A stretch of 64,000 nucleotides of DNA, taken from Branchiostoma floridae. Its lineage: Eukaryota; Chordata; Leptocardii; Amphioxiformes; Branchiostomatidae. Positions 1 through 64,000 of this stretch are shown in pieces. Position 1 is the first letter of the stretch; each line of letters begins with the position of its first letter. The notes under the pieces were generated by a model. It had not been told where the DNA came from and did no database searches. It worked only from the letters and a program-made list of their open reading frames with translations. The position numbers were made by a program, and so were the translations under genes. The stretch is from the NCBI RefSeq assembly GCF_000003815.2, contig NC_049982.1, positions 673,815-737,814 on the forward strand, written 5' to 3'.

Positions 1-116
1 AACTTTGCGTGCAGGTAAAACTTTGTGTGCTATCAGGCTGCGGATTCGCCCTACCCCTCCCCCCAGCCCGGATATGCAGCGTGTACTCTTCAGTACAGGC
101 CTGGTGAGTTACACCA

Positions 117-500
117 TAAGGCCACACCGATTTAATTTCTTGGTTCACGGATTCGCTCGCTCCTTGGAAAAAAAAATAAAAATTACCACTCAGAAAATTT
201 TCACCATTAATGAAGCCAACCATTCACCAACCAACACCAATCAAGAAAATTCACCAACTTTCTGGTATAGCAAATTGGCCTTTATATTATAAGCTAAAAA
301 AGTGTGGGTACAGGTGCTGTTACTGTACAAAAATAGTTTTTTTGTACTTTTTTCAAGCTGAAAACTTTTTTATTTATGTTTAGGATTAGCCGATACCTTT
401 ACCCCAACCATTTTACAATTTTTATTTTTATTTCGCCCTCTCGCTCCATATTTTTTATGAAAAAATCCGTGAACCAAGAAATTAAATTGGTGTGGCCTAA
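117..500. mobile_element. MITE with ~37-bp terminal inverted repeats
   Basis: The left end TAAGGCCACACCGATTTAAT continues as the complement of the right end, which reads ATTAAATTGGTGTGGCCTAA. There is no ORF of note inside. A diverged relative lies near 8,813-9,045. The superfamily is not assigned. Confidence 0.75.
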
Positions 501-1484
501 GGCAGTTTAATAGGTAAGTAATACAAGCAAACAAAAGTAATTCAAACAAGCGAAGAAGTGAACTAAAGATCGGGCTAGATGGGCTGAGTCATGTATTGTT
601 GGTATTGAGGTGAAGGTCACTCATAAAAGGTTATGTTCCAGACATATTCCTTATTTGGTAACAATTTCTGACCAATCAGGATTGAGAAAGATATCAAGTT
701 ACCGCAGCCAAAAACTGACTAAAAGTTACCACATGGCATTTTAAAAAAGCCCCCTGGAGGTCGTTTTCAAAACTGCATGATTACGAGTGCAGTTGCTGCA
801 GTAATATGGCTCATCACTAGATGCCGCTTTTCAACAATAGCTTTTGCCAAACTGGAACTTTAACATTTTTTATACATTGCCACACTTTGGCAATATAAAA
901 CAATGCAACAGTAACAAACAAACAATAGAACAATACTAATATAGTATTACAGAACATTGAACAAAACCAGTATCTAAAACTTTTGAAGCTATTAAACTAC
1001 TCTTAAAACAAAAGAGTCTTCTGTTTGGTACCCGTTTTAACATATTGCAACACCTATAGGTGACCCAAAAAACATGTAGAAGTAAAAAAACAACAACAAG
1101 AGAACAATACTACTATAAATACGTCTAACAAACACTGGACAAAACTATAGCCTAAAACTACATTTAAACTTTTGGAGTATTAAAAAAGACATCTCTAAAA
1201 GCAGACGTTGAAACATCATCTTCTTGGTCCTCTTCCCTTCATTAAGGGATTGGTCACATGCATCGTATGATTGTCATATGGTTGCGAACTGAGCATATTC
1301 TTGAGATACTCAAAGCGTATGTCACAGAAGAATCGGCCTTCTTGTTACCGAAAATGCCATCTTAGAGCCTTGTAGGCTGTTGGTTCTTAGTTAGGCCTAG
1401 AAAAAAATGTTGCGATTGGGATTAAAATTACTAGCAAAAACCTGTCAATCATAGCCTTTAAAAAAATTTTGATTGGCAACTGGC

Positions 1485-1790
1485 CGAGTGCAATTGCCGA
1501 GTGGGTAGAATGTTTGCCTTGCAATCGGTAGGTTGTGAGTTCGATCCCCGGCCGAGTCATACCAAAGACTTTAAAAATGGTACATGCTGCTTTCTCTGCT
1601 TAGCATTCAGCACTAATGAGAAAGAGTATGGAAGTTAAACACACATCATTACCAGCGGACCAGCCCCCTGCTGTAGTGGCTTGCACATGTGTGGCCCAAG
1701 GGCTACAGAAATGGAGATGAGCGCCATCCCTAAGCATCTGCCCAGTTGCACACGCAACTTTAACTTTTAACTGGCCAAGGAGATAAGATG
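1485..1790 (+). mobile_element. tRNA-derived SINE
   Basis: The head has an A-box-like TTGCCGAGTGGGTAGAATG and a B-box-like GAGTTCGATCCCC. The body contains CATACCAAAGACTTTAAAAA and the element ends in a TTTAAC-type run. The same body occurs at 10,413-10,605 (minus) and, behind a 5S-like head, at 15,727-16,050. Confidence 0.75.
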
Positions 1791-2177
1791 TTCGATCCAA
1801 CATCTGAGTTGCAGACTTGAAGACAGACTTTTTGTAAGCCCTACTCTGTCTATAGGGTTTTGAACAGCTAATCTAAGAATGTACAGTTAACATTGTACTT
1901 CTTTGTTCAACAGCTTGTTCATATACTTGTAAAATCTATATCTGTATGACTACAATACAATGCTGAAAATATTAGTGCCAAATGTAAGTTTCACTTATAC
2001 ATTGGTACACTGCATTTGTGGGATTATTTTGGTAGAAAACTCTTTAAAAAATCCCTATCTACCATTACTGGTCATCATTTTTTTTAACACAGCTCCCAGA
2101 AACACAACATTTCTTCAGCTAGGCCTTAGATGGCTCAGTTAACAGAACTTGAGAAGGCAGGCATCAGGTTGCCATAG

Positions 2178-2607
2178 TTACTGTCCACTCTGCTGTGCCC
2201 TGCACAGAAACTCCTCCAGGTCTTCATGCAGCTGGAACAAAAAAAAGGTGATTCTGATTCATCTTTGCCTGACCTGCCACATTGTCTGATAACATTAAAC
2301 AATGTTAGAATATCATCCCAAAGAAGTGCCAAAGAGTAGGCACTCAAGCAACTGGATATGATTTTGGAAACGGTCAGAGGTTTCCGATAGTATTCACTAT
2401 CTTTTGTCAATTAAACACTGAAGAGATCTATCAGAGACATGCACTCTGTCAAAAACTTATTTCTGAGACTCGCTCTAACAAAAACTTCTGTATGACACCC
2501 TGACTCTGACTAGAACTTACCTCGGAGACCCACTCTCTGTCCGAGATGATACACCTGCAGGTCTCGTCATCAGTCTCTGTCTTCTTGGACCTCTGCACTG
2601 CTTTAAC
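2178..2607 (-). CDS. C-terminal exons 28-29 with stop codon
   Basis: Exon 2607-2521 (87 nt) encodes [15 protein letters not shown] through SDREWVSE. Exon 2231-2178 encodes [17 protein letters not shown] and then TAA. The 87-nt exon has the same length and phase as the last exon seen in the plus-strand gene (VTTLQEEHPEF...NINWVKQ). No clear AATAAA was found on the minus strand just below 2,178. Confidence 0.75.
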
Positions 2608-5600
2608 CTGGAGAATGAACAACATCCAGACTTTGCATGATGTACAAAATGACCAATAAACTGGTGGACATACCGACTGATAAGTATCTAATACCAGCTC
2701 AAAAAAGAACAAGAAACAGTCATGCCTTCAAATCTGTATCTGTATCTGTATCTATATAGCCGGGATAACCGCCCTTCGGCGTAACACACCAGCTTCACAG
2801 GCACGCGGCGCGACAGCAGCTGGTTATATTACACTGAAGGATCTGTCACACCTAACTTTTGCACATTAATCTGCAAGCGTTCAAATACCAGAGTCACCAA
2901 CCTAGGATTGATGTATTCAAAATCCGTACTTTCCCAGAACTGTCGTAGAGTGGAATTTGTTATCAACAAGTACAGTAGGGGCATCTTCTCTGGATAGTTT
3001 TAAAGAATGCTTGCAGATAGATGTGCAAATGTTAGGTGTGACAGGTCGTTCGTTCAGTGTAATATAACCAGCTGCTGCTTGCCTGTGAAGCTGGTGTGTT
3101 ACACGGAAGGGTGGTTATACCGGCTATATAGATACAGATACATATTGATCACTGTCACTTCATGCCTTACTTCTGTAGGAGATGGAGTGATGTAACTACC
3201 TTAGCGTGTTGCCTCACCATAGAAACTATCCAAACATGATTTAAATGCAGTGGAATCCGCTTAATTTTATTACCTATTTGTCAGGGCATTTTATCCAATT
3301 ATCCGGCCTATTCTACAGTCCGAAGTTGCCGATGTGACCAGCTTTAGCGGCATTGGTTGGGGAGGGGGTGTAGTTTCGAAAACCAATACACACACGTAAC
3401 ACACAGACACCCATAGAGGTTACCATACTAAACGATACGGAACTCTGTTTACAAAACTTTAATCAGATATTTACTCATCTAGGACAGTATTCTCTATCGA
3501 GATATCGTAGTAGTAAACCTACAGTACCGTTTTCTTTTTCTACAGGCACAAAATTATAAACGTTCGACGGCTGGTAATGAAAGCCAGCAGATTGCAGTTA
3601 CAACTGTCACATAATCATATGTTCCGTTACTATATGATTTCTGTGAGATGCTTGATCTAATAAAGAGTTCAAATCAGTGGCTAAATGCACATGTAGAAAA
3701 AACTCGCTTGACTCGCACAGCCGTGCGTGGGCCTTGGCGGCATAACTAAACCAAAACATAGATGAACATGACTCCGCTTGTATGCCGGAGAAAATGACGT
3801 TACTTTCATAATTTTGAGCTAAAACGACGGTATTGAAGAGATAAACTCTTCACCTTGTTGCCTACAACCAATGTCCATAAATTACGCTGAAAGGTTCAAA
3901 TTCAGCGCTGTCTTTGCCGCTGAAAAAATCGAAATGAAAAAGTCAAAATGGCGGCGCTTGGCGTGCTTGCCGATATCCCGTCAGCCAGTGGGGTTCTGAT
4001 TGCAACATCAACATGACATCACAGATCGAGTTCATTGACCTCTGATGCGTTACGTGAAAATCTACACATTATAGCCCAAATGAGCTCAATAATGTGGCAC
4101 TACATGTAGATATGTAAAAACACATTTTTGTTGAGTACACCATGTTTAGACAGTGCCTGAAGGGGAAATACAAAATGTAGGAGCTCAAAAATCGTAAATG
4201 CCGTCTCTGACGCCCCTGTTGCCCATCATGCCTTGCGGCAACAACATGGCACCCAAACAAATGTTCGCGGGCCCGGGCCACCACAACGCAACGCTATCGG
4301 CGAGCTTTTCAATTAAATCTACCTTCCTTGTGGCTCTATTCTTGGTTTTATGCCTTCATACACACAGTTGTTGGTTTTTTTGCCTCAATTTGTAAGTGTT
4401 AGCGTATTTTTCCCCACTTTTATTCGATGTAAGCTTGCGCAATTCTATCCCAAAAACCCGAAATTTGAGATAGCCGGTTATCCAATTCTGTGATGTCTTA
4501 AACAATAGAATGAATGGCAAATGGTTTTGGATTTTGTAATTCTATACAATTACCCAAATTATCCAAAAAGGCATAATACAAATAATTGGAAACCACTGTA
4601 TGAGCAACATTTGTCAAGGGCACAACACACAGCACAAAATCTTCAGCTGGTTGAAGTTGACAAGAAGAAGACCTTGCTAACAAACAAACAAACCTCATTT
4701 TTACACTCCCTAAAGAGCCTGTATTTCAGATGGTGCAGCTTGTGGAAAGTCTGAGTCAGGTCTCCACAGAACTGGCACACTGCAAACACCTGCAACAGAA
4801 ACAACAACAAAACTCATAAATCAGGAGAGTAGTTCTGGGTTCGAATCCATACTGGTAGGTCTGGGTCAGGTCTCCACAGAACTGGCACACTGCAAACACC
4901 TGCAACAGAAACAACAACAAAACTCATCAAATATGGTGCAATCAGCAAGGTGTTCGATTCATAACCCAGAGGTTCTGGGCTCCAATCCGTATTGGTAGGT
5001 CTGAGTGATGTCTCCACAGAACTGGCACACGGCAAACACCTGCAATAGAAACAACAACAAAACTCATCAAATATGGTGCGATTGGCGAGGTGTTTGATTC
5101 ATAGCCCAGAGGTTCTGGGTTCGAATCCATACTCGTAGGCCTGGGTGAGGTCTCCACAGAACTGGCACACGGCGAACCCCTGAAACTGACCCTTCTTGGC
5201 TAGTCCTGTTTCAAAATTGGCATCTGAAGCCACCCTGGGACCAAAATTATGTCTCTTCTTCATGAGCACAGCAATGACTATTGTGACTATAGCTTATCCA
5301 GAACATGAATATTTGCAGCACGTAGGAAAGACACCAGGGGGCCGATTATCTTATCATTTCTTAAATACTGAGTGTATCTTCTTGACTCATTCGCCTCAAT
5401 CTTGTCTTGACTTTATCTTCCTTTTGCTTCCTATTGGACTATCTAAATTCTTTTTCACCTCCCTTAATTAACTTTAAGTCGTTTGCATGTCTAAATCCTT
5501 GTCTTCAACAGTTCCGTTTTGACGAAAGATAGTGGATGGTATCTAACCGTTTCCGAAATCAGTTGCTTGAGTAGGTATTACTTGGTGTATATAGATCTAC

Positions 5601-6103
5601 ATTACCTTACTGCCCTTCTCCATAAGAGTCTCGTTCAGAGTAGACCTGCTGTACGGGCGGCCGCTCAAGTTGATGGTCTGAGTCGCTTGCAAGTGTGACA
5701 AACAGGCCTGGAAGTGGATATACCGTTTAACAAACATACCGGGAACTTGGAATAAAAAAATTCATTGCACCAAATTTGAAGCCGAAAGATGTAATTAGAA
5801 TACTGGTATGAATAAGTTATCACTTTCTTATGCCAAGGTATTTCTTATTCTTTTAATTCATAATATGATAAATGAGTATCTATGGTCAAACATTCAAACA
5901 CACAGTCACACATATGCACACGCATGACCATGCATGCACGCACACACAAACTCTCACACAGAAACACACACACACTTACATACAAACACACACACACAGA
6001 CAAAAACACACAAACAGGCACACACATACAGACACACACACAGACACACACACACATAGACACACAAACACAGACACACACACACATAGACACACAAACA
6101 CAG

Positions 6104-6140
<37 letters not shown>

Positions 6141-9100
6141 CACACTAGCAAAGCTCACCTGGCATGTCTGGTTGCCTGTGCCGCCATTGGACTCTGTGTA
6201 CAGATACGGATACCTCTCAACACATGCCTACAGAAATGCACATCATAAAAAAACAGTTTTATTACAATATATATATTCATTTAATCTTATGTACTTCTTC
6301 AGCAACGTATGCTGGTTACCAAGGAGGCCCAGAAAAAAGTGGTAACAAATTTTAAATGGGACACAAATAAATGTTACATTTAAAGATTGAACGTAAGTAC
6401 TGTTGTAAATACAGAAATTGCAATGATTAAAATGAAATCTTTATCTACGAAACAGAACACATTTGCCATTTGGAGTTCACATTTTTGGAGAAACACATAT
6501 TCAATAGATTTTTTTTAAATTGCAGACAATACAATCACACATTAACATAGAAGATATCAGATAGATGTCACATTTCCTTGTGTTCAATTTATGGTAAGTG
6601 ATGGCTAGAATATAACCTTGCCACTGACCTTGAACTGCGGGTCAAAGGTCGCCCTCCGCTTGACCTGGTTCTTGGCCTCCCTCAGTTTCCTGTCGACCAT
6701 CTTCAAGGCCAACAGGAAATATTCATCTGTCAACAACAACAACCAAGAGGGAATCTTTGTAAGGAGAGGAAGTCAAAGTAAATTCCAAAGCAAAAGAAAA
6801 AATGTGAAAGCACAAAATGAAGAATCTAATTTCTCTGCGCCTTAGATCATTTGTTGAACCTTCCTGACCGCTTAGATTTTAGCATGAAGGCAACTTTTTG
6901 CCAAATTTACAGTAGGACAACATAGCTAAACAACAGATATATGTAGATCTTAAATTCATAAAATAAAAAATCTGTCAAAGAAAACAATTTATCAAGCTTA
7001 TACATAAAATGGTGAGATCTACAAAATGCATTCACTGAAGGTATTTAGTTTAATCAATGTGTAATTCTTATGTTATATTGTTGTCTTTGTTGATGTTCTT
7101 CTATTATGTTGAATAAAGATTCAAAAAATATAAAACAAGACCTATAGCCACAATCAAAAGTCATACAGAATATCAATACAGAGATCGAAATAAACAAACA
7201 AACAATACAATCCATCAAGGCGTTCTTGAGTTACGTTGGTCATCTACACACAAACAAACGAACACACACACAAACACACACAAACGCTACCCAAAATATA
7301 ATCTTCTTGGTCACGTGAGGGTAACAAAATCTGTCAAATTGTACAAATCCTGCTCACCCCCTTCCCTCTCGATTTCATCCAGGAAGCTGGGATCCAGTGA
7401 GTAGCTGATCAGGGTCTGCAGGTAGACTCTGAAGGTGTTCACGTTCACCCCCCACGGCCGTGATGGACTCTCCCAGTCCCTGGGGTTCCTGAAGCAGGAT
7501 GCTGACGTGCTTGTGACTGTGGGGGGAGAGGCGGCGGATGGCTCCGCTGCTGCTCCGGGATTTTCCATGGTGGGACTGCTTGGAGACTCCTCAAACTGTG
7601 AAGATATTTGTTAGAGTCAAACCTGTCTATACACCTTTCTCACGCGGCGGCCATGATAGATCTAAAACGAGTTCAATGAGGCAAACAAAAGACTGTCCAT
7701 CATAATTAGCAGTTCAAGCAATGGAAGCCTGGCAATTAGGAAAGTGACCAATAAGAATGGTCCGTCAAATATTTGCATTATTATGTTTTTACTTTGCATC
7801 TATTAAGGGACATTGGGATCAGTCTACGTTGCTCTAAATTGCTACATATTTTGGTACATAACATCAGTTATAATATTTATTATTTGATCTTATATTGTGA
7901 AAATGGGAGCTGATTTTAGAAATAAGGTTTGTCTGTTTGCCTCATTGACCTCGTCTTCGATCTATCATGGCCGCCGCGTGAGAAAGGTGTATAGTGGCCA
8001 CTTTAGGGACTGGAGAAATGTGGCCACTATAGACAGGTGGCCACTAGAGAGAAAATGCTGATCAATTGACCACAAGCAACAAGTTACACATGATTTCAGA
8101 ACCGATTTTTCTCACCTGAGTTGGTAGTACTCATAACATAATGCTAAACTATCTACCAACAGAAAGGTATACGCGGATTGGCGGTCATTATAAACTTCCT
8201 GGCATGTTTGACCAATTGCTGACATTAGGGCTGGGTATCGGTACAGCGTACCGGTACAAAACCGGTTTTTCTTATTGGACCGGTCCAGAAAAACCGGACC
8301 TGAAAAAATTAGGTGGACCGGATGTTGGACCGATTAGAAAATTAACATATTATTTTATCAGGCATTCACACGTTTTGGCGCTTGCAGTTGGAAGAAAATG
8401 ACAAGAGTGAAGTAGAGTAGAGTTTATAGTAATTTCTACCAAGGTTTACAGTCAATCGTACAGGTGCAGTTAGCGTTGTAGGATTTTAAGACGCCAGTGT
8501 AAGTCTAATACTCCACCAAACAGATTTCTTTGTAGTGAAATGGACAATTGGTATGAGTCATACTGAATCAGGTCCAGGTTCAGGTCCGGACCTGGACCTA
8601 ATCCTTTGGACCGGACCTGGACCTGAATTTTCTGTACCGGTACCCAGCCCTAGCTGACATCACGTATTTGCATCACATGTTAATAAGAGCGAGTTTTCGT
8701 TTTAGAGTGATTGGTCATCAGTTTCAATCCTGAAGCTGGCGACAGTGATTGTTGAAAATTTGATCCGTATAAATTATAAGTTTTCTCTTGAAAGAAAGTT
8801 TAGCATTGTACTAAGGCCATACCAATTTAATTTGTTCGTTCTCAAATTTTTTTAAGGAGAAAATATAGCAAGTGGACATCATGAATGCAACAGGTAGGGA
8901 GGAAAACTTGAATATGACCATGTCCCTTCCATAAACCTGAGTGCACCAAGGCATAAACTTGCTGGTCCTCTGGCTTTGTTTTCATAATGTTTTTCCAGTT
9001 GAGCATATTTTTTTGTTGAAAATCTGTGAACCAACAAATTAAAAGTTTAAGTTAAAAGTTTAAGTAATAAAATAAAATCACCTCGTAGGGAGTTCCTGTC

Positions 9101-12100
9101 ACCTCCCAATCCTCACTGCTCACTTCCACAAGCGTAGTGGACGTGTCAGGGCAGCGCGTGGGGGACGTCTCTTCATACTCGTGGGGATGGTCTCCGACAT
9201 CTGTTTTCTCGCTATCGCTGTCCAGCACAGTAGGACTCAGCGGTATCACTTCAGAGTCTGTGCTGTCATCCAGACAAACAACAGGGCTTGTTGAAGGGGT
9301 CTCAGGGTAGCTGCGTTGCCTGGCCCTATGCTGTTCCTTGTTGTCAGAAGAAACAGCAGCACTACTTGGCTGTCTGCTGTCAGTTACAGCAGAGTGCTGT
9401 CCCTTCTTGTCAGTGTTCCCCGGGCTTGTTGAAGGGGTGTCAGGAGAGCTGTGATCCCTGGCCCTCTGCTGTCCATTGCTGTCAGAAGAAACAGCAGCCA
9501 TACTTGGCTGTCTTCTGTCAGTTACAGCAGAGTGCTGTCCCATCTTGTCAGTGTTTCCAGGGATTTCTGAAGGGGTGTCAGGAGAGCTGTGATCCCTGGC
9601 CCTGTGCTGTCCGTTAATGTCAGAAGAAACAGCAGTCCTGCTTGGCTGTTTGCTTTTGGCTGCGTCATTGTTCCATTGTAGAGGTGGGACAGCTGTTTGG
9701 GTTTGAGCAGAGAGATTGTTTGTGAGTATGAAAGTTTATTCAAGTTGATAAAATTACATAATGAGAAAATTAACTGTTCTCAAATAATTCAAGAAAGGAG
9801 CACATTCGTGAAAGAAGTTTATACTTTGTAACCATCATGAAATAAGTTTATACTTAATAATCGTTCCTGAAATTTGAGACATGCACGTTGTTTCTGCATG
9901 ATGCCGCTAACTTACTGATCACTCCCCGATTATATGAGTTTGAAAATGAAAAATATGAAAAAGAGTAGAAAAAATATTTTTTCTTAAAGTAATGTTTCAT
10001 TTGTATTTATATGATCTGAAGTGTAATGTCTATTTATTTTCTTTGTAACATGCTTTTATTTCCATGTATGTAAATACTGGGCCCTATTGAAAACAAGTTT
10101 CTCTAAACTGAATAGGCTACCCAGGCGTTTGAAAATAAACAAACAAACAAACCATACTCACATTCACAGTCGCCAGGCATCCACTTGACTATTTGAGGTA
10201 AGTCCTTCACTTTTTGCAGTTTTACAACTTTTACTTGAAGGTAGTCTCTGTCGTCCTCCTGTATCTTGAGATAACTATACTGTGGGAAATAAACAACAAA
10301 CATGTCATCTTTCAGGATCAAGTTTAAAAAAGTTAAACCCTTCCCGCGCCTGATGGCGCATAGGGCAGTGCCCATCTCTGTTTCCTTAGCCCTGGGCCAC
10401 ACAACACAATAACTACAGCAGGGGGCTGGTCCACTGGTAGTGGTGTGTGTTCAACTTCCATACTCTTTCCCGAATGCTGAGTGCTAAGCAGAGAAAGCAG
10501 CATGTACCATTTTTAAAGTCTTTGGTATGACTCAGCCAGGGATCGAACTCACAACCTAACGAATGCAAGGCAAACATTCTACCCACTAGGCCATTGCACC
10601 GGCTTTTCAGGATCAAAGGCCATACTTATATAATTTATTTTTTCTCAGATTTGCCAGTCCATTTTTTTTTCCACTTTCAAAAATAAAATTATGTCCCAAG
10701 AAAAAAATAATACAGGTTTTGCTATCACGAACATGTCAGACTCTACATTACCATTCAGAGCCACATGCACATAATGTTAGTCTAAAAACAATGCCAAAAC
10801 TGCACCATGGAAGGTGGATGCCCCCAGACCCCCCTACAATAGTCACTTACCGCCACTCACCAATAAATTTGATAAATTTGGACTCCCTATATAATAAAAT
10901 GCTAGCTAAAAGCCTGGTCCTGGATAAACAAAAAAAAACGAAATGAATACTGTAATTCACTTTGTCTTTTCGGTACCAAACTTTCACGGTCTGAGAAAAT
11001 TTAACTTGTTCTCAGAACTAAATGTTCACTGTCCCGGCAAGCATACATAAAAAAAAAGGCTGTGAATCATTTGTTATTAGTAATGATAGTAAGTTCAAGT
11101 TACAGTCATCCCGTGAAAACTGTGAACATAACAGTAACAGTAAACTGAAAGAACTCACTGTAATGGTCTCCTCATAATACCACTTCTCCTCCTGCCAGTT
11201 GTGTGGACAGTATTTCCGGGGCAGGGCAGTGCTGCAGGGGGTATACTTGTAGAGGTCTGGGCAGGCCTGAAAAAAGGGTGGGAGATGGGCATTTTAATTT
11301 GTATTTGTATTTCTATTCTATTAATCAGTTATACCACATTTGTAGAAGGATTGACATAACAGGTGACTATCACCAAGATGTAAACCCGGAGACCAGACAT
11401 TAAGGACTGAAGGACCCATACTCTTTCCGATAAGTGCGGTGGGTTCTTTAACGTGCTCGAGGTGTTGCTCTCCCCAAACACGGGGCCTCCATTTAAAGCA
11501 CTATCCGAGGGGCGGCCCTAGCTGAAGCACTGGTATCAAATGTTAGTGCAGCCCAGGTGTGACCTTCACAATGTCATCATTATTTGTCAACCTCTATGAG
11601 GTGCAGCAAGTAAAGTTTGACATCCAGTACAGTCTGTCATTCATCGCTGCGAAGAGTTCTGGACCAAGTCCAGTTTCTGACTCAATAAGCTTTTTCAAAG
11701 TTAGCCTTGGGTGACCGACCCGTTGTTCAGAGAAAATAGGTTTTCAGAACAAGAGTTTTCCGGCTGGCTTTCTACTACGTGCCACATGGCTGGCAAGGAG
11801 TAGTCGGCGTTGTTTTACAACAGAGGTAACATTAGGTAACATCACAATGTCAGACAATGCTAAGTTGCATCTTATTCTCAGACTCCATGCACATTGTTAC
11901 CCTCTGTGTGTACAACTTCAAAAATTAATGATGCAACTCACTCAAACTTACATTGAATGATCAAAGCCACCAAGTGCTTCTAGCTATGCTTGACTGTATC
12001 AGTCAAGTAGATATAGCAGTCCCAACTTATTGTTAAAAAAACTCACTTTTTCTTTCTGTTCTTCTAGCTCTGATTGATCATGGTCATGCCCCTGCCAATC

Positions 12101-15100
12101 AGGTATAGCATTACAAAGTTCGGCCAAAAATTACATTTTTCAGAAGCTTGAAAAATGGTATTGTTTAAGGTTGCCCAAGAACTGAAATCTATTTCTTTCA
12201 AAATTTCACAATAATTTTGAAAAAGCCAAAATGTTGGTTTATTCAGATATTGCTTTTGTTAGTGTTTTTGAGATTCAAAAAGTGGTGAAAATTGCTAGAA
12301 AAATTGTTACCATGGCAACATGGAGTTTTGATCTAAAAGAAAGCTATTTTGAGGGGTTGTGGACCAAGTACTATCACTGTGCAAATCATAAGCAAAATCA
12401 ATTTTTTACCCTTGTCACCATTTAATCTTACAGAGTCTGACATAATTCTTAACAGAGGGAAAATGTTGTGTTCCTGTTTCCCGACTGACCCTAAGAAAAC
12501 CTGCTGACCCTAGCCTTTTATGAGGGGGTGGGCTAAAAATTGTAAATAAAAGAGCGTTAGTGCCACAGTGTCCTTGATACTGTAATGTGTTCATGAATTT
12601 AGAAAAAAAAATAAAATTTAGAAAAATTGTATTTTTACCCTTACCTCATTGATGACTGCCCTTTTGATGAAGAACCGTTCGTACTGAAAGAAGAAGAAAA
12701 TAATAAGTAGTGAAAACACTTTCAACAAGAGTTTGGGTACCTCATACATCCATGGAGACTTAATAGGTTTATTGTTTTTATATTGTCTCATTGGATAATA
12801 TCAGGGTTGTAGCCAGAACCTGCCCTTCAGTCCTTTGAAGGAATTTTGCAGCTCATCGGGGGACTGAAAAAGTTTTCCCCATTCCGTCCCCTGGGACAGA
12901 CAAAAATTGAAATGTAAACTAATATAAAAAAACTGAAACCCATGTGTTCTTCTTCACCAGAACAGATGTCATTGAACAGCTTAGTCTACAAGCAAAATTT
13001 GCACCTCAAAATGCAGGAAATAGTGTTTCAGAGGGTCTTGATTTAAAAATTTTCTGGGACACAGACCCCCTAAAAATGACGCGCAACGTCGCACCATGCC
13101 TTCGGTGCTCGATAGGATTCCCATTCAAAATCAAGGGACTGAAAATGATTTCAGGCTGGCTACAACCCTGGTTAATATGCTAACAAAACTGTAATTAGCA
13201 TAATTCATTTTAGACAATTTTCTTCTCCACAATTCATACAGGTCATATGGTCCTAATTATAGCGTAGTTGTAGCAAATTAAAGCGTAGTGGCCCACTACG
13301 CTGAAATGTACTAGCTAGAACACTGGGAAGAACTGAACTTACACAACTGCTACTGCGTTTCCTCATCAGGGCTATGTCATCAGCGTTCTCTCCCTCCGGA
13401 CGCAGAAAAACGTTTTCGCCACCGATGACAGCATCTTCCTATACATGGCACAGAATAAAGAAACTCTTCTTGCTAATCTCCAAGCAGATCCTACGGTAGC
13501 ATAAGATAGTATCAAAAGCTGCCAGAGGAGTGAAGCCGACTTAGGAGTGTGTTTCGCTACCGGCAAATGGACGCCTCTTGGCTGACTACACTACTTGGCC
13601 AGTTTGGTACTATCTTATTCCATCGTAAGATCTGCTTGGAGATTACTTCTTGCTATGTTTCCATCAACGTGTCGGTGAACATCTGTCACCTAACTAAGGG
13701 CAACTCCAACTGGTTCAAATTGTACTGAAGGTATAGGTGTTGCAGCTTACAGATAAGTATTTACATTTATTGTCAATTAACAGTTATAACACAACTTTCG
13801 GTTGCTGGGTTGCACAGACAGAATGTACTGTTTTAGCAGAAACAAAAGTTAAAAGAACTGGGGTGCCTAAGTATCTATATGATCCATACGGAATTCATAC
13901 GATCCACTATGAAACATACGTCATATCCAGTTGCTTGAGTAACTGCTTTTTGGCAAAACATGATATTTACGGAATTCATACAATCATTTCTTATTTGTTG
14001 GACCATGAGACATTGGAGGTAAAATCAAACCATGCTCTATCTGTTGCAGATTAAACTCCTTTTGGTATGAAAGACACCTGCAAGTGGCCTAAGAAGCAGG
14101 CACTAGTGCAGGTTTAGGTTTAAGGTGCTTAGCAGGGTGGGTTAAGACAGATATTCTAGGAAGAAATGTCCCGAGGCTGCCATGTTGAACTTGCAGCATG
14201 TTTCATCACATCACAAGAAATCAGTATGGATTGTAATGAATTCCGGAAGGATCATGAGTTTCTTAGCAGTGAATTGTTTGAATTGCCACAGATTCTTAGT
14301 ATTGGATCTTATGTTTCCTGTAAGGGATCATATGGATACTTGGACACCCCTGAAGAAAGGAAACAAAAGCAGAAAAAAAAGAAGAACCTGCTGAGTCCCA
14401 GGTAAGGCTATCCGCCTGTTACAGTAGCTGTCCTTCTGCTCAGAGCTGGGGGTGGGGCTGGAAAGGAGATGAATGGAAAATCAGGGAATAGCCAACTAAT
14501 TGCTAACAGAAATGCAATGAAAAGACAAGTATGACAATAATTTCTAACAGGAATGTAATAGTAACCACAGTCCATTGACTTGATGTCCATTTTTAAAATC
14601 AACAGATATTGAAAAAAGTGAGCGAGCGTTAAAATAGTTTTCTCTTGGTCAGGAAAGTAAGCTGATGAAAGACCAGTCGTACCCCGTTTTTCTGTTGTTG
14701 TTGTTGTTGTTGCTACTGCTTGTTGAGGATGAGGATGAAGATGTGGACCTTTTACTGGACCGGGCACGACTCTTCTTGGTGTCAGCAGCTACAGTGACTG
14801 TAACTGTACATGTACACAGAACACACACAACAATGTAGAAAACTGTCAGTATGCCATGTGCTTGACATCATTTTATCCACATATTAGCTTTTTGAACAGC
14901 ATATACAACATTTGGTGGAGTAAATGGAAAATGGTTCAATTGGGTTTTTCAGAATTCTATGTTCTCCTAAAGGGCCTTTTTTTTCAAAATTAAGAAAAAA
15001 TAAAGTAACGCACTTAACTGTTGTGCATTGTCTTCCTTGTTACTTGATTTAGTCTTAAGTTAAAGTGCCTTACCTGTTGGCTTGTCGGGTGCAGAGTTTA

Positions 15101-18100
15101 GAGGTTTCGGCTGCCTGGGCTTGGTTCCAACCAGCATGTCTTCCAACAGGGTCTCCACAGTCTGGTGTGGCTTCTCCTGCAGAACAAGAAGAAAAAACTT
15201 CAACACATAACAAGAGAAGGTTCCAAAATATCTGGTGTTTCTTCTCCATTAAAAAAAAAACTTTGACAAACAGCAACAATCTTGTGTTGCTTCTCCTGTA
15301 GAGCAACAAGAAAAAATAAAATCAACAACAACAGAAGGTTCCTAACTGTCTGGTGTTGCATCTCCTTCAGAACAAAAAGAAAAAACTTTAACAAACAACA
15401 ACAGAAGATTTTGAACTGTCTGGTGTTGCTTCTCCTTTAGAACAACAAGAAAAAATAAACAACAACATTAGGTTCCCAACTGTCCGGTGTTGAATAGATT
15501 ACTTAGCAGATTCATAGGTCAGATTTTGGCCATTTATACCTCACCCTTCTGCAGGTCTGAATGACCAGTCACTTGAAATACTGTAAATGTATTTAAGTTC
15601 GCTGGGATTTACTTTCGCAGTAGCGGGAAAATGGAGTGTTCTCAGTGGTTTTAAGTTTTCGGTAGCGCCATAGACTGTCTGTAGTCACATACTATAATCA
15701 TGGAAAAATGTTCGCAGTGGTTTTAAGCTACGGCCATGGCGCGTTGGTACACCCAATCCCTCGATCTCGTAAGTTAAGCAATGTGTAGTCCAGACGGTAC
15801 TTGGATGGGAGACCACTATGGAAGGCTGGATGTTGTAGCCGGGTCATACCAAAGACTCTAAAAATGGTACATACTTCTTTCTCTGCAAAGAGGAAGAGTA
15901 TGGAAGCTAAACACACTTCACTACCGGTGGACTGGCCCCCTGCTGTAGTGACTTATATATGTGTGACCCCATCTACGTAAAAACGTAGATGGGTGCCGGG
16001 CCTACGCATCACAATGTGATGCATGGCAACTTTAGCTTTAGCTTTAGCTTAAGGTCGTGGTATAGTGGCCACCGCGAGAACCGCGAACATAGAACTACCA
16101 CGAACGTTTCTGCATTTACAGTATTTTGCCAACAGCGTAATGAATTCAGACCACGTCAACTCGAGCTTCAGGGTTCATGTTTAACTCTGATTCAGATAAT
16201 CACAAGGTAATCACATCAGAATGTGGGAGGAGATTCCGCAGCTCTCTGGTCAGCTTCTTGCCACCGGTGGACTTTCCGTCCTCTTCTGGAGCAGAGTTCT
16301 GAAAAAATATGGGATCATGAGGCTACTTACATGAAAGGGCACGCATGAGTAGGGGTGGGTACCGGTATAGAAAATTCAGGTCCAGGTCCGGTCCAGAGGA
16401 TCAGGTCCAGGTCCAGGCCTGAACCTGGACCTGATTCAGTATGTGATAATTTGTGACCATACTCAACACAATGGTGCAATTTGCCACAAAGAAATCTGTT
16501 TTGTGGAGTATTCGACTCCCACTGGTGTCTTAAAATCCTGCAAGGCTAACTGCCTCTGTACGATTGACTGTAAAACTTTGTAGAAGTGACTAAAAAAAAA
16601 TTTCATTACAGTAACTATAGAGTCTACTCTACTTTGCTCGTTATTTTACTCGACCGGTAAGCCCCAAAATGTGTTTATGCCTGATCATATAATCTGTTCA
16701 TTTTCCAATAGGTCCGACATCCAGTCTACTGATTTTTTTGAGAAAAAAAAAAAAAACGGTTTGTACAACGTAAAACGTAAACGGTAAACCCACCCCTACC
16801 CATGAGCATTACTAGTGTGAGTGGATTTTGTAACCTCTGCTTTGCCTTTTGAGTCAGTAAGTCGAGCTTGCCTAAGCTGCCAGTGATCACTAGTACAGTG
16901 CCTAGAGGTGGTGGATGCGGCCTTGTACTAAGCAAATTGGTTTTAACAAGGAGGTTAAAAGAGAAGGAGAGCTCATCATTAACACCCCGCTGCGCGCTAT
17001 TGTTCAGACCCGCCTGGCCCCACAGCGATCTACTGTTTCTGCCCTCCGGTGGCGCGCCTTTGTGGCGATGTAGGTCGCTGGGTTTCCCGACAATTCTGAT
17101 GAGCCTGGACCTGACAACCAATCAGATGAGCCCAGCCATGACATCATGCACCCGGAAACCCAGCTGAGAAAGACCGAGGACTGCCCGAACTTCGAGCAAG
17201 ATGAGTGCAGTTTCCGGGGATTTCCTTATTTGAGAAGCGAAGGTGAACCTGTGGCCAACATAGAACAATGAGGAACTCTCTCCTCCCATTTTTTTACCTC
17301 CTTAGTTTTAATATAAAAACAAACCTTGTGTTTCCTGGTGAGTTGGGCGCTCTGAGAACTTCCGTTCGGCGTCTCACTTGTTGTGTCGGGACGCTTGGGA
17401 CGAGGCCCCCTCAGGACGGGACCTATAGCAGGGCAAAGGTCAAACAAAGGTTACAGCAAATCATGAAGCAAGATAGAAATCTACAATAATTCCCTATGTA
17501 AATACTTGTGTTTGGCAAGACTGCTGTTGACCATGATAAGAACATGTAGCAGGGTTGCAGAAGTCCACTAGCCCGATTGTCAATGTCAAGTGAAAGTGCT
17601 GATCGGGCAAGTGCATGACCTACCCCTAAGATTTTTCCATTGAGTAGGATTTTGATATACAGTCAAACCTGCCCGAGCGACCATCAAATTACATGTGATG
17701 TTAACAGGTGCCAACTTTTAACTCTACATTTCTAAAATCTCACAGTGGAAGGGCCATGCCATTCCCACTACGCTATAACAATATCCTGGCTAGAACCCTG
17801 GTATCAAGCCTGCTCAAAAGTACAAACCTGGTGTGATACTCCAGTTTGCTGGTTTACTAGGTAAGCAATACCAACTCACCGTTCAGTCTTCGTTTTCCAG
17901 TTTTCCGCCACTTTGCTCGCCTGTTGTTGAACCAGATCTACACAGAAATATTGTCGGTTAGAACTAAAGTATTCATTCATTAGTTTCAGGGCTCTAGCCA
18001 GCGTCCGTTTTTCCGTCAATTGACGGAAATGTGCTGCGTCTGACGGAAAAATTTTAAAACCAATCCGTCAACCTTGACGGACAAAGCTCCTTGGTGGAAG

Positions 18101-21100
18101 CTACCAGCTGCTTGGGGACGCCGTCCACGGCCATAAAAGCCACACACTGCTTGTTTTGCTATTGTTATGATTGTTGACAATGTGTGTCGGCGCCCTTTCG
18201 CATACGATAATCTCATTAAAACCCGTTTTTCAAGGTCTCAGTTCAGTCCTTCTAATTAATTTTCGCGGTTTTCGCGACGATTGTAATTGGCTGACGGAAA
18301 AAAAATTCGAGCTGGCTAAAGCCCTGATTAGTTTGTTCCTTCCTTCATTAATCTTATTTTCTCTTTAGAAGAGTCCCAGAAAGATCATCACAATGACCGT
18401 TTAATGGAGAAAATCTACTGGGATGACCATGTAAAAGTTATTAGATAAATGTAAAATTTAAGGTAGTCCCTTAGCGTGTTTTTTTTTTAACTGTAGGGGC
18501 AGTAGGTTGTTATCTACTGTGTCTAGGGCACGGTATTGTAAGGTGGAGCCCTTCCCTCTGCTTCCACCTGTCCACCTTTTACCTCTAACTTTTACCTCTT
18601 CCCTGACTCTTGTACTTTTCCCCAAGAAAAAACTCTGATGACTTATCAAGTAATATTGGTGTTTCTGAACATGGCATTGTAAGGTGAAGCCCATCCCTCT
18701 CCTTTCACTTGTCCACCTTTTACCTCTAACTTTGAATTCTCTCAAACTCTTGCACTTTTCTTTTAGAAAGAACTCCACCAACCTCAAGCTTCCTCTGGTG
18801 AAGGTTGACACGTTTTGCCAGCTTCTCTCTGTCGACTCTCGGCAGGTAAGGGTCCACCTGGAAGGCTGCCTCCAGCTCTCTCAACTGGTCATCTGACAGT
18901 GTCGTCCTAAAGCATCAAGAGGACATCCGTAAATATAGTTTCATTAGGTCCGTACGTCACTGAATAAAGAGACTCTTTTTACACAACTGTTATCATTTCT
19001 GTGACCATCTGTCACCTTCTTTAGGGCAATTCTGACTGGTTCACATTGTACTGCAGGTTGTACTGCGGGACAGGTGTTGCTGGTGGGACAGTGTTGTAGA
19101 AGAAACTGTTACATCATTTCACCCTTAATAGACAACTGTTATAGATGTTTTACACTCATTTGCATTTGGGACTGCATTATGAATATTTTGCATAAAGCTG
19201 CCTGTACATATGTAAATACTTTACGTTTTGTGACCGCATCTGAACTGGGAGCAGCAGCACCTGTGCTGCAGTACATTTGTGATTGTGAACCAGTCAGAAT
19301 TGCCCTGTGAAAGACGGTCAACGAAACGTTGATGATAATAAAGCATTGGCTGTGTAAAAGAGTCTCTTTATTCATCAAGAGGACAGAAAACGAAGTGCCT
19401 TTGAAGGGGACACCCAGAAGTGTAAAAAACAGTTACTCAAGCAACTGCATATGATTGGAAATGGTCATAGTTTCAGACAACCATCTGTTGTCTTTTGTCA
19501 GTGACACTCGAGAAATCTTGCTGGAGAGAGCTTTAATATCCTAGCTGTGAATTGATATGCAAAAGAGACCTAGTTCTCCAAGTAGATCTCTTTTGCACAT
19601 CAAGAAGGCAAATTTGCATAACTAATGAGAAAATGCTATAATCCCAAAGTGGTAAAACGGAGAGAATTTCATGCTTGCAGCATTTGGAAATTAGGTGTAA
19701 TACGAAAGTCGTTATTGTTAACATCATTTGGAAAAGGTACCGGTTGTGATGGTGTGAGTTGACATTAGATCAGGGTTCGAAATACACATACTTAACTTGC
19801 AATTTGCACATAATTTTTGAGATTTGCATGTAAAATTATTCTGAACTTGCAATCTTGCATGTTGAAAATACCTGGCCTATTGGAAAAATACTGAGGAATT
19901 AGACTCCCTACTCTTAGACAAAAATACAAATGGACGTGTGTCTTTATCCTTTCTTGTTTTTGCCAGTAACTTTCTCCGGTAGCTTTACTAGATGTAATCA
20001 AAATTCACCGATTCAAGCTAGCGATACTCGTCGCCATCGCCGCCTAGTTGTATTTTGCATGTAAATTTTTCAAATTGCATGTAAAATGTTTGCCAACTTA
20101 CAATTTTGTATGTAGCAAAAAAAGGTATTTCGATCTCTGTTAGATGGATATGATGACACTGGCAACCTTCTGTTATTTGGTTGAAGAAGATACCCCTTAA
20201 TCTGCCAATCCAGGTATACAGATTCATGTCCTGTGTTATAACTGGGATAGTGTATTCCATGGAAGAAAACAACATTGCACGCGTGTTACACATAAACCTG
20301 GAAGTTAGGGGCCTTGCACTTGGTCAAACCCTGGCACGGAGAGTATCTTATTGGGTTGAAACTCTGGCAGCTAAAGGGTTACCTGATATAATTTGGGCAG
20401 CCCTGGCTGTTTGTAAACAGCTGAACAAATAAATAGATAAAAATAAATAAAAATTTAATAATTTCGCCAATGGGGACCTTATTTGCATAATCAATGAGAA
20501 CCATTTATTATATGTCAGTTGTAAAGGTTATCATGATTTAGTAAAGGTACCGGTTGGAATGGTGTGAGTTGGCGTTAGATGGATAAGATGATGATGGTGG
20601 TGGTGATGGTCTAGAAGAGCTTTTGGATGAGCACCTCCTCTTCTTAAAAACTGCACAGGATGTTGTTGGACCAGGGACAGTGGAGGGCCTGGGAGGCAGT
20701 CTCTTCGCTCTGGTACCTACAGCAGAATATTAAATAAGTCATCAGGATTACAAAACAATTGGCCAGCATTTCTTGACTCCTTTTTGATCAGAATGACACG
20801 TGCAACATGGGCCATAGTGGTACAAATTCACCCCAAATACCACAATGATACATTATATTGGACCGGGCCCAGCAGAGGGTTTGGATGGCAGTCTCTTCGC
20901 TCTGGAACCTACAGTATTGAATCACAACAGAATAATTAATGAGTCATTGAGATTATCTAAATGTTTGGACTAAATTTATCGACTTAGCGTGTTATGATTC
21001 TACCACTTGTATTTATGTCTTATAGGACCAAGAATTGTTTCATGTCCTGTTTATGTTGATTGAAATAAAGTATCACATTTTATTTTTAAACTTACTCTTC

Positions 21101-24100
21101 GTCCTGGTTTTTCCCCCGTCTTCCACTTGTTTCTTCTGTTCTGAAACCAGACCTGGAAAATGTTCCCCAAAACTACGGGTTAAGAAGAAGACTTTTTTAC
21201 TGTAATATTTCTAAACAATTGCAGTTTGAAACCACCTTCTGTAAACTTGACATTGCCAAATTTTTTAAAAACAACGGATATAGGTTACCCCACAGATAAA
21301 GGTGAACTAGTCTTAATCCAGAGGTCAAAATTCTGCTTCATTAATACAGTTTTCAGAGTTACAAGCAGCGCCGGGATCTCGTTTACCTATTGGTAGTATT
21401 ATGGATAAACTACATGTAAACTTTACCTAATCAACACCAAATTGATTGGAACTTCACGGAATGGACCCGTCTGCTGTAGCTTCCGGACGTGACGTCAGAG
21501 ACACGCAACTGAAGCAGAGGGTCGTAAATGCCAGATAACCTGTGTCGCCCCCCGTCTCTGTTCAGCGATGGACGGTGGGCGCAGATGTACACAGCCTCCT
21601 TCACTCCTCTTGCAAAGAATTCCAGCTCTGTACTACGGAAGCTACAGTAGACTGGTCCATTCCGTGAACAAGGCTGACGGAGTCGGCTGAAAATTTGGGG
21701 TAAGTCCCAATCAATTTGGTAAAGTTTAGTATATCCATGATGTCATTTACCAGCACAGATAAACTTACATGACTATTGGTAGCTTATCAACTTACCCTGA
21801 CCCTGTCCGGTTTGACCTTAAATCTCATGGCCAGGTCATCTCGCACGTGGGTCTCTGGGTAAGGGAACTGCTTGAACACTTTCTCCATTTCTCTCACTTG
21901 GTCAAGCGAAAACCTAATAGTATATAAAGAAAACAGAAAAGACAAGAAAGGGACAGTTAGAATCCATGAAAAAATTATTATTGCATCTTAATGCTGCACA
22001 GCAGATTTCCCCAATGCATTTTTCAAAGTGGCAGGAATTTTGTTTGTTTTGCATACCCAGTAAACTGTGTAACACACCAGGTTTGTACTGAACAGTACAA
22101 GCTGCATATCCGGACAGATTTATTTGATCCACTCACACTGGGATGGAACCCTACACTTTTGGATAAGTGTGGTGGGTTCTTGTATACATGCTGAAGTTGT
22201 GGCTCTCCCCAACCTCTATCTAACATCCTATCCGAGGGACGCCCCTAACCACAGTTAGGACGACCTGAGTGAAAGTGCCTTTCCCAAGGACACAATAAAA
22301 ATTGGGCATGTCAGGAGATTCAAATCCAGGACCTCTAGGGTCTGGGCCAAACATCCTAACATTACGCTACGCCACGCAGTTACTTTGCTAATGTTTTGGC
22401 ATACCAATCTGAGGAAGGTCTCTGATAGGCATCGAAACACAAGCAAAAGTAAGTACATCCTGGATGTGTACAAGAATTCTTCTAAATCCTACTGTTACAC
22501 TTAGCCTGAGTCTTGCTTCCCATTGTTGTCATGAACAAACAAACAAACAGACAAACAAAACTATACCTTTCCCTTCTCCTTTTTCCTCCTCTCTCATCTC
22601 CATCTTTAGAGCTTCTCTCCTTCCCTTTGGGAGTGAAGAAAATCAATCAACTAGAAAGGCAACATTTGCAAGCACATATTTGGCATATTTCTCTCCATCT
22701 CCCTACGATTGCAAAACGAACTGCCCCAAAATCACCCATGATCTATTGCAAAGTCGTTCCAGTCAAAAATGGAGCTTACCAAATTTGACACACATAAACA
22801 CACACACACATACAAACACACACACACACACAAACATACATACACAAACACACACATACTCATACACACACACACACACACAAACCACACACACATGGAC
22901 ATACACACACACACACACACACATGGACATACACATAAACACAAACACATATATTAACACACACACACCTTCACACACACAGTCACAAACGCACACAAAA
23001 AAAACACACCCTTATGTGTTGAAGTACGAATACAGCATCTTTCAGTATTATTTGGGAGGTAGGTGCGGCTATGGGACCGGTGAGGTGAGGTGAGTGAGGA
23101 GGGAGAAATGTTACTTACTCTTCGGCCTTTGCTCTCCAGGCCTCAGGCCCTTCCTTCTTCTGTTCTGGAACCACACCTATAAAATAAATGTAAGTTCTGA
23201 CTCCACTTCCACAACTTTCTCCTACTTACCTCTAGTCCTTTCTGACTCCGAGCAGTCTGAAATATCTGGGACCCAAACTTGCTGCAGAAAGGTTACTATA
23301 TCGGTTTTCAGAAATGGATAGTACATTAGCATTAAGACTGGTATTAAGTGTTTAAATGATTAAACTCTTGTGTTTTTTATGTAACATATCTGTGTATGTA
23401 TCCTGGGACACCTGAAATACAGACCAAGAGACCTGAGTGTCAATCTGCTGGTAAAATAGATGAATAATAAATGAAATGAAAATCAACCAGGTTTGTGATA
23501 TTAACGTGTTTTTTTAGAATATAAAAATAACACTGGTGACAGGGTTGATTCGCCCTTCAAGTATTAAAAAATTATCAATGAGCTTTTGAGTTAATAATGG
23601 GTATTCTATGAGAAGTGTAAATGTCAGTTTTTTAAAACTGTGAAGGGACTACCCTGAAAGATTAATAAATAAATAAAAAATGTATGTGTTGGCACCCAAT
23701 ATCAGCTACGCTGCCTGGTTTTCCATGTATTGCATTGTCTGCAATCTCAATAAATCAAATTAAAGTAAATTTGCAAAACTAATTAACTAACCTTAACTCT
23801 CCTTAGGCTGATCTTGAGCCGTGTGGCCAGGTAGTCCTTGTCCGAGCTGTCTGGGTAAGGGTCGCGCTTGTATGCCTTCTCCAGCTCCTCCAGCTCATAA
23901 GTTGAAAACATTCTACCAAAAGTAGTAAAACATACAATTTAAGACAACAATACTAAAATACAAATTTTCACAAGCTTTCACTTTCTCCAGCTCCTCCAGT
24001 TCTTGAGTTGAAAACAATCTACCAAAAGTAGTAACACTAGTTAACCTTTATCCGTAGGGTAACCTTTATCCATTGTTTTCACAACATGGGAGAATTTAGG

Positions 24101-27100
24101 GCTATCATGCCGACGAAATGTGAGTTCAAACTACTATCATAATATTTTGAAAATACATGTATTGCAGTTTGAAACCACTGTCTGTCGCCTTGACATCACT
24201 AAATGCGTAGTTTTTAAAAACAACAGATATAGGTTACCCCATGGATAAATATGAACTAGCATTAAAACATTCAATTTAAGACATATCATATACAAATTTT
24301 TCCAACTTTTCACACCTTACTTAATTTACTGACCAAAAACGATCAGTAACTTGCTTAAGTGGTCCAACCTGTTTATCCACAAATATATTGGACAATTCAT
24401 CTCCTACTGCACATGGAAAAGAAGTCTGTTCTTCAATAGTAACAGCAAAAATAAACTCGTGAAACATCATCTATACCTTGTTTTCCCTCTCTTCTCCTCT
24501 CCCTCCTCAGGATTCTCCTCTGGTCCATCCCTCCTGTCTCTCTTCAGCCTCAGGCAGAGCTTGTGCCCCACCTCAGAACCCACTGTGATGTACGGCACAC
24601 TGTCATCCGGACAACCGCGCTCTTCTTCCTGGGAGCATTCTGAATGTACAATGATTTAGACAATTAGCTACAAATCATGTCAATCAAGAGCTAATTTGCA
24701 TAAGTTGGGAAGAAAGTTATAAATCAACTGCATTTCATAATAGGACTCTCAAACATGCAACATATGCAACTGAGATAGATGTTGATAAATATAAATTATG
24801 CAAATTGAGAATTTGAGAGAGACTTTGAGGTTTGTAAATTGCATAGCAAGACTGCATATCCCATATGATTCGTGCGTTTCAGGGGGTTTCTTGACTCATG
24901 ACAGTACCAGTCTTAGGAGATTTAAAAATGTAGGATAAAAGTTGGCATTCTAAGGGTCTGCAAGATCAGAACTACCTTCTTTTTACACCCCATGTAATTT
25001 GAAGGATTTTGAAGGACCCTAGCCGAAGCTAGGTACATGTACTCATTTTCACCTGAGTTAAGTGAGGAAAGTGCCTTTCCCAAGGGCACAAGATCGGTAG
25101 CACTGCAGCCGGATTCGATCCTGCAACCTCTCGGTCACGGGCTGAACACGGTCCCGCGGTGCTACGCAGTCCCACAACGGTGTACAGTAGACGACAATAG
25201 TTGACATATCCGTACTACACAGCCTTACCCTGGTGTTGCTCCTGCTCCCCATCTGTCTGCCCTAGCTGTGGGGAGCCCGAGGGCGTGTCTGGGTATGACT
25301 CCGTCTCCGAGTCGCTCCAGTCAGGAAATGGGGCATCCGCAGGGGACAGGTCCTCTTCTACATCTGAAAGGTCTATAAGGAAACAATGAAATTATTTCAG
25401 ATTCTGACAAGTCATTGATCAGAACCCCATTAGGCTTAGGTCACATTTCCAAACCCCGGCCAGGCCGGGATGTTTTAAGAAACGAAAAATTAAAATTTAT
25501 ACCTAGAAATATACACATATTATATCCATGAATCTTATTTTGACAATTTGTGTATTTTGATGCCTTTTATATCATTCTTTTCGCTCCAGAAAGCTGTCCG
25601 GCCGGGCCCCGGTTTGGAAATGTGACCTAGACCTTAGACAGGGTTCTAGCCAGGATTTCATTTCAGCATAATAGTAACGTAGAGAAGCAACCAATCACGG
25701 AATGGTGTGGAAGAGAGGGTGGTTTTTGCCTTTTCTAGATTTGATTTTGAAAATGTAGGGTAACAGTCGGTGTTTTAAGGGTACCCATGAGAGCACTCAA
25801 TTCTTTTTGCACCTTAGACATGTGATTGTTGCACACACGCACGCACACACAAACACATGCGCATGCATGCGCGCACACACGCACATACACACACAGGAAC
25901 ACAAACACACACACACAAACACACACACAGGAACAAACAAACACACGCTGGAACAAAAACATTAATATCTAAACAAAAACAACACCTTGGCTCCACCCTG
26001 GCTGTGCCGACAGGCTGCACACCAGTTTAGAAGCCCCAGTAGAACTGGTGTCTACCCAATCCGTTGAGACGTCTGTGGCCTCGCTGTCAGTGTCACTCTC
26101 CTCCATTACCAACTCTGCAAAACATGGGAAAATAGGGTTGTCATTTGGCCTGTCTCCAGCTTCTTTCATTTGTCTTATTGTTTGACAACCCATGTTGTTA
26201 TTCAAATCTGCCATTTCCAACTCAGAAATATTAAAAGTGTCAGAAGGTTGATTACGCAATTTTTTTCAACTAGCATCAAGGCACTTTGTTAGTATTTACT
26301 TGTTTAACTTGTTGTGGCTTAAAACAACAGATTGAACATAGCAAAATAACAAGATTAGCCCCCAAACAAAAAATCAACAATAAGTGGGATGTAAGATTTA
26401 AGCTGGAGACCAGAGTGACATACTGTTACAGTTTATGAAATGTAGGTGGAATAAAACATTGAGCGAGGCTATTGACACACCCAGTGTGTCAATAGCCTAA
26501 ACAGGCTATTGCCACACTCAGTGTGCCAATGGCCTGTCAGGCTATTGACACACTCAGTGCACTATTTTTTTAAATTTTGACACTAAAAACCACTAAAATG
26601 AGAAAACTTACGATTATATTTGACAGTCAACACGAAATACAAATGGCATTCTGTGTCCATCATCAACCCAAAATATGACCTTTTTCACGCGTTTACGGTA
26701 AAGGCCGCATGTAGCCAGTAACAAGTATGCAAATGAGCTAACTACTAGTATATTTAGTACCATGCAAACACCGCATGTGACCATGTTGGCTCGGTTTTCA
26801 GTTGTGTTTACCGACGAATTCCTGCCGTTTGGGAGAATTTGCCGCCTCAAAACTTATATCACAAGTGAAGCGAAGTTATAGTTGTTGTTTTACTTCCATC
26901 ATTTCTAATGTGAAAGAACTTTGTAGCGTCATAGCGAGATCGACCGATATGTTACGAGTACTGCTTAACCGCTTTGGATGACATAGCGGCGGGGAAATCC
27001 GCGCCGCTTCGACCGAAAAAAAAAACGTGAATTTTGAGCAAAAATACCGCAGAAATATGGTTAGAAAAACCCACATTCTATTATTTCAGGACTCCCTGGT

Positions 27101-27809
27101 CCAATTTAAGAAATAATAATAGTTACCGTCCAAAATAAGAACTTAGCGGGTGGATTCTGCCGATCTGCGGCTGAAAAAAAATAAACGTACCTAAACATGC
27201 ACTCTTGAAAATGCAGACCAAAAAGTCCCAAAAAAGGTGAGTTATCTCAAATGGATTTTTTTAAAAGGTAAAAGGACAATTGAAAAAAAACTTTACAACT
27301 TTACAAAAACAACTTTAAGTCGGAACTGGTAAAATGGTTTCGCGGGTCAACGCTCTCCCCACTACGCTACGGCCAACATAGCCATGGTGGCGAGCTTAAA
27401 CAGGTATCCAAATGTAGGGTATAACTTGAATACTTCTGTTCATTCGAAGATTCAAAGATTCCTATGTCTAATCTTCCGAACAATGTCTAATCAACTGCTT
27501 GTGTAAAATTATGACGGGAAAGTCATGTTACAAGCTCTGATTGGCTGGCTGGCATCTCGGTGTGTCAATAGCCTGTTTGGCTATGGGCACACTCAGTGTG
27601 TCAATAGCCACAGCGAAAGATTTAAGCTGGAGACCAGAGTGACAGACAGTTTATGTAATGTAGGTGGAACAAAACACTTGATCACGGTTAAATTTGTGTT
27701 AAACAAATTTTGTTAAACATTTCCACATACCTCCCTCTATCTGCTGCATGTGTTGCTTGTGCAGACCCGTCATCTCGTTCTCCTGGTCTGACAGGTCACT
27801 GTCCTCCAT
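2178..27809 (-). CDS. Three-homeodomain protein with C-terminal DUF4211 (29 exons)
   Basis: Predicted nuclear DNA-binding protein of about 1,151 residues. Exons from 5' to 3': 27809-27731, 26114-25986, 25372-25229, 24639-24477, 23912-23792, 23176-23119, 22624-22567, 21913-21796, 21152-21092, 20716-20551, 18906-18783, 17937-17880, 17422-17325, 16298-16215, 15176-15074, 14788-14683, 14457-14388, 13438-13343, 12683-12645, 11266-11159, 10279-10162, 9692-9082, 7595-7358, 6726-6629, 6227-6159, 5707-5606, 4789-4694, 2607-2521, 2231-2178. Phases agree throughout if the exon ending near 21,092 uses a donor 4 nt past the strongest GT. The start ATG at 27,809 follows an in-frame TAA; the stop is TAA at 2,178. 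Homeodomains lie near residues 166-231, 246-305 and 362-425, DUF4211 near 950-1105. The multi-homeobox layout recalls amphioxus Muxa/Muxb, but I cannot confirm identity. Exons 14 and 17 have the weakest junctions. Confidence 0.84.
2740..3151. mobile_element. CR1-like RT relic with an inverted copy of its 3' end
   Basis: Around 2,930-3,030 the plus strand reads [13 protein letters not shown], then [14 protein letters not shown], the C-terminal signature of CR1/L2-type non-LTR reverse transcriptases. The following 3' tail (3,030-3,151, ending in GGCTATATAGATACAGATA) is present as an inverted copy at 2,740-2,880, making a foldback of about 410 bp. Only a degraded fragment remains and no active enzyme is encoded. 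Confidence 0.65.
3248..4598. mobile_element. Possible pogo/Tigger-like non-autonomous element
   Basis: Bounded by CAGTGGAATCCGCTTAAT on the left and GGAAACCACTG on the right, with further matching ATCCAATTATCC motifs inside both ends. CAGTGGAATCCGCTTAAT-type ends are typical of pogo/Tigger elements. No transposase was seen in about 1.35 kb. Similar short ends bound 48,334-48,503 and 59,011-59,166. Confidence 0.45.
4694..7595 (-). CDS. DUF4211 domain, exons 23-27 of the homeobox gene
   Basis: Exons 7595-7358, 6726-6629, 6227-6159, 5707-5606 and 4789-4694. After a Ser/Pro lead the domain starts [20 protein letters not shown], continues [19 protein letters not shown], then [11 protein letters not shown]...[25 protein letters not shown], and ends [20 protein letters not shown]. 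The Cys pairs, the L.GRPY motif and the F/YHKLHH motif are the hallmarks I know from DUF4211 proteins (CCDC82, QSER1, PRR12 and fungal members). The function of the domain is unknown. Exons of 98 and 69 nt together equal the single 167-nt exon of the plus-strand paralogue, so one intron was gained or lost. Confidence 0.83.
4870..5200 (-). repeat. Tandem duplication of the exon 27 acceptor and exon start
   Basis: Beyond the true exon start at 4,789, three more copies begin at about 4,899, 5,039 and 5,179. Each carries the polypyrimidine tract, AG and the first ~35 nt of the exon (GTGTTTGCAGTGTGCCAGTT and variants). After that they diverge into spacer with a tRNA-like box (GGTTCTGGGTTCGAATCC, plus strand). 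They cannot encode the FHKLHH part and are probably decoy acceptors. Confidence 0.8.
5895..6146. repeat. CA-rich microsatellite tract
   Basis: About 250 bp of interrupted (CA)n with CAGA and CAAA variants. It begins 12 bp past the donor of exon 25 of the minus-strand gene. Long open frames here are artefacts of the repeat. Confidence 0.9.
7614..8045. mobile_element. Foldback element with long inverted repeats
   Basis: AGTCAAACCTGTCTATACAC plus a GC-rich stretch (ACGCGGCGGCCATGATAGAT) at 7,614-7,682 is repeated inverted at 7,955-8,040. The arms are tens of bases long and near identical. No coding capacity. Confidence 0.7.
8226..8652. mobile_element. hAT-like MITE with 8-bp target duplication
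   Basis: The ends are TAGGGCTGGGTATCGGTAC and GTACCGGTACCCAGCCCTA, an inverted repeat. The element is flanked on both sides by the exact 8-bp direct repeat GCTGACAT (8,218-8,225 and 8,653-8,660). An 8-bp duplication fits the hAT superfamily. A relative lies at 16,350-16,798. Confidence 0.85.
8813..9045. mobile_element. Diverged relative of the 117-500 MITE
   Basis: The left end TAAGGCCATACCAATTTAAT and the right end TGTGAACCAACAAATTAAA match the 117-500 element with changes. Confidence 0.5.
9082..9692 (-). CDS. Exon 22 with three tandem ~43-residue coding repeats
   Basis: A 611-nt exon, the largest of the gene, Ser/Thr/Asp-rich. Three imperfect copies of a unit built around [20 protein letters not shown] and [19 protein letters not shown] follow each other (period about 126-129 nt). 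An acidic tail follows, with [20 protein letters not shown] and [13 protein letters not shown]. The frame stays open across all copies and the third is the most diverged. It looks like an expanded disordered spacer. Copy number may vary between alleles (inference). Confidence 0.82.
10162..13438 (-). CDS. Exons 18-21, block shared with the CCDC82-like gene
   Basis: Exons 13438-13343, 12683-12645, 11266-11159 and 10279-10162. The block encodes an acidic lead-in, a short [13 protein letters not shown] exon, [10 protein letters not shown] through [13 protein letters not shown], and [20 protein letters not shown]. The order matches exons 10-13 of the plus-strand gene (EEFVVNTETLND; WQIQKTLLKKF...KKHWYIASNS; YLGWFGSEKSKFRPVRCRFV), with phase 0 at the shared internal borders. 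This is an uncharacterised conserved region preceding DUF4211. Cysteines are present here but not in the paralogue. Confidence 0.75.
10413..10605 (-). mobile_element. tRNA-derived SINE, minus orientation
   Basis: On the minus strand it has the same head (GTGAGTTCGATCCCTGGC) and body (CATACCAAAGACTTTAAAAA) as the copy at 1,485-1,790. It lies in the intron before exon 21. Confidence 0.75.
11395..11535 (-). mobile_element. SINE tail fragment
   Basis: On the minus strand GGAGGCCCCGTGTTTGGGGA, GTTAAAGAACCCACC and CTTATCGGAAAGAGTATGG match the 3' part of the SINE at 63,465-63,775. The tRNA head is missing. Confidence 0.65.
12802..13170. mobile_element. hAT-like MITE (CAGGGTTGTAGCCAG family)
   Basis: Inverted termini CAGGGTTGTAGCCAG and CTGGCTACAACCCTG. 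Flanks GATAATAT and GTTAATAT are a 7-of-8 target duplication. The 79-residue open frame inside is shared with the 56,896-57,258 copy on the other strand and is repeat sequence, not a gene. Confidence 0.8.
13462..13655. mobile_element. Foldback element next to exon 18
   Basis: TTGCTAATCTCCAAGCAGAT with TAAGATAGTATC on the left is repeated inverted as GATACT-type sequence and ATCTGCTTGGAGATTAC on the right. It lies only about 25 bp upstream of the exon 18 acceptor of the minus-strand gene. Confidence 0.65.
14388..17422 (-). CDS. Linker exons 13-17, basic and Ser/Asn-rich
   Basis: Exons 17422-17325, 16298-16215, 15176-15074, 14788-14683 and 14457-14388. They encode a low-complexity stretch of about 150 residues: [47 protein letters not shown], then poly-Ser and a run of six Asn. 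No domain is recognised. Phases chain correctly (1-0-0-1-2-0). Exon 14 uses a GTGATT donor and exon 17 a GTTCTT donor, so these borders are tentative. The acceptor of exon 15 sits in a tandem repeat (15,170-15,480). Confidence 0.6.
15170..15480 (-). repeat. Tandem copies of the exon 15 acceptor junction
   Basis: The true junction (TTCTGCAG then GAGAAGCCACACCAGAC, 15,176) is repeated about every 65 bp near 15,240 (decayed), 15,290, 15,355 and 15,425. Each copy keeps a pyrimidine tract, AG and GAGAAGCAACACCAGAC-like exon start. Only the most 3' copy on the minus strand continues into coding sequence. Confidence 0.8.
15578..16124. mobile_element. ATACTGTAAATG-family MITE carrying a nested SINE
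   Basis: Left end ATACTGTAAATGTATTTAAG; right end CTGCATTTACAGTAT. The inner arms repeat TTCGCGGTGGTTTTAAG-like motifs. A SINE with a 5S-like head (15,727-16,050) interrupts it. Relatives are at 55,707-55,919 and, partial, at 46,880-46,985 and 49,393-49,610. Confidence 0.7.
15727..16050 (+). mobile_element. SINE with 5S rRNA-derived head
   Basis: 15,727-15,838 resembles 5S rRNA: CTACGGCCAT, CGATCTCGTAAGTTAAGCA and GTACTTGGATGGGAGACC, ending GGATGTTGTAGCC. The following body (CATACCAAAGACTCTAAAAA, then TTTAGC repeats) is the same as in the tRNA-headed SINE at 1,485-1,790. It is not a functional 5S gene: it is diverged and lacks a terminator context. It is inserted in the MITE at 15,578-16,124. 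Confidence 0.8.
16350..16798. mobile_element. hAT-like MITE (TAGGGGTGGGTACCGG family)
   Basis: Ends TAGGGGTGGGTACCGGTA and AACGGTAAACCCACCCCTA, with flanks CGCATGAG and CCCATGAG (7 of 8 identical). It belongs with the element at 8,226-8,652: both contain CAGGTCCAGGTCCGG-type internal repeats. Confidence 0.8.
17880..18906 (-). CDS. Homeodomain C (exons 11-12)
   Basis: Exon 18906-18783 encodes [16 protein letters not shown] through VNLHQRKLE. Exon 17937-17880 encodes [19 protein letters not shown]. Trp48, Phe49, Asn51, Arg53 and the KWRK end are intact. Residue 50, usually Gln, Lys or Ser, is Asn here, which should alter base preference next to the TAAT core. The intron position matches homeodomains A and B. 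Confidence 0.88.
17987..18326. mobile_element. hAT-like MITE with exact 8-bp target duplication
   Basis: Ends CAGGGCTCTAGCCAGC and GCTGGCTAAAGCCCTG. It is flanked by ATTAGTTT on both sides (17,979-17,986 and 18,327-18,334). The element at 50,058-50,402 is a close copy. It lies in the intron inside homeodomain C. Confidence 0.88.
18961..19374. mobile_element. Foldback element
   Basis: TGAATAAAGAGACTCTTTT at the left end is repeated inverted as AAAAGAGTCTCTTTATTCA at the right end. The interior matches fragments near 13,660-13,740 (CATCTGTCACCT, GGTTCACATTGTACTG). Confidence 0.7.
19771..20139. mobile_element. MITE of the CAGGGYTCGAAAT family
   Basis: Starts CAGGGTTCGAAATAC and ends GTATTTCGATCTCTG. 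It is flanked by the 6-bp direct repeat TTAGAT on both sides. The interior is a TTGCATGTAAAATT-type repetitive sequence. Relatives are at 38,119-38,774 and 51,316-51,659. Confidence 0.75.
20551..20716 (-). CDS. Linker exon 10 between homeodomains B and C
   Basis: Encodes [16 protein letters not shown] and then a Ser/Pro-rich tail ending SSSYPSN, closing with the first two bases of the Arg that opens homeodomain C. The frame is chosen because the duplicated copy at 20,912-20,870 differs mostly by conservative changes in this frame ([16 protein letters not shown]) and because the exit phase fits exon 11. It resembles the [10 protein letters not shown] linker after homeodomain C. It is probably disordered and basic. 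Confidence 0.65.
20870..20912 (-). repeat. Duplicated exon 10 acceptor and exon start
   Basis: About 196 bp upstream of the exon 10 acceptor (20,716) a second copy reads CTGTAG then GTTCCAGAGCGAAGAGACTG. It keeps the reading frame for about 16 codons before a stop. Confidence 0.7.
21092..22624 (-). CDS. Homeodomain B (exons 7-9)
   Basis: Exon 22624-22567 encodes a basic arm ending GGKRRRER. Exon 21913-21796 encodes helices 1-2 ([32 protein letters not shown]). Exon 21152-21092 encodes [19 protein letters not shown]. All invariant helix-3 residues are present. The intron again lies before VWFQN, as in domains A and C, which suggests the three arose by internal duplication of a two-exon unit. 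The strongest donor, AGA|GTAAGT at 21,096/21,095, leaves phase 0, while the next exon reads sensibly only from phase 1. A donor 4 nt further on restores the frame. Confidence 0.87.
21418..21728. mobile_element. Foldback element
   Basis: Left arm CCAAATTGATTGGAAC, TCACGGAATGGACC and CTGTAGCTTCCG; right arm CGGAAGCTACAGTAG, GGTCCATTCCGTGA and CCAATCAATTTGG. It lies in the intron inside homeodomain B and has no coding capacity. Confidence 0.7.
22128..22390 (-). mobile_element. tRNA-derived SINE, minus orientation
   Basis: On the minus strand the head has TGGCGTAGCGTAATG (A-box-like) and GTCCTGGATTTGAATC (B-box-like). The body continues TTGGGAAAGGCACTTTCACT and the tail matches the 63,465-63,775 copy. 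Confidence 0.75.
22786..22996. repeat. CA microsatellite
   Basis: About 210 bp of (CA)n with AT-containing interruptions, in the intron between exons 6 and 7 of the homeobox gene. Confidence 0.9.
23119..23912 (-). CDS. Homeodomain A (exons 5-6)
   Basis: Exon 23912-23792 gives helices 1-2 ([19 protein letters not shown], then [13 protein letters not shown]). Exon 23176-23119 gives helix 3, [16 protein letters not shown]. The basic arm KRGKTR comes from the preceding exon. Leu16, Phe/Tyr20, Trp48, Phe49, Gln50, Asn51 and Arg53 equivalents are present, so DNA binding is expected. The intron falls right before VWFQN, between helix 2 and helix 3. The PYP turn and overall pattern resemble PRD-class and DUX-type homeodomains rather than ANTP class (judged by eye). 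Confidence 0.9.
23985..24030 (-). repeat. Duplicated exon 5 acceptor and exon start
   Basis: On the minus strand CTTTTGGTAG, then a TGTTTTCAACT and GGAGGAGCTGGAGAAAG copy, repeats the first ~45 nt of the homeodomain A exon about 105 bp upstream of the true acceptor. Confidence 0.75.
24036..24258. mobile_element. Short MITE with imperfect inverted ends
   Basis: Left CTAGTTAACCTTTATCC and GGGTAACC; right GGTTACCCCATGGATAAA and GAACTAG. A related right end is at 21,275-21,312. Confidence 0.55.
24477..27809 (-). CDS. Acidic N-terminal exons 1-4 of the homeobox/DUF4211 gene
   Basis: Exons at 27809-27731, 26114-25986, 25372-25229 and 24639-24477. They encode about 172 residues rich in Asp, Glu, Ser and Thr, starting [15 protein letters not shown]. 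Clusters such as [10 protein letters not shown] and [10 protein letters not shown] suggest a disordered, CK2-type phosphorylated or transactivating segment (inference). The last exon turns basic ([10 protein letters not shown]) and ends in KRGKTR, the N-terminal arm of the first homeodomain. All internal junctions are phase 1 up to the last, which is phase 2. Exon 1 carries an in-frame TAA just upstream of the ATG, which decides the start. Confidence 0.75.
25030..25175 (-). mobile_element. tRNA-derived SINE head, minus orientation
   Basis: On the minus strand GGGACTGCGTAGCACCGC (A-box region), CAGGATCGAATCCGGCTGC (B-box region) and GATCTTGTGCCCTTGGGAAA closely match the copy at 63,465. Confidence 0.78.
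25829..25947. repeat. CA/CG-rich microsatellite
   Basis: Interrupted (CA)n with GCACG and GAACA variants, about 40 bp downstream of exon 2 in the intron. Confidence 0.85.
26390..27690. repeat. Palindrome-bounded insertion between 75-bp direct repeats
   Basis: GATTTAAGCTGGAGACCAGA at 26,396 and at 27,620 starts two direct copies of about 70 bp. The 1.15 kb between them begins and ends with GGCTATTGACACACTCAGTG-type palindromes (26,465-26,560 and 27,562-27,612). The interior is CpG-containing and includes a 78-residue minus-strand open frame without recognisable domain. It could be a large non-autonomous DNA element in intron 1. Confidence 0.5.
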
Positions 27810-30800
27810 GTCTGAGTTGCCAAAGCCTTCCAGAGTAGTTGTTTACAGAAATTCAAACTGTTGTATAGAAATTTAAGAAATGTATTTGTTACAGAGACAA
27901 CATCATGTTTTCAATACTGAGAAAGTAAACTAGGTTCATAATTTTTTCGCAGTGTAAAAAGGAGCATCTTACTATATCGTTGAAGAGGTTCATCAGTCAT
28001 GTATGAATACAGTTTCCAAAGAACAAGAGATTTATAAAAAAAGTTATAAATCGTACAAAACAGCTGCAAAATGAGCTATCGATTGCCAAAAAAAAATATC
28101 AGAAAAAGTATACTAATGCCATTGAATGTTACCATCAATTCCAATGTGAATGAAGAAAGTCACAAATTTTGACAAAAGATTAGAATGAAAAATATATTGA
28201 TCAGTATTTGATATTCTGAATGTTCAACTTTCCTGACCACTTTTATTCCGTGAACTTTCTTATATGACCAACCTTTTTTCATTCGCACGCTTGCATCAGT
28301 TTTGGGGTTCCCCACTGTGGGGTTTCCCAGAGTATCCATATGTTACTAGTAATCAAACCAACATGACCTTATCATAGTGCTAGTAGTACATGGCAGCTTA
28401 CAAATTATTTTGCCTTCCTCTATAGATAGCTTATCTTGAATTATATGCCAGAGGACTAATAGTAATAGTCATTCACTCAGTTTGAAGACGACTCCTCCTC
28501 CAACATATGAATCAGTATACTTGGCAAATTTCTACTATTTTCCCATCAGACTGTAGACTTGCAATGGTGAAGTCGACTGGACCGTGGAGACTCAGCATGT
28601 CACAGTGCGCTGAGCTCAGGCGTAACTCCCACGCACATGTGGCTCACAGAGTTTTGTTTACATAAAGAAGGCGGGACTCGACTTTTAAGCACGGAGGTAA
28701 ACACTCCAAATCAACAAATTCGGTTTCGGTTTCGTTCTGTTACAAAATCATCTTGATCACGACCTTCTTTTGGAAACGTGTCGGCAGTCGACAGGGCCAA
28801 AAATGTTGCCGAGTTTGTTGCCGAGTTCTTTCTTCCCGCCAAAACTGTGGAACAGAAAGCCCCAGACTTCAAACTTTTGTCCAATCTTCAGACAAAGAAA
28901 GATCCAGATAAAAGCGTTATTTACCACCAAGAAAATCTCCCCTCCACCTCCTGATAACAAATTCAATCCGTAAAAGAAACATTTAAACCACAAACCTTGC
29001 AGGATCTGGCAGAATTTTGTTGATAAAAGGTCCTCTTCTCTGTCAGATTTTCCCTCTCTTATCTCTCGCCAACATCAAGTGAAAACAATCTGTTGGAATT
29101 TGACCTCTGATGACCCCTAGGACTTGGGCAATTCCATCCGGGAATTTCGTAGGGGGTTATTAGCATATAATAGGGGTGGTTCATTAATATCAGGAGGGGA
29201 TGCGTGTTGGAAACAATCTTGATTTTGTGATTGACATCCTTGTGGTCAACCATAAACAGTTTCTCTGTCCTTTGGAACGATGATTAAAGTTTAATGGAAC
29301 AAAATGAAGAACCAGAAGAGAGTGACCATTTAATCCCACCAAACCTCTGCTTGGAAATAATCGTCTTGGTCAAGTTGGTGTGAACGAGATGGGAGACACA
29401 AACAATGTTTATTTATCACGCAATCGTGAAGTGACGAGTACTGCACTTTTGACGCTAGCGCAGACAATAAAAGCTACACATTTACTCCTGACTTGTACAT
29501 TGTCTAATGTCAGAGTGTCAAACAGAACACAATGCCTGCGTCTATACAGATGCAAATCTCATAATGCTCCTCTTTTAGACTAAATCTACATAACACACAG
29601 AAGAGTAAAATGAAGTGGATGCCCACATTATTTTTATATGGAAGTCATTGCATCAACTTGGCCCAGATGCCGTCAATATCAATAATGACAAACTGTCTAG
29701 CGGCACAAAAAAGTCCAAACTACATTATCATAAAGAATGAAACAGAACAGAAAATAATGTCCTCTAAAATCTTATTTTAGAGATGTATTTATTTGCCATG
29801 ATGATAAAATGACAAAAGATGTTCGAATAAAAAATTTCAGTTTTACATTGTTAAACCACAGAATTTTTTTGATCTGACTAAGACTGAAATCTGAAGAAGA
29901 AAGAAAGAGCAAGAGAACTATTTACTGAGTAACTGACCCTATTCTTTCACACCGTAATCGGAAATACATTTTTCTAGGACCAAGGATGCATGTTTTCATA
30001 TAAAATAAAGACAATATGCAAATGATTTTACACTCATGTTTTAGTTTGCACAGAGAAGGAAATGGAACGCGATGTACGCAACTTACATGCTGATAAATAT
30101 GATACATATGAAAACAGCAAGAAAAGTGTCAACTGCGTTGCCACTGCTGAATTAGCGATACAAGGATTTGATTTATTAAGCTGTATAGTGAGAAATATGG
30201 CCAGGGCTACCCAACTAGTAGAACTACTAATTGATACAAAAGTAACAAAACCCCAACACATTTCCAGGTGTTCTCATCAGTTCCTGAGTCCTGTCATCAC
30301 CCTGGATGCGGAGGATTACAACCCTAGCTTCCGTCGCAGACCTCGAGCGGGCAGGTCTTTATTTTAGGCAATGAGGGAGGGCTGGTTCGCGATTTCTAAC
30401 GTTGGCCTAAAGGTTCTTAGATTCTTAGGCCGGGTTTGCCGAGGAAGGGAGTTTGCCCCGCCTCGAGGCCAACGTTAAACCAGCGCCCCCACTAAAATGC
30501 CAGCACCTGCCGAAGTCTGCAACGGAGGCTACAGAACAACTCGGCATACTGCTTTAGGCATTTAATACGTATATGAACGCACTACCGTGGAACTGCAGGT
30601 AAAGGGCGTTTCTTTCACGTGCAAATGGGTGATCATGGAATGAATATGACGTCACCTTTACTCAAAGAGAATATTTCACAGTTGTTTTTTTATTGATTCT
30701 TCCGCTTTCTGGTCCTTTTCTGTCGGGAAAGGCGCGCGTTCCGTATATTGTAAAATTTACTTTGGTAGTGACACGGTAAAAACAAAAATACACCAAGGTG

Positions 30801-30929
30801 AGGACAAAGATAAAAGAATAGCACAAGTATGTTTTAAGTAAAAATTATAAGCTAGAAAGTTGTTGAGGGCATATCAATTACAGGAGACGGAAATTTGAAT
30901 AAAATATTTACACTACATGTACTCTCCAA

Positions 30930-31197
30930 NNNNNNNNNNNNNNNNNNNNNNNNNNNNNNNNNNNNNNNNNNNNNNNNNNNNNNNNNNNNNNNNNNNNNNN
31001 NNNNNNNNNNNNNNNNNNNNNNNNNNNNNNNNNNNNNNNNNNNNNNNNNNNNNNNNNNNNNNNNNNNNNNNNNNNNNNNNNNNNNNNNNNNNNNNNNNNN
31101 NNNNNNNNNNNNNNNNNNNNNNNNNNNNNNNNNNNNNNNNNNNNNNNNNNNNNNNNNNNNNNNNNNNNNNNNNNNNNNNNNNNNNNNNNNNNNNNNN
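30930..31197. other. Assembly gap (N run)
   Basis: 268 undetermined bases. Open frames crossing it are meaningless. Confidence 0.99.
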
Positions 31198-31299
31198 ATC
31201 GGGCTTTCTATTTTCTTTTATATACCTTGTTGTGTCAAAACCTGTTGGCTGGCGTACTTCAAGAAAAATGACAAAAATAGAAAGCCCGATAAAAACGAC

Positions 31300-31331
31300 C
31301 AAGGAGGTTAAAAAAAACTTAAACCTCCTTG
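31300..31331. mobile_element. Micro-palindrome with 7-bp direct repeats
   Basis: 32 bp, CAAGGAGGTTAAAAA...TTAAACCTCCTTG, flanked by AAACGAC on both sides, inside the inverted-repeat element at the assembly gap. Confidence 0.75.
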
Positions 31332-32840
31332 AAACGACTAAAAAAAACGTTAAAAAAGCAGCCGGAGCCTAACCTCTGCTTGGAGAGTACACTACATGTG
31401 CATTACAGAGCCATGCTAGTTAAGTTACTTGAACATAACAAATTTTCGTGGATTTTGAAGTGTGGGTTCTTTTATAAACATTTTAATATTGACCTGAAAT
31501 ATGCTTGGCAGCCATAGTAATCCATGGCTCTGGCTTTGTTCCATTAGACCAGAGCCCAACATGTTGCAAATGTACAGAAGCACCAGAAACTGCTCAGAAC
31601 ATATATATGGTAGACATCAGAACAGTTTAATGAGCATTTGTACATATTTTCATAGTTGTTGATAATCCATTGAAATTGAAACATCCACAACACATGCACT
31701 TAACCATTGAAACCAGTAACTAATGCAACAGATATCAAACTACATAGGCAATTGGGATACTATGTAGCTAAGGTACAATGTTGCAGCACTCTAACAACAG
31801 AAGTTGTATTGTCATTCTTATACGAGTAATATGTAAGCCCAATGTGCCAACTTAGAAATTTTGGATGAACTTACATGCAATGTCTTAGTTTGTAGTTAAC
31901 AGCAACAGATTTAACCTTACATTCAATATATATGATAGCTTTGAATTATGTAACGATATATTACTTCATAACACAACAATAGATTGTATGTCACCTTTTC
32001 CTTACATTCAATTGATATGATTAATTTGATTTACGAATTTGAAAATGTATGGTCTGTTACAGAATTTGAATGATATATTACTTCATATCATCACACCATA
32101 CAGCTGTACATAGCATATTAAGATTATAAACGCTTGGAGACTACATATGCTTCTACATTTTAGATCTATAGAACTTAACAAATTGATGATATGGCCTTGG
32201 CTAATGATCATCAATGTACAAGATTTGAAACAATCATTTTTGAAGTACCAAATAAATTATATTTGTTGATACCATATAATACTATATTTTAAACATTGTA
32301 CATTGGTTTGATTCAGTGGCAACACTGTGATATTGAATAAAGTTATTTTGTAACTTATAAATTCAGTATAAGCAATTTCCTAATGCCATATAGGAAACAT
32401 TTAACAATTTCATATGTAAAAGACACACTAAACTGTTGATCCTAAAACTGCCAGTAAGTCCATGTCAATCAACATAATCAAATTTCTATATTAAACATTT
32501 GATCATTTTGAACATGCTTAAACATATATAATCCATAACTAAGTGCATAACAGGATTGGTCTGACATAACTAACATATCAACATTTGTATTATTTTCCCC
32601 AGAGTAGTTTTTTAGGTTGAATTTTGTACATCTTCAATACAATGTATTTGAAGAAAAATGAACTTGCTGAGTCGATCTTGGAACTTTGTAAGATGTGTCT
32701 CAAGTCTGAGTTCTCCCAATCCTTATCATCTAAGGTAAGTAACTGATGGGGTCTAGTCACAAACTTAGGAAAACTTTTTCACATGATGACACCTCAAGAC
32801 CCCAGTCATATGTGGAGACATGAATGTAAGACACTTTCAC

Positions 32841-32846
32841 TTTATT
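32841..32846 (-). promoter_or_regulatory. Candidate polyadenylation signal of PRDM9
   Basis: AATAAA on the minus strand, about 110 bp beyond the PRDM9 stop codon. It is the first canonical hexamer after the stop, but the AT-rich context makes chance likely. Confidence 0.4.
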
Positions 32847-32957
32847 TTTTTCCAGAGCAATACCTTCAGGTGAGTTGACACTAGTTATCAATACTGCCCT
32901 GGTGGTGGCTCATGGACATTAAGGCTTTGGTGTAAATGATTTACACAATATAAAGTA

Positions 32958-33577
32958 TTAGTTTCTGTGTTGGTTTTGCATGTGGGTTCTCATATGACTT
33001 GGTGCCACAAACCCCTTGTTGCACACCTTGCACCTGTGCGGAAACTCTTTAGTGTGGTTTCTGATAACATGTCTCTTCAAATCGCCACTCATAGTAAACC
33101 TCATGTCACAGTGTTGACACTTGTAGGGCTTCTCCCCAGTGTGAATCCTCTTGTGTTTCTGTAGATTACCTGCATGTGTAAACCCCTTCCCACACTCCCC
33201 ACACACACAAGGCTGCACACCAGAATGAGTTAACGTGTGTGTGGTCAGGTTTGACTTTACATTGAACGCCTTCCCACACACTTCACACCTGTAGGGTTTC
33301 TCCCCTGTGTGTATCCGCTGGTGTTTCTTCAGGTCTGCTTTCTGTTTAAAACCCTTCCCACAGGTGTGACACTTGTGTGGTTTCTCTCCTGTGTGGGTCA
33401 GCATGTGACGATTGAGATGATCTATTCTGTCAGTTGAAAAATTGCAGTGTTTGCATCTAAACTTTTTTGACCCTGACCTGTCTGCATGGTGCTTCACATG
33501 TTTGTCCAGGTAGTCTTGAGTGGAGAACAGCTTCTCACACCTGCTGCACCTGTAGCCTGTGACACCTGACTGGACAC
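32958..33577 (-). CDS. PRDM9: PRDM9 terminal exon, seven C2H2 zinc fingers
   Basis: After VQSGVTGY the first finger is CSRCEKLFSTQDYLDKHVKH plus His. Six more follow: CKHC...HMLTH, CHTC...HQRIH, CEVC...HTLTH, CGEC...HKRIH, CQHC...HVIRNH and CKVC...HMQNQH, most joined by TGEKP-type linkers. Fingers 6 and 7 have four-residue His spacing. Contact residues differ from finger to finger and the coding DNA is not an 84-bp minisatellite, unlike mammalian PRDM9 arrays. The stop is TAA at 32,958. The exon start is the origin of the tandem array upstream. Confidence 0.93.
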
Positions 33578-36500
33578 CTGTAGAAAGATAACATTAACAG
33601 TGACAATTTGACATATCAACATGTCTGCATGGGTCTTCACATGTCTGTCCAGGTAGTCCTCAGTGGAGAACAGCTTCTCACACCTGCTGCACCTGTAGCC
33701 TGCAACTGCACCTGTCTGCACACCTGCAAAAAGATAACACTTACAGTGAGCACCTGAGCTATATCTACATGTACCTCCACATGTCTGTCCAGGTAGTCCT
33801 GGGTGGAGAACAGCTTCCCACACCTGCTGCACCTGTAGCCTGCAACTGCACCTGATTGGACACCTGCAGAGATACAACAAGTTACACATTCAGTGTTATC
33901 TCCAAACAATGTATGGACCTGACATGCTTGGATTAGCCTTCACATGTCTGATAGTCCTTGGTAGAGAATTATGAGCCTCCCACACCTGCTGCACCTGTAG
34001 CCTGCAACTGCACCTGTCTGGTAACCTGCAGAGACAGAGTATGTTACACATTTAGTATGTGTATGGATCTGGACTTGGATCAACCCTTACATGTCTGTCC
34101 AGGTTGTCTTTGGTGGAAAACAGCTTCTCACACCTACTGCACCTGTAGCCTGCAACTGCACCTGTGTGGACACCTGATGAGAAATAACAAGTAACATCCT
34201 TTTCTGTCTGATATCTAAACATGGCCTGATATGTCTAGACCGTCTAGACTTAACATGTGTAAATAGTCCCCAAACTTAATAGACTTTAGCCTCCTACACC
34301 TACAACAGTATCTGTCTGGATACCTGAAAAGACATAGTACTAGTAGGTCACATCCCAAGTATGATATCAAAACAAAGTACAGACATGACATGTCTGGATA
34401 ATGCTTTGAATATCTGTCCAGGTAGTCCAAGGAGGAGAATAGATTCCCACACCTGCTGCACTTGTAGCCTGATATTGCACCTGTCTGGACACCTGCATAG
34501 ATAGAATAGTTTATACTTTTAATGTTGTCTTCAAACAATGTATGGACCTGACATGCTTGGATTAGCCCTCACATGTCTGTGCAGGAAGCCAATGGTGGAG
34601 AATAACTTCCTACACCTGCTGCACCTGTAGCCTGCAACTACATCTGTCTGGTAACCTGCAGAGAGAATGTTACACATTTAGTGTTTCCTTCAAACAATGT
34701 ATGGACCTGGACTTGGATTAACCCTTCCATGTCTGTCCAGGTTGTCTTTGGTGGAGAACAGCTTCTCACACCTACTGCACCCGTAGCCTGCAACTGCACC
34801 TGTCTAATTACCTGTTGAGACATGTCGTTCGATAGCATGATTATGGTGAAAAAAGACCTACCACACTAGCTGCGCCTACAAAATTAATGCACCTGTCTGG
34901 ATCGTATACTTGTACAGAGATAACAGGTAGTAGCTTCAGCAGGATATTCAAGCAATTTGTGGACTTGACATTTTTAGCTTAGTCTGTCCAGGTAGTCCTC
35001 GGTGGAAAACAGCTTGCCAGACCTGCTGCACCTGTAGCTTCCAATTGCACCTGTCTGGATATGTGCAGACAGATGTACTTTCAATTATTTAAAGTTGTAC
35101 TGGGTGACTTTTAGAAAAGCTTCCACACATGCAACGGGTATCATTACACCTGTCTAAATCCCTGAAGAGATATAACAGTGGACAGCTTCAGAGTGGAACA
35201 GACATTGTCTCATGTCTTCCAAGTAGTCCTTTCTACAACTTAGCTTCCCACACCTTCTGCAACCTGTAGACCACAATTGCATCTGTATGGATACCTAGAG
35301 AGACATAATAGGTGTCACATCTATTATGGTATCAAAGCACTAAAACTCTGTATCAAGAGATGAAGAAATGTCAGTTCTGTAACAGAAGGCAACACGTTTT
35401 GTAGAGATTCATCTCAATAGATCTACAACAATATACTAATCAAGGCTAAGTTCTTGGGACCGAATTTCCTTCTAAATCTACAATGAGCTACATGTATGCC
35501 TTACGTTGATTTTGCTGCTTGGGCTCCTCTTCTTTTGTCTCTGCTTCTTCAAAGATGCCCAGATCCTTGGCGTACTCATTTCCATACCACACCATCAGCT
35601 CGGTGCCGGGGGGAATAGGCTTGTAGGTGCGGTAGTAGATGTTCCTGTAGTACTGGAAGGCCACCAGGTTCTGCTCCTCCTCATTTCTGGCACAGTTCAC
35701 GTAGCGCATCCAGCTGCTCTTGGTGATGTCAGTGGCATCAATGTAGTACTTCACCTTGTCATTCTTGGAGATCTGCATGAAAATTATTTCGTTTGAATAA
35801 ACCAATGCATCACACTTAAGCAGCATCATGTATTCCTGGGCCATTGTTTAGTTTGTGACACATTAAAGAGAAAACAAGACTAGTGCTACAAAAGACTGTT
35901 GTTTCAAAAGCTTTCTGGTACATGTAGTTTGTGTCAGTCAATCTCCCACAGAAAATGTAAATAAATGGATCCTCAAGATGTAGTATTAACACTAGTGCTG
36001 TTAGTGCTGAGAAAAATATGGCTATAGGCCACTTACTTGCCAAGCATATCCACTTGTCATGCCTATCTCTGGCCCAGTGATTTTCCCATCATATGGCCCA
36101 AACACAAAGTTCTTTGGCATGGCCTTTCCATCCAGCCAGACACCGTCCCCTGCTCCCTTGATCTTGGATGGGCAGACAGACAGGTAGTCAGGTAGTGTGT
36201 GGACCGCTCTGTTTTCTACTCCCTTGGGAACTTCTTTGTCCTTCACCACAATGAGTGGACCATGGACGGGACAGTCTCCCTCATAAAGCTCATTGCAGTC
36301 TTCACAATCTGAAACAAAATAAAGGTATGTTGTTTGTTACAATGATCTAATCGAAGAAAATTGATAAGAATATTGCACCAAAAAAGAAAACACATACACT
36401 ATATAGAAAACACATACACTATATCTTTATGGACTACAAAACAACTTTGCTTCTACTGTAACAGTTATGGATATTCAATAAAGGAAAATAATCCACTGGC

Positions 36501-39500
36501 CTATGTGTTTCTCTTTGTACAACCAAGTAACTACTATTTAAGAATAATTTCAAAGAAATTTCAAACATACACAAGTAGTGGTCATCATCCGGAAGTTCAA
36601 CTTCCTTGTAGTCCTTTCGTGGAATGTTGCGTTGTGGATAGCGACTCTTCCGAGGCTCCTCCGTATCCTCTACTGGCTCCTTTTTTGGTGGTTCCTGCTG
36701 CTTTACTGGTTGGAGTGTTGTGGTCAACAGCTCTGTTTAAAAAAAAAGACATCATGCCCAGCTTAACTCTATTTTAGAAGGGATGTAAAAGAAGGCAATT
36801 CTACACAACATTGCCCCAGTTTTGCTCTCTGTTATGGATAAAAGCCCGTTATGGGTGTAGCAGTATCTGTCAGGAGTTTCAAAATGTAGGAATCTTTAAA
36901 CATGTCTACCTCCACTCTAAAATCTGGCAATGGTTTTGTAGACTTTGGACATGTAGAATTAGCCTAGCCTAGCTGTCCATACTGCAATCATTGAAAAAGT
37001 AGAGTCGGACAAATACAGTACCTTCCTCCAAATCTGTACTGATGTCTGACTCTGACCCCTCCTCCTGCCCATCCTGTGATCCAGCAGCCTCCCATTGCTG
37101 GATCTCTAACTCCAGTTCCTCCATCTTCTTCTCCAGCTCTGCAATGCTGGCTGCTGTGGCTGCCTGCATCTCAGCCACCTCCTCAGGTTGGAATCCCGGG
37201 AACGTTTTGGCATCTTCATCGTCACTCTCCTTTGGAGCTTTGCTCACTGTTGCTTCTGCTTTCTTTTTTGCCTTTAGATAGAGTAAATGATATTTCTACT
37301 ACGGCATATATTTAAGAGATATAAAAAAATGTCAATAAGCCCTCTAAGGTACCCATTAGATCCCATTTTCCTGTGAGTGGACTTTTGCTGTCCTTGGTGC
37401 TGATTGTTGCATTAACAATAAAGGTCACATCCATATTCACTGTTTTACATGAACATTTTGATTGGCAAAGGGTCATTGGTGTTCACCACCAAAAGAGTCA
37501 TTGATGAGTATGCAGAGGTCTATGAGCACACCAACAATAGGCTAGAGCAAGAACTGTGCATCTGAGGATGGCATTTCAGCACCAACCTTATGAATGTACA
37601 AGACCCTCTCCTAATATCGTTTGCTATTACAGTACTATAACATTTGATACAAAAGCGATGTACTGCCACATGTTGAATTATTTGGGCTTTGAATATTGAC
37701 TGTTTCAAGCTTCTGTCTCTTCAGACAATCTATGAATTTACAATAAAAATAATATTGCAAGTCAAATGTTAAAATCATTATATCTTGCCATACCTTTGAT
37801 TTTGGGTGGGAACCAGTAGTCTGGGGCTTAGGTTTTGGCATCCTGGGTTTCTTGGGTGGCAACAGGAACCAAGCTGTGGGTAGATCAAAACAAAAAAGGA
37901 TATCATTTCTATCAGCTAAAAAGACCTGAACAAAACGTTTATGGTACCAGTGAGCAGTCATTAGCAATTGAAATGGATATAGCAGCACAACATGTCTTGG
38001 TCTATCAAGAAGCACTGTGAAAGAACCAAACTTGTGTTCCCCATGAGTAGAAGAAAACTCATGTCCATGAAAACGTTGCCTAAATAGAAGGAGCCCAACA
38101 TATCTGTTGTACTTAATGCAGGGCTCAAAATACTGGGTGCATGTGCACCCAGGTGCACCTAAAATTGGAGCTGTGCACCCAATTATTTTCTGTGGGTGCA
38201 CAGGGTGTGTTATAAGTTTAGAATAGAGTAGGATAGAATGCATGAGAAAAGCAGTTGTAAGGTATCCCCTCCCCGAAAGTTAGAGAACCAGCCCCAGAGA
38301 GACAGGGGTTAAGTCTGGGTGAAACTAGGTCAGCAAGAGAGTCTGGTTGAGGAATCCAGGGAAGGAAGTCTGGACAGGAGGTCCGGGGAAGGAGTCTGGA
38401 TTTGGAAAGATTGTAACATCTTGGACAGAGTGGAATAAACGAGTGTGAACTGCAAGACGTCTCTGTATCTTCAGTCGGAAAAGAACCTGAATCTAACAGG
38501 GTGCACCCAAATATTTTCTTACATTTATGTATGTAAAGATATCAAAGTATACTAGTATACATCATATTCTTGACATGATGAGATCTGAGTGTTAGAAAGA
38601 TAATAAAAATGTCTGTCATGGTACTTGTAAAAGAATTTTTTAGCTGGTAACTACGTTTTATTATTAGGTTACTACTTAACTTTAAGTGGTGCACCCAAAA
38701 AATTTTTGGTGCACCCAATGTTTTAAGCTGGATGCACCAGTGCACCTAATCCCATAAATGAATTTCGAGCCCTGTATTGTAACTTAATATCAGGTTAGCT
38801 TCCCTTTATAAGAATATAGATTCTCTCACGTTTCTTTGGGCGCTGGTTCTTTTTCCTCTCCAGTTCAGGTGTCCATTCCTCATCTTCCTCTGACTCACTG
38901 CTGGTGAGGGGTGGGGTGGGGGGCTCCTTGGGCTGAACCAAGCTGCGCCTGTTCTTTTCCATGAAGTAGGGTTTCTTACCAGGCAGACCTACAAATGCCA
39001 AATTTGATTAATGATAAGTCTTTTTTGGCTGCAAAACTTGATGTTTCCCAAAACTATCACCACTACAGCACTTCATTTGTAATTCATTTTGGGAAAAAGG
39101 TTCACTGTGCACATCACTCTCCTATGCAGAGGGAAGTCGTCTCAAAACTCCTCTTGTGAAAGCAGAGGTAGAACAAGAAGAGTTTTGAGGCTACTTTGGA
39201 CCCCTTTGCGTAGGAGAATGGTACACATTTTACCTCTAAATTTAGGTGCACATATAAGGTTTTCGGGGCACAACTTCAGATCAATGAAGTAGAATGTCAG
39301 CAAAAACTAATTACACACTTTACTGCCTCCCTTAAGAACTTGAACATGAAATTCTACAGCTAATCAAAAATTTCACTTACCATTTTTGAGACGAGAAAAT
39401 GCCAAGATTATACTGTATACTGGTGTACAATAGTATATTCATGTACGTAACACTACACATATATCTAGGTGCACTGATCCACCCACAGTAAAGAAGATGC

Positions 39501-40223
39501 TGCTCAAATTTCGGATGCACAAAAGTGCATAATGTATTTATTTTTATAATTAAGACTACAAAACTTACCAAGCATCCTCATGACGTCATAGTTGCGCTTC
39601 ATGTTCCGATATCGCGTCATCTCGATTTTAGTGAGCTCAGCCAGTTCCTCCTTGCTGAAGTACTGTTCAATGCGGATGTCTTCTGTCTCTGGGACTTTGC
39701 TCATGTCAAAGTCTGTGTCTATCATGTTTGCGAATGGGTTTGAACTGGGAGAGAAAAAATGATACAAAACATGAATAAAACATCATCATCAATGGTTGAT
39801 ATTATAAGTTTAATCACAAGTTAGTAAGACACACTTTAAAGTTTGATACTCCTAAAATCTGATTGCTAAGAATTGGAATGTACAAAATGCAACTGGTTAA
39901 TTTTTTCAAAGTAGCACATAATAGTCTACATCTTGTGCAACATTAAAAAAAAAAAATCCTCATGCCTAAAACTTCAGATATGGCAGATAAGCATACAAAG
40001 GGGGAAGGGGATGAAATCATATGATATTTATCATCTTAGCAATGATATGAGTATGACGTGTACAGTCACGTCATGATTACTATTAGGATTTTGCTCGCAT
40101 TTTCATGAAAAATTGTTTAAATCAACTTATAAGACCAGAATACCTGGCACTGGTGCTGGCTGCTTGCTTGTCGTTGTTCTCGTCGTCTGATCCTGACGAG
40201 CTCGCGCTGCTGACAGACGCCAT
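32958..40223 (-). CDS. PRDM9: PRDM9 (Meisetz) histone H3 methyltransferase, full domain set
   Basis: Family role: binds DNA through C2H2 fingers and trimethylates H3K4/K36 to mark meiotic recombination sites; nuclear. Nine exons: 40223-40144, 39744-39569, 38988-38830, 37873-37794, 37271-37022, 36732-36571, 36308-36037, 35772-35505, 33577-32958. Phases agree and the product is about 688 residues. Order: Ser-rich start, KRAB-like (~44-90), EEWTP motif, SSXRD (~275-302), zinc knuckle (~303-318), PR/SET (~340-470), seven C2H2 fingers (~491-685). The catalytic tyrosines correspond to GYAWQ, NIYYRTY and MVWYGNEY, all present. Human PRDM9 is longer because its finger array is longer. The start ATG opens exon 1 ahead of DNA that contains the shared promoter region. 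Domain order and exon-level similarity make the orthology firm; activity is inference. Confidence 0.94.
33600..35330 (-). repeat. ~13-unit tandem array of the zinc-finger 1 exon junction
   Basis: Units of about 140-165 bp, each with pyrimidine tract, AG and the start of the terminal PRDM9 exon. The finger-1 motif CACCTGCTGCACCTGTAG (plus strand) recurs near 33,540, 33,679, 33,818, 33,978, 34,128, 34,448, 34,610, 34,767 and 35,017. Decayed copies lie near 34,292, 34,870, 35,125 and 35,247. Copies next to the exon encode intact C2H2 modules (HVKTH, HVEVH). Further ones have lost Cys or His (HVRVD, YSKHY, CSRS) and the farthest are barely readable. A GTACAT donor in one copy would cut before the last His, so functional cassette exons are doubtful. 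Confidence 0.85.
35505..36308 (-). CDS. PRDM9: PRDM9 exons 7-8, zinc knuckle and PR/SET domain
   Basis: Exon 36308-36037: zinc knuckle CEDC...CPVH, then VWLDGKAMPKNFVFGPYDG and GYAWQ. Exon 35772-35505: SSWMRYVNCARNEEEQNLVA, FQYYRNIYYRTYKPIPPG and ELMVWYGNEYAKDLGI. The NCAR motif for cofactor binding, the substrate-channel tyrosines and WYG are all intact, so a methyltransferase-competent SET is predicted. The exon junction falls right after GYAWQ. The exon ends in an acidic and Gln-rich tail before the zinc fingers. Confidence 0.95.
36571..36732 (-). CDS. PRDM9: PRDM9 exon 6, SSXRD repression domain
   Basis: Encodes RKSRYPQRNIPRKDYKEVEL followed by PDDDHYL. It corresponds to the SSXRD of PRDM9 and SSX proteins ([23 protein letters not shown] in mammals) and flows across a phase-1 intron into the zinc knuckle. 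Confidence 0.9.
37022..38988 (-). CDS. PRDM9: PRDM9 exons 3-5, linker with coiled coil
   Basis: Exon 38988-38830: GLPGKKPYFMEKNRRS and an acidic SSESEEDEEWTPE, matching DSDEEWTPR of mammals. Exon 37873-37794: PWFLLPPKKPRMPKPKPQ, where PW matches the conserved PPWMAL site. Exon 37271-37022: a heptad-like coiled coil (MQAATAASIAELEKKMEELE) and an acidic tail. A solo LTR nested in a MITE occupies the intron between exons 3 and 4. Confidence 0.85.
38119..38774. mobile_element. CAGGGCTCAAAAT-family MITE split by a solo LTR
   Basis: Starts CAGGGCTCAAAATACTGGG and ends AATTTCGAGCCCTG. Internal GGTGCACCCA repeats lie at both ends. The solo LTR at 38,208-38,498 interrupts it. Flanks carry a similar ACTTAAT motif but no exact target duplication was found. 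Confidence 0.75.
38208..38498. mobile_element. Solo LTR, 291 bp
   Basis: Begins TGTTATAAG and ends CTAACA, giving the TGTTA...TAACA inverted termini of LTRs. It is flanked on both sides by the 5-bp direct repeat GGGTG (38,203-38,207 and 38,499-38,503). AATAAA occurs in the 3' third. No internal region or second LTR is present, so it is the product of LTR-LTR recombination. It lies in the PRDM9 intron between exons 3 and 4. Confidence 0.85.
39569..39744 (-). CDS. PRDM9: PRDM9 exon 2, KRAB-like domain
   Basis: Encodes SSNPFANMIDTDFDMSK, then IEQYFSKEELAELTKIE and MTRYRNMKRNYDVMRML. This aligns with the KRAB/SSX-type box of mammalian PRDM9 (YFTKEEW...WEKTRYRNVKRNYNAL). The first-position Trp of KEEW is Leu. 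The PRDM9/SSX form does not bind TRIM28 strongly in mammals but supports protein contacts during meiosis (family knowledge). Confidence 0.9.
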
Positions 40224-41776
40224 CTTCACACTGTCGTCTGCACTTTGCAAATGGCGGGAAAACTCCTGTCATGACAGAAAAGTAAAGTTGTAGCCTACAG
40301 CACAAATTTAACACATTTCCTACAATTTATTACCTGTCTTGGTGACTTGTAAATACTTAAGGCCAATCTGACAATCGCCGTGCACTTGCAAATATATCTA
40401 CCTGTAACATTACACGACTCGTCTTGGAAAATAAACAAACCTTCAACACTTAGGAATCATTGCCTGTTAAGTTCACAGAACCTACGCTGAGTTTTCCTAA
40501 AAAATGACGACAGCAAAAGGACGTCTTCTTGTTGCAAATAACTAAAAATGACGACGACAACTAACGTTAGAGGTACATCTACAACGTAAACAAAAATTCT
40601 GTCAGAGAACGTCTTGTCACCGAGTTGTCAAAATGTCGTCTGCACAGAGAATGAAACAAAAATTGAAAAGACTGACAGAAAATTGACTTGACATGGCAAA
40701 GACGTGATGGAAAGAGACTCACTGAATGCTCCTACGACCTGTTGAACTCGAATTCCGCTAAATTCCAACTTCTTTGGCAAGAAAATCGCGATTTTGCCTG
40801 TACAAAACTGCAAAACGTCCGTCTTGCAGTGGAACTGGCGGCAAAATGACTTTGGGAACATTCGGAGGTCTTTTTCCCACGATGCACAGCGGTCGTACCT
40901 TTCCGGCGGCTGTTCGGGTATAATCGGGCTTTCTCGGTAACGAAGTATGAACAGACTGTTGATGCAGTAGTAGACAGGCAACTGCTGAACTTTACTAATA
41001 GCCAAGCTCTGAGCGCCGAATTCCTTTGTTAATGAAATGAGATTTTAAGAGACTTTTTTAAAAGTTAATGCTTGATGCAGGGTCTTTTCCTAAGTTCCGC
41101 AACAAAATTAAAACACCTCCATTTTTTTATCTATTCTTATTTTTATATCGATAAATAGCAACGTTTCCTAGATCGTAACAAAGAATCTTAAATCTGAGTA
41201 ACTACAGTTATGGACAGTTAACTTATACCACCAAGGACATATTATTTCCTTGACGTCACACAGACCTTGAGCTAAGATTCACTTCATGTAAAATGATAAT
41301 ACGTGCTCATTAGCTGGAAATAGAGAATGCCAGATACAAAAAAGGCCCATTGACGAAAGAACATTTCAACTTTCAAATAAATGAATACGTTATCTTCAAT
41401 CTACCATATCAGACGTTAAACCGGATAGTGAGTGTGAGTGAGTGGTGTGAGTGAGACATGTAGTAGGAAAACTACTTATTCATTTATTAGGAGAATTAGC
41501 TAAAAGTTATCATGTTCTGTGTACCACTGTTTTACTATGTTTGCCTTCTTGCATAGGCTTCCAATAAAATTATTGTTAACGTTATATTGTTATCCTCATT
41601 TGTGATTAATTGCCCCACCCTTACATCTGCTTGGTTGCGAAACTTTTGTTGATAGCTTGGTCAGGAACCCCCCACGTGTGTAATGGTTAGTCCCGAGTCC
41701 AAGAGACCAAGATGGCCGCTTGAGTCTGGAAATTCCGCCAGTTCTCCCGTTATTGTCTCCAGACCACGCTGTAGCG
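40224..41776. promoter_or_regulatory. Divergent promoter region of PRDM9 and the CCDC82-like gene
   Basis: 1.55 kb between the two start codons, which face away from each other. CpG density rises at 40,500-40,960 and again at 41,650-41,850 (AAGATGGCCGC at 41,709 is a YY1-type motif near the plus-strand start). No exon is supported. A shared bidirectional promoter is inference; the 5' UTRs are not placed. Confidence 0.5.
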
Positions 41777-43124
41777 ATGCCGAAGAAGAGAAAGAGGGCG
41801 GCCGCGGATAGGGGGAAAGAAAAGCCCCAAGAAGAAGCCCAATCAGAAGGGTATGTTTGTATTTTGTCGTCCTTTTCGCACGCAGCTGTATCAAAATCTA
41901 TGCACGCGAATCGCGGCGAATTTTTATATGCGCAGATTTTGACACTGTTCTACCAAGGAGGCCCCTTTTCAACCTCCTTGGTTCTACTCAGTAGCCGCAA
42001 AAGGTAACAGCGTCTTTCTTTAGCCAGACATAGCAGGTTTGCAGATTTTTTTGCTTGCACATTATGTGCCGTTTCATGATTGTATATCAGTTCATCTTAC
42101 ATTCGGTTCCTTGTATTCTGTCATATGTAAATCAGAATGGATGTTCTTTTATGAGAAACGGCCCCGCTTTGTGATCAAAACAACCCTGACTCCCGTATAT
42201 GCCTGCATATGTCAGGTCAGACACTACTGAAATAATAATGCTGCGGCCCCCAACCGGCCTGCTACACTCCTCGCACACAGTCTCACCTAGTATGGTTTGA
42301 TTTGACTTATTTATTCTGCGCATATTAAAATCATATGCACATGTCAATAGATCCTTGTGAATATACAAGAAGAATAAAAGATCATGTGCATGGGAGAATA
42401 TGGAAAGCCACAGTGGCACATCTTCTTTACTTACTTTAGTCTCATACGTCTGGTGTATTATTTGCAGACAACTTATGTACCCAATTACTATAGAGGCTGA
42501 ATTATGTGCTCGGCAGCTCAAAAGCACCTCCTCAAAGTTAATAATAATAATAATAATACATTTGTAATAATAAACATGGAACCCCCATCTTACGTCCCTT
42601 CTGATTGCAAATGACAAGTCACTACAGCATCCAGTCTTCTTTGGTGGTCTCCCATCCAAGTACTGACCAGAATGTCAAAGATCGAGGGATTGGGTGTATC
42701 AACGCGCCACACTGTCGTAGAATGTAGAATGAGATAATCAACAGTTTACACATGGGTCAGTTACAACAAGTGTCCCATACAGTTGAACAAAGGGGAAAAA
42801 ATGCATGGTTCCATGTCGGAAACTCTGACATGACCCTCTCCACTTTCTCTTTTGTAACCACTTGAACTTTTGCCATTCGATGCCATATGTCATGATATGG
42901 CATGACTTTGTCAATATTGACCTTTGTAATATCCCAATGGGCCAGTTCCAAAATGAAGGAGAATGGGTGGTGGAACTGGAAGAGATTTGATTTGACGGGG
43001 TTTTCAAAGAAACCTGGATCGGACAGGGGGTTGTTAGTCTTAAACAAGAAATATGAATGCACAGCCAGTGGCAGAGTTTGTCATACTCATACAAATTTGA
43101 TATGGTCTGTGCAAGGACATTACA

Positions 43125-43159
<35 letters not shown>

Positions 43160-46100
43160 CATACATATACTATAGCGTAACTTCCAGGGCTCCAGAATAA
43201 CTTTTTGACCTAGGAGCACTTTGTCAGGTGCTTCTAGAGAAGTTGCAATGCTACTGTTTGGTTTCCTTTAAATTTAATATTTTTCAGCCAGTCTTCAATA
43301 ACCATATTGTTGTACTTGTACTAGTAGTTGAGTCTTGCCTGTACATGTTTGACTGCCTTGTGTAGCATCTGCTGCATTTGGTGTGATAATTTTCTTGTTA
43401 TTGTCATGATAAATTCCTTGCTATTGTTTAAGTAGAGTAGAGTTCTTCTGATGAAGGTAGGAATGTCTGGTTCTAATTTTGTCAGACGGCTCTTCATTTC
43501 ACATGACACATCATCCCTGGTCACTGTGGGTCATCCAGATCTCTGTATTTGTAATACACAAGTTGTGTTGTCTCATGTGGTTATCCAGGCATGTGGTTTG
43601 CAACAAAAACAACATAACTGTGTGGTGCAACATCTGTTTATAATCATACTTAGTTATACTTATACAAGTATATGATAGATTTATCAGGCCTTTCATCAAG
43701 TAATCATTATCTGCACCTTGGTTATATTTTGTCTGACCCTAACTCTTTCCTCATGATCTCGATGAGACTATTGAGAGTGCTGCCAATTTGAGCTTCTCAT
43801 GAATAAACTAAGATTTGTACAAACTGTTGAAATTTATAATTGTACCCTGTCTACCCCTGTAGTGAGAGTGAGCCGTCCCTACAGGAGGAGATGACAACAG
43901 AGTACCTGTCTATTCTGGAGTCCATGGACAGTACTGGTAACACACAGTCTGGTACAGGTAAGCATTGTTCTAGCTAGGAGTTTATTCGACCGTAAGGCCG
44001 TGGGTAGTGGTGTTTCTGAAATTCAAAAAAAATACATAGACAGGCCCAACAAAAATCTTTGCCATGAAGTGCATGACCACACATATATACTCCAGGAGCA
44101 TGAAAGATCTATGGTGTAGATTTTTAAGTTCTAAAGCTTACTTAGGGGAAGAATTACTGTCAGACAGGTCACAGTTGTAGACTGTGGCCTTATGTGACCT
44201 AACCTGGGATCCAGCCATAATATAGGTCCCTCTGTCCTTTCTTATTTGTTCAAGAGACACAAGAGCCAGATAATTTGATATGGCTGGATACCAGGCCATG
44301 TGACCCAATAGCATTCACCAGGTCAATCAGAATGTTATGCTTGCCAGAGAATCTGCTCCCCAGGGTAAGGGGGCATGGTCAGGGCCTGTGGGGTGCATGG
44401 CCCCTGTAACCCTCTGTAGACAAAGCCCTTCATTATTGTTCATATGCAGAGGGTCATGTTTGCTTATTTATCCTGTTGTAGAAGAGGAGAAAATGGAAGG
44501 AGAAGAAGAGGCTGATTCAGACCAGGATGACAGCAAAGGCAACAGGAAGAAGAAACAAGGGAAAGGTAAGGCCAAGTTCTTAAATGAATAAGAAATTATG
44601 CATGCAAAACGAAATATTGAGAATAAAAGTATACAAAACTTTGTTTCGTAAGTTTTGTATACTTTAACAAAGTTTTCTCAATCACCGAAGAAAAACAGTG
44701 TGGAACGTCTGTTTGGAACATCTGAATAAATTTTATATATATATATATATACACAGAGAGGAGATTTCGAAATTGCGAGGGAAAAGTTGTACAGGCGATT
44801 TGAAGGGTTTTGTTGGTCAGTTTAGAGGATCATACAACCTTTTTTATGCTTGATCAGACATTGTTCTACAAGTAAATACTGCTAGCAAATTACCACTGTG
44901 CTAGATAAGAATTAGTGTAATGGTCCTCGTTTAGTGTAGTGGTTGCAAATGATAGTGTGGTCATAACATGCATTAGGCCTACATGTAGGACTGAAACGGG
45001 AAACACAACATTTTTTCCTAGGCCTTAGCTAGAACCCTGCAGTATTGCAGCCCCGTGTCACTAGTCCAAACTCCCTCAGACACAAAATATGGCGTCATGG
45101 CCCAGTGCACTAAAATACACAATTTAGAATCCTGAATGTTGCATTATTGTAGCCCCTTGTTACAAGTTCAAACTCCCTCTTCCACCCATGTTGCTTCTAG
45201 CTGCAAAGTCATCAGCAGAGCCTCCCAAGAAGAAGTCTCCGTTTGAAAACGCTTTTCTGTCCTTTATCGACGAGAGGGACAAGTCCGCACCAGGCTTTGG
45301 CGAGCCAAACCGACCCCGTCGGGGGCAGAACAGTTCAAAACCGCAAAGCAACAAGGAACATAGCTTGAAAGACATCAGAATACAAAGTGGTGCAAGTGAC
45401 CAGTTAGATATTGAAAAAAGTGACCAATCACACAATGCTGATGTCATCTCTGGCCAATCAGGGGCAAGCACCAGTAAGGACCAATCGAGATCAAGCAATG
45501 GCAGCGGCAAATCAGCAAAGAGCAGCAAAGGTAGCCAACCAGAAGGCAGCAGTGATGAGTCTAGTGATTTGGATGAGAAAGCCGACGGGAAGTCTTTCTT
45601 CGAGTCAGTAGATCTTGAGGAGGAAGAGGACACAATCGACCTCCGTCCAAGAAGAATGTCTTCCAGACAGGTGGGGTTTCTGAATAAAACCACAGAGAAA
45701 GTTAACGTAATGGTCCTCACTTGTTTTCACTGATGTGTCATTTGCCATCTATCACTGCCAATTCCAGGGTTCTAGTCAGGATTTTATTTTAGCATAGTGG
45801 GAATGGCATGGTAGCGAAGCAACCAATCAGGAGATTGGTGTGGAAGGGGGTCATTTTGAAAATGTAGACTTAGTTAAAAGTTGGCACTCTGTTAACATCA
45901 CATGTAATTTGAAGGATTTTGGGGTCAGTTTTGAGTGGCATATCATCATTTTTCATTGTTCAGACATTGATTAGACATTGTTGAACAAGAAAATGATAGC
46001 AAAGCACCACAACACTAGTTAAAAATTAGCGTGGTGGCCATTATTTTAGCGTAGTGGTCAAAAATTTTAGCGTAGTGGCCCACTATATGCTAAAATGCAC

Positions 46101-47173
46101 TAGCTAGAACCCTGAATTCTAACTTATTCATACTCTGCTGCAGCTCTATAGATGTAATGACTTTGCATTTGCTGTATTCCAGGCCGCCCAAAAAGCCCGC
46201 ACCGCTCTGCAGACACACGTCTCGGAAGATTCTGACTCGGATGGAGGAGACCCAATCGAGCGGCAGAAGTCTTCTTCCATCCTCAAGGCATCGGCAGACA
46301 GCACAGGTATAAATCATATCTTGAAATAATTAAACTGTAATATCCATCACAGAAATTGGACTCGCCCAAATTTTTGACTATTAGTTAATAGCACCAGTCT
46401 TTGTCAAGGAATGTGTACAATTCAGTGCTGCCGTGGCGTCAAGAATGACTTCTAGCAACACACATGAACTTTCAACTTAATAAATGATATCTATTTATTA
46501 TATGTTTACTTTAGAAGGAAATTTTTGAAATTCAACCCTCCGAGTCTGAAATGGCATTTTCTGCATTTTTGAGAAGAATTCAATGTACAATATGGAGACT
46601 GTCTGTAGCAATGATTTACTGATCATTATTTTCGGGTACCTCCGAGCGTGTGTGTGTGGGGGGGGAGTCGTCCGATGGGCATGTTTGTGTTGTTTGGATG
46701 TCTAATGTTGTATAGCCAATACCGCAGGCGCTACAGAGGCGAAACTTGAAGGTGCTGGGCTGCCGGGGAGAGGGAGACAGGTCACCAGGAAGAGAAGAGG
46801 TAAACCTCATCTTTTTACAGTGCAAAGTTGTACTCTTTATCCTTTTTGTTATTCATTCATTCAACATTGTTAGAATTACACCCGCGGTACCGAAAATGTT
46901 TGCGGTGGTTTTAAGTTCGCAGTGAAGTGGGCACCGCGAAAACCGTGAACATTAGACTACCGCAAAAATTTCTGCATTTGCAGTAAATGCATCTCTCTTT
47001 GTCTAACAAAGCAGCCACATGTTTCTCTGTCTGTCTGTCTGTCTGTGTAACAAAGCAGTGTCATGTTTCTCTGTCTAGCGAAGCGGCGCCACTCGGAAGT
47101 TGATGAAGATGAAGACGATGACCCAGAGTGGAATCCGACCCAGGAGAAGGCTCCGACCAATCGCCTGGACATG
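41777..47173 (+). CDS. Exons 1-7, acidic/basic disordered N-terminal half
   Basis: Exons 41777-41850 to 47079-47173. MPKKRKR at the start, then SEPSLQEEMTTEYLSILESM, a Lys/Glu-rich exon, and a 470-nt exon with PPKKKSPFENAFLSFIDERD, poly-Ser/Gly and SFFESVDLEEEEDTIDLRP. Later exons contain HVSEDSDSDGGDP, RQVTRKRRG and EDEDDDPEWNPTQ. The pattern suits a chromatin-associated regulator, without a recognised fold. The exon 7 donor is tandemly repeated. Confidence 0.78.
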
Positions 47174-50100
47174 GTGAGTCGCTGACAACAACAAAAAAGT
47201 GCACGTCATTGTAGCAGGCTTGTTTAAATCCATAGATTTAAAATAATCCCAGGCTCCGACCAATCGCCTGGACATGGTGAGTCGCTGACAACAACAAAAG
47301 GTGCAAGTCATTGTAGCAGGCTTGTTTAAATCCATAAATTTAAAAGAATCCCAGGCTCCGACCAATCGCCTGATGTGATGAGTTTATGACAACGGAAAAA
47401 GCGAAAGTCATTGTAGCAGGCTCATTTAACTTTTAAGTCCTTGATGATTGAAAGAATCCTGGAACACGGAACACACCCGGACATACAGTCCCTGGCGGCA
47501 CCTGGGCAATTACTGTCGTATTGAGGTCTCCTGAGTGGCGCCGAATGGCAGCTCGCTCCAGACACTTGCGACAGTTGTATTGAGGTCACCTGAGTGGCGC
47601 CGAATGGCAGCTCGCTCCAGACCCTTGCGATTTAGCCCCACCTATTGTAAGCTCCTTACAATTCAGCCCCTGGCTGCAAAGACAAAGTAGTCGTCTCCCC
47701 CAATAACACTTTGGTACAGTCCACGGTGTTTATTCTTCTCTCTCGGTCTTCAATACAGTCACACATGCAACCTCCTTCTCCCGGGTTGCTTCCAGACCAG
47801 GGTTGTAGCCAGCATCCGTCCTTTTGTCCTTTGACGGAATTTTGCAGCTGGGGACGGAAAAAAATTTTGCCCATTCCGTTCTCTGTGACAGACAAAAATC
47901 AGAATATAAAGATATGAATTAAACCAAGCTGAATCTACCAGGATAATTTGCCCCCTAAAACGAAGTTAATAGCATTTCAGAGGATCTAGATTTCAAAAAT
48001 TACTTGCAGAGCATACCCCCCAGACCCCCCTAGGATCGTCATGCCTTCTACAGGATTTCCATTCAAAATCCAGGGGACGAAAAAAAACTTCAGGCTGGCT
48101 AGATCACTGTTTCAGACAGACTGACCCTGTCCTCAGTCCCCCTCCTCCCCCTCCCCCTGACCTACTTCCTCCTAGCACAAGGGATGATCCATTATACACC
48201 TTGGGGAAGGAAGGACCATGTTGCTGCATTTTTCCATAAACTAACTACTCACTATTCTAAGCTTACAACAGTCATCTTAAACCAGTTTACCTCACCAAGA
48301 GCTGATCTTCCACTGGTCGTGACAAAGAATATACAGTAGAATCCAGTTAATTGCACAACGGTTTAATGCACACTTCTGTTAACTGCACGGAATCCCAAAA
48401 TCCCAAACCGGTGCGGTCCAGATAACTTTGCATTATTGCACCAGCCGGATAATTGCACGATATTCACTGGCAAATAGGCTGTGTAATTAAGCGGCTTCTA
48501 CTGTATATATGTGCAGTGTTTGCTGTTTCATTGTACCGGGGAAATTCCCCTAACTCTTCTCAACTAGCACAATGAATGCTGGACCTTCCTAATGTCCCAT
48601 CCTAAAGACTACAACCCTTTCCAGTAGTGCGCATGTCAGTTGACTGCCAACAGTCGGGATTCAAACTCCCAACCCCATGGCCTTCTCCCAGTACATTGAG
48701 AGTACACACCGTTTCGACGTACTCTCCTAGAAACTCCTCCAGCAACTCTCAAGCACAAGGAACCAAGAGTTAAATACCAAGAGAGACTATTGACTCAAAA
48801 GCGAACCATGTGTTACTCAGCACCAAGAGACCACGTCTAGCGAAATAATAGACGTTAAACGAGGACAACAACAACAACAACAAACCATGGTCCAGAAGGT
48901 GTTAGCCTGGTTACGAAACCCCAGCCCGATCTCAAGTATCTATCGTGCAAGGGTCTGGACGGATGGCATAGGCAGCCTTCTCAATTTTGCCCCTTATAGT
49001 GGGCAAAATTCCCCTCCAATAGAACAGCAGCAGGATCAGCAGGAGGTACTACACCCCTGCCATGATTGGTTAAAGACCCCCAGCTGTATTTTTTGAATCC
49101 ATAACAGTGACCACTAAGTACCTGATTCGCTACTGTTCGCCTGCTGACCAACTGTGGTGTGTTGTAGCTGGCTACCTGTGGTGTGAGTGGTCATTAATCA
49201 TAGGTTCTCCCCCCTCTGATCAATTGCCTTCGAGAACATTTCTACAGCCATCCAGCCAGGCCAGACCCCAACACAAAAGATATTTTTGAGGTTGGGGTAT
49301 GGTATCCAGGCTAAGAAGGTGTAGACTTCACTACATGCACTGGCAAGGCAACAGCATAAGATCACTCGGTGGTTTTAGTCAGTGGTTATTTATTTACTGT
49401 AAATCCTGATTTTTTTCAATGTACTGTTATGTTAACGGTTTTCACGGTGACAACTATAACGTGAACTTATCATTACTGATAACAAATAAATCACAGACTT
49501 TTTTTATGAGCACTTGCCCCAACAGTGAATATTTAGTTCCGAGAACAAATAAAATTTTCTCAGACCGTGAAAGTTTGGTGCCGAGAAGACAAAGTGAATT
49601 ACAGTATTTATTTATAGCAAAGGACCAGGCATTATGACACCTCTGGCGGGTCATTAACCCTTAATTAACAATAATTTCAAACATCTATGTGATTCTTTTA
49701 CTTTCAGATACATTTACAAATATTTGTTTCATTTTGCCAATGATAGAGTTGGGTTATTGCCCCATAAAAGTGGACCCTATTGTCTGCCATGAGCTGTCTG
49801 CCGCTATATTTTCACCTTTGTGCTCGGCCATTGATTAATGACACCCAACCATACTTTGAAAGGATGTGTGAATTGCTTTCTTCCCAGTCCACTGATTCAT
49901 GTACAAAATGTTACAAAAAATGGTAGAAAATGGTCAAATGCAGGTACCATTCGTTAGAAACTATTGAAAATATCTTACTAGTATTTGACATCATGACTAT
50001 TTCTCAAGTTTTCTCAACTGGGGAAATATTTTAGAAAGTCAAAATAACGTTCTAAATCAGGGCTCTAGCCAGCGTCCGTTTTTCCGTCAATTGACGGAAA

Positions 50101-53100
50101 TTTGCTGCGTGTGACGGAAAAAATTTCAAACCAATTCGTCAACCTTGACGGTCAAAAATCCTTGGTGGAAGCTACAGGCGGCTAAATGGGAAAGCCGTCC
50201 GCAGCCGTAAAAGCCACACACTGTTTGTTTTGCTATTGTTATGATTGTTGACTTAGTGTGTCGGTGCCCTTTCGCATACGATAATCTCATTAAAAACCCG
50301 TTTTTCAAGGTCTCAGTTCAGTCTCTCTAAGTCCTGGAATAGTGTTTTCGCGACAATGGGAATTGGCTGACGGAAACAAATTTCGAGCTGGCTCGAGCCC
50401 TTTTCTAAATGTTTCCAAGGTATCAAGTCTTTTAGACATATAGATAAATAATGACAATGACAAACCTTGCAGTGACTCAGAATGGATTCTAGCTTCTAAT
50501 TTAAAAACATTTTTGATGTTGCATTGTTGACTTTCCAGCCAATTTACCTCTAGAGGAATCCACGCATGAACGAATAACAATGAAAGACTGACTGATTAAT
50601 GATTGACTGTGAATCGGCAAGTGAACGGTACTATGTACAAGAACGAATGAATGAGTGTATGAATGAATGTACAACTGAATGAATTTCTCCATAACAATGA
50701 GTGAATGGCAAGGAACAAGTCACAGTGAATGAACAAAGAAACTGATAAAAGTATTTTCTCCCAGCTGCCTATCCTTTTGACAGTACAAGTTTGATGGAAG
50801 GTTAATACATATACATATATCTAATAGTATATAACCTCCTTGATACGGGCCTTTCATTTGACATCATCCCTGCCATATTGGATTACAGTTTACACCTGTA
50901 AAGCACGCAATGGCTTTCAAGGACAATTGCCATCCAAAATGGACCCTTGGGGATTAGAATTATAATTACTATGGTGTCAATAAAAAGCCTGTGTATTTAT
51001 ACTACTAGTAACAGAATAAACAAGGAGGTTATATGGAGGAGGATATAACCCCCTTGGAATAAAGAAAAAGCTTACAAACATATGTTCTCTGTGTCCATAC
51101 ATTTGTTCACTATAGATAGTTATATGCCCTGTCAATAGTCATTTTGGAATACTAGACTAGTTGTATTTTTGGGGGTTATTCATTGCAGAAAAATTTGGAG
51201 ACTCTAAACTGTCAGGAGAGAAAGCAGTTTCTGTTTATGCAAGGATGTTATATTTCTATTACATAACGTCCTTGGTTTTATTCATAAGAAGCTTATACAG
51301 TGTCCTTGGTTTATGCAGGGCTCGAAATACCACCTGCATATGCAGGTTAGTGCAGGTAAAATTGAAGCTGTGCAGGTATTTCTTGGGTCTACCTGCACCT
51401 AACCTGCACTTGTTCATGTATTAGGTTTTATACATGAATGTCATATGATGTAGGTGTATGTGGATTGTTCTTAGCTGCATTGACTGTTAGCACCTATGAA
51501 GTATTAAAGAAAAAAAATAGCAATGGTTCCCGAACAATTTTAGTATTATCCAGACTTTCTAAATTCAGAGTGGTGCAGGTAAAATTTGTCTGGTGCAGAT
51601 AATTTTCAATGTTACCTGCACCAGTGCAGGTATGCAGAAAAAAAGTATTTCAAGCCCTGTTTATGTAACCATCTCAAGCAAGTGATATATTAACCCTCAA
51701 ACCACCGTAGCTTTTTTGTGACGTAGATTACCGTATGGGGTCAAAACTGACCCCAAAACGTTTTGTACAAATACAGTTTTTTGTGTGACTCTTTTTGTGA
51801 TTTGTATATATGTATAGTTTCATTAATCTACGCGGGACAATTTGACATGATTAGGTGAGAATACGTCTACCTTATTATCATAATTTATGCAAAAGATCAT
51901 GAGGACCACATTTTGCAGCAAAGCTATACAGACCGGTAAGGAGGTTTTTGATGCCTGTACCAACTTCAATGCTGTATAGCGCCTGAATGGCTTATACTAG
52001 GGCCACCAAACTTGGTAACTTTTAAGAAAATGTTGACAGCAAACTTTTTCAGTGAACAACGTATGTTCATCATTTTTCATGTTGCCATGGCAACGGAATT
52101 CTGACATACATATTTATTACGAAATTTTCTAATTTTGTATTAAACATTTAAGTTTTAAGGTTTTCTTGGCAAATAACAGTTGTGTATCACATCTTATGAA
52201 ATTCAACGTAAATTTCATGACTCAATATTCATAATTTATGCTTATTTGATGACGTCATTAGTCAAAATCCAAGATGGCGGCCGATATTACCTAGATGACG
52301 TCATAATGTCGTCATATAATATGACAATGGCATAAAAGTTAATATAATAATTTTGGCTTACATGTACATCATTCTCTGAAAATTTGGTGATCCTACCATA
52401 AGTAGTTTAGGTGTGGGTCGCAAAAGTTTGTTTAAAAAAATGCTGGGGTCAGTTTTGACCCCACTGGACCATGCATAAACTTTCTAGGATAACTTAATCA
52501 ACAATAAGCCAATCTCGGTAAAAATTTAAGATAAGTTATAGGACACATATACAAACAAACTCCTGAAAGGAAATTTGTTTTCGACCAGAAATGACATAAT
52601 GGCACACATTGATATACGCCTGGGGTCAGTTTTGACCCCATACGGTGGTTTGAGGGTTAAATGTTGGGTATCAATATACCAAGGAGCTTTAAAGCTCCTT
52701 GAATATGCCATGTACATGTAGCTACAGTTTTCACTTGTAGTAGTACAGCAAGGAGGTTCTTTTATTCAACCTCCTTGAATTTATAGGAAGGCGATATTGA
52801 GCTAGCTTGTTTGTTTGTTCTAGGGTTTCTCTTGTGTTTTGTTTTTCTATTTGTATTAACAACACTCTTCAAACACTGAAACATGATAACGCATGTACTT
52901 GTAATCTATGTTTGACAAAGATAACATGGCACTTACGAATGGCCAACAAGAACTGTGCAAGCATAGTGTACACCAAGGAGGTTATATTCTGAATATAACC
53001 TCCTTGTGTACACAAACTCATGACTTGTACCAGACAGGCATCAAACCTGTGTACAGTAGACAGCCCCCATTCTCTTGCATTATCATATCCAGTGTCCGTA

Positions 53101-56100
53101 TTTAGTCAAGTCCAATATTCCAATTGTTTCAGTGGTATACCGTAAAACTAACATTTTCTATACAGTGGTTTGTTAAATATATGAGTTTTTTGTCTAATTG
53201 AGCCGATTTGGCGTGATTTTTCTGTAGTGTTTTGGATCAGGCACCTCTTAAAATCCGCCGGACGGCCCGAGTTCTCACACCCCATACCATCTGGAAGTTG
53301 TTCCCGTGACGAGAAATTCTCCGCGCTAAAGTATAAAATTTCCTTTTGGCGCGACTTCTATATGTCTGTACCAAGTCTTAGAAGTTGTAGGAGTACATTT
53401 GTGATACGTTGAAGACTACATCGCTATAGAAAACGATCTTGCTGGGCCGATATTTGAGTTACTATACGTGTCAACAAGTGTCAACACAGAAGAACTGGTT
53501 CGGTGAGTTGAGCCGAGGCGAGGGCCTGGTTTTAATTTTCATTCGGATAGCCAAGGAGGTTGAATAAGGTTGAATATATTCCCTTATTAAACCTCCTTGG
53601 GATAGCCAACTAACTTCGTTTTAATCATAGTCAGCTACATTGTATTAAAACCAAGGAGGTTATATAGCCTCCTTGATTTAAACCAACCACTTCTAAAAAA
53701 TGACCTCCTGGCCATTTTGTGATCACTTTTTGATGGTTCTTTTGATTGTAACCTTCTGTGTACATAAATAATTTATCGTTCGTTCCCTTGAGTGGTCTTC
53801 TCACTTCTGCCATTTTTCTGCCAAGGACTTTTACTGTATACTAAACTGTACACAACCGCATATTTATTGTTTTGAAAACGACAGAAGCCTCATTAGTAAC
53901 AGTAGTATTTCTTTTTCCAGATACGTTTGGGGGAGTTTTTTGTTTACATTCATCACTAAACTGAATAGTTTAGGCCATAAAACTGCATGGTTCTGGATGT
54001 CATGCCATGTGTGCTGTTTTCTCAAACCCCTGTGTGTGTATAATTTGTATGTGTCATTTTGGATTTTGTCAAACTTTAGTGCTCTATTTGGTAGTTTTCT
54101 ATTTCTAACGATCATTGAAAAATATGTAGCAAGTGTCAACAAATTTGGAAAAAAAAGATTTTCAAAACAGCCAAATATTTACATTTTTTAATAATTGTAT
54201 ACATGAATTGTATATATGATAGATGATATATTTATACAAGGTTGTTGCCCCTTGTACACTGCATATTAGACCAGTTTGTTGTTGTTTGAGTGATTTTTTT
54301 TGTGGTGTTTACAGTTTTACACCCACTAGGAAAAAAAATGCTTCCCGACTGACCCAAGAAAAAACCACCAACCCTTACCCAAGGAGGTTACCCTAGCCTT
54401 TTTTGGGGTGGGCAGTCATATAGTTTCCAGTTAGAATTTTTATGCAGCCTGCTTCCTATCCAAATTTTAAAAAATGAGAACAATGGAAGATAAATAAATG
54501 TATCCACAAATTTGTAAACATAAGGCACAACATTAAAGTTTGACATTGAAGTGTCCCCATGTACAGTATTTCAGTTTTATCACAACCTGTGGAAGATTAA
54601 CTCCAAATTGGTCAGAGAGGACTCTTCTATTTTTAGCCTGTGCATGTTTCATACCCTCACTCACAACCAGGAATAGAGATGTGTACTATTATACTTATTT
54701 TTAGGTAAAGGTACAAGGTTTAGGTACAAGTCCAGACTTGTCCCTGTGCCTAAACAATTATGGTCAATTATCTGTCAGTAAGGATGTAGTATGCCGCAGT
54801 CTTTTTAAAGCTATACTACGTAATATTTGGACAATAGAAAAAGTAGATTGTCCTGACATTTCTTTACATAGTAAGCTAAATCTACCCTTTAGCATTGAAC
54901 ACCAAGGATCAGTGAGAGAAGTTACAACATCAGTGCATCATACAAACATGTCTACAAACTGTGATCTTCCTACATAGACCTCCATGCTTCCTAGGGATAC
55001 ACGCCCACATCTGGCTTATCACATTCTTGTGTGCTTGACTGCACAGTGGGGTGTCTGATGACAGTTTTACCATAATTTTTGTAAAATGTAATCTTTGCAA
55101 GATTTCTTGCAGTTTTGAAGGGAATATAACCTCAGCTTATTGATACCCTACAAAATAGACTAAGTGCATGATTATATCCTATTCTGAAGTGAAAAAAATT
55201 GAGTGTTTTCAAAGAAGAAGATCTTGATTGTTCTCCCATGAGTCACCCTGGAGTGTGATGAACTCATGACCCTAACCCCTAGGTAAATTGGCCTCTTTGG
55301 ATGAGACTTAAAGCAAATTGTAGTCTCCAAACAAGTTCATTAATTTTTCTATTATTTGTACTTTCCAGTCGGCCAGAAACAGCAGTGGAAACTCTGCGCG
55401 TGCTGTGTCATCTAGCGACGACGAGATATCGGACGACGCTGACATGCGACGCGGCCCAGGCAGACCACCCGCCAATGCAACGGTAAGGAAACTTCGTTTG
55501 TTTGTTTGTTTATTTAGATCTCCATTAGAATGTACAACTGTTTGTAACTTCTATTCTTCCTGGAGTCCTAACAAAATTCAAATACATAACATATTTGTAA
55601 GTGAGAATCAAGTATAACGTAATAAAAACAATAAAGTAAACTGAGGTCTGTGTCAAATGATACTTTATCAAACGTCCATTAGCTAACACACTGTAGAGTG
55701 CTTGAAATACTGTAAATGCAGAAATGTTCGCGGTGGATTAATGTTCGCTGTTTTCGCGGTGACCATTTCACCGCAAACTTAAAACCACCGCGAACATTTT
55801 CTATTATGATATTAGACTGCAGTCTATGGTGTTACCGCAAACTTAAATCCACCGCGAAAATTCGTTTTTCCCGCTACCGCGAAATAAAATCCCTGTGAAC
55901 TTAAATGCATTTACAGTATCCTCTTGTACAGTTGCATATGCAACCACATTTTGCTTGGCACAGCTTTTTTTAAAACCCAGGTAGCGCAGTGTGCATCCTA
56001 AAATTTAACAACTGGAAGGAACACTGCTTTTCTCCCACCTACGTGCACAAGCTTATGTATTTATTCCTTGATAAGATAAAACATATATTATAAGTGGTTG

Positions 56101-59100
56101 CATGTAGCTGGAAGAAAAGATAATGGATAAGTAGCTGATTTGAAAAAAAAGTGATAATTTGGAAGTGGGGCAACCTGAAATGTTGATTGTGCAACCTGGC
56201 TTTGACTCAGGTTGCCGCCTGAGCAACCTGGCTGCAAAAAGTATGTCGAGCACTGCATACAGGATTTGTAAGCAGCTCATCTTCCTTGACACAAAACATA
56301 CAAACATAATGAAAAAGACGTACAAACTACATACAAATGTATATCTAGTATTACCACTCTACATCTAATTAAGTTGACTGACTTATCACATTGAAAAGCT
56401 CCTGCCAAAACTTAGATTAATTTGATTGTAATGCAATAAATAAAATAAATAAATAAAATGCTACAAGGCAAACAGTTCCATAAATAGATATGGACCTGTA
56501 TGTGAAAGTCACATTAGTTTTTGCTTTCAATAAGTTGTGTTTTTGCTGGCATGACATGTCTTGTACCTGTGCTGATGTTTTTGTAGGGAACTGTTGGTTG
56601 TTGTGAGGTAACTAAGGACCCCCCAGAATTGAGACATGTGTTCACTGGTCGCCTTTCTTTAACAGGCCAGAAACACCGGCGCCGCCAACAATGACAAGAA
56701 GCGTCCGATGCAGCCCCCAAAGGTGGTCATCTACCCCAACAAGGTGGTGAAGACGGCAGCGTCATCCTCGGCTTCCGGATCCAGATACACCACAATCACT
56801 CCAAATTCCAGGTATGTGAAACATAAAGCTTTATGTGGGGTTGGGGTGGCATGATGGTTCTGGAGGTCCTGGGTTCGAATTCCCTGACGTGCCACCAGGG
56901 CTGTAGCCAGCCTGAAATCATTTTCAGTCCCTTGATTTTGAATGGGAATCCTATTGAGCACCGAAGGCATGGCGTGACGTTGCGTGTCATTTCTAGGGGG
57001 TCTGGGTCCCAGAAAATTTTAAAATCAAGACCCTCTGAAACACTATTTCCTGCATTTTGAGGTGCAAATTTTGATTGTAGACTAAACTGTTCAATGGCAT
57101 CTGTTTTGGTGAAGAAGAACACATGGGTTTTAGATTTTTTATATCTTTACATATTAACTTTTGTCTGTCCCAGGGGACGGAATGGGGAAAACTTTTTTCA
57201 GTCCCCAGCTGCAAAATTCCTTCAAAGGACTGAAGGACAGGTGCTGGCTACAACCCTGCGTGCCACCAACGTTGTGCCCTAATGGGAAAGGCACTTGGGC
57301 ACATGCCAGGCCTCACTTCACTCAGGTGTAAATGAGCACCTAGTTTCAGCCAGATAGGACGTTAGAACTTAGATGGTAAAAAACCAAGTAGGATGGCTTT
57401 TTTTTACTCGCACATAATACTATAGGGTGAGCTTAGTGGTATAGTGTTGTGTGCGAGTAGCTTGACAAAAGGCTACAGGGAAAACATTCTGCATATTCAT
57501 GAAAATGTTACCTTTCTTGTTTTCAAAATTTCCTTAGTGTGCTGCTAGTTTTTGCTTGGTATATGCTATTGAATGAAGTGTAAAGCAAAGATCCCGTCGT
57601 GTATGAGGAGAGGCACACCCCAAACATGTAAAAGAACCGATCACACTTATCCAAACCTGGAAAGCAGTGCTTAGCCACAGAGAGAGTAACAGAAATAGAT
57701 GAATAGATGAATAAATAAAGACTAAGGGTTCTTGTCTTTTCTGGCTGTTCCACTTCCCATGTACTGCATGTGAAGTTACCCAATGTAATTCGTCCAGACC
57801 TACCAGTATATGTTATCCCTCCATGTGCAATAGTACTCGACTGTACAAACACTAGTCTTAGTAGTTGACAAATGTACTATTGTTCTTGTTGTTTTTAATT
57901 AAAAAAAAGGGTTCTTCTGGGTTTGAGTAGACTGGTGAAGCTGTTGCCAACTGAAATTCTTAATATGTATTTTTAAGTATTTGTTGATTTGGTCCAGGTG
58001 CTTGATCAAATGAGTAATCCTTCTGTCGGGAGTTGGTGATTCACTTCAAATCACCCGGATGGAGGCCTGGCAAACCTCTGTCTCGTATCAGCCACATGGT
58101 GATTTACATCATTCACCCGGACGGGTGTGTGACTCCGTAAGGGGCGGTATAACCCGTCGTGTGCGAACATGTGCGAACATGTACAGGGTTAGCCCTTGAC
58201 AATAGCCTATGGCTAGTTGGGCAGCCCTGGCTGTTTGTAAACAGCTGAACAAATTAATAAATAAATAAAAATGAGTAATCTTTTCAAATTTCTCCTCCCC
58301 TGCGGAACAGTGGCCCGGCGCCCACGAGCAGTAACGTTGTGAGCAGCTCTGTCGGCTCCTCCAATGAGATGATGTCTGACGAACCCCTGATCATCTCTGA
58401 TGCCGAGAGTGAGAGTGAGGAGGATAGCAGGATGAACTACCTCAGGGTGAGCTCTAAGCGTTCAGGCTTTTAGCTTGGATTTTATTATAGGGAGTCCAAA
58501 TTTCTTGGTGGGTTGCAGTAAGTGACTAATGTAGGGGGGTCCGGGGGTCCATCCACCTTCTATGGTGCAGAGTTTTAGAGAATCTTAAGTGCATTCTAAT
58601 CTAAGGTATCATAAGGAAAAAGGAAGGACCCCTACTATTGTTGATAAGTAAAAATGCTGCTTCACTATGGCTTGCTTTTCTAGCCCAGTCACCCGAACTC
58701 TCTCTCCATGATAATGTTGTAAGATAATAATATCATCATCAGTCAGTCAGTCATCATCAGTCAATCTTAGATTTCCATAGTAGTTGTAGTAGTAATTTTT
58801 TTTTCAACATGTTACAATGTTTTTTTTGTTTTTTTTTTACTACAGGAGGAGTTTGTGGTGAATACAGAGACTCTGAATGACGTAAGTCTGTCTTATTAAA
58901 GTTAGCTTTCTTCAAACGTTTTAACACGCACTGAATTTTTGGTCATAGCTTTGACAAAGAATTGGCAAGAAACTCTCACAGGCTCTTGATTTTCTTTAGA
59001 TATATATTGATACATTAGAAGCTGCATAATTGCACGCCCCATTTGCCAGCATATTTCATGCAATTATCCGGTAGGTGCAACAAGCTGGAATGCACTGTTT

Positions 59101-62100
59101 GGGGATTTTGTGAAATAAGCAGAAGTGTGCGATAATCCGCTGTGCAATTAACTGGCTTCTAGTGTACTATGAAATTTAATTCTTAGTGTCTGTGTAGAGT
59201 ATCTGTAATTTTTTATTATGAAGACATTCTGTATTCTGTGAAGCTGCTACTTACAAAGTAAACACCACTATCATTATTGTCCTCTACAGGAGAAGCACCC
59301 CATCTGGCAGATCCAGAAAACCCTGCTGAAGAAGTTTGTTCCGTACCAGGACAAGAAACACTGGTACATCGCTTCCAACAGTGTAAGTAGGACCTCATTG
59401 TTCTGCTTGAACGGTAAACTGCCTTTGGGTGTAACATGCCAGTTTTGTACAGTAAGGTGTGTAAGGTTTGATCCACCCTCACTCTTTTCGATAAGTGTGG
59501 TGAGCTGTTTTTGTGCTTGAGGTGTGGCTATCATCATACATGCCACCTCCTCACCTTTATGTTTCATCTGACAGGACGTCCCTTAGAAAAGCTACCTAGT
59601 ACTCATTTTCAGCTGTGAGAAGTGAACATCTTAGTTTCAGTGTAACTTTTGCCTTTCTGAGACATTTCATGCTCTTCTACTGTTAGTGTAAACACATATC
59701 AACACTTGGTTGTGTACACAGAGCATCTTATACATACGTTGCTGCTGTTCCCCCCACAGTACCTCGGCTGGTTTGGCTCGGAGAAGTCCAAGTTCAGACC
59801 TGTGCGGTGCCGGTTCGTTCGGAAGGAGAGGAACGCAGACATCGTGAAGGTGGTGAAGCCGCGCCGCTCCGCCAACACTGCCGCCACAGAGGCCGCGCCA
59901 GACACCACAAACGAGGTTCGTAGCTTGAAATGTCATCTTTGTTGGTTGGATTTGCTCTGAAGCGAAGTCAAACTGTAACAAAAATTGGCTTACCCAAACC
60001 CAAGAGAGGCCATCCTTACAACCATCTCTAAACAGATACAAATGGCACCCTAGATTTTCTGACGACTGTGCACTTGTAATGTGTTACTTAGGACTGGACT
60101 AGCCCAAAACCCAGAGCTCCTGCTATCAAACCTGTCTCGCTATCTTGCACCCAGTGGCTAAAAATGCACTGCCCCTACTGCCTCAAAAAGACTATGGGAC
60201 TACATGTTTTGATCGCCATTTCCTTTGTTTATTCATGAAAGCTCAAATCGGCCTGCAGGCCTCTTTTCATTGAGGTCATGAGGAAAGATGCAAGGGTCAG
60301 ACAACATATAACAGAGATACAGTTTAAAGTCCTAACGAGTCTTATAAGCCTATATACACAATTTTACATACATGGTACAAAAATACATAATGGCAAGAGA
60401 CATGATTCGAGTCCATTCATTTTGGTCCTTTCTGTTACTTAAAGTTAAAGGAAGCTAGAGTTGGGGCTGTGCGTCTGGTGGTAAACTGTTCCAGATGTTC
60501 GAATGAAAGCTCATCTGTGTTGGTAAATTCCATAGTGAACAGTTTAAACTTTGTTCCACCGCAAAGAAAGAAGCTCACCATAAATTTTCGTCCGAGAACG
60601 GACCCCTACGTCTGGACAAGGATTCTGAAATTTATGGTGAGTTTCTTTCTTTGTGTTGGAACAAAGTTTAAACTGTTCACTATGTTCCAGATGTTGGTTC
60701 CACAGTAGGCGATGGCTCTTCTTGATTTTTGGTAATCCCCCTGTGTATTCCTGCAGGTCCAGACGTCTCAGCAGTCCCTGGCGGACTCCTTTAAGATTTA
60801 CCTGCAGGCGGCAGTGAGCCAGGTGCTGGATGAGGAGTTCCTTCCCTGCGTGGAGGAGGAGAGAGGTGGGTCCGATTGATTGGTTTATCAGGGTTGAAGC
60901 CAGTCTGAAATCATTTTCCGTCCCCTCAATTACAAGTCCTCTCTAGCGTCAAAGGTGCGACGTTCCTAGGGAGGTCTGGGTACATCCCACGCACACACAC
61001 CCCACCCCCGGAAAATTTTGAAATCTAGACCCTCTGAAAGGCTTTTTCCTGCATTTTAAGGTGTAAATTTTGCTGGTAAGCTGTTCAATGGCATCTGTTT
61101 GGGTGCAAATTTACACAAGAGAGACAGTTTTTTTATATCTTTGCATTGCTTACCATGTGGCTTTGTTGCACTAAGATGCCACTACACTGTGAGAAAATCC
61201 TGGTGAGAACACTGTAGCTTTGCACACTAAAGGGTCTTGTTGTACTTTATCCAAACTATAACATCACCCTTCTCTTCTCTCACTTTTCTCTCCTCTCACA
61301 GACGAGTTTTTCCTGACGGCCCTGTGCAGCCTTGACGAGCGGCTGGAGGAAGCCAAGCGAGCTGTAGCAGACAACCTCGGCTGGGTGCCCAGGTTTAAGA
61401 CGCTGGCCGAGACGTGGCCGTTCCTTAGAGAAGAGGAGGGAGAGCCAGCCACTGGGGTTCTCTGTCAGGTAACTGTTGGTGCTTTTTGGCATGAAACTTC
61501 ATCTGTGATGGTAACTTGCATTGTGAAAGAAGTAGACTTTATCTAACCAGCACTAAGAGTACTAGTTGGAACTTGCGACTGACACAGAAAAGACCTAGTC
61601 TGTGTAACACAAACTCCGCTTTCCAGGGCTGTTACCAGTCCCTCCCCGCAGATGTTGGGCGGGCTGCTATAAATGAGATTTAATCAGGCTAGGAAAACAC
61701 CCGTCTAATGCCGCCTCCAGGATAGCAGATTTGATGTTGGAGCCACGTGACTGCAGCACCGGGTTACAGGTGCCAGCTTGTTTTAACCTCCCCCCTCCCT
61801 TCCTACCCAGGCCTGTGAGGAGCAGGGCCAAGTGGCAGCCAAACTCATATTTGTACTAATGTTTGTTTGTTTGTTTGAACCTTGTTTATTCATGAAAGCT
61901 CAAATCAGCCCACAGGCCGCTTTTCATTGAGGTTTGTTTATTTACTCTGTTCAGGCCTGTGAGAAGCAGGGTCACGTGGCAGCCAAACTCCTCCATCTGT
62001 TAATATGTTTGTTTGTCTGTTTGTTTGTTTGTTTGTATAGGCCTGTGAGAAGCAGGGCAGCCAAACTCCTCAGCCTGTACTGATGTTTGTTTGTTTGTTT

Positions 62101-63922
62101 GTACAGGCCTGTGAGAAGCATTGCCAAATGGCATCCAGACTCCTCCATCTGTACTAATGTTTGTTTGTTTGTTTATTCAGGCCTGTGAGAAGCAGGGCCA
62201 TGTTGCAGCCAAACTCCTGCATCTGTTCTGATGTTTGTTTGTTTGTTTGTACAGGCCTGTGAGAAGCAGGGCCATGTTGCAGCCAAACTCCTGCGGCTAG
62301 ACGGCCGACCCTACGACAGACTCACGCTTCAGGACAAGGATGCACCTTCCGGCAGCGATGAACAGGAAAAGGTGGGACTGATGTTTGTTTTTGTGTACAG
62401 CCAGGTTTAGATAAGATTTTAAAGTTTACCTTTACTAGGAACACCTGTTTCCTCATACATATTACACTGTGGAGAAGCACAATAAATGAATAAATGCCGT
62501 ATTCTGGTTGCTGTGTTTGTAGAAATTAGAGCATCCCTCATCCCTCAGTAAGACATCTGGAGCCACACGTACTTTAACTAGTAGTTCTGATTTAGAACTT
62601 TTATTCAACCTTACAAACTGGCTTCATTACGTACAACTTCTTATGCAGTATAGAGTAAAGTGGACTCATTCCTCAGCTAGCCAACATCTATTGCAGAGCA
62701 GTTATCCCTCAGTAAGACATCTGGAGCAGCATAGTTTTTCTGAAGAATTTTTATTCAACCTACCAAACCATCTTTGTTGAATACATCTTCTTACCGTTGA
62801 GGAGTATAAAGTAGAGTGGACTCATTCCTCAGCTAACCGTCATCAATCAGTAAGTTGTTGTACTTGTGTTTCCAGTTGTTAAAGTTGGGGAGAGTGTGTG
62901 GGGAAAGAGTGTCCCTCTACCACCGACTGCACCACTACAGATTCCAGCTATACCGTCGCTGCATGGCAAAGGTATGGAGACCTCTCTTATTATCTCTGTA
63001 GACCAAAAGTAAAAACATTGATAGCACAAACTAACGTATTGCAAACTGGACCATTTTGAATTCAGTTAGATGTCAGTTGTAAATCAAACTTGAGTATACA
63101 CCCATGAATAATTCTTTTGTTATCTGTAAGCACCTTTAGGGGTAGTAAAAAGCTGTTTTTTCTTGTTGGACTAGTCTGCAAAAAAAAAACCACAGACCAA
63201 AAATGTGGGACCGCGTGGCGCAATTGGCAGCACGTTTGATTTAGGTCCAGAAGATCCTGAGTTTGAATCCCTCCGTGTCACCGATCTTGTGCCCTTGGGA
63301 AAGGCACTTTACACGACTTCCTCACTTCATTCAAGTGAAAAAAATGAGTATATAGGCTACAAAGGCCTTCAGCAAATTGAAGTTGGTAGCCTCAAAACAA
63401 AGGAAGAAGAAGAAAAAACAACATGAAATCTAGTCAGTGGGCTTACCTTTCTCTGTTGTGTGGGACCGCGTAGTGCAGTGGCAGTGTGTTCGGCTCAGGA
63501 CCGAGAGGTCTCGGGTTCGAATCCGGCTGCCGTGCTAACGATCTTGTGCCCTTGAAAAAGGCACTTTACACGGCTTTACTCAGGTGAAAATGAGTACTTT
63601 AAGCTTCAGCTAGGGCCGTCCCTCAGATAGGACATAAAATGGAGGTCCCGTGTCTGGGGAGAGCCATACCCCATTCACGTTAAAGAACCAACACGTGTGA
63701 TGGTGCGATAGTGTGGTGTGCGTTGGTGCAAAATCCTTCCGTTTAGAGTCACCCGGACTCCAGGAAGAATAGTGACATATCAGTCACTAATGGAGATCTG
63801 TATAACCAAACCAAACTAAACAATCCCTTTCCCAGGTAACCACACTCCAGGAGGAACACCCTGAGTTCCCTCAGGAGGAGGTGGTGAGACAGATCCTCAA
63901 GAACATCAACTGGGTCAAGCAG
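41777..63922 (+). CDS. CCDC82-like DUF4211 protein (18 exons, 3' end outside window)
   Basis: Predicted nuclear protein of unknown function. Exons: 41777-41850, 43863-43957, 44482-44565, 45201-45670, 46183-46306, 46716-46799, 47079-47173, 55369-55482, 56666-56811, 58311-58446, 58846-58881, 59290-59382, 59760-59915, 60757-60865, 61302-61468, 62255-62371, 62876-62971, 63836-63922. Every junction has GT/AG and consistent phase; 761 codons are read in the window. The start MPKKRKRAAADRG carries a nuclear-localisation-type basic cluster. An acidic disordered half is followed by an AT-hook and DUF4211. Of DUF4211 proteins known to me, CCDC82 fits best by size and by the domain lying at the C-terminus; QSER1 and PRR12 are larger. 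Compared with the minus-strand paralogue, one short final exon is still missing. Confidence 0.82.
41954..41980. mobile_element. Micro-palindrome with 7-bp direct repeats
   Basis: 27 bp, CAAGGAGGCCCC...AACCTCCTTG, flanked by GTTCTAC on both sides, in intron 1 of the CCDC82-like gene. Confidence 0.75.
42640..42724 (-). mobile_element. 5S rRNA-derived SINE head
   Basis: On the minus strand CTACGACAGTGTGGCGCGTT, CCCAATCCCTCGATCTTTGA and GTACTTGGATGGGAGACC match the 5S-like head at 15,727. The internal promoter boxes are diverged, and the downstream body differs from the 15,727 copy as far as I can tell. Confidence 0.7.
43123..43160. repeat. CA dinucleotide repeat
   Basis: (CA)n of about 36 bp in intron 1 of the CCDC82-like gene. 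Confidence 0.9.
45765..46114. mobile_element. hAT-like MITE (CAGGGTTCTAG family)
   Basis: Ends CAGGGTTCTAGTCAGG and CTAGCTAGAACCCTG; AATTC is present on both flanks. The interior carries TAGCGTAGTGGCC repeats also seen near 13,250-13,320, 25,640-25,720 and 44,930-45,030. Confidence 0.7.
47148..47395 (+). repeat. Three tandem copies of the exon 7 donor junction
   Basis: GGCTCCGACCAATCGCCTGG, then ACATG|GTGAGTCGCTGACAAC, occurs at 47,148 and 47,252 and, decayed (CGCCTGATGTGATGAG), at 47,354, with a period of about 103 bp. It is the only donor-side junction repeat found; the others are acceptor-side. Confidence 0.82.
47798..48109. mobile_element. hAT-like MITE (CAGGGTTGTAGCCAG family)
   Basis: Ends CAGGGTTGTAGCCAGC and GGCTGGCTAGATCACTG; flanks TTCCAGAC and TTTCAGAC (7 of 8). 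Confidence 0.78.
48334..48503. mobile_element. Short pogo/Tc1-like MITE
   Basis: Ends CAGTAGAATCCAGTTAATTG and GTAATTAAGCGGCTTCTACTG, with TA on both sides. A diverged relative lies at 59,011-59,166. Confidence 0.7.
50058..50402. mobile_element. hAT-like MITE with exact 8-bp target duplication
   Basis: Close copy of the 17,987-18,326 element. Flanked by TTCTAAAT on both sides (50,050-50,057 and 50,403-50,410). The right end is GCTGGCTCGAGCCCTT. Confidence 0.87.
51021..51056. mobile_element. Micro-palindrome with 7-bp direct repeats
   Basis: 36 bp, CAAGGAGGTTATAT...ATATAACCCCCTTG, flanked on both sides by GAATAAA. Confidence 0.75.
51316..51659. mobile_element. MITE of the CAGGGCTCGAAAT family
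   Basis: Starts CAGGGCTCGAAATACC and ends GTATTTCAAGCCCTG. Flanked by the 6-bp repeat TTTATG on both sides. The interior is rich in TGCAGGTA repeats. Confidence 0.78.
51694..52656. mobile_element. Non-autonomous piggyBac-like element
   Basis: Lies between TTAA at 51,690-51,693 and TTAA at 52,657-52,660. Terminal repeats CCCTCAAACCACCGTA and TACGGTGGTTTGAGGG are perfect inverses. GGGGTCAGTTTTGACCCC palindromes near both ends are typical of piggyBac-type elements. About 960 bp with no transposase frame. Confidence 0.87.
52680..52701. mobile_element. Micro-palindrome (22 bp, perfect)
   Basis: CAAGGAGCTTT and its exact inverse. Flanks AATATAC and AATATGC (6 of 7). It lies 20 bp beyond the piggyBac-like element. 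Confidence 0.7.
52749..52777. mobile_element. Micro-palindrome
   Basis: CAAGGAGGTTCTTTT...AACCTCCTTG, 29 bp. No flanking direct repeat was found. Confidence 0.6.
52974..53006. mobile_element. Micro-palindrome with 7-bp direct repeats
   Basis: 33 bp, CAAGGAGGTTATATTC...AACCTCCTTG, flanked by TGTACAC on both sides. Confidence 0.75.
53552..53599. mobile_element. Micro-palindrome with 7-bp direct repeats
   Basis: 48 bp, CAAGGAGGTTGAATAAGG...TTAAACCTCCTTG, flanked by GGATAGC on both sides. Confidence 0.75.
53652..53675. mobile_element. Micro-palindrome
   Basis: 24 bp, CAAGGAGGTTATA...GCCTCCTTG; flanks ATTAAAAC and ATTTAAAC are alike at 7 of 8 positions. Confidence 0.65.
55369..58446 (+). CDS. 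Exons 8-10, AT-hook and acidic motif
   Basis: Exon 55369-55482 encodes SSSDDEISDDADMRRGPGRP and PPANAT; RRGPGRPP is a good AT-hook core for minor-groove binding. Exon 56666-56811 encodes KKRPMQPPKVVIYPNKVVK. Exon 58311-58446 encodes EPLIISDAESESEEDS, a SUMO-interaction-like hydrophobic-acidic motif (inference). Confidence 0.8.
55707..55919. mobile_element. ATACTGTAAATGCA-family MITE
   Basis: Ends ATACTGTAAATGCAG and AATGCATTTACAGTAT. Internal arms repeat GTTCGCGGTGG and CCACCGCGAAC. It is the intact short form of the element at 15,578-16,124. Confidence 0.8.
56833..57680 (+). mobile_element. tRNA-derived SINE interrupted by a MITE
   Basis: The head GGGTGGCATGATGG...CTGGGTTCGAATTCCC stops at 56,895. 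After the MITE it resumes at about 57,267 with CAACGTTGTGCCC and GGGAAAGGCACTTGGGC. Tail-like sequence with GAACCGATCACACTTATCC extends to about 57,680. Confidence 0.72.
56896..57258. mobile_element. hAT-like MITE nested in a SINE
   Basis: Ends CAGGGCTGTAGCCAGCC and GGCTACAACCCTG. Exact 8-bp flanks CGTGCCAC at 56,888-56,895 and 57,259-57,266. It is similar along its length to the element at 12,802-13,170 in the opposite orientation. Confidence 0.87.
58010..58265 (+). mobile_element. Interspersed repeat tail, probably non-LTR retrotransposon
   Basis: GCAGCCCTGGCTGTTTGTAA then ACAGCTGAACAAAT and AATAAATAAA is shared with 20,396-20,455. The position just before exon 10 and the short A/T-rich repeat end suit the 3' end of a non-LTR element. 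Confidence 0.5.
58846..59915 (+). CDS. Exons 11-13, block shared with the homeobox gene
   Basis: Exons 58846-58881 (EEFVVNTETLND), 59290-59382 (IWQIQKTLLKKFVPYQDKKH, WYIASNS) and 59760-59915 (YLGWFGSEKSKFRPVRCRFV, RKERNADIVK). These match exons 19-21 of the minus-strand gene in order and at their phase-0 borders. The module has no name known to me. Confidence 0.82.
59400..59640 (-). mobile_element. SINE tail fragment, minus orientation
   Basis: ACTCTTTTCGATAAGTGTGG, GACAGGACGTCCCT and CTAGTACTCATTTTCAGCTG match the 3' half of the SINE at 63,465. Confidence 0.6.
60531..60684. mobile_element. 154-bp foldback MITE
   Basis: CATAGTGAACAGTTTAAACT and the following ~35 bp are repeated inverted at the right end (AGTTTAAACTGTTCACTATG). 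The arms are about 57 bp and leave a loop of about 40 bp. Confidence 0.8.
60757..62971 (+). CDS. DUF4211 domain, exons 14-17
   Basis: Exons 60757-60865, 61302-61468, 62255-62371 and 62876-62971. The domain reads SLADSFKIYLQAAVSQVLDE, DEFFLTALCSLDERLEEAK, then CQACEKQGHVAAKLLRLDGR, PYDRLTL and LGRVCGERVSLYHRLHHYRF. The CxxC-type Cys pair, DGRPY and YHRLHH motifs are characteristic. The small exon 16 acceptor sits at the end of a six-copy tandem repeat. Confidence 0.87.
60889..61105. mobile_element. Truncated hAT-like MITE
   Basis: Left end CAGGGTTGAAGCCAGTCTG, with interior like 56,896-57,258. No right terminus was found. Confidence 0.6.
61805..62254 (+). repeat. Five extra copies of the exon 16 acceptor and exon start
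   Basis: CAG then GCCTGTGAGAAGCAGGGCCA occurs at about 61,811, 61,955, 62,041, 62,107 and 62,181 before the true exon at 62,255. Each copy is preceded by a (TTTG)n-like pyrimidine tract. Each stays in frame for about 15 codons and then meets sequence such as CATCTGTTCTGATG with stops. All five are potential decoy acceptors. Confidence 0.88.
63205..63420 (+). mobile_element. tRNA-derived SINE
   Basis: A-box region GGCGCAATTGGCAGCACG and B-box region GAGTTTGAATCCC, then GATCTTGTGCCCTTGGGAAA, ending in an A-rich run. An open frame over it is fortuitous. Confidence 0.75.
63465..63775 (+). mobile_element. tRNA-derived SINE, longer copy
   Basis: A-box region GCGTAGTGCAGTGGCAG, B-box region TCGGGTTCGAATCCGG, body GATCTTGTGCCCTTG and tail GTGTCTGGGGAGAGCC with GTTAAAGAACC. 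It is the best reference copy for the fragments at 11,395, 22,128, 25,030 and 59,400. It ends about 60 bp before exon 18. Confidence 0.78.
63836..63922 (+). CDS. Exon 18, last exon in the window
   Basis: Encodes VTTLQEEHPEFPQEEVVRQI and LKNINWVKQ, 87 nt, phase 0, with a GTGAGA donor. It matches exon 28 of the minus-strand paralogue, which is followed by a single 54-nt stop-bearing exon. Confidence 0.85.
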
Positions 63923-64000
63923 GTGAGAAGAACTTTCATTACGTCTGAAGACACAATAATAAGGAGTTCAAGAGGAGTGGTTGCAACTGGAGCAAGACTC

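Follow-up and report, generated by a model that had tools for sequence, protein, structure and literature searches.

The window, by which we mean the whole 64-kb stretch of DNA analyzed here, contains exons of a PRDM7/9-like gene on the minus strand (32958-35847, with a PR/SET exon at 35488-35847 and a C2H2 zinc-finger exon at 32958-33593) and a 5S rRNA at 15726-15841, which at 52.3 bits was the sole Rfam match at the gathering threshold in the window. The PR/SET exon matched 47 proteins, the first of them at 65% identity over 66% of the query, and those that were named came from fishes, a pika, a dragonfly, and a nematode; together with the zinc-finger exon, it points to animal DNA, and some of the repeats may resemble those of amphioxus. 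Three elements (17987-18326, 50058-50402, and 56896-57258) have CAGGGCTNTAGCCAGC-like ends and exact 8-bp duplications, and we take them to be hAT-like. An element of approximately 963 bp (51694-52656), presumably a non-autonomous element of piggyBac type, has inverted ends that start CCCTCAAACCACCGTA, TTAA on both flanks, and internal GGGGTCA...TGACCCC palindromes. Two others (51316-51659 and 19771-20139) have left ends reading CAGGG(C/T)TCGAAATAC and 6-bp duplications (TTTATG and TTAGAT, respectively). The same window also holds a family of short palindromes with the end motifs CAAGGAGGTT (left) and AACCTCCTTG (right), and its members are given here together with two unpaired ends and one longer element:

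16947-17304, unstranded, 358-bp element of a candidate donor kind, exact 7-bp GTTTTAA flanks
31300-31331, unstranded, 32-bp palindrome, AAACGAC on both flanks
41954-41980, unstranded, 27-bp palindrome, GTTCTAC on both flanks, left arm of only 8 nt
50829-50842, unstranded, unpaired right end ATATAACCTCCTTG, partner sought upstream
51021-51056, unstranded, 36-bp palindrome, GAATAAA flanks, arms of 14 nt (1 mismatch), centre of 8 nt (GGAGGAGG)
51240-51308, unstranded, probable ninth member of 69 bp, exact GTTTATG flanks, mirror arms of only 6 nt
52680-52701, unstranded, 22-bp palindrome, perfect over 11 nt, flanks AATATAC/AATATGC with 1 mismatch
52749-52777, unstranded, 29-bp palindrome, flanking repeat not detected (AGTACAG/AATTTAT)
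52974-53006, unstranded, 33-bp palindrome, TGTACAC flanks, two perfect 16-nt arms and one central base, equal to 17 + 16 nt
53552-53599, unstranded, 48-bp palindrome, GGATAGC flanks, AGGTTGAATA of the left arm recurring in the centre
53652-53675, unstranded, 24-bp palindrome, flanks ATTAAAAC/ATTTAAAC (1 mismatch in 8), arms overlapping at ATAT
54380-54389, unstranded, unpaired left end CAAGGAGGTT, partner sought downstream

A sequence-only reading of this window had reported eight near-perfect palindromes of 22-48 bp. All eight are present where it placed them, and both descriptions hold for these eight, with the palindrome at 41954, given its short left arm, as the weakest. The exact 7-bp direct repeats claimed for five of the eight (31300, 41954, 51021, 52974, and 53552) were confirmed, as were the near-matching flanks claimed for two more, 52680 (1 mismatch in 7) and 53652 (1 mismatch in 8). 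The probable ninth member, 51240-51308, has ends that differ from the consensus by 1 and 3 mismatches in 10. We note that its boundary was picked by its matching repeat, an earlier pairing having given 35 bp without a repeat, so five of eight is the unbiased count of exact repeats and six of nine is not. The right-hand duplication of this ninth palindrome is directly adjoined by the element at 51316-51659.

Matching flanks occurred far more often than chance would predict. Among random position pairs with the same spacings, 936 of 1,990,124 share 7-mers (4.7e-4). When the window was scanned blind to the motif for short palindromes having arms of 10 nt, six matches at a repeat length of 7 were obtained, five of them members of the palindrome family, and the same scan on five first-order Markov sequences gave three such matches altogether. 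The flank-matching control and the motif-blind scan together rule out chance palindromes. The earlier view that the varied flanking duplications mark independent insertions is supported, and the flanking repeats behave as target-site duplications of such insertions. The palindromes are also clustered, with seven of nine lying in 2.63 kb (51021-53652), an arrangement never seen in 200,000 trials of nine random positions, although real insertion is seldom uniform. Upstream of the unpaired right end, no partner with a matching 7 bp was found in the 10.8 kb searched, and the 9.5 kb searched downstream of the unpaired left end held one candidate flank, which was not preceded by a matching end.

Conservation among the palindromes was concentrated at their outer ends. 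When the 18 arms were aligned from the outside in, bases 1-5 were invariant and bases 6-10 were kept in 15 to 17 of 18 arms. Further in, base 13 was A in 16 of 18 and base 14 was T in 13 of 18, and ATAT or GAATAA was found again in several arms, with little common sequence deeper. Since members were collected by their 10-nt ends, the search itself accounts for part of the drop in conservation past nucleotide 10, and small rises (for example, at base 20) occur where short elements read into the opposite arm.

No two of the nine palindromes were alike in length or interior. Their lengths were 22, 24, 27, 29, 32, 33, 36, 48, and 69 bp (median 32), and the interiors between the 10-nt ends ranged from 2 to 49 nt, with no two alike among the nine palindromes of the window; an unpaired centre was absent from 52680 and 53652. 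A shared interior, as expected of MITE copies, was not found among these nine. Because the ends and duplications are preserved, the insertions appear to be little decayed, which suggests that the interiors differed from the start. It is these differing interiors that weigh most heavily against a mobile family of mini-elements and in favour of scars that formed singly.

The window contained one intact element with the palindrome ends and a 7-bp duplication, the 358-bp element at 16947-17304. Its left end matches CAAGGAGGTT with no mismatches in 10, and its right end, which has a terminal TA, differs at 2 positions in 10. In a chance control, one of 4000 random anchors had a partner of such quality within 4 kb. 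The left 14 nt of the palindrome at 31300 are identical to the left end of this element, which is a plausible kind of donor. The sequence-only reading had proposed looking for a longer element with the same termini and a transposase; the 358-bp element, with its exact duplication, answers to the first part of that description, but a transposase was not found. An open frame overlapping the element had no Pfam match, and 27 of the 32 window ORFs of at least 110 aa yielded no transposase above the Pfam cut-off, including no THAP or P-type domain; the five ORFs left out of this search span the assembly gap at 30930-31197.

We interpret the palindromes as footprints left by the excision of non-autonomous DNA transposons that had CAAGGAGGTT ends and were most likely mobilized by a P-superfamily transposase, and we place the probability of this reading at about 0.7. 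Their anatomy consists of a target duplication, at most about 17 nt from one end, an overlap or filler, at most about 17 nt from the other end, and a second target duplication. In the eight palindromes first reported, the directly flanking duplications by which a footprint is recognized were exact in five, differed by one mismatch in two, and were absent in one. From this anatomy we infer excision and repair. An element would insert and duplicate 7 bp of target, a step to which the matching flanks and the 358-bp element attest. By analogy with P, a transposase would then release the element by widely staggered cuts, so that each side of the break kept a tail of no more than about 17 nt of element end, and these tails would be joined through short overlaps or small insertions, to give a palindrome between the old duplications. 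The resulting scars would be inert and would not themselves be transposed. Points against footprints include the high ratio of scars to intact elements (nine to one over 64 kb), the lack of a duplication at 52749, and the differences among arms past nucleotide 10, for which several donor families are needed. Such a ratio might be expected where elements leave quickly relative to the time that an insertion needs to become fixed.

Junctions left by the Drosophila P element provide the comparison for the proposed footprints. P transposase makes its 5'-strand cut 17 bp into each end (PMC7776569, in excerpt), so that non-complementary 3' tails of 17 nt stay on the donor break (PMC2895639, in excerpt). 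Table 1 of the latter source, as excerpted, gives repair junctions from Rad51-lacking male flies, and by our own count both of the 8-bp duplications are retained, along with mirror-image ends, in 37 of its 66 isolates (mirror ends of at least 8 nt, total of at least 20 bp), with lengths of 25-44 bp and a median of 32 bp, the length computation having taken 65 rows with one left out. The other 29 of 66 lack this anatomy, and 18 of these 29 were joined at a long overlap that removed most of the ends. In wild-type flies, the same excerpt attributes most recovered products to interrupted gap repair followed by end joining.

The palindromes resemble these fly junctions (PMC2895639, in excerpt) in their two intact duplications and similar lengths, and they may also share residual ends of up to 17 nt and joins at short overlaps or with small, sometimes templated, insertions. 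The median of 32 bp is common to both sets, whereas the window set spans 22-69 bp. The commonest of the 37 fly junctions is a 30-bp AT-overlap product (14 isolates), which the palindrome at 53652, with its ATAT join, resembles, and 52974 can be read as a 17-nt tail joined to one of 16 nt. Mirror arms extend over 6-18 nt at no more than one mismatch, and each junction is unique; this set, collected by 10-nt ends, shows no sharp limit at 17 nt, and the arms at 53552 match over 18 nt (1 mismatch), one nucleotide past it. Unlike the fly junctions, the palindromes have 7-bp rather than 8-bp duplications and CAAGGAGGTT rather than CATGATG ends, and they are read in genome sequence, with several end variants, whereas the fly set comes from Rad51-lacking males.

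Significant evidence for templated filler came from one junction. In the centre of 53552, 10 nt of its arm recur (shuffle P = 0.001), and in the centre of 51240 the right end and its adjoining flank recur imperfectly, which is not significant (shuffle P = 0.19). Repetition of an arm in the centre was significant in one of seven testable palindromes, with shuffle P values of 0.17-0.37 for the other six. Since six of the seven testable interiors are without significant copying, the evidence for filler is thin.

A P-type transposon is the likely source of the repeats, and the suggestion of P already made for the 7-bp duplication is supported. Galileo, a member of the P superfamily in Drosophila, makes 7-bp duplications with the target consensus GTANTAC (PMC4168063 and PMC2775673, in excerpt). 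The seven exact duplications, from six palindromes and the 358-bp element, match this consensus at 22 of 42 positions (11.1 at random; p = 0.00014 against window 7-mers, p = 0.00033 against within-site shuffles, and p = 0.0012 for the six palindrome sites alone), a comparison made post hoc, with the duplications already seen, in which three of 180 permuted consensuses (GTANTAC itself included) were as good, one of them better. The wider P/1360 target motif gave p = 0.027 for the six sites. Galileo is thus similar to the proposed source in duplication length and target site, but the excerpts describe long inverted repeats for it. The CA...TG ends of the palindromes are shared with P (CATGATG; PMC2895639, in excerpt) and zebrafish Pdre2 (CATACC). 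The excerpted account of Pdre2/THAP9 (PMC10983969) adds short inverted repeats (13 bp) and internally deleted copies as further likenesses, and an 8-bp duplication and a different end sequence as differences. Since a transposase was not found in the 27 of 32 ORFs searched, we regard membership of the P superfamily, as read from sequence, as likely only.

The footprints could instead stem from another superfamily that duplicates 7 bp and whose transposase also cuts inside its ends, such as Dada, which makes duplications of 6-7 bp, but we consider this unlikely. Such a source would leave the same anatomy, and our choice of superfamily is based solely on the length of the duplication, the preferred target, and the CA...TG ends; the duplicated sites, on the other hand, resemble the Galileo target. 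Multicopy small RNA genes are the described targets of Dada (PMC3706591, in excerpt), and the only such genes found in the window, the 5S rRNA and a tRNA (63463-63536), do not lie at palindrome sites.

The interpretation first offered for the palindromes, as ultra-short transposons that are themselves mobile, is not supported, although the observation behind it is confirmed and extended here. Under this interpretation, a transposase needing only 10-17 bp of end would move them in trans, which would fit the strongly conserved ends and the exact but varied 7-bp duplications (five of eight, or six of nine with the ninth member). We judge it quite unlikely, given nine palindromes that differ in length and interior with ends and duplications mostly kept, a state of the ends that argues against simple decay. 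In addition, P-type ends need internal binding sites that extend past the length of these palindrome ends. A variant in which 10-bp ends alone suffice in trans and repair rewrites the interior at each jump is very unlikely; if true, the palindromes would be a mobile class about as small as eukaryotic DNA transposons can be imagined to be. An origin as extreme internal-deletion derivatives, produced when gap repair following excision was interrupted and in some cases perhaps mobile to this day, is highly improbable, for although interrupted copying could give the internal imperfect right end and flank in 51240 (P = 0.19), longer ends would often be expected and mirror arms never extend past 18 nt.

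Resemblances outside eukaryotic transposons were also considered. An exact scan of viral contigs for the palindrome gave three stretches, of which two were the same across the portion displayed, without 7-bp flanking repeats, and we took these to be unrelated and terminator-like. Bacterial REP palindromes are likewise short and dispersed, but they are bacterial and we know of no 7-bp target duplications in them.

A literature search with the end sequence gave no work related by title among the matches listed, and the listings from our searches on natural footprint collections and very short MITEs did not describe this pattern. If the reading of the palindromes as excision footprints holds genome-wide, they would amount to a natural archive of germline transposon excisions, densely kept in an animal genome, in which each scar would be a repair junction of a double-strand break, already sequenced and with its ends known. 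The signature of P-type cutting with a 17-nt stagger and of germline end joining could then be read outside Drosophila without experiment. The same reading would serve as a warning that short palindromes with target duplications are not to be counted as transposons. Elsewhere in the window, a 27-bp imperfect palindrome of unrelated sequence (26524-26550) lies between exact 9-bp repeats (CACTCAGTG) and is perhaps the scar of another transposon.
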